Source: an uncultured Thiotrichaceae bacterium (GTDB lineage: Bacteria; Pseudomonadota; Gammaproteobacteria; Thiotrichales; Thiotrichaceae). Taken from it: a stretch of DNA of 64,000 nucleotides. A model generated the notes under the pieces. That model was not told the origin of the DNA, ran no database searches, and worked only from the letters and a program-made list of their open reading frames with translations. The position numbers were made by a program, and so were the translations under genes. The stretch lies in contig CALAMO010000012.1 of the NCBI GenBank assembly GCA_937925855.1, forward strand, positions 62,001-126,000, read 5' to 3'. Positions 1 to 64,000 of the stretch are shown in pieces (position 1 is the first letter of the stretch; every line of letters begins with the position of its first letter).

Positions 1-891
1 ATCCTGCTTACGCAGCTTAAGAAATTCGGCCCGGATATAACGCGCATAGCCCGACCAGCTGGTCACCCCGATAATGATCATCATCATATACAGATTGCGC
101 CCGAAGAAAGCGACGAAGGTAAGCAGTAAAAACAGCGTGGGAATCGCTTCAAAAATTTCGACTAAGCGCATACCCAGCATATCCACCCAGCCGGAGAAGT
201 AGCCCATGAAGCCGCCAATAATCACTCCAATCACCATGGCGATGCTGGTAGCGACAAAGCCAATGCTGAGCGCAATACGCGAGGCGTGAATCATGCGGCT
301 CATCACATCGCCACTGTTTTCTTCTGTGCCCATCAGGTGTAAGCGGCCATCCTCTGTAGCTTTGTCTGCCAGCGGGCGTTCCAAGCCCCGGTAGCCGTAG
401 TCACGCAGATAATCTTCCGCCGCATAGGGGATGGGCGGCATCACTTTCCACTCGACGCCTTCATTGAAGCTGGCGGAGCGGAACTGTGAATAATTGACCA
501 GTTCCGGCGCTTTCAGGAATATATTGCCAACTACACCTGCTGATACACCAGCGACTAGCACGACGATTAGACTGAGGCGGAAATTGATGGGGATGGGGAG
601 TATCCACAGCAGTAGGGCAACGATAAATGCCCCCAGCACCGCAAAGTCTTCGCCGGTCATATAGTTCAGCACCGGCAGTGAAATTTCACCGCCCTTGCTC
701 ATAATGATTGGCATGCTGTTGGCCAGAAACGGGGCGAATACCGCTGCGATAACTAACAGACCCACCCAGAGCAGGCCGATTTTAACACCCCAGCCTGCTA
801 AGGCGCTGCGTAAAATGCGGCGGCCAAATGACTGTTGGCGGGCGTGTTTTTTAATGGCCTTTGCGCTTGCTTTAGTGCTTATCTCAGTCAT
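1..891 (-). CDS. Oligopeptide/dipeptide ABC transporter permease, DppC/YejE-like (3' end cut by window)
   Basis: This is an inner-membrane permease that would pair with the DppB-type permease just upstream to move peptides or related solutes. The reading frame is open from an ATG at 891 to the window edge (297 codons seen). The N-terminal half has hydrophobic segments. The stretch reading GTEENSGDVMSRMIHASRI resembles the GTDxxGRDVxSRxxxGxR signature of DppC/OppC permeases. It is followed by membrane helices and an EAA-like loop (WSGYARYIRAEFLKLRKQD). It overlaps the upstream permease by 8 bp, which indicates translational coupling. Extra hydrophobic sequence precedes the signature, so the protein is longer at its N-terminus than typical DppC. 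The substrate is unknown. Confidence 0.9.
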   Translation of the reverse strand, partial: MTEISTKASAKAIKKHARQQSFGRRILRSALAGWGVKIGLLWVGLLVIAAVFAPFLANSMPIIMSKGGEISLPVLNYMTGEDFAVLGAFIVALLLWILPIPINFRLSLIVVLVAGVSAGVVGNIFLKAPELVNYSQFRSASFNEGVEWKVMPPIPYAAEDYLRDYGYRGLERPLADKATEDGRLHLMGTEENSGDVMSRMIHASRIALSIGFVATSIAMVIGVIIGGFMGYFSGWVDMLGMRLVEIFEAIPTLFLLLTFVAFFGRNLYMMMIIIGVTSWSGYARYIRAEFLKLRKQD

Positions 892-2263
892 AAGTCACCC
901 GTGGATCAACCAACGTATACATGAAGTCAGCAATCAGATAACCGATCAGGGTCAGAAAACCACTGATCCAGGTAATCGACAGTACCATCTCGCGGTCGCG
1001 GCTTTTGACCGCTTCGACGGCGAGCTGGCCCATGCCGTTAATACTGAAAATGTTTTCCACAATCAGCGAGCCGCCAAGTAACGCGGGCAATAGGCCAGCC
1101 GCAACGGTGATGAGTGGTAATAAGCTGTTACGGAACACGTGTTTCCACAATACGTCCTGTTCCCCTAAGCCTTTGGCGCGGGCGGTACGGGCATAATCCG
1201 AGTTCAGGTTTTCCAACACAGATGTTCGGGTCAATTTAGACAGTGCGGCAAAGCCACCGTAAGACAGACAAACAATTGGCAGCACTAAATGCCAGATGCG
1301 ATCAAGCAGGAAGCCACGAATGTAGCCGTCACCCATGAGCTGTACGGCGATCAATGTTCCCAGTATGGCACCAAATATTCCAAGCCCGGTTACGCGAAAC
1401 GGGCCGTATAGCATCCACGCCAGTCCACCAATAGTGACTGCGCCAAACAGGGGGAGAAATATCCAGTTTAGCCAGAGGAATTCAGGGTGTGAAGCTGCCA
1501 TCCATATTCCGGTGGCTGTGCCAAGGGCGGCTGCAACCAGGGTACGCAGCTGGCGCTTATCCCAGCGACTGAGCCAGACGGCCAGTGTTGTGCCTAAACC
1601 AATACCCAGAAATAATTTGCCTACATCCAATAACGATCCCCAGTGCGGCATAAAGGCCATATCCTGTGCGGCTCGGCTGCTGATGCCTGCGGTAGGGAAC
1701 CACTGCCAGTGTTGTACATTGGCGAAGAAGCCGAGTAGTAGCACGCCTGCGAGCATGGTCGGGATTGACCAGAGGGCGAGCATGATTACGCCGGAGCTGA
1801 CATCGAAACTGCCGCCCCGGTCGGTAGCGGCTTTAACCCCGATGGCGATGGCGAGGAGGTAGATAATGGGGATGGTGATGACGTTTAGGAGGAGGGTGAT
1901 GGGGATGCGTTCGCCGAGGATTTGTGCGACGGGGCGGCCATAGGTGAAGCTGTCGCCGAGATCCATACCCTTGGTGAAGGAGAATTTCCCAATTGAGCCA
2001 TCTTCACCTACTTCAAAACCAATGGGGGAAACGTTGTTGAGCCAGCGCAGGTATTGCAAGGGTGCAGGCTGGTCGAGGCCGTAGCGCTTGTTGTAGTACT
2101 CGGTGAGCGCCTGCTTTTCCTGCGCGTTCATATCGGTACCACCGACCAGACTTTGCGCACTAATACCGCCCGGTGCTAGCGCCATAACGGCAAATACGAC
2201 AATGGTGATACCCAGCAAGGTGGGTATCATCAGCAACAAACGACGTAACAGGTAAGTCAGCAT
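884..2263 (-). CDS. Oligopeptide/dipeptide ABC transporter permease, DppB-like, unusually long
   Basis: This 459-residue multi-pass protein begins with the classic DppB start (LLRRLLLMIPTLLGITIVVF). Near the C-terminus it has the EAA loop that contacts the ATPase (ARAKGLGEQDVLWKHVFRNSLLP) and the usual ending with a final helix and VDPRVTYD. Typical family members are about 300-360 residues. Here roughly 100 extra residues, forming two or three additional hydrophobic segments, lie in the middle at about 215-315. The gene follows the solute-binding protein by 13 bp and overlaps the next permease, so the three form one operon. A peptide-like substrate is inferred from family only. Confidence 0.9.
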   Translation of the reverse strand: MLTYLLRRLLLMIPTLLGITIVVFAVMALAPGGISAQSLVGGTDMNAQEKQALTEYYNKRYGLDQPAPLQYLRWLNNVSPIGFEVGEDGSIGKFSFTKGMDLGDSFTYGRPVAQILGERIPITLLLNVITIPIIYLLAIAIGVKAATDRGGSFDVSSGVIMLALWSIPTMLAGVLLLGFFANVQHWQWFPTAGISSRAAQDMAFMPHWGSLLDVGKLFLGIGLGTTLAVWLSRWDKRQLRTLVAAALGTATGIWMAASHPEFLWLNWIFLPLFGAVTIGGLAWMLYGPFRVTGLGIFGAILGTLIAVQLMGDGYIRGFLLDRIWHLVLPIVCLSYGGFAALSKLTRTSVLENLNSDYARTARAKGLGEQDVLWKHVFRNSLLPLITVAAGLLPALLGGSLIVENIFSINGMGQLAVEAVKSRDREMVLSITWISGFLTLIGYLIADFMYTLVDPRVTYD

Positions 2264-2276
2264 GTCTTACCCGTGT

Positions 2277-4301
2277 TTAATTGGTGTATTGTTGTAATTC
2301 AGTTGGCACATAAACCTCTGAAGGTAAGAAGCCATCGTTCAGGCCCACATTGGTTTGCTGTAGGTTTTTAATTTTTTTGTCATAAAAAGATAGCGTTTGT
2401 TTACGAAACAGGAAAGTGTATGGCTGTTCTTCATACATCACTTTTTCGGCCTGTTGCCATAACGCCATGCGTTTCTTTTCGTCTACGGTAGAACGGGCTT
2501 CATCAATAAGTTTGTCCAGCTTAGGGCTAATGTAGCTGATAAAGTTGTCGCCGTTGGTACCGGCCTGTGAGCTATGGAACATCTGATAAATATCAGTTTC
2601 CAGCCCGCTGCTCCAGCCCAGAGCGATTGCCTCAAACGTTTTGTTGTTCAGCTGATCCAACATGACCGGCCATTCCTGTGGTGATGGAATCATCTTAATA
2701 CCGGCTTCAGCGTAAATGTCTTTCAGCAGTAAAACCATGCGCTGAGTGACTTCTTTAGCATGAAAGTAGGTCAGTTTGAATTCAAACTTTTCTCCGGTTG
2801 CGCTTTCAATCACGCCGTCGCCATCACGGTCTGCAAAGCCCGCTTCTTTCAATAGTGCGCGTGCCTTTTCTAAATCAAACTGGCGGGGGGATAACTCAGG
2901 ATTGTGCTGTTTGCTGCGTGGGCTGAACGGACTGATTGCCGCTTCGGCGTATCCCAGATAGATGTCATCTATAATACGTTGTTTGTCAGTCAGGTAAGTC
3001 ATCGCCAGCCGGACTTTTTGATCAGCAAATATGGTCGCCTTGTCCGCAAGCTTCTGGTTCCAACCAATATAGGAATAGCCCGCGACGGAGGGCATATAAT
3101 TGAATATTTGGCTCTTGGCTTTGATCTGTTCGTCTTCTTTTAGCTTTTCGTATTCCGCCGGTTTTGCCGAGCTTGGGAACGTGCCATAGGCATCAATTTC
3201 ACCGTTACGGTAGGTGGTCAGTAAAGCACTTTCGTTTTGGATAATTTTCCAAAGCAGCCGGTTATAAGACGGTTGTACATCGCCCCAATAACGGTTATTA
3301 CGCACTAATTCGACGGTGCCCTGATCCGGCGTCCATCCCTTGGGGTCTTGCATTTTATAGGGGCCTGTTCCTAACAGAATGGCTTTGGATTCGTTGAATT
3401 CCTGTGGTTTTTCCAGATACGGTTCGTAAAAGTGTTTTGCCATAATCTGGATTGACCCGGCTAATTCCATGGCGCGGAAATAGGGTTCTTTATAGGTAAA
3501 GACAACCTCGTACTTACCGGTGGCTTTAACGCTGCCGATTTTGTCCAGCACGGCGCGGTCACGCGGTGCCTGAATCGCTTCCGTCATAATGAAATCATAG
3601 GTGAATTGCACGTCAGCTGCGGTTAGTGCGGTGCCATCAGAAAACGTCACGTCTTCACGTAGTTTGAAAGTGATGATCAAACCGTCATCGCTCACGTCCC
3701 ATTCTTTAGCAATGAGTCCTACCCACTCCAGAGAAACTGGGTCGCGTGTCATCAGTGTTTCAAGTACATTCGCTTGCACGCTGTAGGAATAGGCATCAGA
3801 AGAAATCAGTGGGGTAAGCGTTTTCAGGTTGTTCCCAAATGCTGCTACGCTCCAGTCTCCCTGTGCATAATCTTCTTTCTGGGTTGCATCATAGGCACGT
3901 TGGAAGGCTGGCGAAACAGCTGGTTTGGAGTCGTCATCAACTGATGCTGCTGTTTTATTCTGCTGAGTTGCGGCTACGGCGGCATGGGTGCTTGCTGTTG
4001 TGGTCGCTGCTACTGTTGGTGCAGCGGCCATTGCTATTGCGGGAGCGACCATTGTCTTGGTGGACAGCTCAGTACGCATCGCCCGAATATCTTTAGTCTG
4101 TTCCAGCCGCGCAACCTGCATTTGATCTAACTTGGTTCTGGTTACCCTTAGATCCTGCGCCTGTTCAGACAGGGCAGTTTGCATCTGTTCGAGCTTGGCC
4201 CACTGGCGGTCAACCTGATACATCACTAAGAGCGATAACAGCAAGAGTAAAATGATCAGTGTGTACAGAATCCAGTCGCGGCTATTGAGTCTATTTTGCA
4301 T
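2277..4301 (-). CDS. Membrane-anchored extracellular solute-binding protein, family 5 (peptide-binding type)
   Basis: This 674-residue binding protein would supply the two downstream permeases. The SBP_bac_5 core runs from about residue 140 to 660 and includes the hallmark KLREDVTFSDGTALTAADVQFTYD. The N-terminus is unusual. Instead of a cleaved signal peptide or lipobox it has one uncleaved hydrophobic helix (about residues 13-27). A heptad-rich segment (about 30-80) with two similar units (LEQMQTALSEQAQDLRVTRTKLDQMQ and what follows) comes next, then an Ala/Thr-rich linker. The protein is therefore probably tethered to the inner membrane through a coiled-coil stalk. It is the first gene of the operon and is divergent from fabI. 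Confidence 0.88.
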   Translation of the reverse strand: MQNRLNSRDWILYTLIILLLLLSLLVMYQVDRQWAKLEQMQTALSEQAQDLRVTRTKLDQMQVARLEQTKDIRAMRTELSTKTMVAPAIAMAAAPTVAATTTASTHAAVAATQQNKTAASVDDDSKPAVSPAFQRAYDATQKEDYAQGDWSVAAFGNNLKTLTPLISSDAYSYSVQANVLETLMTRDPVSLEWVGLIAKEWDVSDDGLIITFKLREDVTFSDGTALTAADVQFTYDFIMTEAIQAPRDRAVLDKIGSVKATGKYEVVFTYKEPYFRAMELAGSIQIMAKHFYEPYLEKPQEFNESKAILLGTGPYKMQDPKGWTPDQGTVELVRNNRYWGDVQPSYNRLLWKIIQNESALLTTYRNGEIDAYGTFPSSAKPAEYEKLKEDEQIKAKSQIFNYMPSVAGYSYIGWNQKLADKATIFADQKVRLAMTYLTDKQRIIDDIYLGYAEAAISPFSPRSKQHNPELSPRQFDLEKARALLKEAGFADRDGDGVIESATGEKFEFKLTYFHAKEVTQRMVLLLKDIYAEAGIKMIPSPQEWPVMLDQLNNKTFEAIALGWSSGLETDIYQMFHSSQAGTNGDNFISYISPKLDKLIDEARSTVDEKKRMALWQQAEKVMYEEQPYTFLFRKQTLSFYDKKIKNLQQTNVGLNDGFLPSEVYVPTELQQYTN

Positions 4302-4365
4302 ATTATTGATGTATACTTTGCGTTGAAAATCGGAACAAAATTAAGCTGAGTTCCTGAAGCATACC

Positions 4366-4391
4366 GCAAGCTGGCTGAACGTGCAGCTTGC
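4366..4391. repeat. Inverted repeat GCAAGCTG...CAGCTTGC upstream of fabI
   Basis: Two perfect 8-nt arms (4366-4373 and 4384-4391) are separated by 10 nt in the divergent promoter region between the transporter operon and fabI. The same arms recur downstream of fabI at 5317-5338. No T-run follows, so it is not an obvious terminator. It may be an operator or a dispersed palindrome. Confidence 0.6.
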
Positions 4392-4445
4392 AAAGCATTA
4401 ATAAATCTCCACTTTACTAGTTTAGTCATTTTTAAGGAGTCATCC

Positions 4446-5237
4446 ATGGGTTTTCTCGCCGGTAAACGTATTCTGGTAACAGGCATCGCCAGCAACCGTT
4501 CCATTGCTTACGGTATCGCCAAAGCTATGCATCGCGAAGGTGCTGAGCTGGCGTTTACTTACCAGAATGAAAAACTGAAGCCACGGGTGGAAAAGTTTGC
4601 GGCGGAATTTGGCAGCGATATTGTGTTGCCCTGTGATGTGGCGGAGGATGAACAGATTGAGAAGACGTTTACCCTGCTGGCTGAGCGTTGGGATGGCCTG
4701 GATGCGGTAGTGCATGCGATTGCGTTTGCGCCGCGTGAAGAATTGGAAGGCAGTATTGTGGATAACACCACCAAGGCCGGTTCGCAGCTGGCGCATGATA
4801 TTAGTGCCTACAGCTTTCTGGCGCTGGCGCGTTATGCCAAGCCGCTGATGGAAGGGCGCAATGGTTCTTTACTGGCGCTGAGCTATCTGGGCGCGGTGGC
4901 GGCGATTCCTAATTACAATGTGATGGGGATGGCGAAGGCGAGTCTGGAGGCGGCGGTGCGGTTTATGGCGTCTGATTTGGGGCCACAGGGTACGCGGGTG
5001 AATGCGATTTCTGCCGGGCCGATTCGGACGCTGGCGGCGTCGGGAATTGGTGGCTTTCGGAAGATGCTGGATCACTTTGAGGAGAATGCACCGCTGCGCC
5101 GGAATGTGACGATTGATGAAGTGGGGAATGTGGCGGCGTTTTTGTGTTCTGATCTGGCGTCGGGGATGACGGCGGAGATTACTTATGTGGATTGTGGGTG
5201 GAATACGTTGGGGATGTCGGGGTTGTCGGCGGCTTAG
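4446..5237 (+). CDS. fabI: Enoyl-[acyl-carrier-protein] reductase (NADH), FabI
   Basis: FabI reduces the trans-2-enoyl-ACP double bond in the last step of each fatty-acid elongation cycle. The 263-residue protein has the FabI-specific nucleotide-binding start ([20 protein letters not shown]). The catalytic set is Tyr147 (LSYLGA) and Tyr157-x6-Lys164 (YNVMGMAK), with the [11 protein letters not shown] substrate loop downstream. The length matches E. coli FabI. A good ribosome-binding site (AAGGAG, about 4436-4441) precedes the ATG. The gene stands alone, divergent from the ABC transporter and convergent with ubiB. From about 4900 onward nearly every codon ends in G or T, unlike the first half. 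Confidence 0.97.
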
Positions 5238-5312
5238 ATTATTTGCCTGTCAAACACAAAGCGCTAAAACTTTTTTCGAGATTAGCAGTAGGCAGGCATC
5301 CTGACAGAACAT

Positions 5313-5344
5313 AGCGGCAAGCTGAAAATGCAGCTTGCTGCGCT
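5313..5344. repeat. Hairpin with the same GCAAGCTG/CAGCTTGC arms as upstream of fabI
   Basis: The arms GCAAGCTG (5317-5324) and CAGCTTGC (5331-5338) flank a 6-nt loop, and AGCG/CGCT-type pairing extends the stem outward. It sits between the convergent fabI and ubiB ends and could act in transcription termination, but no T-run follows on either strand. Confidence 0.6.
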
Positions 5345-5389
5345 CGACACCGCACAATCGTTATCTTGGCCTTGTCATTAAAACTCAGA

Positions 5390-6964
5390 TTACCTAAAAA
5401 AAACCAAGGCTCCCGCAATGAGCAGCGCGCCCAGCAGCACCGTTAACACCAGAGTCCGATGATTTCGCTGCATCTGACGTTTTAAGGCGTCTAATTGCTG
5501 CGATTCCCACTGCATTTTCAGCTGATTGCGCTGGGTTTGCTGCATGAGATCATAAAATAAGTTTGGCCCAGCCGGTAGATTCTCTAGAAACTTGGGTAGG
5601 TTATAGCGCACACCTCTGAGCAAGGCCCGCACGCCTACCTGCTCGTCTACCCAGCGCTGAATGAAGGGCTTCGCCGTCGTCCATAAATCAAGATCAGGAT
5701 AAAGTTGCCGCCCCAGGCCCTCAATATTCAGTAAGGTCTTTTGGAGCAGCACCAGCTGTGGCTGCACTTCCATATTGAAGCGCCGCGCCGTCTGGAACAG
5801 GCGCAGTAAGAGGTGACCAAACGAAATTTGGCTAATGGGCTGTTGGAAGATGGGTTCGCAGACTGAGCGAATCGCCGACTCGAACTCTTCGACGCGGGTT
5901 TGTGCGGGTACCCAGCCGGATTCAACGTGGAGTTCTGCCACCCGTTTGTAGTCGCGATTAAAAAAGGCGTGAAAGTTTTCGGCTAGATAGCGCTGATCAG
6001 CGGGCGATAGGGTGCCCACAATGCCAAAATCTACCGCGAGATAGCGTGGGTCATTAGGCGTCGCTGGGTCGACAAAGATATTACCGGGGTGCATATCGGC
6101 GTGGAAAAAATTATGGTGAAAAACCTGGGTGAAAAAGATTTCTACGCCGCGTTCGCCGAGCCGTTTGAAATTAATACCCCGTGCCTGTAACGCCGCAATA
6201 TCGCCAACGGGAATACCGCGAATCCGCTCCAGCACCATGACGTTGGGTCGCACATAATCCCAGTGTATTTGGGGGACATATAGATCAGCGGAGCCTTCAA
6301 AATTGCGGCGCAGCTGGCTGGCATTTGCGGCTTCGCGCTGCAAGTCTAATTCATCGAGAATGGTTTTTTCATATTCCTGTACCACAGCTAAGGGGCGCAG
6401 ACGTTTGCCCTCTGTCCATAGGCGTTCCAGCAATCCGGCTAGGGTATACATCAGTCCGATGTCCTGTCGGATAGTCTTCTCTATACCGGGCCGCAGAACT
6501 TTAACCACGACCTCGGTATCGTCCCATAGTGTGGCGGCGTGTACCTGTGCGATAGAGGCGGAGGCCATCGGCTCAGCCTCAAACTGACGAAAGATAGTGG
6601 CGACCGGCTGCTTAAAGGCGGTTTCAATCAGCTGCTGTGCTTCCGCACCGGGGAAGGGCGGCACGCGGTCTTGCAATCGTTGCAACTCGTCTGCAATATC
6701 ATCAGCCAGCAAATCACGCCGCGTTGATAGCATCTGCCCCAGTTTGATAAAAACTGGGCCTAGCTCTTCCAGCGCACGGCGGATGCGTTCAGCGCGTGGC
6801 CGCTGTGCGAGCTCAGATTTTTTACGCCAGTTCCAGGGTAGTAGCCGGTATAGCGTCCCTGCTGAACGCAAGAGCGGGGTGCTGAAGATGAGTTCATCCA
6901 GGCCGTAGTGAATCGTGATACGTAAAATAGTGAACAGCCGCCACAGACGTTTAAACAGGCTCAT
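5390..6964 (-). CDS. ubiB: Ubiquinone biosynthesis accessory kinase-like protein UbiB
   Basis: UbiB is an atypical protein-kinase-like (ADCK/ABC1) membrane ATPase needed for ubiquinone synthesis. The 524-residue protein shows the family KxGQ motif (VFIKLGQMLSTRRDLLADDI) and the Ala-rich loop (ASIAQVHAA). The VVKVLRPG lysine, the HADMHPGNIFVD catalytic segment, VDFGIVG (the DFG equivalent) and a C-terminal hydrophobic tail (VLTVLLGALLIAGALVFFR) are also present. It is the third gene of the ubiE-ubiJ-ubiB operon, an order conserved in gammaproteobacteria, and starts 3 bp after ubiJ. Confidence 0.96.
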   Translation of the reverse strand: MSLFKRLWRLFTILRITIHYGLDELIFSTPLLRSAGTLYRLLPWNWRKKSELAQRPRAERIRRALEELGPVFIKLGQMLSTRRDLLADDIADELQRLQDRVPPFPGAEAQQLIETAFKQPVATIFRQFEAEPMASASIAQVHAATLWDDTEVVVKVLRPGIEKTIRQDIGLMYTLAGLLERLWTEGKRLRPLAVVQEYEKTILDELDLQREAANASQLRRNFEGSADLYVPQIHWDYVRPNVMVLERIRGIPVGDIAALQARGINFKRLGERGVEIFFTQVFHHNFFHADMHPGNIFVDPATPNDPRYLAVDFGIVGTLSPADQRYLAENFHAFFNRDYKRVAELHVESGWVPAQTRVEEFESAIRSVCEPIFQQPISQISFGHLLLRLFQTARRFNMEVQPQLVLLQKTLLNIEGLGRQLYPDLDLWTTAKPFIQRWVDEQVGVRALLRGVRYNLPKFLENLPAGPNLFYDLMQQTQRNQLKMQWESQQLDALKRQMQRNHRTLVLTVLLGALLIAGALVFFR

Positions 6965-6967
6965 CGA

Positions 6968-7651
6968 TCAGGCCTGCTCGTTGCCAGCGGTGTGAGTTTG
7001 GTCGTCTGCATTGGGTGCGGCGGGCGCTGGATTTGCCCGGGGAGCATTGTCCTGGGGGCATAAACGCTGTACGCGCGCCTCCAGCCGGTCAGCATCTGTT
7101 CGTAGTGCGTCCACTGCATCCATATAGTGGCGGACTTCTGCTTCCGCGGGTAAAACGCGGCTTTCTTCCTGTAAGTACTCACGAGTATTCAGGCGCATGG
7201 CCTGTGCCGTCTCATCCAGCCAACCCTTGCTAGTGCGGGTAAACTGAGCGGCCTGATGCGCCACTATATCGCCGACCGCAGTGGACAATAAGGCTTCCCA
7301 GTCAATATTGATGTCGCGCATAATGGTGCTGAACTGTTCGGCCAGTGCCATGCTACCTTCGATCTGGATCGCGTTTTCTAAAATGCTTTTGCCGCTGTCT
7401 GCTGCACCTGAAAGCCGCATAAACGCCAGCGCAGAACCACTGAGGCGGACATCGGGTTCGCGGTCGTAATGCTGCATCACACTTAGCCCGTGGTCTGTGG
7501 GTACAAAATACAGCTGTATGCCTGGATTGGTGATGTGCAGTGCAATAATCCGGCCCTGTAACGCTTGTAGACGCGCAATGGCACTGTCATCCAGCTTGAG
7601 CCAGGCATTAATGGCGGTTTCCAGCGTGGCGGTTAAGGTCGTTAGTAGCAT
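6968..7651 (-). CDS. ubiJ: Ubiquinone biosynthesis accessory factor UbiJ (SCP2-domain lipid-binding protein)
   Basis: UbiJ is a soluble SCP2-fold protein that binds isoprenoid intermediates and scaffolds the Ubi complex. The SCP2-like region covers about residues 10-110. A predicted helical segment follows, then an Ala/Pro-rich acidic tail. I chose the ATG at 7651 (227 residues, MLLTTLTATLETAINAWLKLD). The longer frame from 7750 would add 33 residues that overlap ubiE and do not look like the family. It lies between ubiE and ubiB, as in E. coli, which supports the name although sequence conservation in this family is low. Confidence 0.9.
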   Translation of the reverse strand: MLLTTLTATLETAINAWLKLDDSAIARLQALQGRIIALHITNPGIQLYFVPTDHGLSVMQHYDREPDVRLSGSALAFMRLSGAADSGKSILENAIQIEGSMALAEQFSTIMRDINIDWEALLSTAVGDIVAHQAAQFTRTSKGWLDETAQAMRLNTREYLQEESRVLPAEAEVRHYMDAVDALRTDADRLEARVQRLCPQDNAPRANPAPAAPNADDQTHTAGNEQA

Positions 7652-7721
7652 GATGCGGCTTGTATTATCGTGAGGTTGTTGTGAGGTGAAGTGGCTGTGC
7701 TGAACCTCGTGGCGTAAGCGT

Positions 7722-8474
7722 TCAGAATTTGAAACCTTTATGTAAAGCAACGATGCCGCCGGTCATATTCTTATAGTGCACGCGCTCAAAGCCGACCTGC
7801 TCCATCATGCTTTTCAGTGTTTCTTGGTCGGGGTGCATGCGGATAGACTCGGCGAGGTAACGGTAGCTCTCAGGGTCATTGGCGATTAGCTTGCCCATCA
7901 GCGGTAGAAATTTGAAGGAATAGTGGTCATATACCGGCCCAAGACCCGGAGCGACCGGCTTAGAAAATTCAAGGATTAATAAGCGCCCACCCGGTTTAAG
8001 CACCCGCAACATGGAAGCGAGCGCCTGAGCTTTGTCAGTCACATTGCGCAGGCCAAAGGCCATGGTAATAATATCAAACGTATTATCATCGAATGGCAGG
8101 CATTCCGCATTAGCCTGCACATAGGCCACATTGCTGCCGATACCCTTATCAACTAGTCGCCTACGCCCGTTTTCCAGCATTGAGCCATTAATATCAGACA
8201 GCACAACCCTACCGGCCTCACCCACAATGCCCGCAAACTTTTCCGCAAGGTCGCCAGTGCCGCCAGCAAGGTCAAGAATATGCTGGCCGTATTTCGCCCC
8301 TGCACTGGCGATGGTATAGCGCTTCCACAAACGGTGCACGCCAAACGACATTACATCGTTCATTATGTCGTATCTATCGGCTACTGAATGAAAAACGTCC
8401 GCTACTTTACTAGCCTTTTCGGCAACTGGAACTTCCTGATAACCAAAGTGCGTGGTGGTGTGTTCCTTTTCCAT
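7722..8474 (-). CDS. ubiE: Demethylmenaquinone/2-methoxy-6-polyprenyl-1,4-benzoquinol methylase UbiE
   Basis: UbiE is the S-adenosylmethionine-dependent C-methyltransferase of ubiquinone (and menaquinone) synthesis. The 250-residue length is that of the family. The signature segments are visible: [19 protein letters not shown] near the N-terminus, the AdoMet-binding [27 protein letters not shown], and [12 protein letters not shown]. The C-terminus ends with the typical ALHKGFKF. It is the first gene of the ubiEJB operon and is divergent from the Gln-rich exported protein gene. Confidence 0.97.
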
Positions 8475-8618
8475 GATTAGAATGATCCTGAGTCAGCGTT
8501 TACAAACAACAGTGAGTTTAAGCGCAAGTGTCCAACGGCCATGAAAACCGGCTCTTCGGCCTCATAACGATCAACCTAGTCTAACAGGTGTGACCCCTAT
8601 ATTCATGGAGTACATAAT

Positions 8619-9695
8619 ATGACAACAGTAATGGGCATGAAAAAACCTCATCTCCCAGCCTGTAAATTTGCGGTTGGCACCGTACTGACAGGTATTGTTT
8701 TGGGACTGGCCGCAGCGGCACCGGTTCATGCCGCTAATCCGGGCATACAGAGTGTGCAAAACGTACAAGTCACGGGTGTGATCCAACATCAGGCCATAAC
8801 ACCTGTGCGGCCCACTCCAGAGTGTATGCCCGCTCAGCAGGTGCAGCGTCTTGCCGGGTGTCAGCCAGTTAACCAGCACGCAGTCCCGCAGCGGGTTGTG
8901 CAGCCACGACAGGTGCGACCACAGCCACAGTACCCGCAGGTTCAGCAGCCACAGCCACAATATCAGCACAGCCGTCAGCAGGTTTCACAGGCGCAGCGTG
9001 CCCAGCAGCAGGCGCAGTTTGCCGCCCGAGCCAAACAAAAAGCACTGCAATTAGCGCAGCAGCGCAAGCGGGCCGCCATGTTAGAACAGCAGAAGCGCCG
9101 TAAGGTGCAGCTGGCGCAGCAGCAACAGCGTGCAGCCCATCAGGCTGCTATGCTAGCCGCTAAGAAGAAGCGGACCGCCTTATTGCAGCAACAGCAACGG
9201 CGGGCACAGCAGCTGGCCCAGCAGCGGAACCAGCAGGCACAACAGCGCGCTGCGCTGCTGGCTCAGCAAAAACAGCACGCCGCCACTAAAACACACGCGC
9301 AACAGGGAGCGCATGACTGTGCGCCCGTGCGGGTAGCAGCCAAGCCGCGCCCGCGCGTGCTAAAGCCAGTGACTAGGCCGGTACAGTCCCCGGTACAGCC
9401 ACGGGTGACGTATACCCAGGAGATCATTACGCCGCGTGAAGCCGCTCAGCAGTTCCAACCCCAACAAGCCATGACTAGCCGTCGCATTATCACGACAGCG
9501 CCTGCCCCATTACCGCGGGTGCGGACGCAGCCAAGCGTTCGGCAGCAGGCTATGCCAGTAAAGCCGGGTTTTATGGCACAGAGTGTCACTTATCATGACC
9601 GTTATCATTCGAGTGCACCACAGGGTGCGGCGCAATACGGCACAGTGCAGTACCACCGTTCACCCAAACAGCAGGACGTGGTTTATCGCCACTAA
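8619..9695 (+). CDS. Gln-rich, basic, low-complexity exported protein of unknown function
   Basis: I do not recognise this 358-residue protein. It has a basic start, a hydrophobic core (VLTGIVLGLAAAA) and an AxA site (VHAA), so it is probably exported by Sec with cleavage near residue 39. Residues of about 75-230 consist almost wholly of Gln with Arg/Lys/Ala in QQxR and AQQ patterns, likely a long helix. The C-terminal third is Pro/Gln/Arg-rich without known motifs. A GGAG (8606-8609) lies upstream of the ATG at a reasonable distance. Its base use resembles its neighbours. It might be an adhesin-, envelope- or nucleic-acid-associated protein, but nothing here decides that. Confidence 0.7.
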   Translation: MTTVMGMKKPHLPACKFAVGTVLTGIVLGLAAAAPVHAANPGIQSVQNVQVTGVIQHQAITPVRPTPECMPAQQVQRLAGCQPVNQHAVPQRVVQPRQVRPQPQYPQVQQPQPQYQHSRQQVSQAQRAQQQAQFAARAKQKALQLAQQRKRAAMLEQQKRRKVQLAQQQQRAAHQAAMLAAKKKRTALLQQQQRRAQQLAQQRNQQAQQRAALLAQQKQHAATKTHAQQGAHDCAPVRVAAKPRPRVLKPVTRPVQSPVQPRVTYTQEIITPREAAQQFQPQQAMTSRRIITTAPAPLPRVRTQPSVRQQAMPVKPGFMAQSVTYHDRYHSSAPQGAAQYGTVQYHRSPKQQDVVYRH

Positions 9696-9783
9696 TGCGG
9701 TAGCTGAATGAATCATCGGTGTCTTGCAGCGCCGCTCATGTGCTTATTAGCGTGGGCGGCACTGTAGGAGAGGGGGGGCAGCC

Positions 9784-10659
9784 TTAGGGGATAAACAGCT
9801 GCTGCGTCATACTCACTATTTCCTTATGCCAGACCAGTGCAATAAAGCCTGCAACAGCCAACCAGGGGCCAAACGGCATGGGCACGCTTTCTTTTTGGCT
9901 TTTCACAATCATCCAGATAATGCCAAAGAGGGCACCTAGCGTTGAGGCCGCAAAAATAACAAAGGGCAAGATATGCCAGCCACCCCATGCCCCCAGCGCT
10001 GCCAGCAGCTTAAAGTCGCCGTGACCCATGCCAAATTTACCGGTTATAAGGTAGAAAAGTTGGACGATGAGCCAGAGGGATAAATAGCCCGCTACTGCAC
10101 CGAGAACGCTGTTTTCCAGCGGTGTAAGAAAGCCAGACAGGTTCAGTAATATACCCGACCAGAGCAGCGGATAAACAATGCTATCCGGTAACAACATCGT
10201 TTTTGTATCAATAATGCATAAAGGAATGAGCAGCCAAGTCATCAACAGCAGCGCGGCGGTTTCTTTAGTGAAGCCAAACTTGTAGGCGATGAGCATGGAC
10301 AACACTGCCGTGGCGATTTCTATGAGCGGGTACTGCATAGAAATTTTGGTTTTACACCCCCGACACTTACCCCCCAGGCTCAGGTAGCTCAGCACCGGAA
10401 TATTTTCCCAGGCGCTAATACTATGTCCACAATCCGGGCACTGTGAGCGTGGAACAACTAAATTAAACGTGCGGGTGTCAAGGGTTTCGGTATCTTTACC
10501 GCCGAGGCATTCCAGGCATTCTTGTTTCCATTCGCGTTCCATCATCACGGGTAGGCGATTAATCACCACATTAAGAAAGCTGCCGACCATCAGTGATACG
10601 AGGCCGACAGTGGCTAGCAGCCAGACCGTGCTGGTGCTAAGCAAATAAATTAATTCCAT
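9784..10659 (-). CDS. pilD: Type IV prepilin leader peptidase/N-methyltransferase PilD
   Basis: PilD cleaves type III leader peptides of prepilins and methylates the new N-terminus in the inner membrane. It carries the Gly-rich VGSFLNVVINRLP segment. A cytoplasmic zinc-type cysteine set follows (CLECLGG, then CPDCGHSISAWENIPVLSYL, then CRGCK). Both aspartyl-protease motifs are present (LCIIDTKTMLLPD and GMGHGDFKLLAALGAWGG). The ATG at 10659 (291 residues) is preferred over the longer frame from 10719 because it has an AAGG ribosome-binding site and the usual family start, and it avoids overlap with pilC. It is the last gene of the pilB-pilC-pilD run. Confidence 0.95.
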   Translation of the reverse strand: MELIYLLSTSTVWLLATVGLVSLMVGSFLNVVINRLPVMMEREWKQECLECLGGKDTETLDTRTFNLVVPRSQCPDCGHSISAWENIPVLSYLSLGGKCRGCKTKISMQYPLIEIATAVLSMLIAYKFGFTKETAALLLMTWLLIPLCIIDTKTMLLPDSIVYPLLWSGILLNLSGFLTPLENSVLGAVAGYLSLWLIVQLFYLITGKFGMGHGDFKLLAALGAWGGWHILPFVIFAASTLGALFGIIWMIVKSQKESVPMPFGPWLAVAGFIALVWHKEIVSMTQQLFIP

Positions 10660-10705
10660 TGAAAACCTTGTTATGGCATTGGAGAAGCAAGCGGTTCTGT
10701 ATCGA

Positions 10706-11932
10706 TTAGACCACGGCACCTAGTTTAAAGATTGGGAGATACATGGCAACAACCAAACCACCAACAACAACCCCCAACACAGCCATAATCAGCGGTTCAA
10801 TTTGCTTCGCTAGTGTGTCAACCAGTTCATCTACCTGTTCTTCATAATAATCCGCTGAGCGACCAAGCATTTCTTCCAGTCGCCCTGACTCTTCACCGAT
10901 ACGAGTCATCTGAACGACCATATTAGGGAATAATTGCGTTGTTTGCATCGCAACATTGATCTGTATGCCCTGGGATGCACTTTCTTTAATGTTCATGGTT
11001 GCATCATAATAAACCGCATTGCCGGTACTACCAGCAACCGAATCGAGCGCTTCAACGGCGGGTACACCGGCGGAAAACATGGTCGAGAATGTGCGGCAAA
11101 AACGGGCGATGGACGACAGATTAAGAATATTGCCAAAAATCGGTAGCTTGAGTGAAACGCGATCAATAAAGTGGTTGAATTTCTCAGAGCGCGCTTTAGC
11201 GGTTGTGAAAGCAAAGCCAATAACCGCTATGCCAACAAGTGGCATCCACCAATTGGCTTGTAGCCATTCAGACAGCGCAATGACCATTAGGGTAAAAGCC
11301 GGTAGGTCAGCACCAAAACTGCTGAACACTTCCTTAAATTGAGGAATAACCCAGATAAGCATAATGGCAGATACAACAGCCGCTGCGACAACGACAATCA
11401 CGGGATACATGACTGCTTTTTTAATTTTGGCCTTCAGCGCCTCACTTTTTTCTTTGTAAGTCGCTACTTTATCCAGCATGGTTTCCAGGGTGCCGGCCTG
11501 TTCACCGGCTTTAACCAAACTGATAAACAGCCTGTCAAAGTACTTTGGGTGCTGTTCCAAAGCGACACCAAAACTGCTGCCGCCTTCAATAGATTCAGCC
11601 AGTTCGTTAATCAGGGATTGCATCGCCGTGTTATCACCGCCATTAGCAACCATTTGCAGCGACTGAACCATCGGCACGCCAGAGCGCATCATCGTCGTCA
11701 TTTGGCGCGCAAAGTGTGCGATGTCGGAGGGTTTTATCTTGGGGGCGAATAAAGGCTTGGGTTTTTTGGCGACTTTATTTGGGTTGATGCCCTGTTTACG
11801 CAATGTTGCCCTGAGCCAGTTTGCATTGAGCGCCTGGGTTTCACCTTTAATTTTTACGCCATTGCGGTTGGTGCCTTCCCATTGGTAGAGTTCCATGGCG
11901 TTATCAGTTTTTTTTGCGTTAGCGCTTGCCAT
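10706..11932 (-). CDS. pilC: Type IV pilus inner-membrane platform protein PilC
   Basis: PilC is the polytopic inner-membrane platform on which the PilB ATPase drives pilin assembly. At 408 residues it has the typical GspF/PilC duplicated layout: two cytoplasmic helical domains (FARQMTTMMRSGVPMVQSLQ and FCRTFSTMFSAGVPAVEALD) and three membrane segments (about 175-195, 225-245 and 380-400). The C-terminal EPLIMAVLGVVVGGLVVAMYLPIF is diagnostic. It lies between pilB and pilD in the conserved order. The N-terminal start (MASANAKKTDNAMELYQWEG) has an alternative Met at residue 13. Confidence 0.96.
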   Translation of the reverse strand: MASANAKKTDNAMELYQWEGTNRNGVKIKGETQALNANWLRATLRKQGINPNKVAKKPKPLFAPKIKPSDIAHFARQMTTMMRSGVPMVQSLQMVANGGDNTAMQSLINELAESIEGGSSFGVALEQHPKYFDRLFISLVKAGEQAGTLETMLDKVATYKEKSEALKAKIKKAVMYPVIVVVAAAVVSAIMLIWVIPQFKEVFSSFGADLPAFTLMVIALSEWLQANWWMPLVGIAVIGFAFTTAKARSEKFNHFIDRVSLKLPIFGNILNLSSIARFCRTFSTMFSAGVPAVEALDSVAGSTGNAVYYDATMNIKESASQGIQINVAMQTTQLFPNMVVQMTRIGEESGRLEEMLGRSADYYEEQVDELVDTLAKQIEPLIMAVLGVVVGGLVVAMYLPIFKLGAVV

Positions 11933-12061
11933 AAGGCTTATCTTCTTTTGTTATTATTGTTATTAATTTTACCACGCTTTGCGTTGGCAGCAGATTCTGG
12001 CAGACAATTGGTGATTCAGTTCAAAGTCTGATCCAAGTAGTGGCCGCTACCTGACTATTGT

Positions 12062-13768
12062 CTAATCTTTCGTGACCCGTTCTAACTCTGCGACAGAAGT
12101 GACGCCTTGGCGAACCTTTTGCATGGCGGACTGCCGCAGATCGCTGATCCCTTCTTTTTGTGCCAGCTCGGCGATATCGAGTGAGTTCCCACCGTCCATC
12201 ACCATTCGGCCCATTTGGGCGGAAATAGGCATGACCTGATAAATACCCACTCGGCCTTTGTAGCCCTGTGAACATTTACTACAGCCGACCGCTTCATAGA
12301 GGGTAGTGTTTGCTAGCTCTTCTGCGCTGAAACCGATTTGTTTTAATGTTTCCGTCGGTATGTCTGAAGGTCGCTTGCACTTCTCACAGAGGCGGCGTGC
12401 GAGGCGTTGTGCAATAATGAGATGAATGGAAGAAGCGATATTAAAAGGCGGTATCCCCATGTTTAATAAACGGGTCAAGGTTTCTGGCGCGCTATTGGTA
12501 TGCAGCGTCGAAAGGACAAGGTGACCCGTCTGCGCGGCTTTGATAGAGATTTCGGCTGTTTCCAGGTCGCGTATCTCCCCTACCATAATAATATCGGGAT
12601 CCTGGCGTAAAAATGCCCTCAGTGCCGATGCAAACGTTAGCCCGACGTTGGGGTTAACGTTGACCTGATTGACCCCAGGCATATTAATTTCTGCTGGGTC
12701 TTCTGCGGTAGAGATGTTTTTCTCTGGCGTGTTGACCATGCCAAGACCAGTATATAGCGTGACCGTTTTACCACTACCGGTGGGGCCAGTAACTAATACC
12801 ATGCCATCAGGTTTAGCGAGTGCATCGACAAACGCGGCCTGCTGTTTCTTTTCAAAGCCCAGTTTGTCGACGCCGATGGTAGCGCTGTCTGAATCCAGAA
12901 TCCGCATGACCACCTTTTCACCATAGATGGTGGGGAGGGTGTTTACGCGAAAATCGATGTCTTTTTTGTCGGTAAAGTTAAAGCGAATCCGACCATCCTG
13001 CGGCACCCGGCGCTCAGAAATATTCATCCGGCTCAGAACTTTTATACGGGAGGTCAGGCGCGACGCGATGCTAATGGGCGGCGTTGCGATTACCTTGAGC
13101 ATACCGTCGACGCGATAACGGATACGGAGGTTTTTTTCATACGGCTCGATATGAATATCCGATACCTTGGATTGAATCGCATGGCTCAGCAGTTTATCGA
13201 CGAAGGAGATAATCTCCACTTCTTCGCCATCATCCTCATTCTGCTTTAGCTCCTGCGTATCGAGCGCAATATTTTGGGTGATGGCTTCTGTGGAAACCGC
13301 CATGCCCGCTGAAGATGCGCTGCCGTTAAAGCCACTGCCCATGCTCAGGTGCGCTTTCAGTTTGTCAAATTCAGCAAAGACTGGGTGGGGTCTGAGGCTG
13401 GTGGCAAACTTGACATCATCCATATTGGGTAGATGCACGGGATCAGCGATAGCAACAATTAGGTTGTTACCGTAGCGATAGAGAGGCAGTAGGTTGAGCC
13501 GGTTTTTCTGTTCGTCCGACATCAGCTCGGCTACATCTAGCCGAATATCAATCGAATCCAGGTTAACGCAGCTCAGGCCATATTCATGACTAATGGCTTT
13601 GGCGAGTTCGCCCGAGGTCGCGATGCGGTTGCGGAACAGCCACTCTAGAATAGAGGCTTTTTCGTTGTAGGCTTTTTGTACGGACTGTTCGGCGACCTCC
13701 AGGTCAATAATTTTTGAACTGACGAGTTGCTTAACATAGCCTGGAAGTTTTGTGATTGGTGTGCCCAT
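12062..13768 (-). CDS. pilB: Type IV pilus assembly ATPase PilB
   Basis: PilB is the hexameric AAA+ motor that powers pilus extension. The N-terminal MshEN/GSPII-like domain (about 1-150) is followed by the ATPase. The ATPase has a Walker A (GPTGSGKTVTLYTGL), an Asp box and Walker B (DPDIIMVGEIRDLETAEI), a His box (GHLVLSTLHTN) and the tetracysteine motif (CEKCKRP ... CSKCSQGYKGR). I chose the ATG at 13768 (568 residues, MGTPITKLPGYVKQL), which matches the family. The longer frame from 13969 runs into the 3' end of tfpZ and has no family likeness. Confidence 0.96.
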   Translation of the reverse strand: MGTPITKLPGYVKQLVSSKIIDLEVAEQSVQKAYNEKASILEWLFRNRIATSGELAKAISHEYGLSCVNLDSIDIRLDVAELMSDEQKNRLNLLPLYRYGNNLIVAIADPVHLPNMDDVKFATSLRPHPVFAEFDKLKAHLSMGSGFNGSASSAGMAVSTEAITQNIALDTQELKQNEDDGEEVEIISFVDKLLSHAIQSKVSDIHIEPYEKNLRIRYRVDGMLKVIATPPISIASRLTSRIKVLSRMNISERRVPQDGRIRFNFTDKKDIDFRVNTLPTIYGEKVVMRILDSDSATIGVDKLGFEKKQQAAFVDALAKPDGMVLVTGPTGSGKTVTLYTGLGMVNTPEKNISTAEDPAEINMPGVNQVNVNPNVGLTFASALRAFLRQDPDIIMVGEIRDLETAEISIKAAQTGHLVLSTLHTNSAPETLTRLLNMGIPPFNIASSIHLIIAQRLARRLCEKCKRPSDIPTETLKQIGFSAEELANTTLYEAVGCSKCSQGYKGRVGIYQVMPISAQMGRMVMDGGNSLDIAELAQKEGISDLRQSAMQKVRQGVTSVAELERVTKD

Positions 13769-13883
13769 ATTATTATTTTTCTGACTGCTTATTTTACACC
13801 GGAAAGAATTGCTTATCATACGGACGCTGACAGAGCATGCGCTGAATGAAAGCGTGGCTATAACTATTTTAGTCTGGGTTTTT

Positions 13884-14642
13884 TTAACTCTTACTCCAGC
13901 TTCCCCAGGGACTGATGTCAATGATGTCGACGGGTTGGCCGGTTGTACGGTCGAATGCCCAGAGTACATCTTTTGCCTTACCGACTAAGGGTAGGTAGGC
14001 GTAATCATCGATGGAGCGACCGTATTGTCCAATAAATGCGGCTAGCTTCTTTTGGTTGTCGGGGTCGCGTTGTAACGCCGCTGGATTTAACGAACGCGCC
14101 AGTATGTCTTTGATATACGGTTGAATCGGGTTGTAGTATTCCGGGCGAACGTCGATATCGGGTCCGCCGAACATGAATTCGGTGGTGATGCGGGCCATTT
14201 CTTCAGGGTCAGTGGGTTTTTTCACATAGACCAGAGTAGGGCCAGCCAGTTTGGACTTTTTCAAGGCGTCAAACGTTGCCGCAGCGGGGTTGACCTCATT
14301 GGCGTTAATCGGGGTAAAACGGTCTACGGCGAACGCCACATAAAGTGGATGCGCGCCATAAATAGTGAACGCACCGTAAAACAGGGCGGCACACTGGAGG
14401 GCGGCGATGACGCTTAGGTCGAATGTCAAGGTGCGTTTACGCGGGCGGTAGACGATGAACGTGAGTAGCGGCCCCAAAATTAGATCAATCGCAATCATCA
14501 ATAATAAGATGCCGGATAAACCTGAGATCGAGAAAAAGGGCGCGGGATACCAAATGTTCAGGATAAAAATGATGAAGCAGCCTACGATCAGCGTGCTGAT
14601 TAAGAGGTGTAGGGCTGACGCTTTGAGTTTGTGTCGGATCAT
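13884..14642 (-). CDS. TfpX/TfpZ-family type IV pilin accessory protein
   Basis: This 252-residue inner-membrane protein belongs to the pilin accessory family (TfpX/TfpZ) encoded next to pilA in many gammaproteobacteria. Known members modulate pilin stability and surface piliation. Three or four hydrophobic segments fill residues of about 10-110 (LIVGCFIIFILNIWYPAPFF, SGILLLMIAIDLILGPLLTF, VIAALQCAALFYGAFTIYG). A soluble domain rich in charged residues follows. It lies between pilA and pilB on the same strand, beyond a stable hairpin, and is probably read at a lower level from the pilA transcript. The family call rests on topology and context. Confidence 0.82.
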   Translation of the reverse strand: MIRHKLKASALHLLISTLIVGCFIIFILNIWYPAPFFSISGLSGILLLMIAIDLILGPLLTFIVYRPRKRTLTFDLSVIAALQCAALFYGAFTIYGAHPLYVAFAVDRFTPINANEVNPAAATFDALKKSKLAGPTLVYVKKPTDPEEMARITTEFMFGGPDIDVRPEYYNPIQPYIKDILARSLNPAALQRDPDNQKKLAAFIGQYGRSIDDYAYLPLVGKAKDVLWAFDRTTGQPVDIIDISPWGSWSKS

Positions 14643-14702
14643 GGGACTTAGGTTAGCGGTGAATGGTGATTAGTTATTATTTTTATCATTGCTGAGCCTG
14701 TA

Positions 14703-14731
14703 AGGAGGAAGGGACCGAGTCCCTTCCTTCT
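14703..14731 (-). terminator. Strong hairpin between pilA and tfpZ (attenuator or 3'-stabilising structure)
   Basis: On the minus strand GGAAGGGAC and GTCCCTTCC form a perfect 9-bp stem around a 3-nt loop (14707-14727), with further partial pairing outward. It lies about 25 nt beyond the pilA stop. No clear U-run follows, so it may stabilise the abundant pilA message or cause partial termination before tfpZ-pilBCD. Confidence 0.6.
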
Positions 14732-14753
14732 GTCTAAACCGCTATTTTAAAAA

Positions 14754-15257
14754 TTAAGGGCGGCAAGTAGCTGGCAAATATTTTGCGTCGATAGTGGTTC
14801 CACCTGAAGGTTTACAGTCCCATTGAATTGTGCCTGAGGAGTTGATGTTCGAGATGTTATTACCTTCAATTAATGGAGTAAAAGCGAGGACGTTTCCTGT
14901 TGCCGGTAATTGAGCAATTCCGCCTAGTGTAATACTGATCCGGCCCATGTCTGTCGCAGTATCGCCAATAGAAACGGCAGAAATTTTATCAGGAGTTAAT
15001 AGAGAGTTTTGCCTAGTTGTTTGGATCTCAGTGGCGAATGAGCTAATCCCCGCGACGCCTTTGTCTGCGAATGTTTCAGACACACCTACTTTCAATCCAC
15101 TAGCGGCCACTGCACCTTCGGAGACTTTAGCGCGCACCGTGTAATCCTGATAAGCAGGCAGTGCAATCGCGGCCAGAATGCCGATGATTGCAACTACAAT
15201 CATTAATTCAATCAGTGTGAAGCCCGCTTGTGCTTTTTTCTTCATAGACATCTTCAT
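14754..15257 (-). CDS. pilA: Major type IVa pilin PilA
   Basis: PilA is the structural subunit of the type IV pilus. It has a short basic leader ([12 protein letters not shown]) cut before Phe by PilD. The mature N-terminus [27 protein letters not shown] is preserved with Glu5, followed by VRAKVSEG. The 167-residue precursor ends with a two-Cys loop (WDCKPSGG ... LPATCRP), the usual D-region disulfide. I used the first ATG (15257) because an AAGGA site lies 11 nt upstream; the Met at residue 5 is possible. A sigma54-type promoter and PilR-like boxes lie upstream. Confidence 0.95.
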
Positions 15258-15330
15258 GTTGTTTTGTATCCTTAATTTTCTTATAAATTTAGTATTTAGT
15301 TATTTTTGCTGTTCTAGCATGAATGGTTAA

Positions 15331-15347
15331 AGCAGAACTCATGCCAA
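15331..15347 (-). promoter_or_regulatory. Sigma54 (RpoN)-type promoter of pilA
   Basis: On the minus strand the sequence TTGGCATGAGTTCTGCT contains GG and GC separated by exactly 10 nt, the invariant -24/-12 spacing of RpoN promoters (consensus TGGCAC-N5-TTGC). It lies about 75 nt upstream of the pilA ATG. The adjacent pilS-pilR genes encode the usual activator pair for such a promoter. Confidence 0.82.
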
Positions 15348-15431
15348 GTTGTGATTTTTTTTAACTATCTGTTTTATAAGTTATTTGCTTGTTCTTCTCC
15401 TATGTCAATGTGTTGCTATAAAAAAATGAGG

Positions 15432-15463
15432 TGTCAAAACATGACAAAAATGACACTTTGTCA
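15432..15463 (-). promoter_or_regulatory. Probable PilR activator site: four TGTCA/TGACA boxes
   Basis: Four pentamers lie in a row at 15432-15436 (TGTCA), 15442-15446 (TGACA), 15451-15455 (TGACA) and 15459-15463 (TGTCA). Their starts are 8-10 nt apart, close to one helical turn. They are about 85-130 bp upstream of the sigma54 element, the usual distance for an NtrC-type activator. Known PilR sites contain (C/G)TGTC cores, so assignment to PilR is an inference from sequence and context. Confidence 0.7.
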
Positions 15464-15503
15464 TGTTTAAGGGTCGCTATTAGGTCGTGATGACGGGCCT
15501 GAC

Positions 15504-16946
15504 TCATGTGTTATCCAACTCGTATTTCTGGATACGATAACGCAGCTGGCGAAAACTCATCCCCAGTATTTCAGCGGCACGGGTGCGGTTCCAGCGAGTT
15601 TGATCCAGCGCCTGTAGAATCATACTGCGCTCATCACCTGCCCCGGTGTTCGGCGTCCACTGTTCGGGCGCGCACTGGGCGGACGGTGGTGCGGGCTGGG
15701 CCGTATCTGGGTCGACAGCCTGCATGGCGCTGGGCGCGTGCTCGACGCTGGGCGGAGCGCTGGCGGGTTGTGGGATGTCGATGCTGGTGGGTAAATGCAG
15801 ATCTTCCGTATTGATCAGATTGTCTTCACACAGCGTACACGCGCGTTCCAGGATATTTTCCAGCTCGCGCACATTACCAGGGAAAGCATAAAGCTGGAGC
15901 GCATGGCGGGCATTTTGGGCGAGTTTAATCGGCGGCATTTGCCAGCGTTCGGCAATTTTCTTTAAGAAAAAGTCGGCCAGGGTTTGAATGTCATCGCTGC
16001 GTTCCCGTAGCGGCGGCACCTTGAGCTTAATCACGTTCAGGCGGTAGTACAAATCCTGGCGGAAACTACCGGCGGCGACCTCATGTTCCAAGCTTTTATG
16101 AGTGGCGCTGAGAATACGAACATCGATTGGGATTTCTTCCAGCCCGCCGACGGGTTTAATCGCCCGTTCCTGAATGGCGCGTAATAGCTTAACCTGCATG
16201 GTGAGCGGCAAATCCGCGACTTCATCTAAAAACAGTGTGCCTTTATGCGCGGCCTGAAACAATCCTTGCTTATCGCTGACTGCGCCGGTGAAACTGCCTT
16301 TTTTGTGGCCGAAAAATTCACTTTCGACCAGATTTTCCGGTATTGCGCCGCAGTTGACCGGGATAAACGGGCCTTTTTGCCGGGGACTAAGCTGGTGAAT
16401 CTCATTCGCTACCAGCTCTTTACCGCTACCAGATTCACCATGGATATAAACCGGAGCTTGACTGCGTGCCAGTTTGCCGATGGTCTTCTTGAGCTGTTGC
16501 ATCGCAGTGGACGACCCCAGTATCCGCCCGTTATCCTGATTCGGTGCGTCGTCTGGGCCAGTGTCCCCGCTGCTGGCATCGCTCAGCTTGAGAGCGGTTT
16601 GGATCAGGTCGCGTAACTTTGGCAGGTCGACCGGCTTGGAGACAAAATCATAAGCGCCTGCTTTTAAGGCTTCCACTGCGGTGTTCATGCTGCCAAACGC
16701 GGTGATCACCGCAACGGGAATATAGGGATGGTTTTTTTGTAAGAAGCGCACAATATCAATACCGCTACCGTCTGGCAGCTTCATATCCGTCAGGCACAGG
16801 TGTGGCTCATGCGTGGTGATTTGCTGGAGTGCTTCTTCCACATTGCCCGCTGTCAGCGTATCCAATCCCATGCGCAACAGGGTGATTTCGAGTAGTTCCC
16901 GGATGTCAGGCTCGTCATCAATAATGAGTACGCATTGTTCAGTCAT
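15504..16946 (-). CDS. pilR: Sigma54-dependent response regulator PilR
   Basis: PilR is the NtrC-family activator of pilA. The receiver domain (1-120) has the acidic pocket (IIDDEPD) and phosphoacceptor Asp54 (LTDMKLPDG). The AAA+ domain (about 145-380) has Walker A GESGSGKE, the sigma54-contact loop GSFTGA (a tolerated variant of GAFTGA), and Walker B LFLDEV. A Fis-type helix-turn-helix ends the protein (TRAAEILGMSFRQLRYRIQKY). A Pro/Ala-rich linker precedes the DNA-binding domain. It lies downstream of pilS and upstream of pilA on the same strand. Confidence 0.95.
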   Translation of the reverse strand: MTEQCVLIIDDEPDIRELLEITLLRMGLDTLTAGNVEEALQQITTHEPHLCLTDMKLPDGSGIDIVRFLQKNHPYIPVAVITAFGSMNTAVEALKAGAYDFVSKPVDLPKLRDLIQTALKLSDASSGDTGPDDAPNQDNGRILGSSTAMQQLKKTIGKLARSQAPVYIHGESGSGKELVANEIHQLSPRQKGPFIPVNCGAIPENLVESEFFGHKKGSFTGAVSDKQGLFQAAHKGTLFLDEVADLPLTMQVKLLRAIQERAIKPVGGLEEIPIDVRILSATHKSLEHEVAAGSFRQDLYYRLNVIKLKVPPLRERSDDIQTLADFFLKKIAERWQMPPIKLAQNARHALQLYAFPGNVRELENILERACTLCEDNLINTEDLHLPTSIDIPQPASAPPSVEHAPSAMQAVDPDTAQPAPPSAQCAPEQWTPNTGAGDERSMILQALDQTRWNRTRAAEILGMSFRQLRYRIQKYELDNT

Positions 16947-17067
16947 AGCAGCCAGCCTATTATTGTCATTTTTAAGAGAAGCAGCATACGGTCTAATAAT
17001 TATTCGTGAGCTTAATAACGCTAATTTTCTGCTTTATTTTTATGCTCTGTTTTTTTTGTGTACAGCG

Positions 17068-18732
17068 CTAACGGTGTGCAGATGAGAATACAATTCTAAA
17101 GCAGCTACTGCCGGTTGGTAGCTTAATGTATTCCAGGGCCGCCCCATTGCTTAGGCACAGTTCTCGCGCCATAAACAAACCCAGCCCGGTGCCTTTGGTG
17201 CTGGTGGTAAAAAAGGGCTCAAACAGTCTTTGTTGTGAGTCTTCCGGTATCCCTTCCCCATTATCTATCACATTAATAAAAACATCGCGTGAATGAGAGG
17301 GCATGCCGCCCTGAATATCGAGCTGTAATTTTTGCGGGGTGTCATGCGCATATTTTACGGCATTGCGGCATAGGTTCCACATGATCTGGTGTAAGTGTGC
17401 GGGGTCAAACTCAATCATCATATCGGCGGGTTCAATGAAGAGCGCGATCTGTTTTTCTTTTAAATTATGCTGGCGGATAAAATCGCGCAGAAAGCTGTAC
17501 AACCACCCTTTTAATGGCAGACGTTCGCGCTTCGGTTCTTTTTTGCGCGATAAATTTAAGACGCTTTCGATCGTCAGATTCATGCGCTTAGCGTTTGACT
17601 GGATGATCTGCAATAGCCGCGTATCAGCGTTATCGAGATTCTGCGATTCGCTCATTAGCTGCGCCGCGTGACTGATGGCTCCTAACGGATTGCGGATCTC
17701 ATGGGCGATGCTGGCGGTTAACTGGCCGAGTGAGGCCAGTTTGACCCCTTGCAGGCGTTCCCGCTGTTCGCTGGTGTCTTCCAGATTAATAAGCGTGGCG
17801 CGGCGGCTTTGGGTGCCCAATTGGGTGAAGCGGACGCGCAGTTCTGTGGCCTGTTGGTGACGAATATCAAAGCTGGCGCTGCGTGGGCCGATGGTATTGA
17901 GCCAGTGCAGATAATGTTTTTCTAATTCGGGTGCAAACACCTTTAGCGGTTTACTGCGCCAGTTACCGGGTTTACCGAGTAAAGCCCAGCCGCTTGCGTT
18001 CATATGACGGATTGCGCCTGATTTCTCCACCACCAGAATGCCGGATTCGAGCCGATCAAGAATTGATTGATTGAGCTGCGACATATTCGCCAGGTCGATA
18101 CCACGCCGTTTGGCTAATTTAGCCATTTGGCTGGCTTTACGAATCCAGCGGTCGCCGAGCCAGCTAGCCAATAGAATGAACGAAGCCAGAATGCCGCTGT
18201 GTGACAGCGTCGGTGAGGGCATAGCGGAACCGGCTTTTACATCGAGCCATATCTCCATACTAATCAGGCCAATCCCGGTACAGGCCGCCATAAGCATAGA
18301 GGTATGGCCCGGCGCGCAAATGTAGGGAATCAGTATCGGGATGATGAGTAAAATGCCGACGCCCGCACTGACCCCGCCGCTGCTATACAACACACCAAAT
18401 AGAATGAGAATATCAATAATGGCAAAGCCGACACCCTGCACGACCAGGTCCGGCCACTCAAAGTAAGAACACAGGTTGCTGATAATGGCAATCAGTAAAT
18501 ACAGACCGGTGATCCACTTAAACAGGTAGTAATCATAGTGGCCGAGATGGACGATGCTGGGCTGTAAGACCAAGGATAAAATCAGCGCGCCAGCCAGTGC
18601 CAGCCGATAAACATGGTAAAAGCGCAGTAAATTCCAGGGATTTTCGTGCAGGAAGAAGGGTGCGACCTGCTCCAGCCGATTTATGGGCTGTTCTTCGTTG
18701 ACTGCGCTTGTTGTGCGTGTTCCAGACTGCAA
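17068..18732 (-). CDS. pilS: Sensor histidine kinase PilS
   Basis: PilS is the membrane sensor kinase that phosphorylates PilR. The 554-residue protein has about six membrane segments in residues 40-200, as is characteristic of PilS. A PAS-like region follows (about 225-330, ILDRLESGILVVEKSGAIRHMN). The H-box is ASIAHEIRNPLGAISHAAQL, the N-box NLCRNAVKYA, and the G-boxes DNGEGIPE and GTGLGLFMAREL. Its start overlaps the end of the preceding small gene by about 52 bp, so a later non-ATG start cannot be excluded. A gap of 121 bp separates it from pilR. Confidence 0.94.
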   Translation of the reverse strand: MQSGTRTTSAVNEEQPINRLEQVAPFFLHENPWNLLRFYHVYRLALAGALILSLVLQPSIVHLGHYDYYLFKWITGLYLLIAIISNLCSYFEWPDLVVQGVGFAIIDILILFGVLYSSGGVSAGVGILLIIPILIPYICAPGHTSMLMAACTGIGLISMEIWLDVKAGSAMPSPTLSHSGILASFILLASWLGDRWIRKASQMAKLAKRRGIDLANMSQLNQSILDRLESGILVVEKSGAIRHMNASGWALLGKPGNWRSKPLKVFAPELEKHYLHWLNTIGPRSASFDIRHQQATELRVRFTQLGTQSRRATLINLEDTSEQRERLQGVKLASLGQLTASIAHEIRNPLGAISHAAQLMSESQNLDNADTRLLQIIQSNAKRMNLTIESVLNLSRKKEPKRERLPLKGWLYSFLRDFIRQHNLKEKQIALFIEPADMMIEFDPAHLHQIMWNLCRNAVKYAHDTPQKLQLDIQGGMPSHSRDVFINVIDNGEGIPEDSQQRLFEPFFTTSTKGTGLGLFMARELCLSNGAALEYIKLPTGSSCFRIVFSSAHR

Positions 18733-18938
18733 AAGTACTTGCTCCCGTGTTTTACCGCTTCAGCTTCCGGGACATGTAGTTTGCACTGCTCACATTTTAC
18801 TATCTGTGATTTTTTGCTTATTCGTCCAAAGCCCTTGTTTTCATTGGACTTCTTGGTGTTATCCAACTTTCTTTGCCAAGATTTTAGCAAAAGATAACCA
18901 ACTACCAGCAGAACAAGTACAAAAAGAAGACGGGACAT
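18681..18938 (-). CDS. Small membrane protein with Cys pairs, PP0621-like family
   Basis: This 85-residue protein starts with a membrane helix (MSRLLFVLVLLVVGYLLLKSW) and ends with a small Cys/His module (CEQCKLHVPEAEAVKHGSKYFCSLEHAQQ), probably a zinc-binding treble-clef-like fold facing the cytoplasm. Proteins of this type (PP0621 family) commonly sit directly upstream of pilS in pseudomonads and relatives, and the position here is the same. I used the ATG at 18938; the longer frame to 19058 has no support. It overlaps pilS by 52 bp. Function is unknown. Confidence 0.82.
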   Translation of the reverse strand: MSRLLFVLVLLVVGYLLLKSWQRKLDNTKKSNENKGFGRISKKSQIVKCEQCKLHVPEAEAVKHGSKYFCSLEHAQQAQSTKNSP

Positions 18939-19198
18939 AATGGTTTTACCTAACGCGCATGAAAGAAATTTACCTCGCCAGCATAGCAGTCTGCGACGGC
19001 TACAGTAACGGCGATGAAAGAAGGCGTATCCGCAGGCACGGACACCTCTGGCGTACACAATACTGCCTATACAAACAACTCACGCTAAATCCGACGAGCA
19101 GTGGGCACAAAATTCCACTGCACCAGCAGGCAATTCTGCGACTTCGCCTTTAATTCAGGTATAGTTTTCACTTTCCAATCTTACTGTGCTATTACATC

Positions 19199-20866
19199 GT
19201 GCAAAAGCAGAATCGAACTTTATGCGTCGCGCTGGCGCAATTAAACCTGCGGGTCGGCGACTTGGCGGGCAATACCCGACAGTCTATTGAGGCTATTCAA
19301 CAGGCAAAAGCGCAGGGTGCGGATGTTATTCTATTTCCCGAACTCACGTTAACGGCTTATCCACCGGAGGATCTGGTGTTGCGGGAGGATTTTCTGGCGC
19401 AGGCCAAAGCCGCACTGGAGCAGGTGAGAGCCGTCAGTCAGGGAATCAGCGTCGTGATCGGCTATCCCGCGCGTTATCAGGGGGCAATTTATAATGCCGC
19501 CGTGGTGATGGCGGATGGCGAGTTCCAAGGCCATTACGCCAAGCAGGAACTGCCAAATTATAAGGTTTATGATGAAAAACGCTGGTTTATGGCCGGAGAG
19601 CAGGCGCTTACCGTTACGATTAAAGGGGTGCGCTGTGGGATTCTAATCTGTGAGGATATTTGGCACGACGCCCCGATCCAACAAGCCGTTGCGGCGGGGG
19701 CTGAGGCCGTGCTAATTCTGAATGCATCACCCTACCGACATGATAAACACGCGCGTCGCCAGCAGGTGGTGACTGAAAAAGCCAGATTGCACAGCTGTCC
19801 AGTGGCGTACACCAACCTTGTGGGTGGGCAGGATGAACTAGTCTTTGACGGTGATTCGATGCTGATTGATCGGGCTGGTGCGCGCCTATTAGCCGCGCCG
19901 CTGTTGGAAAGTGGGGTATGGGTCGGTGATTTGCCGATAGATCAGGTCGGCTCGCAGGAGCAGGTGGCGGCAGTGGCGGGCGAGATCGAGGTGCGCAATG
20001 CGGCTAAGGAACAACATATTTATCAGGCCTTGGTGACAGGTACCCGCGATTACGTGCGTAAAAACGGTTTTACCGGCGTGTTGTTGGGCTTATCCGGTGG
20101 GATAGATTCCGGGCTGACGCTGGCGGTAGCGGTCGATGCGCTGGGGGCAGAGAATGTTGAGGCCGTGATGATGCCATTTCATTATACCGCCGAAATGAGT
20201 AAGGAAGATGCGGCGGAACAGGCCGCGCTGCTGGGGGTGAAGTATCGGCAAATTCCGATTGCCCCGCTGTTTGAGTGCTTTCAGGCCGGGCTGGCCGATG
20301 CTTTTGTGGGTTACGCTGAAGATGTGACCGAAGAGAATTTACAGGCCCGGATTCGCGGCATGCTGCTCATGTCGATGTCGAATAAATTTGGCAAGCTGCT
20401 GCTCTCAACCAGCAATAAGAGTGAGAGTGCGGTCGGTTATGCCACGCTGTATGGCGATATGGCGGGCGCGTTTTCCCCGCTGAAAGACGTGTATAAAACC
20501 ACGGTTTATCAGCTGGCTAAGTACCGTAATACGCTGGGGCCAGCGATTCCGCAGCGGGTGATTGATCGTCCACCTTCGGCGGAACTGGCGCCGGGGCAGC
20601 TCGATCAGGATTCTCTGCCCGATTATGATGTGCTGGATGCGATTCTGTTGCGGATTATGGAGTGTGATGAGTCGCTGGATGCGATTGTTGCTGCGGGCTA
20701 CCCCAAAGCGGTCGTTCAGCGGGTAATGAATCTGTTATTATTAAGTGAATATAAACGCCGTCAGGCGGCGCCTGGGGTGCGTATTACGCAGCGTGCGTTT
20801 GGTAAAGACTGGCGTTATCCGATGACGTCGGCCTGGCGGCATCAGCTGCCGCTCACTGAGTCGTAA
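19199..20866 (+). CDS. nadE: Glutamine-dependent NAD+ synthetase NadE
   Basis: This enzyme makes NAD+ from deamido-NAD+, ATP and glutamine. The N-terminal nitrilase-type glutaminase domain (about 5-260) has the catalytic triad Glu48 (LFPELTLTAYPPEDL), Lys115 (KQELPNYKVYDE) and Cys151 (ILICEDIW). The C-terminal synthetase domain (about 280-550) has the PPi-loop motif GLSGGIDSG and the LLSTSNKSE segment. The 555-residue length matches the bacterial two-domain form rather than the shorter ammonia-dependent form. The start is a GTG with no strong ribosome-binding site. glnB follows after 15 bp. Confidence 0.96.
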   Translation: MQKQNRTLCVALAQLNLRVGDLAGNTRQSIEAIQQAKAQGADVILFPELTLTAYPPEDLVLREDFLAQAKAALEQVRAVSQGISVVIGYPARYQGAIYNAAVVMADGEFQGHYAKQELPNYKVYDEKRWFMAGEQALTVTIKGVRCGILICEDIWHDAPIQQAVAAGAEAVLILNASPYRHDKHARRQQVVTEKARLHSCPVAYTNLVGGQDELVFDGDSMLIDRAGARLLAAPLLESGVWVGDLPIDQVGSQEQVAAVAGEIEVRNAAKEQHIYQALVTGTRDYVRKNGFTGVLLGLSGGIDSGLTLAVAVDALGAENVEAVMMPFHYTAEMSKEDAAEQAALLGVKYRQIPIAPLFECFQAGLADAFVGYAEDVTEENLQARIRGMLLMSMSNKFGKLLLSTSNKSESAVGYATLYGDMAGAFSPLKDVYKTTVYQLAKYRNTLGPAIPQRVIDRPPSAELAPGQLDQDSLPDYDVLDAILLRIMECDESLDAIVAAGYPKAVVQRVMNLLLLSEYKRRQAAPGVRITQRAFGKDWRYPMTSAWRHQLPLTES

Positions 20867-20872
20867 TTTTGA

Positions 20873-21220
<348 letters not shown>

Positions 21221-21223
21221 ACC

Positions 21224-22942
21224 TTGGCGCCGCGCCATTTAAGCATTATTTCGAGTGCACAACAGGCTACAGGCATGCAACGTGCCTGTGAGTTATGGCG
21301 CGATGTGCCGAGCGCGCTGTGGATTAGCAACAGCACGCCCTCGGTCAATGCGGCAGCTTTAGTATTACCTGCCAGTAAGGCCCTCACCGTATTAGGCCGT
21401 GAATTTCATTTGCTTATCTTTGATGCTTGGAGCGGACTAGATGTGAATGCATTGGCTGCTGTCAGTGGCACCGTGCGCGCGGGAGGAACATTGGTACTGT
21501 TAACGCCGCCCTGGGCACGCTGGTCGCAGTATCCCGACCCGGACTGCCAGCGTTTCCTACCTCACCCATGGCAGCCCGCACAGGTAGACAGCCATTTTAT
21601 TCGCCGCAGTCTACGATTACTGCATGAGTGTGGCCCGGAGGCGGTAGCCGGCCCTGCTGGATGGCGGGTGGAGCCAGAAAAGGTCGCCACGCAGTGCCAA
21701 GCGCGAGTTGCTGCGACCACACGAGATCAACAGCAGGCGCTGCACGCGATTTTAGGGACTGCGCACCCCGTGGTGCTGAGTGCAGACCGGGGGCGGGGTA
21801 AATCGGCGGTCTTAGGCATGGCGGCCCGTCAGTTCCAGATCGATGGTTTGACGGTTGTGCTTACGGCACCCGCACGCGCAATGGTACATAGTGTGATGCA
21901 GCATGCTGCACCGCCCGGTGCCGCCTCACCGCGAAATAAGGCGGACAACCCCGTCGATTTTTATGCCCCGGATGATTTATTGCAGGCCAAACCGCAAGCC
22001 GATGTGCTGCTGGTGGATGAGGCGGCGGCTATTCCGCTGCCGCTGCTGCTTGCGCTGCTGCGGCATTATCCGCGCTGTGTGTTTGCGACGACGCTACAGG
22101 GGTATGAGGGCAGTGGGCGTGGCTTTGTGCTGCGTTTTCAGCGTGCGCTGGACCGTTTATATCCGGGCTGGTTGGCGCTGCAATTGCAGCAGCCGATTCG
22201 CTGGCAGGCAGGGGATCCGCTGGAGGCATTTATCAATCGCTGGCTGATGATGGATGCGGCAGAAACAGCGCAGCAGGAGCGGACTGAGACGCGGGCGGAC
22301 ACCGTTGCCTTCAAACCTGCGGACATAAAGTACCGCCTCATTTCTGCGGCAGAGCTGAGTGATAATGAACCTAAGCTGCGAGAAGTTTTCCACCTGTTAG
22401 TCAATGCCCACTACCAAACCCGGCCTTCTGATTTGCGCCAACTCTTGGATGGGCCGCATATCAGCGTGCATGTGCTCGAATGGCGGCAACAGGTGTGTGC
22501 CGTGGCGCTGCTGGCGCGTGAAGGCGGGTTAGCGCCCGAATTAACCGCAGCTATTCATGCTGGTCAGCGGCGTCCGCACGGCCATCTGCTGGCGCAGTCT
22601 CTGACTTTTCATGCGGGCATCGCCGGTGCGGCCTGCTTGCACGGCGAACGTATTATGCGCATCGCGGTTGCTGCGCCGTACCAGCGGCAGGGACTTGGAA
22701 GCCTATTGCTGGCGCAGCTGCGTGCTTATGCGGAGCGCGCAGCTGCGGATTACTTGGGGGTGAGCTACGCGGCATCGCCTGAGTTGGCTGCATTTTGGCA
22801 GGCAGCGGGGTTTCAGTCCGTACGCCTGGGGCACCGCAAAGATAAAGCCAGCGGCAGTCGCTCTCTAATGCAGGTGGCGGGTCTGAGTGCGCGTGGTGTG
22901 GAGCTGGCTACTCAGGCCCATCAGCAGTTTTTAGCGGGCTAG
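21224..22942 (+). CDS. tmcA: tRNA(Met) cytidine acetyltransferase TmcA, lacking the C-terminal tail
   Basis: TmcA uses acetyl-CoA and ATP/GTP to form N4-acetylcytidine at the wobble base of elongator tRNA-Met. The N-terminal DUF1726-like part is followed by a helicase-like module with Walker A ([13 protein letters not shown]) and Walker B ([15 protein letters not shown]), and then a GNAT acetyltransferase ([18 protein letters not shown], ending near [14 protein letters not shown]). The TTG start at 21224 keeps a segment that aligns with the E. coli enzyme (PRHLSIISS); an ATG at 21275 would lose it. At 572 residues it lacks about 100 C-terminal residues present in the 671-residue E. coli protein. 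Confidence 0.93.
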
Positions 22943-23745
22943 GCAAGCGGCCAGAACATGACGAATAAAAAGGCACCTAAAACCAGTCGGTAAATCACAA
23001 AGGGCAGCATGCCCATACTGGAGAGAAATTTCAGGAAGTAATGAATGCATAGCCAGGCACTGATGGCGGAGAGCACAATCCCCAGCAGCAGCGCTACCCA
23101 GTCAACTGGCACGCTGGAAGCGAGTAAATCCTGAGTTAATAGACCACCGGCCAGAAGAATAACCGGGATCGACAGCAGGAAGGAGAAGCGGGCGGCGGCC
23201 TGTCGGCTAAAGCCAAGCAATAGTGCGGCAGTCATGGTTACGCCGGAACGCGAGGTGCCCGGAATCAAAGCCAGCGCCTGTGCGAGCCCAATGAGTAAAA
23301 TGTCCAGCCCGCGTATATCGTATTCACTGCGCAGGCGCTCACCGCTGCGGTCAGCGACCCAGAGCAGCAGGGCGAAAATGATGGTCGTGGTAGCGATGAC
23401 TAGCGGGCTGCGCAGATAGATTTCAATCATATCCTTAAATAATAAACCCGCTAGCCCGACCGGAATCGTGCCCAATCCAATCGCCCAGGCGAGCTTAGCC
23501 TCTGCGGTCAGCCCGCCACCCCCCAACGACTTAAACCAAGCCGTGAGTAGGCGCACAATATCCCGGTAGAAGTACGCGACGACAGCGCTTAAGGTGCCGA
23601 TATGTACCGCAACATCGAAAGCGAGTCCCTGATCCTGCCATTCGGTCAGCAGAGGCACCAGTATGAGGTGTGCCGAGCTGGAAATGGGTAGAAATTCGCT
23701 AATGCCCTGAATCAGAGCGAGGATTACAATTTGAATTAAATCCAT
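22939..23745 (-). CDS. uppP: Undecaprenyl-diphosphatase UppP/BacA
   Basis: UppP is an integral membrane phosphatase that recycles undecaprenyl pyrophosphate, the lipid carrier for peptidoglycan and polysaccharides. The 268-residue protein has about eight membrane helices and both signature motifs: the Glu/Ser-rich [20 protein letters not shown] near the N-terminus and [20 protein letters not shown] in the second half. It is convergent with tmcA and overlaps its last codon. Its product would serve the Wzx/Wzy polysaccharide locus, but it is a general housekeeping function. Confidence 0.96.
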
Positions 23746-23837
23746 TGGATACGCATGCCAAAGTTGAGTAAAAGAAGCCTAATCGGGAGCGCCTATGACG
23801 GTAGAAGTCGCAGCCTGCTAGGCCTGGGGGTGAATTT

Positions 23838-25181
23838 TCATGTTAGTGAGCGCCTATGACGCCGGTCGGCCTGTTCCAGGTTCACTAGTGTATTTGCCTG
23901 CTGGGTGGAGGTAAATCCTTTTGTGAGTGCCATGACCTTAAAACGTTCACCCATCTCGCTGGGAAGCGTCAGGGTGCGCACTTGCTGTGCGAGTCGATAC
24001 TGCTGTTCCGGGTGAGTGTCGAGCGCCTGATTAAATAAAGCTTCCAGCCCGTTATTAAACAGGAAATCGGCTTGGGTCTGGTATGCCGCTATCGCTAATT
24101 CGGCCTGATCCGCCGCCGCAGCCACGGCGGTAAAATCTACGCTACAGGTAATATCCTGTAAGCCGGGCCACAGTAGAGGCTGGTCATGCACATGATGGCG
24201 ATAATGGCAGAGCAGGGTGCCCTGGTCGCGTTCGGGTCGATAATAATCGCTGCGTTCATAGCCGTAGTCAATGAGTAGGATGGTTCCGGCGAGTAAGGTT
24301 TCGCTCAGGTGCTGAATCCAGCCGTCCAGAGCCGGATTGTATTCTGATTGATAAGGCTGGTGTGGGCGATAAGCGTTGTAGTGCGCATCCCAGGTCTGCA
24401 GGCAGCGTTGACTAATCTGTCGCTGCTGTTCCGGGCTGGTCGGGCCATGGGAGAACTGTAAGGTGCCGTTGTGATGTACAACCTGGACGCTGTTGATAGT
24501 GACTGCGGTATCGTTGGTATAGGCCTGAGTTGTGGCATCGTTTGCGCGGGTGGCAGCTGGGCTGGCTTTGGGTATGTGGGTGTGGTCAGTTCGGTCAGTA
24601 TTGCCCCCGTTGAGATTAAACAGTGTGATCGGCATGGCGTCCATGACTTCATTGGCTAAGATAATGCCACGGATAGGCTGTGTGGGCAGTTGTTGCAGCC
24701 ACTGCACGCGCGCTAGCAACTGCGGGCAGCGCTGGCGCAAGGTTTCGTGCTGGCGCTGGCGTAATTCCGTGCCGGGTTCCAGAATCAGATAGCGCTCAGG
24801 CAGCGCATCGAGCGTTGCTAGACGCTGTAGGATGTCCGCCGCCATGATGCCGCTGCCTGCGCCTAGCTCAAGAATTGTGCTGTGGTTAGGCGACTGCTGA
24901 GGGAGGCAGCGGGTGAGTACGCTGGCGCAGTGGTTAGCGATACAGTGCGAGAACAGCGCGGAGATTTCGGGTGCGGTGACAAAGTCGCCTTCTGCGCCGA
25001 ATTTTTCCTGACCGGCCACATAGTAGCCAAAGCCGGGCTGGTACAGCGCCATCTGCATAAACTGCGCGAAGGGGATACTGCCGCCGTTCTGCGCTATGGC
25101 TTGGATGATGAGCTGGCGTAGCTGCTCGCTGTGTTGTAATGCCTGCGGTGGCGGTGCGGGTAAGGGCTGTCTGATCTGCAT
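23838..25181 (-). CDS. MidA/NDUFAF7-family SAM-dependent methyltransferase (COG1565)
   Basis: This 447-residue class I methyltransferase belongs to the family whose mitochondrial member (NDUFAF7) methylates an arginine of complex I. The bacterial role is unsettled. Recognisable parts are the N-terminal GGSIPFAQFMQMALYQPGFGYY, FVTAPEISALFSHCIA, the AdoMet loop LELGAGSGIMAADIL, and ILANEVMDAMP. Further on are LLIDYGYERSDYY and GTLLCHYRHHVHDQPL. A low-complexity Asn/Thr/Ala insertion of about 40 residues (near 195-235) splits the domain. A 14-nt direct repeat spans the stop-codon region. The next gene is divergent. Confidence 0.9.
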   Translation of the reverse strand: MQIRQPLPAPPPQALQHSEQLRQLIIQAIAQNGGSIPFAQFMQMALYQPGFGYYVAGQEKFGAEGDFVTAPEISALFSHCIANHCASVLTRCLPQQSPNHSTILELGAGSGIMAADILQRLATLDALPERYLILEPGTELRQRQHETLRQRCPQLLARVQWLQQLPTQPIRGIILANEVMDAMPITLFNLNGGNTDRTDHTHIPKASPAATRANDATTQAYTNDTAVTINSVQVVHHNGTLQFSHGPTSPEQQRQISQRCLQTWDAHYNAYRPHQPYQSEYNPALDGWIQHLSETLLAGTILLIDYGYERSDYYRPERDQGTLLCHYRHHVHDQPLLWPGLQDITCSVDFTAVAAAADQAELAIAAYQTQADFLFNNGLEALFNQALDTHPEQQYRLAQQVRTLTLPSEMGERFKVMALTKGFTSTQQANTLVNLEQADRRHRRSLT

Positions 25182-25263
25182 CTCAGTGTATTATGGGGCT
25201 GTGGACGTTTTTATCTGAAGTGTAATAATCATAAGTTGAGGTACACGATAATGCAGGAAAATC

Positions 25264-26013
25264 ATGCAAAAGCATAGTTTGGCGGGAAAGGTGGCGCTGG
25301 TAACTGGCGGTGCTAAACGCATTGGGGCGGCCATCGTGCAGGCATTGCATGCCGATGGTGCGACCGTTGTGGTGCATTACCATACTTCACAGGCAGAGGC
25401 CTTGGCCTTGCAGGAAATGCTAAATCAGCAGCGGGCGCAGTCTTGCTTTTTGGTGCGGGGTGAGCTGTTGGCGATTGCGCAGCATGCGCAGATTATGGCT
25501 GATGTACTGGCGCAAACTGGGCGTCTGGATATTCTGGTGAATAATGCCTCACGTTTTTATCCGACCCCTCTGGGCGAAATGACTGAGCAGCAGTGGGATG
25601 AGCTAGTCGGCATCAATCTGAAAGTGCCCCTGTTTTTAGCGCAGGCGGCGCAACCAGAGCTGAGTGCGCGTAAAGGTTGCATCATTAATTTAGTGGATGT
25701 GCACGGCTTACGGCCTTTACTGATGCACCCCGTTTACTGCGCGGCCAAAGCGGGTTTGGCGATGCTCACACAGTCGCTGGCGCGTGAGCTAGGGCCAGCG
25801 GTGCGGGTTAATGGTATTGCACCTGGTGCTATTCTCTGGCCAGAGCAGGGTATGAGCGCCACAGCGCAGGCTGCTCTGCTCGATAAAACAGCGCTGCGTC
25901 GCCCCGGTGAGGTCGAGGATATTGCGCGCATGGCGGTGTTTTTGGCGAAGGATGCCGATTATATTACCGGCCAGGTTTTTCCGGTGGATGGGGGACGAAT
26001 GGTGGATCATTGA
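25264..26013 (+). CDS. Pteridine reductase / FolM-like dihydromonapterin reductase (SDR family)
   Basis: This short-chain dehydrogenase/reductase of 249 residues most resembles pteridine reductases, which reduce dihydrofolate or dihydromonapterin with NADPH. The cofactor motif is TGGAKRIGAAI, with Arg in the TGxxxRxG position typical of PTR1/FolM rather than FabG. The NNASRF segment and the YxxxK pair (VYCAAKAGLAML) are present. The C-terminus YITGQVFPVDGGRMV is the usual SDR end. A CAGGA (25253-25257) precedes the ATG. The substrate is inferred. Confidence 0.85.
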   Translation: MQKHSLAGKVALVTGGAKRIGAAIVQALHADGATVVVHYHTSQAEALALQEMLNQQRAQSCFLVRGELLAIAQHAQIMADVLAQTGRLDILVNNASRFYPTPLGEMTEQQWDELVGINLKVPLFLAQAAQPELSARKGCIINLVDVHGLRPLLMHPVYCAAKAGLAMLTQSLARELGPAVRVNGIAPGAILWPEQGMSATAQAALLDKTALRRPGEVEDIARMAVFLAKDADYITGQVFPVDGGRMVDH

Positions 26014-26232
26014 GGGGGGGTGTTGATAGAGTGTTGTACTGCTAAACGGTAGCCGTTAAAATCCCACTCGTGTCGATTTCGCCCGAGTGTACTGTTGCTC
26101 AGTGTGGCAGGGTTACCGTGGTTTTCTGATAGAAGTTTTTAAGTGTATTAAGGCGTCTAATGTTTTTCCCCTGCACGAGTGTTCCTGCTGTTTTAGCCCT
26201 ACCTACAGACCTTATTGCTAGAGGTGAAATGT

Positions 26233-26748
26233 GTGGCTGATGATCTAGAGCATAAAAATTGGTATCTACTGAGTAGTAAGCCGCATAAAGATGAGTTAGC
26301 CGAGCTACAGCTGGCTAACCAGGGGTATGAGGTATACCGGCCTTTGGCGCAGCGCCTGCGCAAACGACGCGGTAAGATGGTTAAGACAATTGAGTCCTTG
26401 TTCCCGCGCTATATGTTTATTTGCCTCGATAGATTAACGGATAATTGGGCCCCTATACGCTCGACCATTGGCGTCAGTAAGATTGTGGTATTTGGCAATA
26501 ATCCTGCGGTTGTTGCGGATGAGCTCATTGTGGCGTTGCGCGCAGAGGAAAGTGCGCTAGGCTCAAAGGCTATTGACTTAGACCGCTTTAAGCGCGACGA
26601 CGCGGTGCTCATAACGGAAGGCCCGTTCAAAGGTATTAGCGGTCGTTTTTTGAGCTATGATGGGGAAGAGCGTGCTATGGTCTTATTAGAGATCATGCGC
26701 TCCAAGACTCAGCTCGTCATTTCACCGGCAAATCTGATGGCCAGTTGA
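26233..26748 (+). CDS. rfaH: Transcription antitermination factor RfaH
   Basis: RfaH is a NusG paralogue recruited to RNA polymerase paused at ops sequences. It allows long, poorly translated operons (LPS, capsule, pili) to be read through and translated. The NGN domain (WYLLSSKPHKDELAELQLANQGYEVYRP, SLFPRYMFICLD, IRSTIGVSKIVVFG) leads to a KOW/CTD (GPFKGISGRFLSYDGEERAMVLLEIM). I favour the GTG at 26233 (171 residues, MADDLEHKNWYLL) because GAGGTG lies about 7 nt upstream; a TTG at 26215 would add six residues. The ops element at the head of the polysaccharide operon (53750-53760) identifies its probable target. Confidence 0.92.
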   Translation: MADDLEHKNWYLLSSKPHKDELAELQLANQGYEVYRPLAQRLRKRRGKMVKTIESLFPRYMFICLDRLTDNWAPIRSTIGVSKIVVFGNNPAVVADELIVALRAEESALGSKAIDLDRFKRDDAVLITEGPFKGISGRFLSYDGEERAMVLLEIMRSKTQLVISPANLMAS

Positions 26749-26826
26749 AGGTTCAGTCCGAATGCCCAAATTTATTTTGCACAGTTCTTTTCCTGCTAAT
26801 TAATCTTTTATGTATAGGTCGGTTTT

Positions 26827-27399
26827 ATGGTTTATGAGATAGCGACGGTAGGCAAAGGAACACTCTATGCCATGCCCTGCCCGGTGTCAGGACAGTTGGA
26901 AACGACGTTGAATGAACTGCGCTCAGATGGTGTGACTGGTGTGGTTTCATTGCTGGAACCCTTAGAGGCAGAGAAACTGGGTGCGGGTAACGAAGCCGAG
27001 TTGTGCCAGCGGTTAGGGCTGAGTTATCGAAACTATCCGATTAAGGATTTTGCAACGGCTCAAAACCATCGCAAATTTATCGGATTTATCGATGAGCTCT
27101 ATCGTCTGTTATTAGGCGGTGAAAACATTGTTGTGCACTGCTATGCGGGCATTGGGCGGACGGGTCTGACGATTGGTTCTATTCTGATTCGGCATGGCAT
27201 GCCTGCTAAAGTGGCGATTGATCTTATGTCTGATGTGCGAGGTAGAAATATGCCACAAACGCAGGGACAGTATGAATATTTGCTTGAGTTTGAGGAAAAG
27301 GTAAACGCAGGTGAACTGTGCGGTGTTAGTGATGAGGCTGAGGACGCAAGTGATTCGAGGAAGAGAGGGGGCTGGCTGAAGCGCTTATTGGGTGGCTGA
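26827..27399 (+). CDS. Dual-specificity/tyrosine protein phosphatase-like protein
   Basis: This 190-residue protein carries the cysteine-phosphatase P-loop HCYAGIGRTGL (catalytic Cys105, Arg111) and a general-acid loop with Asp74 (YPIKDFA). Both elements are in the order of dual-specificity phosphatases, especially the CDKN3/DSP-like bacterial group. The C-terminal tail is charged and ends KRGGWLKRLLGG. It follows rfaH by 78 bp on the same strand, so co-transcription is likely. No Wzb-type low-molecular-weight phosphatase is encoded in the nearby polysaccharide locus, so it is a candidate for dephosphorylating Wzc. That role is inference. Confidence 0.85.
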   Translation: MVYEIATVGKGTLYAMPCPVSGQLETTLNELRSDGVTGVVSLLEPLEAEKLGAGNEAELCQRLGLSYRNYPIKDFATAQNHRKFIGFIDELYRLLLGGENIVVHCYAGIGRTGLTIGSILIRHGMPAKVAIDLMSDVRGRNMPQTQGQYEYLLEFEEKVNAGELCGVSDEAEDASDSRKRGGWLKRLLGG

Positions 27400-27402
27400 T
27401 AC

Positions 27403-27437
27403 AAAAAAGGCCGTCAAGCAATCAGCTTAACGGCCTT
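27403..27437 (-). terminator. Rho-independent terminator of the FecR-like gene
   Basis: On the minus strand AAGGCCGTTAAGC and GCTTGACGGCCTT form a 13-bp stem (one G-T pair) with a 5-nt loop, followed by a run of T residues (27403-27408). It begins 26 nt after the stop of the minus-strand gene. It sits between convergent genes and may also block read-through from the phosphatase gene. Confidence 0.9.
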
Positions 27438-27462
27438 AGTTAGCTATCTAACAATAGACGAC

Positions 27463-28023
27463 TTATCTGCTTGCAGGGTCATCGTCATCATCGTTAAGCT
27501 CATTGATGCCTGCGAGCAGTGCCAAACCACCCAAGCCAAGTACTGGGATAGTGGCTGCACCCAAACCGGCTACGCCTGCTGCACCTGCACCTAATCCTAA
27601 GGAACCAGCGCCAGCACCCATGCCTTTCATGATAGGTGGAATTGCTGCTGATTTACCGGCGGCAATCGTTGTTGGAGGTACTGCAGCAGCACCCGCAGCA
27701 CCGACTGCAATCGGCTGGCCAGCACTACACTGTTCAGCGGCTTGTACAGTTAACAGCGTGTTTTGCTGATGGACAACACGACAATCACTGCTCAGGTAAC
27801 CCATTGTGATTTTGGATTTCTCCAGAACAACAATGTGAGCGCCTTCTTCGATTTTCATGCCTTTTTGAGCAAGTTGACGTTGACCGTCAACATTTTCGAT
27901 GAAAGCCTTGCCACTGACTTGCAGTAATGTGGCAACAGGTTGTTGTGCAGCGGCAGCCATAGCCGTTGAACTTAAAGAAAAGCTGACTAGAGAGGCAAGG
28001 GCCAGCTTATGAATAGTTTTCAT
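27463..28023 (-). CDS. Exported FecR-like protein with Gly/Ala-rich hydrophobic tail
   Basis: This 186-residue protein has a clear signal peptide (MKTIHKLALASLVSFSLSSTAMAAAA). A FecR-like beta segment follows (about 30-95: VATLLQVSGKAFIENVDGQRQ, KGMKIEEGAHIVVLEKSKITM). Next is a long Gly/Ala-rich hydrophobic stretch and the ending LLAGINELNDDDDDPASR. Similar small proteins with a FecR core and a DDDD tail occur beside exopolysaccharide genes. A perfect AGGAGG precedes the ATG. It has its own terminator and a tandem palindrome upstream, so it is probably a separate transcription unit. Function is unknown. Confidence 0.78.
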   Translation of the reverse strand: MKTIHKLALASLVSFSLSSTAMAAAAQQPVATLLQVSGKAFIENVDGQRQLAQKGMKIEEGAHIVVLEKSKITMGYLSSDCRVVHQQNTLLTVQAAEQCSAGQPIAVGAAGAAAVPPTTIAAGKSAAIPPIMKGMGAGAGSLGLGAGAAGVAGLGAATIPVLGLGGLALLAGINELNDDDDDPASR

Positions 28024-28065
28024 TGTTAACCTCCTAAAGGTTATAATTGAACAGTTTTAACTCTA

Positions 28066-28089
28066 TTCTAGAATAATTTCTAGAATAAT
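28066..28089. repeat. Two tandem 12-mers TTCTAGAATAAT (operator-like)
   Basis: Two perfect copies of TTCTAGAATAAT lie head to tail at 28066-28077 and 28078-28089. Each contains the palindrome TTCTAGAA. The palindromes are 12 bp apart, on nearly the same helix face, and lie about 43-66 nt upstream of the FecR-like gene start. This is how a dimeric repressor or activator site would look. Confidence 0.65.
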
Positions 28090-28148
28090 GAAAGGTACGA
28101 TTGATCAATGGAATTTAAAACTCTGCCTGATATCGCAATTTCCTTCCG

Positions 28149-29489
28149 TCATTCATCTGCCTTCTGAGCCTTAGCAACAAAAATGGCGCAGAAAACAATG
28201 AATACCACCTGGTTGAACGGTGTATGCAGGTTAAAATCAACCAGTTCGTGTAGTAGGAGCAGTAGCAGGCTGATACCAGCCGCTACTCGAATAAATTTCA
28301 TCTCCGTCCACTTTATTTTTCTAAGTGAAAACCAGCTTTTTAAATAGATAAGCAGTGCAAAAATTAGAATTATTGCGCCAATAATGCCGGTTTCAAACAG
28401 TAGCTCAAGATAATCGTTATGTACGTGATTAATAAATCTAGCCTGTTCTACAGGCTGTAGCGTCGCATACACTTCCTGAAAAGTGCCTACGCCTGACCCA
28501 ATAGGCCAGAAGGTTTTGATGCCGGTGATAGCGTGCGTGAAGAACTCCCAACGCGCATCTTCGAATGGATTGATAGCAATGAAGCGGTTGAGTGCAGAGA
28601 CGATGCCAACGCTCATGGCAGCGCCAACGCTAGTGACCAATACGATGCCCATGATGCCTGCGCTTTTCCAGCCGCCCACCGGCAAGGCAAAGGCCAGTAA
28701 CGACAATAACATCGCTAATACCGTGAGCGCGATACCTGCGCGTGATGTGCTGAACAGCGCCGCACAAACAAACAGAATCACCAGCAGCGCGAGGCCCAGT
28801 ACATTGACTAGGCTGTATTGATTATCAGTGGCCCTGCTGTTGAGTTGGCTGAAATAATTAGCCAATAAGCCCAGGCTAATAGGCAGCATCATGTACATCA
28901 AGGCAGAAAAATGGTCTCGATTCAGGTAAGTACCTGCGGCTGTTCCCGCTGGGTTGTCAAAGAAAGCCCATTGGTCTAGGCGGGTGGAAAACTGGATGAC
29001 GCCTAAAATCCCTTGAACAGCAGCGACGATTAATAGCAGGATCAGCAGGTATTTTTTCAGCCGGTCGGTTTGCAGGGCAACGGAAACAAATAAGCTGATC
29101 AAAACCAGAAGTAGAATCAAGGATGAGACGGTTCTTTCGCGCACTAGGCTGGCGCTGAGAGCAGGAGACTCACCGTTAGCTTGCAGCCACTCGATCGCGG
29201 GCGCGAAGCGTTCTCGCCCTGACAGGCTTGACCACTGTTCAAACGACAGGGGGAGGAGGTAGGCCGCAGTGCCTAATACTAAGAACAGCAGAAATAACCA
29301 GACGAGCACACCCAGGCCATAGCGGCTAGACCGTGTATGCCCGCAGCATAAGATGAGTAGCTGTATCCCACCCAGCACTTCGAGGATGAGTAGGGAAATC
29401 GCACTTTTCCCACTGGCATACCAGGGAATGCATAAAATCATGAGTGCGGACAGGGCGAATAGCAGGTGGGGGCGCGTTAACCAACTCAT
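28149..29489 (-). CDS. O-antigen ligase / Wzy-like polysaccharide polymerase family membrane protein
   Basis: This 446-residue protein has about 11-12 membrane segments and the Wzy_C/O-antigen-ligase region. The large periplasmic loop contains the conserved pattern around GIKTFWPIGSGVGTFQEVY ... FINHVHNDYLELLFETGIIGA. The HNDYLEL motif with Arg/His in the loop is typical of the ligase/polymerase superfamily. It is the last gene of the polysaccharide run, with a 4-bp overlap with the TPR gene, so the two are co-translated. A second Wzy-like protein is encoded at 44.2-45.4 kb, so this one may ligate or secondarily polymerise the glycan. Confidence 0.88.
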   Translation of the reverse strand: MSWLTRPHLLFALSALMILCIPWYASGKSAISLLILEVLGGIQLLILCCGHTRSSRYGLGVLVWLFLLFLVLGTAAYLLPLSFEQWSSLSGRERFAPAIEWLQANGESPALSASLVRERTVSSLILLLVLISLFVSVALQTDRLKKYLLILLLIVAAVQGILGVIQFSTRLDQWAFFDNPAGTAAGTYLNRDHFSALMYMMLPISLGLLANYFSQLNSRATDNQYSLVNVLGLALLVILFVCAALFSTSRAGIALTVLAMLLSLLAFALPVGGWKSAGIMGIVLVTSVGAAMSVGIVSALNRFIAINPFEDARWEFFTHAITGIKTFWPIGSGVGTFQEVYATLQPVEQARFINHVHNDYLELLFETGIIGAIILIFALLIYLKSWFSLRKIKWTEMKFIRVAAGISLLLLLLHELVDFNLHTPFNQVVFIVFCAIFVAKAQKADE

Positions 29490-30784
29490 TGTTCCTGCTC
29501 CGCTGCAATTTGTTGTTCTATAGGGGGTGTTGGGTCGCGGGTGATACGGATATCATCAAACCAAATGGATCCACTAAAGGTATGTTTGTGTGAGAAGCGG
29601 CTGCTGGCTTCCAGACGGATAAGTTGCACCGGACAATCTGTAGGCACCGTGAATTTATCGCTGACGTTTTCCCAGGATGAGCGTCCTTGCAGTGCGAGGG
29701 ATTCGAGCAGCGGTTCTGGCCGCTGGGTGTCTCCCCCGATGCAGCGTATGCGCCATGATAAGCCTTCGGGATTTTTGAGTCGATTGAGTCGATAGCGGTA
29801 ATCCAATAGGTAATGGCCCGGCATGAGGGTGAGGCGCTGGCTAACATGGCGAAAGTTGATTTTTTTGTTGTTGAACAGCACTCTGAGTGCTCTGCGACCA
29901 CTGACGCCGGTTGTATTGGCGGTGTTAATGCGCATGCCCTTGCTGCGGCTGATGAGCCAGTCAAACCCGGTATTAAAACGATTACCTTCAAAACCACCGT
30001 CGAAGATAAGCCCGCTGAGTTGCAGTTCGCGTTTATCTAAACCGGATAGCCAGAGGAAATTAGCGGCGGCCCACTGCTGTTCCTGTAGCAGCCGATTAAC
30101 GAATAAGCGCCTTTCTGTCTTAGAAAGAGTGACTTCGGACTCGGTTCTCGCTTGGTAAATCGTGTTAAGCAGGGCGGTGTCCACTTTTTCCCGAATCATA
30201 TGGGCGTAAAAGCTGTCCCACCACTTCGGCGGGTTCTCAAAGATCGAACTGAATAACGTGAATCCATTGGGGTTCTGAATGAGTTGGAGTAAATTTGGAT
30301 AAATGGCGCTGCGCAATTCTGCGGTGTTGAGGCGTATCAGTAACCGATTCCACTCCTCAATGACTTTATCCCAGCGCTCCTGTTGCAGCCAGTAGGCGGC
30401 GATATGCCTACGTGCTTCCGCTCTGGCAGGCGAATAGTCTGCTGCTAGCGCTAACACTTCCTGCGTTTTTTTGGGCTGCTTGTTGGCGGTGTAAATGCTA
30501 ATCAACTGTGCGAAGGCTTCGCCATTAATGTTTTCCGAGCGTAAAGCCCGCAGCGTATAGGTTTCCGCGGTTTGCGGATCGTCGTCCGCCAGCGCTGCAT
30601 GTGCCTTCGCCAGCCAAGTATCCGGGGGAGCAACCTGCCAGGGTGTTGGATTTTCATTCCAGCCGACGTCGTAGAAGTCCCCAGGAACACGTCCACCTAA
30701 GCGGTAGCTCAGGCTGCCCCAAATAACCAGAATGGCCAGGAAAATACCCAGTAAACGAATGGGCCATACCGTAATTATTGACAC
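29486..30784 (-). CDS. Membrane-anchored TPR-like protein of the polysaccharide locus
   Basis: This 432-residue protein has one N-terminal membrane helix (about 5-25, VWPIRLLGIFLAILVIWGSLSY). A helical TPR-like region follows (about 55-165: LAKAHAALADDDPQTAETYTLRALRSENINGEAFAQLISIY ...). The C-terminal domain has beta-type segments (about 250-420, GLIFDGGFEGNRFNTGFDW ... GSIWFDDIRIT) that resemble carbohydrate-binding jelly-roll folds. It overlaps both neighbours by a few bases (10 bp with the pseudokinase gene, 4 bp with the ligase-like gene). A scaffold or glycan-binding role at the inner membrane is plausible, but I do not recognise a named family. Confidence 0.75.
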   Translation of the reverse strand: MSIITVWPIRLLGIFLAILVIWGSLSYRLGGRVPGDFYDVGWNENPTPWQVAPPDTWLAKAHAALADDDPQTAETYTLRALRSENINGEAFAQLISIYTANKQPKKTQEVLALAADYSPARAEARRHIAAYWLQQERWDKVIEEWNRLLIRLNTAELRSAIYPNLLQLIQNPNGFTLFSSIFENPPKWWDSFYAHMIREKVDTALLNTIYQARTESEVTLSKTERRLFVNRLLQEQQWAAANFLWLSGLDKRELQLSGLIFDGGFEGNRFNTGFDWLISRSKGMRINTANTTGVSGRRALRVLFNNKKINFRHVSQRLTLMPGHYLLDYRYRLNRLKNPEGLSWRIRCIGGDTQRPEPLLESLALQGRSSWENVSDKFTVPTDCPVQLIRLEASSRFSHKHTFSGSIWFDDIRITRDPTPPIEQQIAAEQEQ

Positions 30785-32130
30785 AAAAAGCCCCCCCCCG
30801 GGATTAATTTACCGTTAACATCCCGTGCGTTCGGGTGATAACCCATCACATTAACCTGCCCCTGTTGCTGGCATGTTGCCATACCCTGGGCTTTTTTATG
30901 GCTGGGTACCGGGCCAAAGGCGTTAGGATTGCGCCAGCTGATAATCTTCTGTTGCGTGCGTGCTAGGGATTTGCCGATAGTCATTTGTGGGGCTTTTTCA
31001 ATAGAATAGTGAGTTCGTGCCGCGGTTTCTGCCCGCTTGGTGGTGGCCACAAGTTCGAGTGGTTGCGTTTTGTGCGGAGGTTTAGCCGCTGTTTCGGCGG
31101 GCTGCGGCGCTTGGCGCAGACTACCTGCTGCAGTAAACGGCTGTTCTGCAGGGGTTGAGGTTGTTTGGCGATAGTGATGATGCCCGGCGATAACCGTAAG
31201 GATGGCTAATCCTGCTATCAGCACAGGGTAGACTATTTTGTAGGTAAGTTCAGCGCTTACTTTAGGGGCTGGATCAACGAGATACAATAAACGTTCGGGA
31301 GATTCCGGGCGTTTAGCGCGCCTGAAAGCCAAGCCTAAATACAGGGCCTGCCAGTTTTCTTCCGGCAATTTGATCACTGGGTTGGGTATGCTTTCCTTAA
31401 ATGCCGCTTGAATTGAGCTGTCTTCAATAAACGGTAGGTAGCCATTAAGCAGCTGGTACAGCAGTACCGCGATAGCGAAGGTGTCATCGCTGGCGACGGG
31501 GACCTCGCCCATCGCCGTTTCGGGACTCAACGCTGGGGCGTGTAAGGTCAGCCCATGGGGCTGTTTTGTTTGCTGGCCCGTAAGAAAAATATGATAGGCG
31601 ATGACGACGGGTTCGTTGAGCAAATAAGCCTGTCTTGTGCTGGGCTCATAGCTTATCGCGCCTGCTTCAATAAAGGCGTAGCCTGAAGCCATCGGTGTTT
31701 TTTTTGTGGCTTTAATAACAGATTCCGCAATGCTGATCGCCTTAGCAGGCGGATAACCAAACCGTCCGATCTGATTAATGTCTGTTTGTAACAGGGCACC
31801 TTGGAAACCCGAGACAACAAACCAATACTGGTCGTTGTCTACCCCAAAATCATTGAGGTATAAATGGCTGCGGGCGGGGCCTTGATGATAGCGGCTAAAC
31901 ACCTTTTTCAGGACGGCCGCAAACTCAACATTTTGGGTGAGTGCCGTATTGACTATGCCTATCGTTAACTCGGCTGCTGCCTGATTGTGACGAATGGTTT
32001 TAACATCGCTGCCTCGGTAGAAGGTAACTAAAGCGGTAGACGCCAGTAAAGCATGCAGGAAATAACGGTCTTCACTCAGATAAAAACCGGTGAAGACGTG
32101 TTCGTTCTGGTAAACCGCAAGTGCCGTCAT
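30775..32130 (-). CDS. Membrane pseudokinase-like protein with C-terminal GYHP/IPGGGFLC domain
   Basis: This 451-residue protein has a degenerate protein-kinase-like N-terminal region. Residues 199-234 (PALSPETAMGEV ... DDTFAIAVLLYQLLNGYLPF) match the APE-to-subdomain-IX part of Hanks kinases, but no HRD, DFG, glycine loop or catalytic lysine is recognisable. One membrane helix follows (297-316, YKIVYPVLIAGLAILTVIAG), then a Pro/Thr-rich linker. The C-terminal module (383-451) has two Cys (420, 450) and ends GGGFLCQ. The same module ends the lipoprotein at 36160-36540. The topology puts the kinase-like part in the cytoplasm and the module in the periplasm. It directly follows wzc. Confidence 0.78.
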   Translation of the reverse strand: MTALAVYQNEHVFTGFYLSEDRYFLHALLASTALVTFYRGSDVKTIRHNQAAAELTIGIVNTALTQNVEFAAVLKKVFSRYHQGPARSHLYLNDFGVDNDQYWFVVSGFQGALLQTDINQIGRFGYPPAKAISIAESVIKATKKTPMASGYAFIEAGAISYEPSTRQAYLLNEPVVIAYHIFLTGQQTKQPHGLTLHAPALSPETAMGEVPVASDDTFAIAVLLYQLLNGYLPFIEDSSIQAAFKESIPNPVIKLPEENWQALYLGLAFRRAKRPESPERLLYLVDPAPKVSAELTYKIVYPVLIAGLAILTVIAGHHHYRQTTSTPAEQPFTAAGSLRQAPQPAETAAKPPHKTQPLELVATTKRAETAARTHYSIEKAPQMTIGKSLARTQQKIISWRNPNAFGPVPSHKKAQGMATCQQQGQVNVMGYHPNARDVNGKLIPGGGFLCQ

Positions 32131-32144
32131 AGGGGGGTGCGTGA

Positions 32145-35100
32145 CTAAGCGGCATCAAGATGCTTCTGCTCGTTGCCGTAGTTGTAATATTCGTAATTGT
32201 AGTTATAGCCGTAGCCGCTGCCTTGCCGGGTCTTAGTCGCCACAAAACCAATGATGTTCGTTCGGGACTGATACAGGCGTTTTAGTGAACCCAGCAGCAC
32301 CTGCTTCTTGGTATCGCCCATAGAAACAGCAATCATAGTGGCATCTGAACGACTCGAAATGACCAGTGCATCCGCGAGCCCAATCACCGGCGGCATGTCC
32401 AGTACGATGACATCAAAGGTCTTATCGATACGCGCCATATCGTATAAAGCGTCCAGGCGATCACTGCTTAATAGCTCAACGGGATTAGGTGTCGTCGGTC
32501 CCGCAGTGACGACATAAACATTGGGAATCTGACAGCTTTGTGTCACTGACTTAATACTGTCTTGCCCGGTCAAATAATTAGCCAACCCTTTGCTGTTATC
32601 CAGACGCAGGCGTTTATGGACCGAGGGTTTGCGCAGGTCGGTGTCGACCAGTAAAACCGTATTGCCATCATTGGCAAAGGTGGCCGCAATATTAATGGCG
32701 CTGGTTGATTTACCTTCGGAAGGTGACGAGCTGGTGATGCCGACGACCGCAGGCGCACCGTCTCGGGTTGAGAATTTTAAATTAGTGCGTAATGATCGAT
32801 AGGCCTCGGCAAAGGCGGAGCGCGGATCAGTTTGTGCCATTAACGCCAGGTTCTCAGCTTTTTCTTTAGCGCGGGGAATAATGCCGAGCAGCGGCAGGCC
32901 ACTGCTGATTCTGCTAAGTTCATCCGTATTCTTAATGCGGTCATCAAGGAACTCCAGCAGGAAGGCCACCACAGTGCCCAAAAACAAACCCAGTACCGCA
33001 CCCAGCATTAAATTCAGCTGCGTGTTTGGCTTGTGTTTGCTAAAGGGGATAATCGCTTCGTCAACGACTGCGATATTATTGTTACCAATACCGCCGGCGA
33101 TACCAATCTGTTTCTGGCGATCCAGCAGGCCAGTATAAATATTGCGAATACTGTCCAGCTCGCGTTTTATTTCATTCAGGCCAACATTTTGTTCACGCAG
33201 CGTGACCGATTTGATTTTCTGTTCTTCCAGCTGTTGGCGTATCGCGTCTTCCTGCTCAATGGCGGCGATCATGCGGCCTTTTAGGCCATCTTGTACCGTG
33301 GCGCTAATAGTCGCCGTTTCTAGAATGATCTGATTTTTCAACTCAGCGATGCGTTGCTCTAAGGTGATTTTATTATTCGCATCTGAGGCCCGTGTTTCGC
33401 GCGCGATTTCAACTCTTAGCTGATCAATTTGTTGTTTCAGATAGGACTGGGTGCCGGTTTGCAGGGTGCGTGTTTCACGCGCAATGTCGATACGCAGCTG
33501 ATCGATTTTCTTTTTAAGGTAGGTGCGATTGCTATTGGTAATACTGCTGGTTTCTCTAGCGATATCCGTTTTAATCTGGTTGATCTGTTCCAGCAAGTTG
33601 GCACGAGTATTTTGGGTGACTGCCCGGGTCTCCTGGGCAATATCCTGTTTTAATTGATTAATCTGTTGGGTTAAGCTGTTGCGCACCGAGGCGTTTTCTT
33701 GCACGATTTGCTGTTTTACTTCGTTTATTTTTTGGCGCAGCTGCACCATGAGCGGATATGCCGGTTTATATACTTGTGCTTTTTCTTGGTATTGACTTTC
33801 AAGTTGTGACAACTGATTTTTGAGGGTTCTTTGGATAGAATTTCCGTCATAACCACTATTGCTACTTTGTCCTCCTTGTAATAGAGCTTGTAGTTGCGCT
33901 ACCCGCTGCTTCAATGTCTGAATAGTAGGGTTTTTGAAAGACTCAGAGGCGCTTATTTCAGCCTGATATTCACTTTGTAATTGCGCGAGGCGTCCCTTTA
34001 GCGTGCGAATCACGGGGTTCTCAATGGCTCTTGGTGAAGACAGTTCGCCCTGGTAGTCGCGCTGTAATCTTGCAAGCTCCTGTGTCATGGAGCGGATGAC
34101 TGGGTTGTCGCCTGAACGGGATGCGGTGATTTCAGCCTGATATTGACTCTGCAGCTGTGCAAGCCGCTGGCGCAAAGTACGTAAATTGGAATTATCGAAT
34201 GAGCTGGACGTGGTCACTGCTGCTTGATATTTGCTCTCTAATTCGGCGAGTTGTTTCTTTAGGGCTTGTACCGTGCTATTGCCCAAAACCTTATCGGCGC
34301 TGTCGGAGTCGCGAGTTTCCGTATAAGCGATTTCGGCCTTGACCCTTTCGGCTTCAGCTTTAGTGAGCGACGCACTGAGTTCACTTAGTTTTCTATTCAC
34401 TAATGACTGGTTGTCTTCTGTGAGTACAATGCCTTTTTCTTTGGCATAGTCATTAAGTTTTTCTTCGGCCTCCAATAAGCGACTGCGTGTTTTGATGATT
34501 TCCTCTTGCACGCGGTTTTCTGCATAAGATGCCGCGTCAATACGTCGTTCTAGATTCACCTCAATATAGTTGCTGGCGAGGGTGTTCACGATGGTGGCGG
34601 CCCGTTCTGGGTTTGTATCATCATAATGCACGGTGACGATCTGTGAATTTTTAACCGGTGCAATGGCGAGCCTCTCCAGCAGCTGGTCTTCTATCGGGCG
34701 TTCGCCTAATAGTTTTTTCTCATCGGTCGCATCAGCCGCGAAGGCATCTTGCTGGATGTCTTCTACAGTGTCGTTATTGCCGTCCGCATTATTGTCGCGG
34801 CTACCTGAAAATAATGCGGTGAACTGTTGTTGGAGTTCGCCCAGCCAGGACGATTCGGTACTGGCCAGTTTTTGCTGCCGGAAAATGGATTCAATGCCGA
34901 GGTCTTCTATCGTCCGTTTTGCCAGCATGCGGCTTTTTAGTAATTCATACTGCGTTTGATAAAAGTCTCTGCGGTTAACATTGCCGCCTTTGGATTCAAC
35001 GTCGTATTCCAGCACCTGCGCTTCTTCTTTGATTTGTATCGTGGTGCTCGCGCGATAAATCGGCTGCATCATCAGAGTGACGACTAATGAGGTGACAAAA

Positions 35101-35297
35101 ACTAGGGCCGCAATCGCAATAATCAGCCCTTTGCGCCGAATCAGTACCTGCCACAGTTCGCGCAGGTCGATTTCATCGTCGTCGTCATCCCGCTCAGCCT
35201 CTTCCAACGGATGTCCATAAGGCCTGATTGCCCCCTGATGTTGCACGGCGGGTAGATGATTGCCCGGCAGTGCGGTGATGTTATCTTCATTGTTCAT
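32145..35297 (-). CDS. wzc: Wzc-like polysaccharide co-polymerase and BY-tyrosine kinase, enlarged by tandem coiled-coil repeats
   Basis: This 1050-residue inner-membrane protein controls chain length and export of the polysaccharide. The Wzz domain (about 42-130, TM near 56-77) precedes a long periplasmic coiled coil. A second TM (near 755-775) leads to the cytoplasmic BY-kinase with Walker A (SSSPSEGKST, near 858-867), Walker A' (LLVDTDLRKPS, near 882-892), Walker B (VIVLDMPP, near 963) and a C-terminal tyrosine cluster (GYGYNYNYEYYNYG). Typical Wzc proteins are about 720 residues. The extra 300 or so come from six 29-residue repeats (about 344-500) and five or six 26-residue repeats (about 544-680). 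It follows wza by 36 bp. Confidence 0.93.
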   Translation of the reverse strand: MNNEDNITALPGNHLPAVQHQGAIRPYGHPLEEAERDDDDDEIDLRELWQVLIRRKGLIIAIAALVFVTSLVVTLMMQPIYRASTTIQIKEEAQVLEYDVESKGGNVNRRDFYQTQYELLKSRMLAKRTIEDLGIESIFRQQKLASTESSWLGELQQQFTALFSGSRDNNADGNNDTVEDIQQDAFAADATDEKKLLGERPIEDQLLERLAIAPVKNSQIVTVHYDDTNPERAATIVNTLASNYIEVNLERRIDAASYAENRVQEEIIKTRSRLLEAEEKLNDYAKEKGIVLTEDNQSLVNRKLSELSASLTKAEAERVKAEIAYTETRDSDSADKVLGNSTVQALKKQLAELESKYQAAVTTSSSFDNSNLRTLRQRLAQLQSQYQAEITASRSGDNPVIRSMTQELARLQRDYQGELSSPRAIENPVIRTLKGRLAQLQSEYQAEISASESFKNPTIQTLKQRVAQLQALLQGGQSSNSGYDGNSIQRTLKNQLSQLESQYQEKAQVYKPAYPLMVQLRQKINEVKQQIVQENASVRNSLTQQINQLKQDIAQETRAVTQNTRANLLEQINQIKTDIARETSSITNSNRTYLKKKIDQLRIDIARETRTLQTGTQSYLKQQIDQLRVEIARETRASDANNKITLEQRIAELKNQIILETATISATVQDGLKGRMIAAIEQEDAIRQQLEEQKIKSVTLREQNVGLNEIKRELDSIRNIYTGLLDRQKQIGIAGGIGNNNIAVVDEAIIPFSKHKPNTQLNLMLGAVLGLFLGTVVAFLLEFLDDRIKNTDELSRISSGLPLLGIIPRAKEKAENLALMAQTDPRSAFAEAYRSLRTNLKFSTRDGAPAVVGITSSSPSEGKSTSAINIAATFANDGNTVLLVDTDLRKPSVHKRLRLDNSKGLANYLTGQDSIKSVTQSCQIPNVYVVTAGPTTPNPVELLSSDRLDALYDMARIDKTFDVIVLDMPPVIGLADALVISSRSDATMIAVSMGDTKKQVLLGSLKRLYQSRTNIIGFVATKTRQGSGYGYNYNYEYYNYGNEQKHLDAA
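33258..33668 (-). repeat. Coding repeat block B in wzc: five or six 78-bp units
   Basis: The unit is about 26 residues with the pattern QxxQINQLKxDIARETR...N. The isoleucine of the QIxQL motif falls at residues 546, 572, 598, 624 and 650, giving exact 26-residue spacing, with a weaker sixth unit near 677. The DNA copies are diverged but clearly related. Confidence 0.85.
33798..34270 (-). repeat. Coding repeat block A in wzc: six 87-bp units
   Basis: The unit is about 29 residues with the pattern xTLxxRLAQLQSxYQAEIxxSxSxxNPxI. Equivalent positions fall at residues 344, 373, 402, 431 and 460 (exact 29-residue spacing) and near 490 (one residue inserted). The block lies in the predicted periplasmic coiled coil. 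Confidence 0.85.
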
Positions 35298-35333
35298 AGT
35301 TGAAATTATACGTGTCCGCAGTCGTTAATGCCA

Positions 35334-36047
35334 TTAGTTCGCCAGTGAGCGCAGAATATTAACGGGTCCCAGCAGCGTGCCCACTTCGCGCAGCCAATAG
35401 CGGCTGCTAGAGCGGTGAGCAATAATGCGGTCATCGTTTCTGATGTAAGGATCCTTGTTTTTACCGGAGCGTATATCATCTAAGTTCAGGTTATAAGCCT
35501 TCATCTGATCGCCGTTTTTACGGAATAAAACAATTTTAGCGGGATCCGCCAGATTACTGGGCCCCCCAGCCAAGGCCAAGGCCTGAAGTAAAGTCATTTC
35601 ACCCTGAATGGGAAACACGCCGGCTTTAGCCACTTCACCTTCAACAGTCACGCGCTGACTGGTAAATTCCTCAATAGTAATGCTGACCTTAGGATCCTGT
35701 AGGTACTCTTCTCCCAGGCGATTAGCGATTTGTTTCTCCAGCGCAGACTGCGTGAGGCCCTTGGCGCGTACATCACCAATGAGGGCGAGGGAGATATTGC
35801 CACGCGGATCGACGCGCACCTTTTGATCGAGCTCATCCGCCTGAAAGACCTTAATACTCAGCAGATCAGAAGTGCCGAGCGTGTATTCCACTTTGGGTGG
35901 GGTGTAGTCCAATTCTTTTAGATCAGAGAAGATTTTCTCGCCGTCTTCATCGGTGGCATCCGCTGAAAAGCCACCGCCTGCGGTACAGGCCGTCAAGGCT
36001 AAACAAAAAATTAACGCCAGTATGCCGCTATGGGGGATGTGTAACAT
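35334..36047 (-). CDS. wza: Outer-membrane polysaccharide export lipoprotein, Wza/GumB-like (short form)
   Basis: This lipoprotein of the OPX family forms the outer-membrane end of the export channel. I chose the ATG at 36047 because it gives a proper lipoprotein signal with lipobox LTAC (ILALIFCLALTACTAGGG). The longer frame to 36119 has no clear ribosome-binding site. The poly-export domain (DLLSIKVFQADELDQKVRVDPRGNISLALIGDVRAKGLT) is followed by a SLBB-type domain (RVTVEGEVAKAGVFPIQGEMTLLQALALAGG). At 237 residues it is shorter than E. coli Wza (379) and lacks the C-terminal amphipathic helix. It lies directly upstream of wzc. Confidence 0.92.
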   Translation of the reverse strand: MLHIPHSGILALIFCLALTACTAGGGFSADATDEDGEKIFSDLKELDYTPPKVEYTLGTSDLLSIKVFQADELDQKVRVDPRGNISLALIGDVRAKGLTQSALEKQIANRLGEEYLQDPKVSITIEEFTSQRVTVEGEVAKAGVFPIQGEMTLLQALALAGGPSNLADPAKIVLFRKNGDQMKAYNLNLDDIRSGKNKDPYIRNDDRIIAHRSSSRYWLREVGTLLGPVNILRSLAN

Positions 36048-36159
36048 GGTTTTATAAGCCTGTATTGGGGAAGCGGTTAAGAATAAAAAAAGACACTGCG
36101 TGTGGCCAAGGTGCCGCAATGTCGCATCCTAGCCTGCTTTTGGTGTCAAAATTAGGCGG

Positions 36160-36540
36160 CTAGCCGCATAAAAAACCGCCGCCTGGAATAGATTTGCCAT
36201 TGATACCTTGGGCTTTGGGGTGGTAACCGCGTGCTCTTTGTCCGCCCACCGCCTGACAGATGGCAGTGCCTTCTTTCACCAGATTAGCGGGCACCGGGCC
36301 AAACCACTGGCTATTATCCCAGGCCAGTAATTGTGACGGTTTATTGGTCCCCCAGGATACTTTCTGTCGTAGCAGTCTGGGCGGTGTCTGCGCATACGTT
36401 TTGCCAATGGGGAGTCTGTTTGTGCTTGGGCCATTGATTGCTGCTTGGGCGTTCTTAGCGGAACCACCCATGAGATTGTTACAGCCCTGGAGGAGGAAAA
36501 TAGTAAGCGATACGGCTAAAAGGAGGTTAAATTTTTTCAT
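36160..36540 (-). CDS. Small lipoprotein with the GYHP/IPGGGFLC C-terminal domain
   Basis: This 126-residue protein starts with a lipoprotein signal (MKKFNLLLAVSLTIFLLQGC) and has AGGTGA just upstream of the ATG at 36540. The rest (43-126) is a module with IGKTYAQT, WFGPVP, Cys95, GYHPKAQGINGKSIPGGGFLC and Cys125. The same module ends the membrane pseudokinase encoded at 30775-32130. The two Cys could form a disulfide in the periplasm. It is followed by wza with a 112-bp gap. I know no named family for the module; a role in polysaccharide assembly is inferred from location only. Confidence 0.78.
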   Translation of the reverse strand: MKKFNLLLAVSLTIFLLQGCNNLMGGSAKNAQAAINGPSTNRLPIGKTYAQTPPRLLRQKVSWGTNKPSQLLAWDNSQWFGPVPANLVKEGTAICQAVGGQRARGYHPKAQGINGKSIPGGGFLCG

Positions 36541-36806
36541 TATGTCACCTATGTACGTTAACGGTTTATAAACAAGCCCTACTAGGACTTGGGCCAAATA
36601 GTGTAAATGCCTTTAGTCAGGGCTTGGAGTGCAAGCGTTCATTGGGCATTAATAATCTTAGAAGAAATTTCAGCCTTCAATCGGGATTAAACCTTTGATC
36701 CGCAAATTCTTTAACGCCTAACGGCCAGCCCGACCTCTTGTTTGACCCGGCGATAGATTTGTAAGCCAGGTACTGTAATACTAAGCGATTCTCGGTGCCA
36801 GATTAA

Positions 36807-38750
36807 TTAGCTGCTGCCGGATGCAAAGCGTATCTTGGTACTTTCCAGTGGGAGTGGGATAACTTTACGTTCCCGCAACGCCGCATGTTGATAGCCACTG
36901 ACATAATTATTCAGCAGCTGATGAATGGCGGCCATATTATTGTGTCGACAGGCGTGATCTAGTCGATCCAGGGCGGTTTGGTACTGTGGATGGCTAATGC
37001 TTGCTTCATGTGCCTGAAAAATCCGGGGATGCTGCGTGCTAGCTGCACTGTCGCTGCTAATCAGCAGTTCTTCATACAATTTTTCACCGGGACGCAGGCC
37101 GCTAAACTGAATGTTAATATCACCTGTTGGGTGAGTTTCAGTCTTTTCGATCAGTCCGCTTAAGCGAATCATGCGTCGGGCCAGATCGATGATTTTGACC
37201 GGTGCTCCCATATCAAGCACAAAGACTTCGCCGCCCCTAGCCATTGAACCGGCCTGAATCACGAGCTGTGCCGCCTCGGGGATGGTCATGAAGTAGCGAA
37301 TAATATCGGGGTGAGTGACGGTGATTGGCCCGCCCGCTTTGATCTGCTTACGAAATAGGGGCACCACTGAACCGGAAGAGCCGAGCACATTACCAAAGCG
37401 CACCATGCTGAAGGTGGTCGCAGCAGTGTGTTGGGCCAGAGCCTGTAGCCCCAGCTCGGCCATGCGCTTACTGGCGCCCATGACATTGGTAGGCCGTACC
37501 GCCTTGTCGGTGGAGATTAAGATGAAGTGCTCGATCCCGACGCTGTAGGCCGCATTGGCAGTATACCAAGTGCCAAAAACATTGTTGCGAATGCCTTCTA
37601 CTGGGTTTTGCTCGACTAGCGGTACGTGTTTGTAAGCGGCGGCGTGGTAAAGGGTTTGCACGGCATGCTGATCTAACGCCCTTTCAATGAGTGCTTGATT
37701 TTGTACTGAGCCAATCACCGGAATGATGGCAATAGATGTTGTCAAGTCTTGTGCCAGAGTCAGTAATTCTTGTTCTATTTGGTATAGCGCAAATTCAGAA
37801 ATTTCAAACAGTATGAGTTTGTTAGGTTTTAGGTTGATAATCTGGCGACATAGCTCAGCGCCGATTGAACCACCAGCACCGGTGACCATGACGTTTTTAG
37901 TGCTAATACAATGTTGGAGCAAGCCCTGCTCAGGTGCAACAGGGGGACGACCGAGTAGTTCATCAATACTTATTTCACGAATGGCGTCGATGGATTTTCC
38001 GGCTACTAGTTCCGCCATGCCGGGTATTGAGCGTACATGGACAGGTAGGGGTTCCAGGCTTTGCAGGATTTTCTGTCGTCTTTCTATTGAGGCGGAAGGT
38101 ATGGCGAGCAAGATTTGTTTTATCTGGTGTTTGGCGATTAGGTTATCCAGCTCGTCTGGCGCGTGTACTTTTAGGCTGTGGACAAAGGCTTTTTGTAAGG
38201 TGTCGCGGTCATCCAGGAATAAGACCGGGCGGTATTCTGGGCTGTTGAATAAGGCTTGGGCGAGTTGTGCGCCGGATGTGCCTGCGCCGTAGATGGCAAC
38301 GTTGATGCGTTGGCCGTTGTTGTTTTGGGTGAGATGGTAGTAGCGCCTTATTAGGTGTCGGGTGCCGCCTAGGAGTAGGAAGGCTGTGCCGAAATAGATG
38401 ATGTAGATTGAGCGGGGGATGCCTTCTAGGTTGAACAGAGTCGTCGTTAGTACCAGGGCTAGCGCTGAGATTAGGGTGCCTTTGAAGACAGCGTTGATGG
38501 CTTGGTGGCCCAAGAAACGCAGGATGGCGCGGTATAGGCCTAGTTTGGTGAAGATGGGGATGCTGATTAAGGGAGCAATGATTAGTAAGTAGATGCCGTC
38601 GTTTAGATTGGGCGTCCAGGTGCTTAGGCGGAGGGCGAAAGATGACCAGAGGGCAAGGGGTATTAGGGTTAGATCCAGTAGGATCATCACGGTGCGTTTT
38701 TGCCAACGGGGGAGGGTGAAAAATGCGTTAAAAAATTGGGGGAAGTTCAT
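36807..38750 (-). CDS. wbpM: Membrane UDP-GlcNAc 4,6-dehydratase-like protein, WbpM/CapD family
   Basis: This 647-residue protein probably makes UDP-4-keto-6-deoxy-N-acetylhexosamine, the precursor of QuiNAc/FucNAc-type sugars. Four N-terminal membrane helices (about 1-120) are followed by a Rossmann-like regulatory segment (VAIYGAGTSGAQLAQAL). The dehydratase domain has VTGAGGSIGAELCRQI and STDKAVRPTNVMGASKRMAE, where Met replaces the usual catalytic Tyr, as is characteristic of WbpM-type enzymes. It lies downstream of fcl by 14 bp. The first 150 codons use almost only C- or A-ending synonyms, unlike the rest. Confidence 0.94.
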   Translation of the reverse strand: MNFPQFFNAFFTLPRWQKRTVMILLDLTLIPLALWSSFALRLSTWTPNLNDGIYLLIIAPLISIPIFTKLGLYRAILRFLGHQAINAVFKGTLISALALVLTTTLFNLEGIPRSIYIIYFGTAFLLLGGTRHLIRRYYHLTQNNNGQRINVAIYGAGTSGAQLAQALFNSPEYRPVLFLDDRDTLQKAFVHSLKVHAPDELDNLIAKHQIKQILLAIPSASIERRQKILQSLEPLPVHVRSIPGMAELVAGKSIDAIREISIDELLGRPPVAPEQGLLQHCISTKNVMVTGAGGSIGAELCRQIINLKPNKLILFEISEFALYQIEQELLTLAQDLTTSIAIIPVIGSVQNQALIERALDQHAVQTLYHAAAYKHVPLVEQNPVEGIRNNVFGTWYTANAAYSVGIEHFILISTDKAVRPTNVMGASKRMAELGLQALAQHTAATTFSMVRFGNVLGSSGSVVPLFRKQIKAGGPITVTHPDIIRYFMTIPEAAQLVIQAGSMARGGEVFVLDMGAPVKIIDLARRMIRLSGLIEKTETHPTGDINIQFSGLRPGEKLYEELLISSDSAASTQHPRIFQAHEASISHPQYQTALDRLDHACRHNNMAAIHQLLNNYVSGYQHAALRERKVIPLPLESTKIRFASGSS

Positions 38751-38764
38751 TGGAGCAAAGTGTA

Positions 38765-39727
38765 CTAGCGCTTATAGTTCTGTTGATTTTGCAGGAACCA
38801 GTTGTATGTTTGTTGTAAACCTTCTTTTAGGTCAAAATTAGATTGCCAGCCTAGCTTTCTTAGACGACTAACCTCCATGAGCTTACGCATAGTTCCATCA
38901 GGTTTATTGGTGTCAAAAACAACTTTCCCTTTAAAACCAGTGACGTTTTTCATTATTTCGGCTAGTTCAGCAATACTACAGTCGATGCCTGTGCCAACAT
39001 TGATATGCGATAGCATAGGCTGGGTGTGCTGCTTGTAAATGGCTTGATCAAGATTCATCACATAGATACTGGCGGCGGCCATGTCATCGACGTGCAGAAA
39101 TTCGCGCATAGGTTTACCGCTACCCCAGACAACAACTTCTTTATCGCCACGCTGTTTGGCTTCATGAAAGCGGCGCATCATGGCGGGGATAACGTGGCTG
39201 TTTTCCGGGTGGAAATTGTCATTTTCTCCATAGAGGTTAGTTGGCATAACGCTACGATAATCTACTCCATGCTGACGATTGTAAGATTCACACAGCTTAA
39301 TACCGGCTATTTTAGCAATGGCGTAGGGCTCATTGGTGGCTTCTAGTGCGCCGGTTAATAGAGCGTCTTCAGCCATTGGCTGCGTGGCTAATTTAGGGTA
39401 AATGCAGCTGGAGCCGAGGAATAACAGTTTCCGTACGCCTGTTTTGAAGGCTTGATGAATTATATTGCACTCTAACATCAGATTGTCATAGATGAAGTCA
39501 GCGGGGTAGGTATTGTTAGCGTGAATGCCGCCTACTCTGGCAGCGGCTAAGTAAATTTCATCAATATGTTTGGTGCAAAAAAAGTCTTGCACCGCTTGTT
39601 GGCTGGTTAAATCAAGTTCTTTGCGAGTGCGAGTGATTATTTTAGTGTGCGGTTGTTGCTGCAATTGACGCATGAGCGCGGAGCCAACCATTCCGTTATG
39701 ACCGGCTATATAGATGGCCTTATTCAC
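38765..39727 (-). CDS. fcl: GDP-L-fucose synthase
   Basis: Fcl (WcaG) converts GDP-4-keto-6-deoxymannose to GDP-L-fucose by epimerisation and NADPH reduction. The 320-residue SDR has [17 protein letters not shown] at the N-terminus and [21 protein letters not shown]. The catalytic YxxxK is in [14 protein letters not shown], followed by [23 protein letters not shown], which is typical of this enzyme. It overlaps gmd by 8 bp. With gmd, manB and manC it completes the route from mannose-6-phosphate to GDP-fucose, which the GT11 enzyme would use. Confidence 0.96.
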
Positions 39728-40877
39728 GAGCTTGGCTCACCTCAAAACCATGCTCCGTCAACAAACGATCTCGCTTAGCTTGATCAAGGTCGTGCGCTAC
39801 CATGTCCTTCACCATTTCCTGGAAGGTTATTTGGGGCGTCCAGCCAAGCTTTTGCTGGGCTTTTCTAGGGTCGCCAAGTAGGGTTTCGACTTCAGTAGGA
39901 CGGAAGTAGCGAGGGTCAACCGAGACAATGGTTTGGCCAATTTTCAGGTTTTGCTCAGCACCGGAACCCTCACCCCCAGATTCTCTCCCTAAGGGCGAGG
40001 GGAGCAAAGCAGCCACTATCCCTTTTTCTTCAATGCCCGAACCTTCCCATCGTAGGGTGATGCCCAGTTCTGCGGCGGCAAATTCAACAAATTGGCGTAC
40101 TGAGTATTGAATGCCGGTGGCTATCACGAAGTCTTCGGGATGATCTTGCTGGAGCATTAGCCACTGCATTTCGACATAGTCTTTGGCGTGTCCCCAATCA
40201 CGCAGTGCATCCATGTTACCTAAGTAGAGGCATTGGTCTAGTCCTTGAGCAATATGGGCTAGGCTGCGGGTGATTTTTCGTGTGACGAAGGTTTCGCCAC
40301 GGCGTTCGGATTCGTGGTTAAATAGGATGCCGTTACAGGCATACATGTTGTAAGCTTCTCGGTAGTTAACAGTGATCCAGTATGCATAAAGTTTGGCGGC
40401 AGCGTAAGGGGAGCGTGGGTAGAATGGGGTGGTTTCTTTCTGAGGTATCTCTTGTACTAGGCCATAGAGTTCGGAAGTAGAGGCTTGGTAGATGCGGGTT
40501 TTTTTTTCTAGACCGCAAATGCGTACGGCTTCTAGGATCCGTAGTGTACCGAGTGCGTCGCTGTTTGCGGTGTATTCGGGGCTTTCGAAAGAGACGGCTA
40601 CATGGCTTTGCGCACCAAGGTTGTAAATTTCATCGGGTTGTACTTGTTGGACGATTCTGATGAGATTGGTGGAGTCTGTCAGGTCACCATAATGCAGGAT
40701 TAGGTTGCGTTCATCGAGGTGTGGATCCTGGTAGACATGGTCGATGCGTTGAGTGTTGAATGATGAAGCGCGGCGTTTTAGGCCGTGGACTTCATAGTTT
40801 TTCATTAATAGGAATTCTACCAGATATGAACCGTCTTGGCCGGTTACTCCAGTGATTAGGGCTTTTTTCTTTTGCAT
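39720..40877 (-). CDS. gmd: GDP-mannose 4,6-dehydratase with a repeat-derived loop insertion
   Basis: Gmd performs the first committed step to GDP-L-fucose. The 385-residue protein has [23 protein letters not shown], the YxxxK motif ([11 protein letters not shown]) and [21 protein letters not shown], all diagnostic. The loop before VDPRYF normally has a short variable segment; here it reads [15 protein letters not shown] and is encoded by a palindromic intergenic-type repeat (about 39967-40003). The insertion keeps the frame and lies between conserved blocks, so the enzyme may still be active. It overlaps the fusion gene upstream by 22 bp. Confidence 0.94.
39967..40003. repeat. Palindromic dispersed repeat translated within gmd
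   Basis: The plus strand reads CCCTCACCCCCAG ... CTAAGGGCGAGGGGAG, with G-rich and C-rich arms able to pair. Related sequence (ACCCTCACCCC ... AAGGGCGCGGGG) lies between nqrE and nqrF, and a longer inverted repeat of similar flavour lies at 55924-56030. The translated form (PSPxGRExGGEG) is a well-known junk signature of such elements in proteobacteria. Confidence 0.65.
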
Positions 40878-42385
40878 GATATATTTTGAGTACTGGTTTT
40901 GATTTTATCACTACTACCCTTGCCTAATACAGTTTGAATAATGTAGTAGAAGTAGTTGCGAAGTGAAAGATTTGCGAGCATTTCCGCATCGGTTATAGCT
41001 AGTTTTTCTGGGGTAGACATATCGATATTTTGAATTTGAGCAGAGCCGGTAATTCCAGGACGTGTCTTAAAAACACCATATGAAGCACGTTTTTCGATTA
41101 GCTCTTTTTGGCTAGGGAGGCAAGGTCGTGGACCAACCAAGCTCATTTCTCCTTTGAGAACATTCCAGAGTTGTGGAAGCTCATCTATTTTTGTGCGACG
41201 AAGAAAATGACCAAATGGAGTTATTTTGTTGTCATTGACTAGGTGGGTAGCAACAGAAGGTGTTCCGTGTTGCATAGTGCGGAATTTTATAAGTGTGAAT
41301 AAACGTTGTCTCTGGCCGACACGAGTTTGACAGAAAAAAGGAGATCCTGTATCGAAAAAAATTATCATCCAAACTAGTATGAGTATAGGAAAGGAAAGTA
41401 TTATTCCGGCAAATGCAAAGAATATATCTAGTAATCTGATCATATACCTAAATCTATTTGCAGGTTCTAAATCTTTTTCTTTTGCAAGCCAGACACTGGC
41501 AGTTTCTTTGAGTGCTTCATCAACACTAATGGGGGGGCTCCAGTTAAGAGTCAATTTTGTATACTCAATGTCAATTTGCAAATCACTACACAAGCTTTGA
41601 GCAATTTCATTTTTACCGATCAATTTCAAGGTTTTTTCTAGTGCAAATTTCGGCAAGGGTATTAGATTGTTCTGTCGCCCTAAAAATTGCCTGAGTTTCC
41701 TCAGCAAGCGAGTCGTTGAAATGTGCTCATTGTCACTAGCTAGGAAAATTTGATTGGCTGCTAAAGGATTATCAATGCAATTGATGATTAAATCAGTAAG
41801 ATTAAGTACATAAATAAAATTTCTTTTGTTTTGAATTTTCCCAAAAGGAAGAGGAAAATTGCTATTAGATATTTTAATTAGTTGGGAAAATTTTCCTAAT
41901 GAGCCTCCACCATAAATCAATGGGGGGCGTATTATTACAATTTCCATTCCGGTCTGAGCAGAAATGTATTTTAATATGAGTTCAGCATTAAGCTTTGACT
42001 TCGAGTAAAGACTTTTTGGGTTCGGTGTATCTGCATTAGTAAAAGGTTTCTCAGTGGTTGTTGTTCCATTAACGCCTATTGAACTTATAAAGATTAAACG
42101 TTTTACGCCTTCTTTAGCGGCTTCTTTAGCAATTTTTTGAGTTAACAAAACATTAGATTCATAAAAAAAATTTTCTAAAGAAGTAACTTTAGTTGAGGGC
42201 GCGCTTGTACATGCTGCTAAATGAATGACAACGTTAGTCTTTTTCAAAGATGCTAAGTCTTCTTTAGAAAACTCACGTTTAAACTTGCCCTGACTTCTTA
42301 TAATGTTAACACAATGGTACTTTTTTTTAAGTTCAGACGTTAGAGTGGCGCCTAAAAAACCTGTTGCTCCAGTAATACTTATCAT
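40856..42385 (-). CDS. Fused NDP-sugar epimerase/reductase and initiating phosphoglycosyltransferase
   Basis: This 509-residue protein joins two usually separate enzymes. Residues 1-300 form an extended SDR ([16 protein letters not shown]; catalytic YSKSK in [13 protein letters not shown]) like WbpV/WbpK-type reductases or 4-epimerases. Residues of about 315-490 are a monotopic PglC/WcaJ-C-terminal-type phosphoglycosyltransferase: hydrophobic helix [38 protein letters not shown], and the Asp-Glu dyad with [23 protein letters not shown]. It would make and then transfer the first sugar-phosphate to undecaprenyl phosphate. Together with WbpM, the likely sugar is QuiNAc or FucNAc (inference). It is at the edge of the AT-rich block. 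Confidence 0.9.
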
Positions 42386-43296
42386 CTTATTTTCTTTGAT
42401 TTAGTTATTGCCAATAGTAAGCAAGAAAAAAAAAATACGATTTTTTCGGATGTTTTTCTTCTACACAACTTTGATTGAAAAGCTAAGTATAGTAGGCCTA
42501 ATCGGTTAGCACTATGCCAATTTTTGACGAATGGGTTATTTTCCAAACCAAATAGTTTGACAAATAATGATGATTGCTCTATTGCCTTACCACTTAAAAC
42601 AAAATTGATCCTGTAAAAAAATGCTTTCAAGCCTATATTAACGCCTATGCTGTTACTAGTATGTTGCCTGTAATACATTGTTGGTGTTTTATCTATATAC
42701 CAGAAATAGCCATGGGAGCGAGCATAGCTATATATAAACCAATCGTGTAACCATACAAGTTTCATTTTTTGTTTATTTTTAAGGACAAAGTGTTGTATTT
42801 CTACAATTAATTTATTTGTTAAAACAAAAGTGCATCCAGGGCCTGGAGCCTCAAATAGATGATCCCATTTCACTTGAGGTTGAGATTTTATTACTGTTTT
42901 TTTTCTGCCATTTGGCCAAAAAGCGATAACATTGCTTGAATATCCGTCGTAACTACTAGTTTCAAGTATATTTAATGCTTTCGAAATTTTATTGGGGTGC
43001 CAGATATCATCTTGATCTGAAAGTGCAACATAGTCAAACTCAGAAAAGTTAATGTCACTAATTAATCTAAAAAAATTTGATGCGGCTCCATTAAATCTCA
43101 TTCCATAAGGCAGTAAAGCCAGATTTTTTTTAGATGATACAAGTTTGCTTACATATGAAAAAACATCAGGTTCTGATTTGTCAAGACTAATGATGATTTT
43201 TGATATTTCAGTATCTTGTGTTTCAATTGACTCTATCTGCCTTCTAATATATTGTTTATCATTATAAGCAGCTATGATAACTAGTATTTTTTTCAT
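42382..43296 (-). CDS. Glycosyltransferase family 2 protein
   Basis: This 304-residue GT2 enzyme has the usual N-terminal start (ILVIIAAYNDKQYIRRQIESI). Its nucleotide-sugar/metal-binding region is YVALSDQDDIWHPNKI, and an acceptor-side segment is LVWLHDWFIYSYARSHG. This subgroup often resembles rhamnosyl- or related transferases, but donor and acceptor cannot be read from sequence. A 4-bp overlap couples it to the downstream fusion gene. The gene is strongly AT-rich, like the rest of the 41-50 kb block. Confidence 0.88.
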   Translation of the reverse strand: MKKILVIIAAYNDKQYIRRQIESIETQDTEISKIIISLDKSEPDVFSYVSKLVSSKKNLALLPYGMRFNGAASNFFRLISDINFSEFDYVALSDQDDIWHPNKISKALNILETSSYDGYSSNVIAFWPNGRKKTVIKSQPQVKWDHLFEAPGPGCTFVLTNKLIVEIQHFVLKNKQKMKLVWLHDWFIYSYARSHGYFWYIDKTPTMYYRQHTSNSIGVNIGLKAFFYRINFVLSGKAIEQSSLFVKLFGLENNPFVKNWHSANRLGLLYLAFQSKLCRRKTSEKIVFFFSCLLLAITKSKKIR

Positions 43297-43445
43297 GCTA
43301 ATTTCTAATTATATTGATCATTTTAGATTAAGACATATTTGTATGTATGATTAAGAGTTTTTTTCGTGAATTGAAAATATAAGATTCCAATGTTTCTCAC
43401 AGCGTGGGAAACATTTTTTATGAAAGCTAAAAGACTCAATGATTT

Positions 43446-44261
43446 TTAAATCGAAAGCGCATTTTTCTTTAATAATTTTAAAAAAGCTTTTGCTAATGAG
43501 ACCAAAAACAGTAATGGGAACAAAAAAATAGTTTGTCTTATCGAATATTTATAATAAGTTTGCATTTCACCTAATCTCATTCCGATGCTATTAGAGCTAA
43601 GGCCACCTGCACTGTTGGGTTGTCTACCTAAGAACACCAGCTTCAGGTCCAAAAAATATATCTCATTTGATTCAGACAACCTAAGCCATAAATCAAAATC
43701 TTCACAATAAGAAATTTGCTCATCAAATTTTGGATTTAAAGATTTTTTTATTGTCATGCTAGGCGTTACTATTTGATTAGAAAACAATAACTTAAAGTGA
43801 TTGATTTTCCGAATCTTTTTCTCAAATTTTAGATCTGACTTCTTTGTTTGCTTTTTATATGAAAGTGTTGAGTATGAATGAGCAATAATTGAGACTTTAT
43901 ATATATCAATAATCTCATAAATATATTTTAATTTGTTCTCGTGCCAAAAATCATCTGCATCAATAAAAGACAAATATTTTCCGTTTGCTATAGAAATTGC
44001 TAAATTTCTAGCAGAGGATACCCCTCTGTTTACAGTATTCTTGATCAATATTTTCCTAGAGTCGCTTCTGTAAGTTACATATTTATTTAAAATACACTGT
44101 GTATTATCAGTCGAGCCATCGTTGATTATGATAATTTCAATTGCGTTTTTATATCTTTGATGCAAAACTGATTCGATGCATCTAATTAATGTTTTTTCAG
44201 CGTTGAAAACAGGTATTATAACGCTAAAAAAAATATCTTTTTCTTTGTCTGTATAAATCAA
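43446..44261 (-). CDS. Glycosyltransferase family 2 protein
   Basis: This 271-residue GT2 protein has FFSVIIPVFNAEKTLIRCIESVLHQ, IIINDGSTDNTQ, a DxD-type motif in YLSFIDADDFWHENK, and a C-terminal hydrophobic patch (FLFPLLFLVSLAKAFL) that may bind the membrane. Its start overlaps the end of the Wzy-like gene by 38 bp. A gap of 149 bp separates it from the next gene. Specificity is unknown. Confidence 0.87.
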   Translation of the reverse strand: MIYTDKEKDIFFSVIIPVFNAEKTLIRCIESVLHQRYKNAIEIIIINDGSTDNTQCILNKYVTYRSDSRKILIKNTVNRGVSSARNLAISIANGKYLSFIDADDFWHENKLKYIYEIIDIYKVSIIAHSYSTLSYKKQTKKSDLKFEKKIRKINHFKLLFSNQIVTPSMTIKKSLNPKFDEQISYCEDFDLWLRLSESNEIYFLDLKLVFLGRQPNSAGGLSSNSIGMRLGEMQTYYKYSIRQTIFLFPLLFLVSLAKAFLKLLKKNALSI

Positions 44262-45444
44262 TTAGTATAATCCAAAAACCATTAAAAATTAATATGTAAA
44301 ACGGGTATATTGCAAATTCTAAAAAACTATATCGATAAAATCCTTGCGTATACATCAGTGTGACTAAAAATATGGAATAACCAGATAAAGTTTTGGTTAA
44401 TATAATTTTATTAATTATTTTTCCGTAAAAAGATATTGCTATTGGTGCGATAACAAGGATTAAGTTATTTTTAAATGAGAGGAATTCCGCTACGATTGAC
44501 CCGGCAAGACCCCATCCTAAAGTATTTGAATTGGAAATAATGGATGTATATGAAATGTAGTTTCCATGAAATGTTTGATAAAAAAATGATGGGAATAATC
44601 TCATGAAGCTGTAATTAATTGCACTAGTAAAACTCTGTGCTTGATCTGTTTCGTAGATGATGTGTGTTGTTGACCAAGTGAATATAAATTCATATGCTAT
44701 CTGGTCTAAATTTCCTAACGAAAATCCAACTCTGATTGTTGCTACTGAGATAATTAAGAAAACAATCATAACAACATACCTGGTTTTAATATTTTTCTGC
44801 GTTATCGCTCGATAAAAAAAGAACACTAAAAACGATAAGAAAAAATACTCTCTTCCACTGAGAAAGATATCAACAAAAATATAAGGAATCAATAGCAATA
44901 TGTATGTATCTTTTCTTGTTGTTAGAAATAAATAAAATGTAAGTAATGAAGATATTATAAATAGCGGCTTAAATTTAAAAAAATCATTAAATGAAGTGTT
45001 CAAAAGACTTTGTTTATCTCTATATCCATAATAATTAATTATTTCTTCTTGATATAGATATGTCACGTAAAATATGTACAGAGAAATACATACTGCAATT
45101 GAAAGTGCAAAGTAATGAAATACTTTGTTTGATCTGAATATATTTATTTTAGTATTTATACTTGCATTTCTGCTTCCGGCAACATAAAAACAAAAAAATA
45201 TACACATGAAATACAATCCAATAGATGCAGTGTAAATGATAGTGGCTTCATTTTTTGTTGTGTAAGACTCTAAGTTGTATGAAGAAACAATACTAGGGAA
45301 TGAGATGTAAAATGCACCGAAAAAAAACAAATAAAATAGATAATTAGAAAATAATAAGTTTTTATCTCTTCTGTATCTAGTTATTGATATTATAAGAAAT
45401 ATAATTATTATCGCCAAATGAGCTATTGATAATATATAGTTCAT
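44224..45444 (-). CDS. Wzy-like O-antigen/polysaccharide polymerase (predicted)
   Basis: This 406-residue, very hydrophobic protein has about 11-12 membrane helices and a mid-protein periplasmic loop, the architecture of Wzy polymerases and the EpsG/Wzy family. Wzy proteins share little sequence, so the call rests on topology, size and location among glycosyltransferases and wzx. I used the ATG at 45444, which overlaps the upstream stop (TGATG); a GTG at 45447 is possible. The gene is about as AT-rich as any in the window. Confidence 0.78.
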   Translation of the reverse strand: MNYILSIAHLAIIIIFLIISITRYRRDKNLLFSNYLFYLFFFGAFYISFPSIVSSYNLESYTTKNEATIIYTASIGLYFMCIFFCFYVAGSRNASINTKINIFRSNKVFHYFALSIAVCISLYIFYVTYLYQEEIINYYGYRDKQSLLNTSFNDFFKFKPLFIISSLLTFYLFLTTRKDTYILLLIPYIFVDIFLSGREYFFLSFLVFFFYRAITQKNIKTRYVVMIVFLIISVATIRVGFSLGNLDQIAYEFIFTWSTTHIIYETDQAQSFTSAINYSFMRLFPSFFYQTFHGNYISYTSIISNSNTLGWGLAGSIVAEFLSFKNNLILVIAPIAISFYGKIINKIILTKTLSGYSIFLVTLMYTQGFYRYSFLEFAIYPFYILIFNGFWIILIDLYRQRKRYFF

Positions 45445-46340
45445 CACTTTATTTTTTTGAAAATAGATATTATGCTGTATCTTGGGTTTGAAAAAACTAA
45501 TGGCAACAAGTTTTTAACTTTAATAAAGTTTTTGCTTAGTGCAATGTCTAAAAAATATTCTTTTTCTCTGTTGTTAAGGGTAACTGTCTTTCTTTGAAGA
45601 ATAAGATCAATGGTTTTATTTATTTGAGCTTTATTATTTTGAATAAAAATTTTTCTTATTTTCTTGACATCAGAGCTGATGCGCTTTTTGTTTCTGTATG
45701 ATAAAGACTGTGCATATGTTCTATATTCAAAAAGAACTTCGTCAACATTAGTAAATTTACCTCCTGCCTCGTATATTTCACACCAAAATGCTTTGTCTTC
45801 AGCGTGATTTATGTCATTCATCCCATAGAGTATTTTGTTGTCGGTTAAAAAACTCTTTCTAATCATCGCTCCGCCATGAGGAACTGGTACTGAGGATATT
45901 AAATAAAAAATTAAGTTTTGATCTTTTAGAGGTGTTAGGACAAAATCAATTTTTTCATTAAATTCATCAATTATATAATAGTGGCAACCACAAACATCTG
46001 AATCTTTTGAAATCATTAAATTTAATTGTTTTTGGAATCTTGATGAATAACTAATGTCGTCTGAATCCATTCTTGCTAAATAATCGCCTTTGGATATTTT
46101 AATTGCTTGGTTTAAAGAATATATTAATCCCTTGTTTTTTTGGTTAATTACTTTAATTCTGTTGTCGATACTTTTATAGTGAGAGATTATGTCTAAACTA
46201 TTATCAGTAGACCCATCATTTATAATGATGAACTCATAGTTTCTAAAAGTTTGATTCAATATGCTCTCTATAGAGGATTCTAGGTATTTGCCAGCATTAT
46301 AAACAGGCATTATCACAGACACTAACGGGTACTTGGTCAT
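45444..46340 (-). CDS. Glycosyltransferase family 2 protein
   Basis: This 298-residue GT2 enzyme shows PLVSVIMPVYNAGKYLESSI, FIIINDGSTDNSLDII, and the DxD-type motif DYLARMDSDDISYSSRFQKQ. ARMDSDD is typical of enzymes that often transfer galactose or N-acetylhexosamine, but specificity cannot be fixed. I chose the Met at 46340, which has GGGAG about 6 nt upstream and forms an ATGA overlap with the fucosyltransferase gene, over the Met at 46352. Confidence 0.9.
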   Translation of the reverse strand: MTKYPLVSVIMPVYNAGKYLESSIESILNQTFRNYEFIIINDGSTDNSLDIISHYKSIDNRIKVINQKNKGLIYSLNQAIKISKGDYLARMDSDDISYSSRFQKQLNLMISKDSDVCGCHYYIIDEFNEKIDFVLTPLKDQNLIFYLISSVPVPHGGAMIRKSFLTDNKILYGMNDINHAEDKAFWCEIYEAGGKFTNVDEVLFEYRTYAQSLSYRNKKRISSDVKKIRKIFIQNNKAQINKTIDLILQRKTVTLNNREKEYFLDIALSKNFIKVKNLLPLVFSNPRYSIISIFKKIK

Positions 46341-47224
46341 AACTTCTCCCAAGTTGCTGGAATGATAGTTCTACTCTGAAGATTTAAATCTTTATTTATA
46401 AACCATTTTTTTGGCGCTATCACTATTTTTTCTTGATTTTTGTTTAACCAAGCAGCCCACCAGCTAAAAGAACTGTTCGCAATAATATTGTGTTTACACA
46501 TGCTCATTAGCTGCATATCTATGTAAGAGATATGGCTTTTTTCTTTAATTATATATGTTGTTAATTGGTTGAATTTTATATTTTTCTTTGCCCACTCTAC
46601 ATCGTCAGAAAATATATAGAACTTAGGATTGTTTACTTTTCTTAAAATGTGGCTTATTGATTTTGAGTAATAGTCTTCGCCACATATACAATATATTTTT
46701 TTATTTTTTTCATTTAAATAGTCTCCTCTTCTAATGTGTATGCTTACTGAATTGGTTTCTAATATGTCAATACCATACTTATTTTTTTCTAGTTCCGGCA
46801 ATGGTGGAAATTCAAATTTCTCCTTAATCATTTTCTCAATTGATTTAAAATATAACGCAGATTGCCAATAACCATCAATAAACAATATTTTTGAATCGCT
46901 GTGTACTTTATATTTTTGATAACTTAGTTTTTCTTCGATTAAAGAATTTTTTAGTAAAAAATTTTTAATAAATTGATTTTTTTTTGAACAAAACTTTATG
47001 ATCTGATTTTTTTTAAAATTTGAAATTTTTAATTTTACGATCTCTGTCGCATCTGGTTTGCTAGGTTTAATGCCAAACGCTTTTCCTAGTTCAAAACCAT
47101 TATGTTGATTGGAAAATCTGTCATCAAAAGTTATCTTTTTGTTAGTTTCTTCTGCAATGGATAAAGCGAAGGCGTATTGAAACATTTGATTGCCCAGTCC
47201 GCCTTTTAGATTTAAGTTAATCAT
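46337..47224 (-). CDS. Alpha-1,2-fucosyltransferase-like protein, GT11
   Basis: This 295-residue enzyme has the GT11 signature set: GGLGNQMFQYAFALSIAE at the start, VSIHIRRGDYLNEK in the centre, FYIFSDDVEWAKKNI, and MSMCKHNIIANSSFSWWAAWLN towards the end. GT11 enzymes transfer L-fucose from GDP-fucose in alpha-1,2 linkage. The locus encodes the whole GDP-fucose route (manB, manC, gmd, fcl), which supports the donor. It has 4-bp overlaps with both neighbouring genes. Confidence 0.93.
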   Translation of the reverse strand: MINLNLKGGLGNQMFQYAFALSIAEETNKKITFDDRFSNQHNGFELGKAFGIKPSKPDATEIVKLKISNFKKNQIIKFCSKKNQFIKNFLLKNSLIEEKLSYQKYKVHSDSKILFIDGYWQSALYFKSIEKMIKEKFEFPPLPELEKNKYGIDILETNSVSIHIRRGDYLNEKNKKIYCICGEDYYSKSISHILRKVNNPKFYIFSDDVEWAKKNIKFNQLTTYIIKEKSHISYIDMQLMSMCKHNIIANSSFSWWAAWLNKNQEKIVIAPKKWFINKDLNLQSRTIIPATWEKL

Positions 47225-47955
47225 TGTTTGTTACTTTTAAATAATTCGCTATTTACTTTTTTAAGAAGCATTTTCAATCCAAATTTTTTATAAAAATTAA
47301 TTGTTTTGTTCAATATTAATACTGATTCATTTTTGATTTTAATTATTTTTTTTTCTGGCATGGTGATTGGCTTTGGTATTTCTATGTAGTAATGGAGTAA
47401 CTCAAAAAAATTTTGCTTCTTGATGCTGTCTTTTTCTAGAAAATCAAGTATATATTCTATGTGTTTGATTTTATCTGGTCGTTCAGAAAACCACTCATGA
47501 TATTCTAGATATCTAATCATGCAATCATGAGCTTTACAAGGTACTTTAATTGATGTTTTTTCGATCTCCAAATATACTGACTTTTCAATTACAGAAGAAA
47601 AAAAACATGGTTTTAGTAGAATATTTCGGTATTCAGGTAATGCATCGTATAAGTCAAATCTTAAATTTAATTCTTCGTCAATAAATAGGTCTATATACGT
47701 TTGATTATGCTTTTTTTCTACAATTATAAGTTTTTCCTCAATAATATTTTCATTTAAGAATTGCGTTATTTGATTTGTTAGTTCCTTTATATTAATGCAA
47801 TAGATGTCTAGATCTGAACCAATATTGTACAATGGGAAAATTTTAGAAATCTTAACTAAGCAGTAGTTTTCCGTGGTTAGTGAATTGAAAAGCCTTTGTA
47901 AATTTACAGTTTGTTTTTTTGTTTTCGGTTTTGATGCTATTCTATTATTTCGCAT
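47221..47955 (-). CDS. Unknown protein with nucleotidyltransferase-like GSDLD motif
   Basis: I cannot name this 244-residue protein. Residues of about 35-120 contain YNIGSDLDIYCINI followed by YIDLFIDEELNLRFDLYD. This spacing of acidic residues recalls the GS...DxD...D core of polymerase-beta-type nucleotidyltransferases. The C-terminal half is helical and charged (VPCKAHDCMIRYLEYHEWFSERPDKIKHIEYILDFL). It overlaps the next upstream gene by 19 bp and the fucosyltransferase gene by 4 bp, so all three are co-translated. Possible roles are glycan substituent transfer or regulation, both unproven. The gene is AT-rich. Confidence 0.6.
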   Translation of the reverse strand: MRNNRIASKPKTKKQTVNLQRLFNSLTTENYCLVKISKIFPLYNIGSDLDIYCINIKELTNQITQFLNENIIEEKLIIVEKKHNQTYIDLFIDEELNLRFDLYDALPEYRNILLKPCFFSSVIEKSVYLEIEKTSIKVPCKAHDCMIRYLEYHEWFSERPDKIKHIEYILDFLEKDSIKKQNFFELLHYYIEIPKPITMPEKKIIKIKNESVLILNKTINFYKKFGLKMLLKKVNSELFKSNKQ

Positions 47956-48818
47956 GCTAGTACGTTTTTTTGTCCGTGAAATGAAGATATGCAGGTTCTG
48001 TGTAATCCATCTAGTATCAAAAAATATCCGTGCTGCTTTCTAACAGCTATTGGATACCTTTTGTTTGTATTGTCTCTGCAATTTAAAATCCTTGTTAGTT
48101 TTTCATATCGATCTATTGTATAATCTTCTTTGAGTCCATATCCCAGGTTTTTAGATATATATTCTTGGTATGTTTCAACATCACCATGTAAAAAGGCAAA
48201 ATGTGGTGTGTTTTCGATCTTAACTATTTTTGTTTTTTCTTTTTTGACAAATATTTTGCATCTAATTAAGTCTAAGTCTAAGTCTAAATTAAATATTTTG
48301 AACTTGCTGTAACTAGCCAAATAATAAGGTAATTTGAGTATGTGCGTATTAATAAGAATATTTATATCGGGTGATCCCGTTAAATATTTGAATATGTTTC
48401 GTGTTTGTAGTTCTGTATCTGTGCAATGAATCACGTGATTTTCAGTGCGATTGCCTTTAAAGTAAGGATTGTAGTTATTTCTAATTTTTGTTTTTAATTT
48501 TTTCAATGACTTTGATTCTATATGTCTAAAGGGTTGTGTGCCAAAAAAATCTTCTTCTGGGTCATTATTTTTTATGAATACGAAGCAAACCTCTTTCCCA
48601 CCATTTTTTAAGAACCTTGTTTTTTCTCTAAGATGATGTAAGGGTACATCATCAAGCTCATAGACTTTTGAAATAAGATTTTTTATTGATTTGGGCGAGT
48701 GCTTTTCTATCATTAAAATTTCAAATTTATTTTCTCTTATTTCTAATAATATATCTTCAAGTTTATTTAATCCATGATTCCATATGATAATGCAGTCTAT
48801 TCTTCCTCTAAAGTGCAT
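47937..48818 (-). CDS. Unknown protein with ParB/Srx-like C-terminal DGLHR motif
   Basis: I do not recognise this 293-residue protein. The N-terminal half (IDCIIIWNHGLNKLEDILLEI ... PLHHLREKTRFL) and the stretch HVIHCTDTELQTRNIFKYL loosely recall nucleoside-diphosphate-kinase-like proteins, but I would not assign activity. The C-terminal segment YPIAVRKQHGYFLILDGLHRTCISSFHG has the pattern of ParB/sulfiredoxin-like folds (DGxHR), which often bind nucleotide. It pairs with the next gene (19-bp overlap). It lies between wzx and the GSDLD protein in the AT-rich block and has no clear role in glycan synthesis. Confidence 0.6.
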   Translation of the reverse strand: MHFRGRIDCIIIWNHGLNKLEDILLEIRENKFEILMIEKHSPKSIKNLISKVYELDDVPLHHLREKTRFLKNGGKEVCFVFIKNNDPEEDFFGTQPFRHIESKSLKKLKTKIRNNYNPYFKGNRTENHVIHCTDTELQTRNIFKYLTGSPDINILINTHILKLPYYLASYSKFKIFNLDLDLDLIRCKIFVKKEKTKIVKIENTPHFAFLHGDVETYQEYISKNLGYGLKEDYTIDRYEKLTRILNCRDNTNKRYPIAVRKQHGYFLILDGLHRTCISSFHGQKNVLACEIIE

Positions 48819-48828
48819 TTTATGTCTT

Positions 48829-50085
48829 CTATTTTATTTTAATAAAAAAAGCATTGATTTTCAGCATCAAAAAATGTCTGGAACTTGGTGCAAATAAATC
48901 AAAGACATATGTTGCTAAAAATAATGAAGCCATTGTTGAGAATATAGCGCCTTCTATTCCATGTGTCTGTATAAGGAAGAAGTTCAATGCTATATTGATT
49001 GTAATTCCACCTAGATTTCTAACTAACATGTTATAATATAGATTTTCTAAATTTAGATGTTTGGTTGTTAGTATTGATATGAAAAAAAATAAGCATAACC
49101 AGGTGCTTAACAATAATGCTTCTGCCCCGCTTTTAAAATTTTCTCCATATAATAAATTAATTATTTCGTCGTTGAGTGAAAAAATTATGATTGATATAAA
49201 TAAAGCCATCCATGTGAATATGGTGTACGTTGTCTGTAATGCAGATAGGTATGAATTTTGGCTTTTTTTTCTTTTTTCAAATAATATTGGAAATAGAATC
49301 ATGCTAATGGTTGCTGGTATGAAAATCCATATCTCGCTGATTCTTATTACAGATGCATAAATTCCACCCGAGTAGTTGCCAAGCATATTGTTGATCATTA
49401 ACTGGTCGATTCTGGTATATGCTATAAATAAAAAATTCGACAGCATCAATGGTATAGAGTGCTTTATTAATATAATTTTTCCTGAAAATTTTTCTTTCTT
49501 TATGCTAGTTTTTTTTATTTCTTTTTTTGAAAAAAAATATAATATGATTGAAAAAACAAGCCAGTCTACTGAAATTAGCATTATAAAAAATATTAAGTCA
49601 TGATTTTTAGTGATTAGGTAGATTTTTATTGTTGAAGATAATAATGTGTGTGTTATTCTACTTAAGGCTACTCTTTTTAATGTCGACTGGGCATAAAAAT
49701 GTAATTCAAATATCTCTGTTGCTTGAAAGATAAGGCCTAGTGATGCTATAAATATATACTTGCTTTCTATGTTTTCTACAGACATATAAAAATAAAAAGA
49801 TATTATTATAATAGCGATTCCGACTGTTAATCTTGTGCATATTGAAAATATAAGTATATTTTTGGTTGCAAATGGCTTTTGTATTAATGCCTTTATCACA
49901 TTTGAATCAAGTCCTAATTTGCTTAAAATAGCAAAAAAAGAACTGAAAACTAATACATAACTATACAAGCCGAAATCGTTTGGGCCTAAATACCTGGCAA
50001 TCCAAATACCTACAACTAATGAAGAGATTAATCTTATTATTTGATCGATAATCATCCATGATGAGTTTTTAGTTATTTTATTCAT
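48829..50085 (-). CDS. wzx: Polysaccharide repeat-unit flippase Wzx
   Basis: This 418-residue MATE/Wzx-type protein has about 12 membrane helices. The N-terminus carries the characteristic NSSWMIIDQIIRLISSLVVGIWIARYLGPNDFGLYSYVLVF. A later segment, YTRIDQLMINNMLGNYSGGIYASVIRISE, is also typical of the family. It would flip the undecaprenyl-linked repeat unit to the periplasmic face for the Wzy polymerase. It is the first AT-rich gene after manC. Confidence 0.92.
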   Translation of the reverse strand: MNKITKNSSWMIIDQIIRLISSLVVGIWIARYLGPNDFGLYSYVLVFSSFFAILSKLGLDSNVIKALIQKPFATKNILIFSICTRLTVGIAIIIISFYFYMSVENIESKYIFIASLGLIFQATEIFELHFYAQSTLKRVALSRITHTLLSSTIKIYLITKNHDLIFFIMLISVDWLVFSIILYFFSKKEIKKTSIKKEKFSGKIILIKHSIPLMLSNFLFIAYTRIDQLMINNMLGNYSGGIYASVIRISEIWIFIPATISMILFPILFEKRKKSQNSYLSALQTTYTIFTWMALFISIIIFSLNDEIINLLYGENFKSGAEALLLSTWLCLFFFISILTTKHLNLENLYYNMLVRNLGGITINIALNFFLIQTHGIEGAIFSTMASLFLATYVFDLFAPSSRHFLMLKINAFFIKIK

Positions 50086-50117
50086 ACTACTTTATATGGT
50101 CTTAATAAAACCTGCTA

Positions 50118-51527
50118 TTAATCTGTCCTCCCATAAACATCCTTAAACCGCACAATATCATCCTCCCCCAAATAACTCCCAGACTGCACCTCAATCAACT
50201 CCAACGGCACCTTCCCCGGATTCGCCAACGAGTGCGTCTCCCCCAATGGAATATAAGTCGACTGATTCTCCGTCAACAACACCGTCTTATCCCCACAACG
50301 TACCTCCGCCGTACCACTCACCACAATCCAATGTTCCGCCCGATGATAATGCATCTGTAACGACAACTTCTCCCCCGGCTTCACCGTAATCCGCTTCACC
50401 TGATAACGCGCCGCACTATCAATGCAATCATAACTACCCCAGGGGCGGAACACCTCACGATGCAGCACTGCCTCCGGCCGTTCCGCTGCCTTCAATTGAT
50501 CCACCAGCAACTTAACATCCTGCACTCGATCCCGATGCGCCACCAAAGTAGCATCCTGCGTATCAACAACGACAAGATCATCCACACCCAACAAAGCAAC
50601 CAAACGCCGTTCACTATAAGCCAAATTATTCCGCGCGGACTGCAGCATCACATCGCCCCGCGTCACATTCCCCTGCGCATCCGTCTCACCCACTTCCCAC
50701 ACTGCCGACCACGCGCCGACATCACTCCAGCCCGCATCCAACGGCACCACCGCCACATTATCCGCCTGCTCCATTACGGCATAATCTACCGAAATTGATG
50801 GACAGGTCGCAAAAGCTTCAGTGTCCAATCGGATGAAATCACCGTCTGTTCGCTCACCGTCTAGTGCTGCTGTGCATGCCGTCAACACCTCTGGCGCATA
50901 TTGCTCTAAGGCTGCAAGATAAATACTGGTGCTAAACAAAAACATTCCGCTGTTCCAGAAATACTCGCCGCTGGCAGCATAATGCTCCGCTGTCTCCTGA
51001 TCCGGTTTCTCTACAAAACGCAGTACCTTATGTTTTCCGTCATGTTGAATATAACCGTATCCCGTTTCTGCCCGCTGCGGAACAATGCCAAAGGTTACTA
51101 GTAATCCCTCTATCGCTAAATCGGTGGCCTGTGCTATCGCGGCATGAAACGCCGCCATATCGTTAATAACATGATCTGCGGGTAACACCAGCAACAACGC
51201 ATCATCATCGCTCTGTTGTTGTAATTGCAGCGCAGCCAAAGCAATCGCCGGTGCTGTATTTCGGCCTACCTGTTCCAGCAAAATTCCCTGGCTTGCCTGA
51301 TCGAGTTCACGCAGCTGTTCTGCCACCATAAAGCGGTGCTCTTCATTACACACCACCAATGGAGCTTGTACGCCATCCAAACCCGCTAAACGCTGCAGGG
51401 TCATCTGAAATAGACTGTCCTCACCGACAATCGGCAAAAACTGTTTGGGACGCAGCTGGCGTGATAGTGGCCACAGGCGCGTGCCAGAGCCACCGGAGAG
51501 AATGACGGGGCTAATGCTCATGCTCAT
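50118..51527 (-). CDS. manC: Bifunctional mannose-1-phosphate guanylyltransferase / mannose-6-phosphate isomerase
   Basis: This 469-residue type II PMI-GMP makes GDP-mannose. The pyrophosphorylase domain has [23 protein letters not shown] and the FVEKPDQ motif. The C-terminal cupin isomerase domain has [26 protein letters not shown] and [18 protein letters not shown] 4-bp overlap couples it to manB. The last 190 or so codons on the coding strand end almost only in G or T. It belongs to the normal-GC part of the locus. Confidence 0.96.
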
Positions 51528-52918
51528 GATAACAATGCGTTCACTTCTTCAGTTTTCTGCGTAACTCGTTCCATGTTGCCCCGACTCTCCACATTTAATC
51601 GTAATACCGGTTCCGTATTAGAACCACGCAAGTTAAAGCGCCAGTCCGCAAACGTCATGCTCAAACCATCTGTTAAATCCACCAGTGGATTGCCATCCAC
51701 TTCATGGGTCGAACTAAAGTGCTGCTGCACTCGTTCCAGACAGAGCGCAACATCACTCACTGTAAAATTAAGTTCGCCGCTGCAGGGGTACTTAGCGATT
51801 CGCTCCGCCACTAGCTGCGATAGCGGTTGCTGCTTAACACTCATTAATTCAGCGACTAATAACCAAGGAATCATGCCGCTGTCGCAATAAGCAAAATCAC
51901 GGAAATAATGATGCGCACTCATCTCGCCGCCATAAACCGCATCCTCTGCGCGCATGGTTTCTTTGATAAACGCATGACCGGTTTTGGATTGAATGGCTTT
52001 GCCACCTGCTTGAGTCACAACATCAAGTGTATTCCAAGTCAGGCGTGGATCATGAACAATTGAAGCGCCGGGGTGGCGCTGCAAAAAGGCTTCGGCTAAT
52101 AAACCAACAATATAATAACCTTCAATGAACTCGCCGTTTTCGTCAAACAAAAAACAGCGATCAAAATCACCATCCCAGGCTATTCCCATATCGGCCTGAT
52201 AGTCTAAGACAGCTTTTGCTGTATCTGCTCGGCACTCGGGCAACAATGGGTTGGGGATGCCATGAGGGAACTGCCCATTAGCTTCATGATGCACTTTGAT
52301 GAAGCCAACAGGCATATTTAAATTTGCAAATACCTGTTCAAGTGCATCAATCACATGTCCTGCCGCGCCATTACCAGCATTTACCACTAACTTGAGCGGC
52401 TGGATGCGCGCAGGTTGGATGTACGTTAATAAATGTGAGGTATAAGCGTCTAGCAGATCGCCTCGCGTCAAGCGGCCTTTAGTCATTGCGCCATAAAACA
52501 TATTGGCTTCGGCTAATTGCCTCAATGCGGCAAAATCTTGGCTATCTAAGGGCTTAGCCCCGGCTTGCACCAGCTTCATGCCGTTATAATCTATAGGATT
52601 GTGACTAGCTGTCACCTCGATACCACCCGCAACACCTAAATGAAAGGTCGCAAAGTAAATCTCTTCGGTGCCTGTCATGCCTAAATCAATGACATTAACA
52701 CCCATATCCATCAGTCCATTAGACAAAGACAATTTCAGTGCAGATGAGGTTAGCCGAACATCACCGCCGACGACGACAGTAAGTGCTGCGTCCGACTCAC
52801 TGGTTTTTTTCAACCAGGCAGCAAACGCACGCCCAATACGATAAGCAATCGCATCGTTCAACTCCTCGCCAAGCTTGCCGCGAATGTCATAAGCCTTAAA
52901 GCAGGATAGAGCGTTCAT
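51524..52918 (-). CDS. manB: Phosphomannomutase (ManB/CpsG)
   Basis: This 464-residue alpha-D-phosphohexomutase converts mannose-6-phosphate to mannose-1-phosphate for GDP-mannose synthesis. It has the phosphoserine loop [14 protein letters not shown], the metal loop [15 protein letters not shown], the sugar-binding [13 protein letters not shown] and a C-terminal phosphate-binding [15 protein letters not shown]. The start overlaps the hepT stop by one base (TAATG), so the toxin-antitoxin pair is in the same transcript. Confidence 0.96.
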
Positions 52919-53346
52919 TAATTGTTCTGTGGTATCGATGAAAAGGGTTCTAGCAAAAATGCCGCAACTATCTGGTATTGTCGTTCTTGAACTAGTCGGC
53001 TGACTAGTCTCACATCAATATTCATATAATCATGCACAATCTTATTACGCAGACCAACAATAGCCTGCCAGGCTTTTAGCTCCGTTTGGAGTAAATGCCC
53101 TTGCTCTACCAACAGCGCAAACACATCATAAGCCGAAACCGGCACGACCACGCCGTCCTGTTTCAAGCAATGCTTAGCCTTACCAATCGCATTCTCAATC
53201 AAGACCTGCAACGCATGCAGCATGCCACTTTCTTCTAATTTGGACAGTGTCTCACCCGCTAGTAGGCGCTGGCTGACTTCATCCAATAAAGCCTGATTAT
53301 GCTGAGCAATAACTGCCGTCTCGCGCAGATAAATTTCAAGTTCCAT
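52918..53346 (-). CDS. hepT: HepT-type HEPN toxin (type VII toxin-antitoxin)
   Basis: This 142-residue all-helical HEPN protein has the RX4HXY ribonuclease motif at Arg100-His105-Tyr107 ([13 protein letters not shown]), exactly the HepT form. HepT toxins are RNases silenced by AMPylation of the motif tyrosine by the partner MntA. The ATG at 53346 is used; the longer frame to 53424 reads through mntA. It overlaps mntA by 11 bp and ends one base into manB. The pairing with mntA makes the identification firm, though activity is untested. Confidence 0.9.
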
Positions 53347-53725
53347 AAATATCTGCCCAGTAGAAGGTTTCCAGCTCACGCCACGTCCGATTGAGAAAAT
53401 GATTGAGTGCCAGCACCCCGTCACCCTTCAGGATAATGCCCTCATTGGCAACAGTGGCTCGCATCGCTAAACCCGCAGAAGCGATGTCTACAATATCCAC
53501 TTTATGGTCAGCACAGTCTAACAGTTTCCCCAGTGCATAACGCACCCGTTCCGTTTCGGCGAGTTTTTCAAAGGCGGATAAATGTTTGTGCCAGCGCAGC
53601 GCAAAATCCCAATCGCTGTTCGCATGGAAGCTGTTATTGGCTCGGCTGCCAATCAAAAAAGCCAGCTCAAGGTCAGCGTCCTGCGAGAAAAAATGCTTTA
53701 ATTTTTTGTGAGGCTGCGCGTTCAT
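53336..53725 (-). CDS. mntA: MntA-type nucleotidyltransferase antitoxin (type VII toxin-antitoxin)
   Basis: This 129-residue minimal nucleotidyltransferase has the full GSX10DXD motif at Gly26-Ser27 and Asp38-Trp39-Asp40 (IGSRANNSFHANSDWDFAL) and a third acidic site (HKVDIVDIA). In known pairs the enzyme AMPylates and inactivates HepT. It is the first gene after the ops element: its ATG lies 24 nt downstream of ops, and no Shine-Dalgarno sequence is visible in between. Expression may therefore depend on RfaH-assisted ribosome recruitment. Confidence 0.9.
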   Translation of the reverse strand: MNAQPHKKLKHFFSQDADLELAFLIGSRANNSFHANSDWDFALRWHKHLSAFEKLAETERVRYALGKLLDCADHKVDIVDIASAGLAMRATVANEGIILKGDGVLALNHFLNRTWRELETFYWADIYGT

Positions 53726-53749
53726 GAGTCGTTGTGAGCAACAGTGGGT

Positions 53750-53760
53750 ACGCTACCGCC
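53750..53760 (-). promoter_or_regulatory. ops element (RfaH recruitment site)
   Basis: The minus strand reads GGCGGTAGCGT, identical to the first 11 bases of the E. coli ops element, just upstream of the first gene of the polysaccharide operon. A partial second copy (GCGGTAG) abuts it upstream, giving a tandem GCGGTAGG-GCGGTAGC. rfaH itself is encoded in this window. Confidence 0.88.
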
Positions 53761-54275
53761 CTACCGCGTCAAAAGTGCAGTAAGTCAATAAGCAAAACCT
53801 CAACCACGAGCTAGCCCGTCGAAGCGTTCAAGAACCTTCTTGTCCGTCCACACTATTATGATATTTTTGTTAGCATTATTCACTGCTTCAAGCCATTTCA
53901 CTTAAGCAGTTTGGGGGTGAGTAACAACACTTCAATTAGCCCATTTTGGGCTTTAGTCGTCCGGTCTCTTGCGGTGCCTTGCTCCGTTTCCCACTGAGTC
54001 GATTGGTTGAGGGGTTAAGTTCATGTTAAGCCATCGTGCCCATATTGCTAAGCCTAGCATAGCCCAAGCGAGTCGAAGCAGTTAGTTTGCCTTTCAAAGG
54101 CTAAAAGTGGTTGCCAAACCAGTTACCTGTGTAAATTTCACGCTTTAAATTAGGCTTTGCTAATTAAATCAGCAGCACGGATAATGCGCTGCGTGTAGAC
54201 AATCTTGATTTAAATCGATTAGCCCTTATCGTAGGACGGGACTTTAACCAACAATGAACGAGGTCGCAAGTATTT
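53761..54275. other. Divergent intergenic region between the polysaccharide operon and the Gld-type ABC genes
   Basis: These 515 bp hold no convincing gene. The part near 53850-53890 is AT-rich and is the likely promoter area for the minus-strand operon, though I cannot fix -35/-10 boxes. The right part must contain the promoter of the plus-strand ABC operon. No tRNA or terminator is obvious. Confidence 0.5.
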
Positions 54276-55139
54276 ATGGAGAATGACACTCTGGTTAAGG
54301 CCACCGGTCTATCCCGATTTTACAGTGATCACTGTGCGGTGGTGGACCTGAATTTGCAGCTGCGGCGGGGCGAGGTGTTGGGGCTGTTGGGGCCGAATGG
54401 GGCCGGTAAGTCGACCACGATGCAAATGCTAACCGGGAATCTTGCGCCGTCTACCGGTGAGATCCAAATTAACGCGGTCGATCTATTGGATGAGCCGTTG
54501 GCGGCCAAGTCGCATCTGGGCTATCTGCCGGAGCAGCCGCCGGTCTACCGGGACCTGACGGTGAACGAGTTTCTACGCTACTGCGCGCAGCTGCATGGTT
54601 TGAATCAGTCGGCGGTGCCTGAGGCAGTGGCGCGGGCGCGTTTGCGCTGTAGCCTCGATGATGTGCAGCACCGTTTGATCGCTAATTTATCGAAGGGGTT
54701 TCAGCAGCGGGTCGGTATCGCGCAGGCGATTCTGCATAATCCGGCGGTCATTATTCTGGATGAGCCAACCGTTGGTCTCGATCCGATTCAAATCCGTGAG
54801 ATTCGAACCTTAATCCGTGAGTTGGGCGAGGAGCACGGCGTGATTTTATCAACGCATATCCTGCCGGAGGTGCAAGCCGTGTGCGACCGGGTGCAGATTT
54901 TGAATCGGGGCAGGACGGTGTTTAACGACAGTTTGACGGGCGTGGGCTCGTTGGAAAAAATATTTTTTGATCTGGTCTATCAGGATGACCCCGCGCTGGG
55001 TGATGTGGCAGCGGCTGAGGCTAACCAAATGCGTCTAGCGCCTGAGAGTGCCGAGGTCTTAGCTGAGGAAGTTGTGCCTTCGCAGGCAGGTGAGCAAGGC
55101 GCGCTTAAAACAGCGCATAAACAGGACGGTGCAATATGA
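54276..55139 (+). CDS. ABC transporter ATP-binding protein, GldA/CcmA-like
   Basis: This 287-residue ATPase has Walker A GPNGAGKST, Q-loop (LGYLPEQPPVYRDLT), the signature LSKGFQQRVGIAQAIL and Walker B with H-loop (VIILDEPTVGLDP ... LSTHIL). The closest named relatives are GldA-type ATPases. The Ala-rich C-terminal extension (after about 235) is not part of the core. It overlaps the permease gene by 4 bp. In other bacteria such systems have been tied to gliding or to unknown export; here the role is unknown. Confidence 0.9.
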   Translation: MENDTLVKATGLSRFYSDHCAVVDLNLQLRRGEVLGLLGPNGAGKSTTMQMLTGNLAPSTGEIQINAVDLLDEPLAAKSHLGYLPEQPPVYRDLTVNEFLRYCAQLHGLNQSAVPEAVARARLRCSLDDVQHRLIANLSKGFQQRVGIAQAILHNPAVIILDEPTVGLDPIQIREIRTLIRELGEEHGVILSTHILPEVQAVCDRVQILNRGRTVFNDSLTGVGSLEKIFFDLVYQDDPALGDVAAAEANQMRLAPESAEVLAEEVVPSQAGEQGALKTAHKQDGAI

Positions 55140-55897
55140 GTATTACGTTAATGATTGCCCGCACTGAGTTCCGGCGTTTGTTTAATTCGCCGCTGGCTTG
55201 GAGTCTGCTGGCCTTGGTGCAGTTTATTCTCGCCTGGGTTTTTCTGCTTGGCCTGAATGAATACCTCACGCAGATTCAGCCAGCGATGGTGGGGCGTGAG
55301 AGTGCGCCGGGTATCAGTGATCTGGTGGTGTCGGCTTTGTACCTGTGGGCGGGCATGATTATGCTGGCGGTGATGCCGATTCTAACGATGCGTTTGTTAG
55401 CGGAGGAGCGCATGAACCAAACGCTATCCTTATTGCGCACCGCGCCGGTGTCGATTACGCAGATTGTGCTGGGGAAGTACCTGGGTCTGCTGCTGTTGAT
55501 TGTGTTAATGGTGCTGATGCTGAGCTTGATGCCGCTGTCTTTGGCGCTGGGGACGTCTTTAGATTGGGGCAGGCTGGCGGCGGCGATGCTGGGCTTGTTT
55601 TTGCTGCTGGCCTCATTCGCGGCGGCGGGGCTGTTTTTATCGTCGCTGACCAAGCAGCCGATTATTGCGGCGGTGAGCACCTTTGGGCTGCTAGTGTTTC
55701 TGATGATTCTCTATATTTCTGGTAATTCTCAGGGTGCGGGCAGTGAGTTATTCATTTATCTGTCACACTTCGGCCACTTCCTGTCGTTTCTGGAAGGTAT
55801 TTTCGATAGCAGTGATTTGGTGTACTACTTGTTGTTCATCGGGGGTTTCCTGCTGCTGACGATTCGTAAGCTCGATAATGATAGGCTGAGAGGGTGA
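55136..55897 (+). CDS. ABC transporter permease, GldF-like (ABC-2 type)
   Basis: This 253-residue protein has about six membrane helices in the ABC-2 arrangement, beginning ARTEFRRLFNSPLAWSLLALVQFILAW. The mid segment is LTMRLLAEERMNQTLSLLRTAPVSITQIVLGKYLG, which is characteristic of GldF-like permeases. It forms one operon with the ATPase before it and, after a 154-bp gap holding an inverted repeat, the GldG-like protein. Confidence 0.9.
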   Translation: MSITLMIARTEFRRLFNSPLAWSLLALVQFILAWVFLLGLNEYLTQIQPAMVGRESAPGISDLVVSALYLWAGMIMLAVMPILTMRLLAEERMNQTLSLLRTAPVSITQIVLGKYLGLLLLIVLMVLMLSLMPLSLALGTSLDWGRLAAAMLGLFLLLASFAAAGLFLSSLTKQPIIAAVSTFGLLVFLMILYISGNSQGAGSELFIYLSHFGHFLSFLEGIFDSSDLVYYLLFIGGFLLLTIRKLDNDRLRG

Positions 55898-55923
55898 GGG
55901 TTATGAAAAGCAAAGATAAATCC

Positions 55924-56030
55924 ATCCCCAGCCCTTCCCTTATCAAGGAAGGGAGTTTGGCCGTATTTTGCTCAATGGCTGTAGGGCAGCATCTTGTCTC
56001 CTTCCTTGACAAGGGGAGGCTGGGAGGGGT
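55924..56030. repeat. Long imperfect inverted repeat (MITE-like or REP-like)
   Basis: Arms of about 32 bp (55924-55955 and 55998-56030) are imperfect inverted copies. Each has its own small hairpin (CTTCC...GGAAG), and about 42 bp separate the arms. It occupies most of the gap between the permease and the GldG-like gene. The flavour (CCCCAGCCCTTCCCTT ... AAGGAAGGGAG) is that of a dispersed palindromic element. Confidence 0.7.
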
Positions 56031-56051
56031 TGCCTTTAAAGGTTTTATACG

Positions 56052-57491
56052 ATGAAAATGACAAGAAATAAACACCGCTTCATCCATCTGCAAAACGCCA
56101 TTTTTTATATTTTATTTGCGCTGGTGATTGGTCTGCTGGCATTTTTTAGCCGCCAGTTTTCCTATCAGGCGGACTGGACCTACGGAAATCGCAATAGCCT
56201 GAGTAGCACCACCCAAACGCTGGTCAGTAGCCTGGCAGAGCCGCTGAAGTTCGTGGCCTATGTGCCGGACAATCCAGCGTTACAGGAGCAGCTGCGGCGG
56301 CTGATCGCGAAGTATCAGCGTATTCGCGGCGATATTCGGCTGGAGTTTGTTAATCCCGACCTGGATCCGGTGCGGGCGCGGCAGGATGGTGTGCAGTATG
56401 CCGGGCAGATGGCGATTCATTTGGGCGCGCGCAGTGAGGTGATCGATTCGGCCAGCGAACAGGTGATTGCGAACGCCTTGCAACGCATGAGTCGCGGTGC
56501 GGAACGGCTGGTGGTGTTCTTGGAAGGTCATGACGAGCGTGATCCGCTGGCTGAGCATTCGGCGGGGTTGGCGCAGTTCGTCACGCTGCTGAGTCGCAAT
56601 GGCTTTCAGGTGCAGCCCCATAATCTAGTGCGCAGTCAGTCGGTGCCGGATAATGCGCGCTTTCTGGTGATTGCGGCCCCCCGTAAGGACTTGCTGCCGG
56701 GTGAGGTGCAGGTGATCACAGACTATGTGGAGCAGGGCGGTAATCTGCTGTGGCTACATGACCCGGATAGCAGTGAGAGCCTGGGGCCGCTGGCAGATCT
56801 ATTGGGGATCCAGCTCGGCGGCGGTACGGTGGTCGATGCCAATGAGCATTTGCATGCCTTATTGGGCATTGATCATCCTGCGCTGGTACCCGTGGTGGAC
56901 TATGGGCGCTCGGTGCTGGCGGAGCAGCTGACCGGTTCGCAGAGCCTGTTTCCGTTTGCGACGCGGGTCGCGCGTTCACCGCAGCCGGGGGAGGGTGCGT
57001 TGGTGATGCAGGTTGATGAGTTTCTGAATACGCTGCCGAATAGCTGGCTCGAATCGGGGCCGGTGGAGGGCAGTATTGATTATGTCGAGGATGACGGTGA
57101 TCAACTTGGGCCGATTTCGATTGGCCTGGCGCTGACGCGGCTGCTGGAGACGCCTGAGGGTGAAGTGCCTCCTGCTTCTCCTGAGGGGGCAAGTGGGCAG
57201 GGTGAGTCTAGCGCTCCCCAGCAGCAGCGCATCGTCGTGGTCGGCGATAGCGATTTCATGCTCAATGCCTCCATTGGGCGCGGTGTGAATGTTGATCTGG
57301 CGACCAATATTTTTAATTGGCTGAGTGATGACGATAATCTGCTGAATATTAAGGCGAGCGCCGCGCCGGATACGACATTGGAAATGAGCGAGACCCTGAC
57401 TTTGGTGCTGGCGACGTTTTTCCTATTGGCGCTGCCGATCATTTTGCTAGCGGCAGGTATGATTATCTGGCTGCGGCGCAGGAGGCGATAG
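56052..57491 (+). CDS. GldG-like ABC-associated auxiliary membrane protein
   Basis: This 479-residue protein has an N-terminal membrane helix (FYILFALVIGLLAFFSRQF), a large periplasmic GldG/ABC_transp_aux domain (VFLEGHDERDPLAEHSAGLAQFVTLLSRNGFQV ... VIAAPRKDLLPGE ... GGNLLWLHDPDS), and a C-terminal helix with a basic tail (FFLLALPIILLAAGMIIWLRRRRR). A low-complexity Glu/Pro/Ser-rich loop lies near 370-395. It works with the ATPase and permease upstream and is directly followed by the DUF4340-like gene. Confidence 0.88.
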   Translation: MKMTRNKHRFIHLQNAIFYILFALVIGLLAFFSRQFSYQADWTYGNRNSLSSTTQTLVSSLAEPLKFVAYVPDNPALQEQLRRLIAKYQRIRGDIRLEFVNPDLDPVRARQDGVQYAGQMAIHLGARSEVIDSASEQVIANALQRMSRGAERLVVFLEGHDERDPLAEHSAGLAQFVTLLSRNGFQVQPHNLVRSQSVPDNARFLVIAAPRKDLLPGEVQVITDYVEQGGNLLWLHDPDSSESLGPLADLLGIQLGGGTVVDANEHLHALLGIDHPALVPVVDYGRSVLAEQLTGSQSLFPFATRVARSPQPGEGALVMQVDEFLNTLPNSWLESGPVEGSIDYVEDDGDQLGPISIGLALTRLLETPEGEVPPASPEGASGQGESSAPQQQRIVVVGDSDFMLNASIGRGVNVDLATNIFNWLSDDDNLLNIKASAAPDTTLEMSETLTLVLATFFLLALPIILLAAGMIIWLRRRRR

Positions 57492-58313
57492 ATGAGTAGG
57501 GGTTTACAAACGCGCCGCATGCTATTGAATGTCATGCTGCTGCTGTTAGTCGCGGGTCTGGGCGGCTTGGCGTGGTGGTTTGTGAATAAACCTCAGGCCG
57601 GGCCAGAGCGGATTTATTCGGGGGCGCTGGAGTCGATAACGCTGATCACGCTGGAGCGCGCCGCGCAGACGGCAGACGCCAAAACAATTCGCTTCGAACA
57701 AAGGGAGGGCTATTGGTGGATGGTACAGCCACGCACGATTATGGCGAACGGTGTGCGCCTGCGTCAGCTGTTTACCTTTCTGAATGAGAACGTGGTCGCC
57801 AGCTATGACGCGGCAGGCAAGGATTTAGCGCAGTATGGCCTGCAGCCCGCGCAGGTGACGCTGCGCTTTAATGACCAGCAGTACGTGCTGGGTACAGATA
57901 ATGCGGTCTCGCAGAACCGCTATGTGTTACATGATAATAAAATTAAGCTGCTGCCGGAGACGATTTACGGTTCGGTCACTGGCGATTGGGTTAACTTTGT
58001 ATCGCTGCGCCTGCTGCCGGAGGATAAGCAGGTGCAGTCGGTGATTTTGCCAGAGGGCTATCGGCAAACTGATGATCTCGCCAATAGCTGGCAGAATGCA
58101 GATGCGATTCGGCTGGAAGCGGGCGAGCGCGGAGCGGATGCCTATGCGCAGGCCAACAACGCTAAGGTCGTGCTTAACCTCAGTGACGGCGAATCGCTCA
58201 CCTTCCTAGTCTTACAGCAGGCGGACGAGCTGGAAATTATCCAGCCGGAACGGGGTATTCGTTATTTTATCCCCGCCACCCAGGCCGAGTATTTGTTACC
58301 GCCTGCTGAGTAA
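57492..58313 (+). CDS. DUF4340-like protein of the GldG-type ABC operon
   Basis: This 273-residue protein has one N-terminal membrane helix (VMLLLLVAGLGGLAWWFV) and a predominantly beta periplasmic part. The pattern (ITLERAAQTADAKTIRFEQREGYWWMVQPRTIMANGVRLRQLFTFLNENV ... DLAQYGLQPAQVTLRFNDQQYVLG) is that of DUF4340 proteins, which regularly accompany GldG-like components. It begins with the ATG immediately after the GldG-like stop. Function is unknown. Confidence 0.82.
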   Translation: MSRGLQTRRMLLNVMLLLLVAGLGGLAWWFVNKPQAGPERIYSGALESITLITLERAAQTADAKTIRFEQREGYWWMVQPRTIMANGVRLRQLFTFLNENVVASYDAAGKDLAQYGLQPAQVTLRFNDQQYVLGTDNAVSQNRYVLHDNKIKLLPETIYGSVTGDWVNFVSLRLLPEDKQVQSVILPEGYRQTDDLANSWQNADAIRLEAGERGADAYAQANNAKVVLNLSDGESLTFLVLQQADELEIIQPERGIRYFIPATQAEYLLPPAE

Positions 58314-58491
58314 TCGTGCCCGCTGTGCGCTGCCCCCACTGGCAGTGCTAATTAATTGCGGTCGCCCCACGAGGGGTGTAAGATTGGCCCATTTTTTGGC
58401 TTGCCAAGTAGCATGACGCCTTGTTGCGCCTGCTACTTTGTGCTCATTACGCCAGCAATCGAATTTTAATTTTACAGGTGTTAACGCACTC

Positions 58492-59841
58492 ATGAAAATC
58501 ACGAAAGGTCTGAATATCCCCCTCTCTGGCGGGCCGGTTCAGCAGATTAGTGATCATCCCCCGGTGACGAAAGTTGCGGTGTTGGGGGTGAATTATCACG
58601 ATCTGCGTCCGGCAATGAAGGTGCAGGAAGGCGATCACGTTAAGTTAGGGCAAGTGTTGTTTGTTGACCGCAAAAATGAAGCGGTTAATTTCACCGCGCC
58701 GGGGTCGGGAACGGTCACTGCGATTCATCGCGGCGCACGCCGTGCCTTAAACGCGGTGGTTATCGAGCTGGATGCACAGGAAGAAGCGCTCGATTTTGGA
58801 GTGCATGCGGCGGCTGAGTTGGATGAGCTGTCGGCTGATGCGATTCGCAGCACGCTACAGGCATCAGGCCAGTGGGTTGCGTTCCGCACGCGGCCTTATT
58901 CTAAGACGCCGCAGAGCGATGCGCAGCCCGCCTCTATCTTTATTAATGCAATGGATACCCGCCCGCTGGCGGCTGACCCGCTGGTGGTGTTAGCGCAAGA
59001 CGCGGAAGCATTCCAGCAGGGCGTACAGCTCATCGCCAAACTAGCCCCCAAGGTATTCGTTTGTCACCGCACTGGGGCTGATATCCCACAGTTTAAGTCG
59101 CGGCAGGTGAGCTATCATGGCTTTGAGGGCGTGCACCCCGCTGGTTTATCGGGCACGCATATCCATACCTTAGATCCGGCGGGTGAACATAAAACCGTCT
59201 GGTCGATTGACTATCAGGACGTGATTGCCATCGCTAAATTATTCACCACGGGCCGCCTGGCGGTTGAGCGGGTGATTGCACTGGCCGGGCCGATGGTTAA
59301 ACAGCCGCGTCTGCTGCGCACTCGTTTGGGCGCTTGCACGGATGACATCGTTGCCAATGAGTTAAGTGCTGATGCCGCGCAGGTGCGGGTGATTTCGGGT
59401 TCGGTGCTGGATGGGCATGCGGCGAATGAGGACTGGAGTTGTTACCTCGGTCGTTTCAATACGCAAATTTCCGCGATTGCGGAAGGCCAGGAGCGCCGTT
59501 TTCTGCACTGGCTCAATCCGATGCTGAAACACTTCTCGGTGATGAATGTGTTCTTTAAGCCCGGCATCAAAACAGAAACCTTTGACCTGAGCAGTACCCG
59601 CAACGGCAGTGCGCGTGCCATGGTGCCGCTGGGGAATTTTGAGCAGGTCGTCCCGCTGGACGTGTTGCCGACACAGCTACTGCGGGCGCTACTGACGCGC
59701 GATACCGTGCTGGCGCAGGAGCTGGGCGCGCTGGAGCTGGATGAGGAAGATTTGGCGCTGTGTACCTTTGTATGCCACGGCAAGTACGAATACGGCGACG
59801 CGCTGCGTGAGTCTTTACGCATGATCGAGAAGGGAGAGTAA
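58492..59841 (+). CDS. nqrA: Na+-translocating NADH:quinone reductase subunit A
   Basis: NqrA is the quinone-site cytoplasmic subunit of Na+-NQR. The 449-residue protein begins [19 protein letters not shown], the family start, and contains [33 protein letters not shown] and [24 protein letters not shown] near the end. I chose the ATG at 58492 over a frame extending to 58438. It is the first gene of nqrABCDEF, with about 180 bp upstream that should hold the operon promoter. Confidence 0.97.
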
Positions 59842-59844
59842 GCC

Positions 59845-61080
59845 ATGATTAAACGTTTACGTCAGCTGTTGGATCAGCTTGAGCCTTCATTCTCAGCAGG
59901 AGGTAAGTACGAAAAGTATTACGGCCTGTACGAAATGATCGACACCTTGTTTTTCAGCCCACCTAACAAAACGCCGGGTTCGCCCCATGTGCGTGATGCG
60001 CTCGATCTCAAGCGGGTTATGGGTTATGTGTGGATGGCCACCTTTCCGATTATGTTTATGGCCTGTTGGAATACGGGCTATCAGGCCAACACCGCCATGG
60101 CGGCCATGGGCATCACTGAGCTAGACACTTGGCGCGGTGCGGTGCTGAATCTGGTGGGGTATAACCCCGAAAGCTTCTTCGCAAACTTTATCCATGGCTT
60201 TATGTATTTCATTCCGATGTACATGACCACGTTTATTGCGGGTGCGGTTGCTGAGGTGACGTTTTCACTGATACGTGGCCATGAGGTGAACGAAGGTTTC
60301 TTTGTAACCTCTATTCTGTATACGCTGACTTTGCCGCCCACGACCCCGCTGTGGATGGTCGTGCTGGGTATTTGGTTCGGTATTATCTTAGGTAAAGAGG
60401 TCTTCGGCGGTACCGGGAAGAACTTTGTTAATCCGGCGTTGACCGGGCGGGCTTTTCTGTACTTTGCGTATCCGGCCTATATGTCCGGCGATGCGGTGTG
60501 GGTGGCGGTTGATGGTTACACCGGTGCAACGGCGCTCTCCAGCGCGGCAACTAATGGCCTGGAAGCCGTTGCGGCGACGGGGATTAGCTGGTGGGATTCC
60601 TTCATTGGTTTTGTGCCGGGTTCGATTGGTGAGACCTCGACGCTGGCTATCTTGATTGGCGGTAGTTTTCTCTTATTCACCAAAATTGCCAGCTGGCGTA
60701 TTGTTGCCGGTGTCTTTATCGGCATGATGGTGACGTCGCTGTTCTTTAATATCATCGGCATGTTTGGTGATGTGAATCCAATGTTTAATCTGCCGTGGTA
60801 CTGGCATTTAACGGTGGGTGGTTTTGCCTTCGGCATGATGTTTATGGCGACTGATCCGGTGACGGCGTCGCACACTAATCGCGGACGCTGGTACTACGGC
60901 ATCCTGATTGGGGTGATGGCCGTGCTGATTCGCGTGATTAATCCGGCTTTCCCAGAGGGCATTATGCTGGCGATTTTATTCGCTAATATTTTTGCGCCGC
61001 TGATTGATCACTTCGTGGTACAGGCGAATATTAAGCGCCGCAAAGCTCGTCAGCCCGCAGTGGCTGGAGGTGCCTCATGA
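59845..61080 (+). CDS. nqrB: Na+-translocating NADH:quinone reductase subunit B
   Basis: NqrB is a polytopic subunit with covalently bound FMN. The 411-residue protein has about ten helices. The flavinylation site is in the segment [10 protein letters not shown], where Thr229 matches the FMN-bearing threonine of known NqrB. It also has [28 protein letters not shown]. The gene starts 3 bp after nqrA and overlaps nqrC by 4 bp. Confidence 0.97.
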
Positions 61081-61868
61081 GTCTGATCCGTGATTTCTTG
61101 GATATGCCAAATGACAGCACGCAAAAGACGGTGATCGTCGCTACGCTGTTATGTCTGGTGTGTTCGGTGCTGGTGTCGGGTGCGGCGGTGGCACTGAAGC
61201 CGATTCAGGCGCAAAACAAGGCGCTGGATAAAAAGAAAAATATCTTGCAGATCGCCGGTCTGATGCAAGCTGATAAAACGGTGGACGAGCTGTTTAGCCA
61301 GGTCGAAGCACGGGTGGTTGAGCTGGAAAGCGGTGACTACGCCAAAGATATTGATCCTAATACCTTTGATGCGCGCGCGGCGGCGGTTGATCCGACACAA
61401 AACGTTGTGCTGACCCGTGCGCAGGACATTGCCTCGATTAAGCGGCGCGCCAAGTACGCGACGGTTTATCTGGTGCGTAATGCGCAGCAGCAAGTGGAAA
61501 AGATCATTCTGCCGGTCAGCGGCTATGGCCTGTGGTCAACGCTCCACGGCTTTATGTCGCTGAGCAGTGATGCTAATACAGTGACCGGATTTGGCTTTTA
61601 TGAGCACGCCGAAACGCCCGGTCTAGGGGGTGAGGTTGATAATCCGCAGTGGAAGGCCTTGTGGTCTGGCAAGCAGGTGTTCGATGAGCAGGGTAATATC
61701 GCGTTGGATGTGGTGAAAAGTGCGAACCCAGACAGTCCGTACGAGGTGGATGCGCTATCCGGTGCCACTCTGACCAGTAATGGCGTGAAGAATCTGGTGC
61801 ATTATTGGGCAGGCGCGCATGGCTTTGGCCCCTACCTAGAGAAAGCCCGCAGCGGAGGTGAATTATGA
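61077..61868 (+). CDS. nqrC: Na+-translocating NADH:quinone reductase subunit C
   Basis: NqrC carries the second covalent FMN on a periplasmic domain. One N-terminal helix (about 18-40) is followed by the FMN-binding domain with [10 protein letters not shown], in which Thr231 is the expected FMN attachment site. The 263-residue length fits the family. It overlaps nqrB and nqrD by 4 bp each, which indicates translational coupling. Confidence 0.97.
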
Positions 61869-62521
61869 TTAACAAAGCACAGCGTGAAGTCTTAGTCGAT
61901 CCGTTGGTCGACAATAATCCAATCACCCTGCAAATTTTGGGTATCTGTTCGGCGCTGGCGGTGACCAGTTCGCTGAAAACGGCGCTGCTCATGGCGATAG
62001 CCTTAACCACGGTGCTGGCTTTCTCCAACGCCTCGATTTCCTCTATCCGTAACCATGTGCCGAGTAATATTCGGATCATTGTACAGATGACAATTATTGC
62101 CTCACTGGTGATTGTGGTAGATCAGGTGCTGCGTGCTTATGCCTATGATACGGCGAAGCAGCTATCGGTGTTTGTCGGGCTGATTATCACCAACTGCATT
62201 GTGATGGGGCGGGCGGAAGCTTACGCGATGAAAAACGGCGTTGGCATGAGCTTTTTGGATGGTATCGGTAACGGCCTGGGTTACAGCCTGCTGCTGATTG
62301 TGGTGGCGTTTTTCCGTGAGCTGTTTGGGTCTGGCACCTTGTATGGCTATGAAGTGATGAAGCTGGTGAAGAATGGTGGTTGGTATGAGCCGAATGGCTT
62401 GATGCTGTTACCGCCGAGTGCGTTCTTCATTATCGGTCTGTTGATTTGGGGTATCCGCGTTTGGAAACCGGCACAGGTCGAACAGCCTGACTTCAAAATT
62501 CATGAACAGCACGGCCACTAG
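61865..62521 (+). CDS. nqrD: Na+-translocating NADH:quinone reductase subunit D
   Basis: NqrD is an integral subunit of the Na+ path and binds an iron centre with NqrE. The 218-residue protein has about six helices. The conserved cysteine regions are [26 protein letters not shown] and [16 protein letters not shown]. It overlaps nqrC by 4 bp. Confidence 0.97.
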
Positions 62522-62533
62522 GGGATCATTAAC

Positions 62534-63130
62534 ATGGAAGCAGCATTAAGTTTATTTTTTAAGGCGGTGTTCGTTGAGAACATGGCGCTTACCTTCTTCC
62601 TCGGGATGTGTACCTTTATTGCTATCTCGAAGAAGATCAGTACGGCAATCGGCCTAGGCATTGCGGTATTGGTGGTGCAGGTGATTACGGTGCCCGCGAA
62701 TAACCTGATTTTGAATGTGTTTCTGAAGGAAAATGCCCTGTTGGAAGGGGTGGATCTGCGTTTTCTCGGCCTGATCAGTTACATTGGGGTGATTGCGGCG
62801 ATGGTGCAGATCTTGGAAATGTTCCTCGATAAATTTGTACCGGCGCTATATAACGCCCTCGGTGTGTTTCTGCCGTTGATTACAGTGAACTGTGCCATCC
62901 TGGGGGGGTCGCTGTTTATGGTGGAGCGCGATTATACCTTTGGCGAAAGTGTGGTGTACGGCTTTGGTAGCGGTTTTGGCTGGGCGCTGGCGATTGTCGC
63001 GCTGGCCGGGGTGCGTGAGAAGCTTAAATACAGCGATGTGCCGCAAGGCCTACAGGGACTGGGTATTATCTTCATCACTGTGGGTCTGATGTCATTAGGC
63101 TTCATGGCGTTTTCCGGTATTCAGCTGTAA
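62534..63130 (+). CDS. nqrE: Na+-translocating NADH:quinone reductase subunit E
   Basis: NqrE is the inverted homologue of NqrD. The 198-residue protein has six helices with [22 protein letters not shown] and [21 protein letters not shown] holding the conserved cysteines. It ends [14 protein letters not shown] 94-bp gap with a degenerate palindrome separates it from nqrF. Confidence 0.97.
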
Positions 63131-63132
63131 GG

Positions 63133-63206
63133 GTAATACCCTCACCCCAAGCTCGCGCCTGCGGCAGTTGTCGTTGAAACGCTGTCGCCAAAGGGCGCGG
63201 GGCTAA
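63133..63206. repeat. Degenerate palindromic repeat between nqrE and nqrF
   Basis: ACCCTCACCCC on the left and AAAGGGCGCGGGGCT on the right can partly pair and share sequence with the repeat inside gmd (ACCCTCACCCCC ... AAGGGCGAGGGG). It is located in the only sizeable gap of the nqr operon. Confidence 0.45.
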
Positions 63207-63224
63207 AAGAAAAGGAACATAAAT

Positions 63225-64000
63225 ATGTCAACTGTATTATTGGGCGTAATGTTATTTACGCTGATTGTATTAGGGCTGGTGGCCGTGATTTTATTCGCCC
63301 GCTCGCGGCTAGTCGCCAGCGGAAATGTTAGTATTCTCATTAATGGTGAGGAGACGATTGAAGTTGCGCCCGGCGGTAAGCTATTAGGAGCGCTGGCGGA
63401 TAAAGGCTTGTTTGTTTCCTCTGCCTGTGGTGGCGGTGGCACCTGCGCGCAGTGTAAGGTGAAAGTGCTCGATGGCGGCGGTTCATTGCTACCGACGGAA
63501 GAGGGTCACATTAACCGGCGGGCAGCGGCAGAAGGCGAGCGTTTGGCCTGTCAGGTCGCGGTGAAACAGGATATGAAGGTCGAAGTCTCGGAAGATGTCT
63601 TCGGCGTAAAGAAATGGGAATGCGTGGTGCGCTCCAATGATAATGTCGCCACCTTTATTAAAGAGCTGGTGTTGGAATTGCCCGAGGGCGAGACCATTGA
63701 TTTTAAGGCCGGTGGTTATATCCAGATTGAATGTCCGGCCTATGACCTGAAATATGCTGAGTTTGAGGTTGAGGAGCAATATCGAGGCGATTGGGACCGT
63801 TTTAATATGTGGGATATTCGCGCGCAGGTGAAAGAGCCGGTGATCCGCGCTTATTCGATGGCGAGCTATCCTGAGGAAAATAATATCGTCATGCTCAATG
63901 TGCGTATCGCTTCGCCGCCGCCGGGCACTGATCATCCGCCAGGCGAGATGTCATCGTATATCTTTAACCTGAAAGCAGGCGATAAGGTCACGATCTCTGG
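63225..64000 (+). CDS. nqrF: Na+-translocating NADH:quinone reductase subunit F (3' end cut by window)
   Basis: NqrF is the NADH dehydrogenase subunit with a [2Fe-2S] cluster and FAD. After a membrane helix (about 5-25) the ferredoxin domain has Cys68, Cys74, Cys77 ([14 protein letters not shown]) and Cys109 (RLACQVAV). The start of the FAD domain has the RAYSMASYP motif. About 258 codons are seen and the frame is open at the window edge. AAAGGAAC lies just upstream of the ATG at 63225. Confidence 0.97.

Follow-up and report, generated by a model that had tools for sequence, protein, structure and literature searches.

We have analyzed a window of 64,000 nucleotides from an uncultured Thiotrichaceae bacterium. 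Its polysaccharide locus has the following features, all on the minus strand, with the basis of each assignment in brackets.

28149-29489, minus: Wzy/O-antigen ligase family polymerase (PF04932, E 1.9e-15)
29486-30784, minus: TPR432, a conserved 432-aa cassette protein with no Pfam family (Pfam scan)
30775-32130, minus: psK, a putative membrane pseudokinase of 451 aa with a C-terminal module (profile and motif loss)
30778-30984, minus: module copy 1, psK residues 383-451, core 30778-30939 (BLASTP, tail alignment)
30985-31176, minus: predicted periplasmic linker of psK, poorly conserved (alignment)
31177-31242, minus: predicted transmembrane segment of psK, about residues 297-318 (hydropathy)
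32145-35297, minus: Wzc-like co-polymerase/tyrosine kinase, 1050 aa (blastp match to L060 protein)
35334-36047, minus: Wza-like export protein, Poly_export and SLBB (Pfam, scanned from 36044)
36160-36540, minus: gene of a predicted 126-aa lipoprotein, ATG at 36540 (LLQGC lipobox, Asn at +2, by eye)
36163-36414, minus: module copy 2, lipoprotein residues 43-126, core 36163-36324 (BLASTP; AF2 pLDDT 91-98)
36481-36540, minus: predicted lipoprotein signal peptide and lipobox Cys20 (by eye)
36807-52918, minus: sugar-nucleotide, sugar transferase, glycosyltransferase, flippase, manC-like and manB-like genes of the same cluster (Pfam for 40856-52918, sequence for the rest)

The two module copies lie either side of wza-wzc, and the psK gene stands between those for Wzc and the polymerase. 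The window Wzc was recognized by blastp similarity to the L060 protein, in which WZC_N, GNVR and Wzz domains were identified; the window protein itself shows, by eye, a Walker A-like PSEGKST motif and a Tyr-rich tail. Pfam matches were obtained for eight of the ten proteins scanned from 40856-52918, and the genes at 36807-40877, which we named from sequence, presumably encode WbpM, Fcl and Gmd. Scanning 35200-36900 for promoters and terminators returned sites no more numerous than in shuffles. The window Wza had no Pfam match to Wza_C and corresponds to class 3 of the OPX proteins, defined in the available part of PMC9603273 as Poly_export plus SLBB without Wza_C.

An earlier note on this DNA had proposed that psK and the lipoprotein share a module; we have found both ORFs where it had placed them, on the minus strand. 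Indeed, the last 69 residues of psK and residues 43-126 of the lipoprotein form one common module. Pairwise BLASTP of the two proteins gave 66 bits (E 3e-18, 40 of 107 columns identical), and all the motifs that the note had listed were present in the alignment of the two tails. Aligned alone, the tails had a local score of 166, a value that none of 2000 double shuffles reached (maximum 56, mean 25.5, sd 4.8). Together with 65 distinct homologous copies, which refute it, these values leave practically no room for a resemblance by chance or a low-complexity artefact. The module is a real domain family, with a conserved core of ~54 aa preceded by a looser IG..P...PPRL leader. A third copy was not found in the window's genome at E ≤ 0.001. 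The same genome search returned one chance-level match at E 0.6.

In the alignment of the 65 copies, F8, C23, Y38 and C57 were invariant; the DNA search pattern had required the latter part of the motif, with Y38 and C57, and left F8 and C23 free. psK has exactly two cysteines in its 451 aa, C420 and C450, both inside the module, and the lipoprotein has C95 and C125 in the module besides the lipobox C20. From this distribution we infer that the module is probably held by one disulfide. The aligned copies came mostly from genomes titled beta- or gammaproteobacteria, and their carriers were chiefly predicted lipoproteins with one to three tandem copies each. A strict lipobox regex fitted 40 of 53 distinct module ORFs, with Asp at +2 in none of the 40; it missed the window lipoprotein itself, in which the lipobox was read by eye (LLQGC-N, a Cys without Asp at +2) and supports the outer-membrane placement predicted earlier.

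The two window copies are 52% identical, which is as close as either is to several others. In the tree, the psK module fell, with weak support (0.41), among the first modules of psK proteins from relatives, and the lipoprotein module clustered with other lipoproteins. Recent gene conversion between the window copies is not favoured, as the tree places them in different groups.

Structure prediction, which the note had suggested as a check, gave a confident AlphaFold2 model for the lipoprotein copy (pLDDT 91-98 over the core), compact, with one helix and four strands. A Foldseek search with this model returned no solved relative (best E 5), and in the VIA fold comparison no chain out of 69 reached Z ≥ 2. 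Pfam and NCBIfam searches with 16 modules and 10 full proteins yielded nothing above curated cut-offs, PHROGs had no match for the lipoprotein, and PDB sequences provided no accepted match to the module. Designed TPR proteins in the PDB (E 4e-5) were rejected because their E-values sum near-identical repeats, each scoring less than 8 bits in the three shown. In the open PMC literature, no paper joined GYHP with lipoprotein, none contained PF14907, and none on Thiothrix concerned the locus, as judged by title and start of abstract. These searches agree with the initial impression that the module matches no named domain, and it is apparently an unnamed, undescribed envelope domain of ~54 residues.

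We have then considered the remainder of psK. A profile of five psK homologues matched a PrkC-like kinase in the PDB (E 3.4e-14, profile positions 18-253) and PknB (about 1e-9). HRD and DFG were missing in all five aligned homologues, as was, by eye, the VAIK lysine; the SP of the APE-like motif and the F-helix Asp were kept in all five, and the F-helix Glu in two. Judged from these sequences, psK is of a Hanks-type (PknB/StkP-like) fold without catalytic motifs, as the name pseudokinase had anticipated. The NF033483 match covered the kinase C-lobe only and was far below cut-off, and an AF2 model from three sequences was too poor for use (pLDDT 45.5). The hydrophobic stretch at about residues 297-317 (maximum 2.09, 19-residue window at 299) supports the predicted inner-membrane placement.

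PknB, StkP and PrkC have one transmembrane segment and extracytoplasmic C-terminal domains. psK resembles them in its Hanks kinase fold, to judge from the best PDB profile matches, but differs from the PASTA kinases in lacking catalytic motifs and in carrying the new module outside; neither the window psK nor L066 matched PASTA in Pfam. Besides the paper cited next, a second one is said to describe EssB/YukC as the pseudokinase of type VII secretion. This Hanks-type pseudokinase (PMC12599244) likewise has degraded catalytic motifs, spans the membrane and is part of an export machine, but belongs to other bacteria and another machine and has a different extracytoplasmic part, with no such module mentioned in the available portion of that paper. 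EcpK and HfsB, proposed as scaffolds of Wzx/Wzy co-polymerases in the part of PMC12004946 at hand, are also dead kinases encoded with a Wzx/Wzy pathway. However, in the same text EcpK has a P-loop tyrosine-kinase fold and a partner without a kinase domain, whereas psK has a Hanks-type fold and a predicted periplasmic tip, and its Wzc keeps kinase motifs by eye. Hence, psK is not a BY pseudokinase of the EcpK type, since the PDB profile makes its fold Hanks-type. By analogy, psK is most likely a pseudokinase scaffold like EssB or EcpK.

We have next examined how the module is distributed. Within the window's family (Thiotrichaceae), the module is linked to a single Wzx/Wzy cassette: six of eight genomes had a copy no more than 10 kb from a polysaccharide marker, against an upper-bound expectation of 0.64, an excess that shared descent inflates. 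Module and cassette protein co-occurred (8/28 vs. 1/35, Fisher P 0.008), with five of the seven proteins in the cassette profile coming from module-bearing genomes and neither the Fisher nor the distance test taking shared descent into account. Five of the nine genomes of the window's genus had any module (G000, G001, G003, G005 and G007). A module-bearing psK followed wzc in G000, G005 and G007; after wzc in G001 and G003, psK was cut by the contig end, and in G008 it lay on a 3.9-kb contig with no wzc. The fusion of the module to a Hanks-type pseudokinase is thus found in the window's genus. In Thiothrix lacustris and G076, psK had no module and a separate module lipoprotein lay ~1 kb off, the G076 pair being ~39 kb from the closest Poly_export gene. 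Thiolinea disciformis, like T. lacustris available in culture, also carries a relative. Among 63 family genomes, 40 had psK matches and 9 had modules, and most psK relatives were without the module. G009 and G077 had the cassette and psK with no module detected genome-wide.

The polysaccharide link was assessed with three markers in 44 genomes. The association with polysaccharide loci that the note had expected held within the family but was weak elsewhere, with the module near polysaccharide genes in 4 of 36 genomes (~1.6 expected, P 0.07). The module was also sparse, being found in 3 of 369 genomes of the class and 2 of 398 of the phylum, the window's own included; the profile confirmed a module in 46 of 48 pattern stretches. 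Outside the family, it was adjoined by an RTX-repeat protein in four loci, a group recognized by that very neighbour, by NTP_transf_5 in four, by an ABC exporter in at least three and by housekeeping genes in others. A 1093-aa ORF in L089 is probably in the wrong frame, since a different frame holds an ABC transporter match. The exact module pattern was not found in viral contigs, tblastn with one module relative gave no match in phages, and neither that relative nor the window lipoprotein matched plasmids; a mobile-element origin was therefore rejected. A module dedicated to the Wza-Wzc machine is not borne out by the RTX, ABC/nucleotidyltransferase and housekeeping neighbours. Given the weak enrichment and the RTX and ABC/nucleotidyltransferase neighbours, docking around Wza-Wzc would be a local use at most. 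Because lipoproteins of other bacteria carry it too, the module probably serves generally as a binding part of the envelope and was not built solely for that machine.

One of the loci outside the family, CTSoil_122, has a module lipoprotein adjoining YjbH, ~5 kb from Poly_export. With the class 3 organization of the window Wza, by the definition of PMC9603273, this could suggest that the lipoprotein assists, at the outer membrane, a Wza without a membrane-spanning part of its own. GfcB, the group 4 capsule lipoprotein of the same source, near the GfcD barrel, would be the counterpart: likewise a lipoprotein at a polysaccharide export locus, compared by role alone. However, the CTSoil Wza has Wza_C, and the class 3 proteins studied in the available part of PMC9603273 pair with a beta barrel, so that we regard such a role as very improbable.

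Homotypic docking, with the psK module pairing with the lipoprotein module and so bridging the membranes beside Wza-Wzc, would fit the two copies per locus, predicted on opposite membranes, and the tandem copies (up to three) of some lipoproteins, which could self-pair. Yet the ORFs read from the 36 non-family genomes, most of which have one module gene, showed no pseudokinase fusion. Cross-membrane pairing is thus unlikely as a general role, and we consider this explanation quite improbable.

The module may instead be an all-purpose domain of surface lipoproteins with affinity for a widespread envelope component, e.g. peptidoglycan or LPS, with the psK copy a lineage-specific acquisition unrelated to the exported glycan, much like the PASTA domains on PknB. 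Its sporadic spread over unrelated proteobacteria and its varied neighbours outside the family speak for this. Against it stand the close association with a single cassette in the window's family and the fact that psK and the lipoprotein of the same genomes both carry the module. We take it to be a real possibility, if a doubtful one.

Most likely, the module is a periplasmic binding domain stapled by a disulfide, which in this locus serves an outer-membrane lipoprotein and a pseudokinase scaffold. We propose, tentatively and somewhat short of an even chance, that it acts as a binding tip on both and links export status to Wzc. The domain sits mostly on small predicted outer-membrane lipoproteins and, in the window's genus, is also joined to a dead Hanks-type kinase through a predicted transmembrane helix and a flexible linker. 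psK would act as a scaffold at the cytoplasmic face of Wzc, much as has been proposed for EcpK and HfsB with their co-polymerases, while its module would touch, in the periplasm, a partner also held by the lipoprotein, most likely the polymer in transit or the Wza ring. A common partner for both modules would couple export status to Wzc. The more specific version, a feedback device across the periplasm in which both modules read one ligand (polymer or Wza ring) and signal channel loading to Wzc without phosphotransfer by psK, appears improbable.

To our knowledge, how Wzc activity is matched to polymer transport through the periplasm is an open question in the field. A dead Hanks-type kinase that shares its small periplasmic tip with an outer-membrane lipoprotein from the same locus would provide a direct handle on this matching, and the module, present in lipoproteins of many proteobacteria, could join domain libraries.

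The tail of psK, the 451-aa membrane Hanks-type pseudokinase, and that of the 126-aa lipoprotein aligned with an E value of 3e-18, with a score of 166 vs. at most 56 for the best of 2000 shuffles. This confirmed the observation of the earlier note that two envelope proteins flanking wza-wzc end in a common Cys-containing module (30775-30984 in psK, 36160-36414 in the lipoprotein). Both psK cysteines lie inside the module, and the one extra cysteine of the lipoprotein is its lipobox Cys. A third copy was not found in the same genome at E <= 0.001. The two genes belong to a polysaccharide cluster of the Wzx/Wzy type, which is encoded on the minus strand of the window in the following order:

Start of the cluster, minus strand: manB-like and manC-like genes, a flippase and glycosyltransferases
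Next, minus strand: three sugar-nucleotide genes, named WbpM, Fcl and Gmd from sequence only
36160-36540, minus strand: small lipoprotein gene with the module
35334-36047, minus strand: wza
32145-35297, minus strand: wzc
30775-32130, minus strand: psK, membrane pseudokinase with the module
29486-30784, minus strand: TPR432, a 432-aa protein without a Pfam family
28149-29489, minus strand: wzy

From wzc through psK and TPR432 to wzy, neighbouring genes are separated by 14 bases at most or overlap, so they probably form a single transcript. By its sequence, Wza of the window falls into class 3 of the OPX proteins as defined in PMC9603273, a group with no OM-spanning part; for this reason, an OM lipoprotein encoded beside wza deserves attention. 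TPR432 is kept next to wzc/wzy and has matches in 28/63 genomes of the family (Thiotrichaceae). A small secreted protein (27463-28023) shows a weak LapA retention module match, and its relatives adjoin module lipoproteins at four loci (L026, L028, L029 and L036). A dual-specificity/tyrosine phosphatase-like gene, a possible Wzb analogue, lies on the opposite strand (26827-27399).

The module could not be assigned to a named domain, in line with the earlier note, which knew of none. Nothing above cut-off was obtained from Pfam and NCBIfam, either for the lipoprotein and psK or for 16 modules and 10 full proteins; the lipoprotein had no match in PHROGs, and among PDB sequences nothing matched the module credibly. 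The AlphaFold2 model of the module (59-row alignment) had a mean pLDDT of 83, with 91-98 per block in the core, and contained strands at 36-42, 50-55, 84-88 and 103-106 and a helix at 66-78. The best Foldseek match of the module model in the PDB had an E value of 5, and all 69 chains in a structural comparison stayed below Z 2. As the module is small, the absent PDB match does not prove a new fold for the predicted structure. The module apparently represents an undescribed small domain family.

We have gathered copies by searching relatives, the family and the class, and with one degenerate DNA pattern over genome contigs, obtaining 65 distinct sequences at or above 45 bits (six later copies, on G430 C190 and C192, G447 C17, G458 C137 and two in G638, were left out of this number). 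The profile confirmed the module in 46 of the 48 DNA-pattern stretches, the exceptions being L083 and L093; at L070 it is split over two frames. The consensus reads xWDxPxAFGPVPxxLxxxGDxxC...AxGYHPxAxDxxGxPxPGGG[FY]xC, with F8, C23, Y38 and C57 invariant in all 65 copies. For the loci found by it, the DNA pattern demanded GYHP, the Gly, [FY] and the last Cys; W2, F8, FGPVP and C23 were not demanded. Tandem arrangements comprised three copies (L092, L099, L104) or two (L066, L069, L080, L086, L095, L035). A strict lipobox test was passed by 40/53 distinct module ORFs. The 13 failures are the window lipoprotein, whose LLQGC is seen by eye, three psK ORFs (L002, L066, L087), the cut or split L060 and L070, two Smithella proteins resembling ordinary secreted proteins, and L053, L054, L055, L068 and L077, with lipobox-like sites by eye. 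Named hosts include Thiothrix, Thiolinea, Thiodictyon, Thiocapsa, Lamprocystis, Azohydromonas, Vogesella, Rhodocyclus and Idiomarina, together with a few alphaproteobacteria and Smithella. The spread is sporadic: with the window's own genome counted, the module occurs in 9/63 family genomes and in 3/369 and 2/398 genomes sampled from the class and phylum, respectively. No exact DNA-pattern match was found in viral contigs, nor any tblastn match of one relative in phages, or of this relative and the window lipoprotein in plasmids.

The window psK alone gave weak matches to PknB/StkP C-lobes; a profile of five psK homologues matched kinases across both lobes (E 3.4e-14). HRD and DFG are gone in all five, as is, by eye, the VAIK lysine; all keep the F-helix Asp and, in the APE-like motif, the SP, and two keep the Glu. 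The module is predicted to lie outside the cytoplasm, beyond a TM segment (near 297-317) and a linker of low conservation. A psK structure prediction from three sequences was not used (pLDDT 45.5). Matches to psK occur in 40/63 family genomes, mostly as longer paralogues or remote matches, few with the module. The own genome encodes another Hanks pseudokinase, a longer one with a frame of 1040 aa (L144:1249-4368, contig C8 of G000) and no module detected, and its relatives of ~780-970 aa occur in many family genomes.

Within the window's genus, psK with the module follows wzc in the own genome (one copy) and in G005 and G007 (two copies each). The psK after wzc is truncated by the contig end in G001 and G003; another G003 contig opens on the end of a psK that carries the module, and TPR432, wzy and a module lipoprotein come after it. 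Any module was present in the 5/9 genus genomes whose psK neighbours are described here (G000, G001, G003, G005, G007); the other four include G004 and G006, and two of the four are <75% complete. In the Thiothrix lacustris genus (T. lacustris, G009, G077), the order is wza-wzc-TPR432-wzy, then psK without the module, and G009 and G077 have no module anywhere in the genome. A different C-terminal tail is common to the psK proteins of T. lacustris, G009 and G076. This tail, NENTFVVGS...PQGDNVFIVMPD or near it (L027:9712-11283, L059:10629-12230, L138:8111-9613), occupies the place of the module in the window's genus. T. lacustris and G076 encode a separate module lipoprotein ~1 kb away from psK; for the G076 pair, the distance to the closest Poly_export gene is ~39 kb. 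In G022, a module lipoprotein adjoins wzy, TPR432, wzc and wza, with no psK there. The module occurred in 8/28 family genomes with a TPR432 match vs. 1/35 without (Fisher P 0.008, uncorrected for shared descent); the TPR432 profile was built on seven proteins, of which module-bearing genomes supplied five, two of the 28 matches (G004, G006) span only ~140 residues, and the one module genome without a match (G001) is 81% complete and fragmented.

We have then examined the linkage to polysaccharide loci in 44 genomes (42 via DNA-pattern loci, plus G076 and G293), with Poly_export, Bac_transf and Wzy_C as markers beside the modules. The linkage held in the family, where a marker lay no more than 10 kb from a module in 6/8 genomes (upper-bound expectation 0.64, P 5e-6, a figure inflated by descent), whereas outside it only 4/36 genomes had a marker that close (expectation 1.57, P 0.07). 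The count is lowered by the many short contigs. With Poly_export alone, the values were 4/8 vs. 1/36. The four comprise CTSoil_122, with a module lipoprotein beside YjbH and ~5 kb from Poly_export, Simplicispira, a Chromatiaceae MAG with a fragmentary Wzy match at the end of a contig, and a Rhodobiaceae MAG with a borderline Wzy match.

Recurrent neighbours were listed from scans of some module loci. Lipoproteins with one or two modules lie directly beside a giant RTX-repeat protein, the neighbour by which this group was recognised, at L069, L073, L080 and L095, the last also near an autotransporter. Others are beside an NTP_transf_5 nucleotidyltransferase (L062, L103, L074, L092), an ABC exporter (L062, L103, L158, probably L157) or, for the L079 module gene, a Big_9/cadherin-type protein. 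Some adjoin housekeeping genes (e.g., for an M3 peptidase or a recG-like helicase), so that gene neighbours are not informative in every case. Upstream of L103, tail-collar-like proteins were seen by eye (L153).

The interpretation in the earlier note was partly supported, in the shared module without a named domain and in its linkage to polysaccharide genes within the family; periplasmic docking and glycan binding would be putative roles. Most economically, the module would be a disulfide-stapled periplasmic binding tip, carried in the wza-wzc-psK-TPR432-wzy cassette by the OM lipoprotein and by psK, which may scaffold Wzc; we infer the disulfide, the ligand, the topology and the coupling to Wzc. 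A precedent for such a scaffold is given by EcpK and HfsB, catalytically dead proteins proposed as co-polymerase scaffolds in PMC12004946, although their fold is that of a tyrosine kinase and that of psK is Hanks-type. EssB/YukC, a transmembrane pseudokinase of a secretion machine according to PMC12599244, is another precedent for psK. The analysis would add a small, apparently undescribed domain family of putative function and, for an export machine of a known kind, a new architecture around it.
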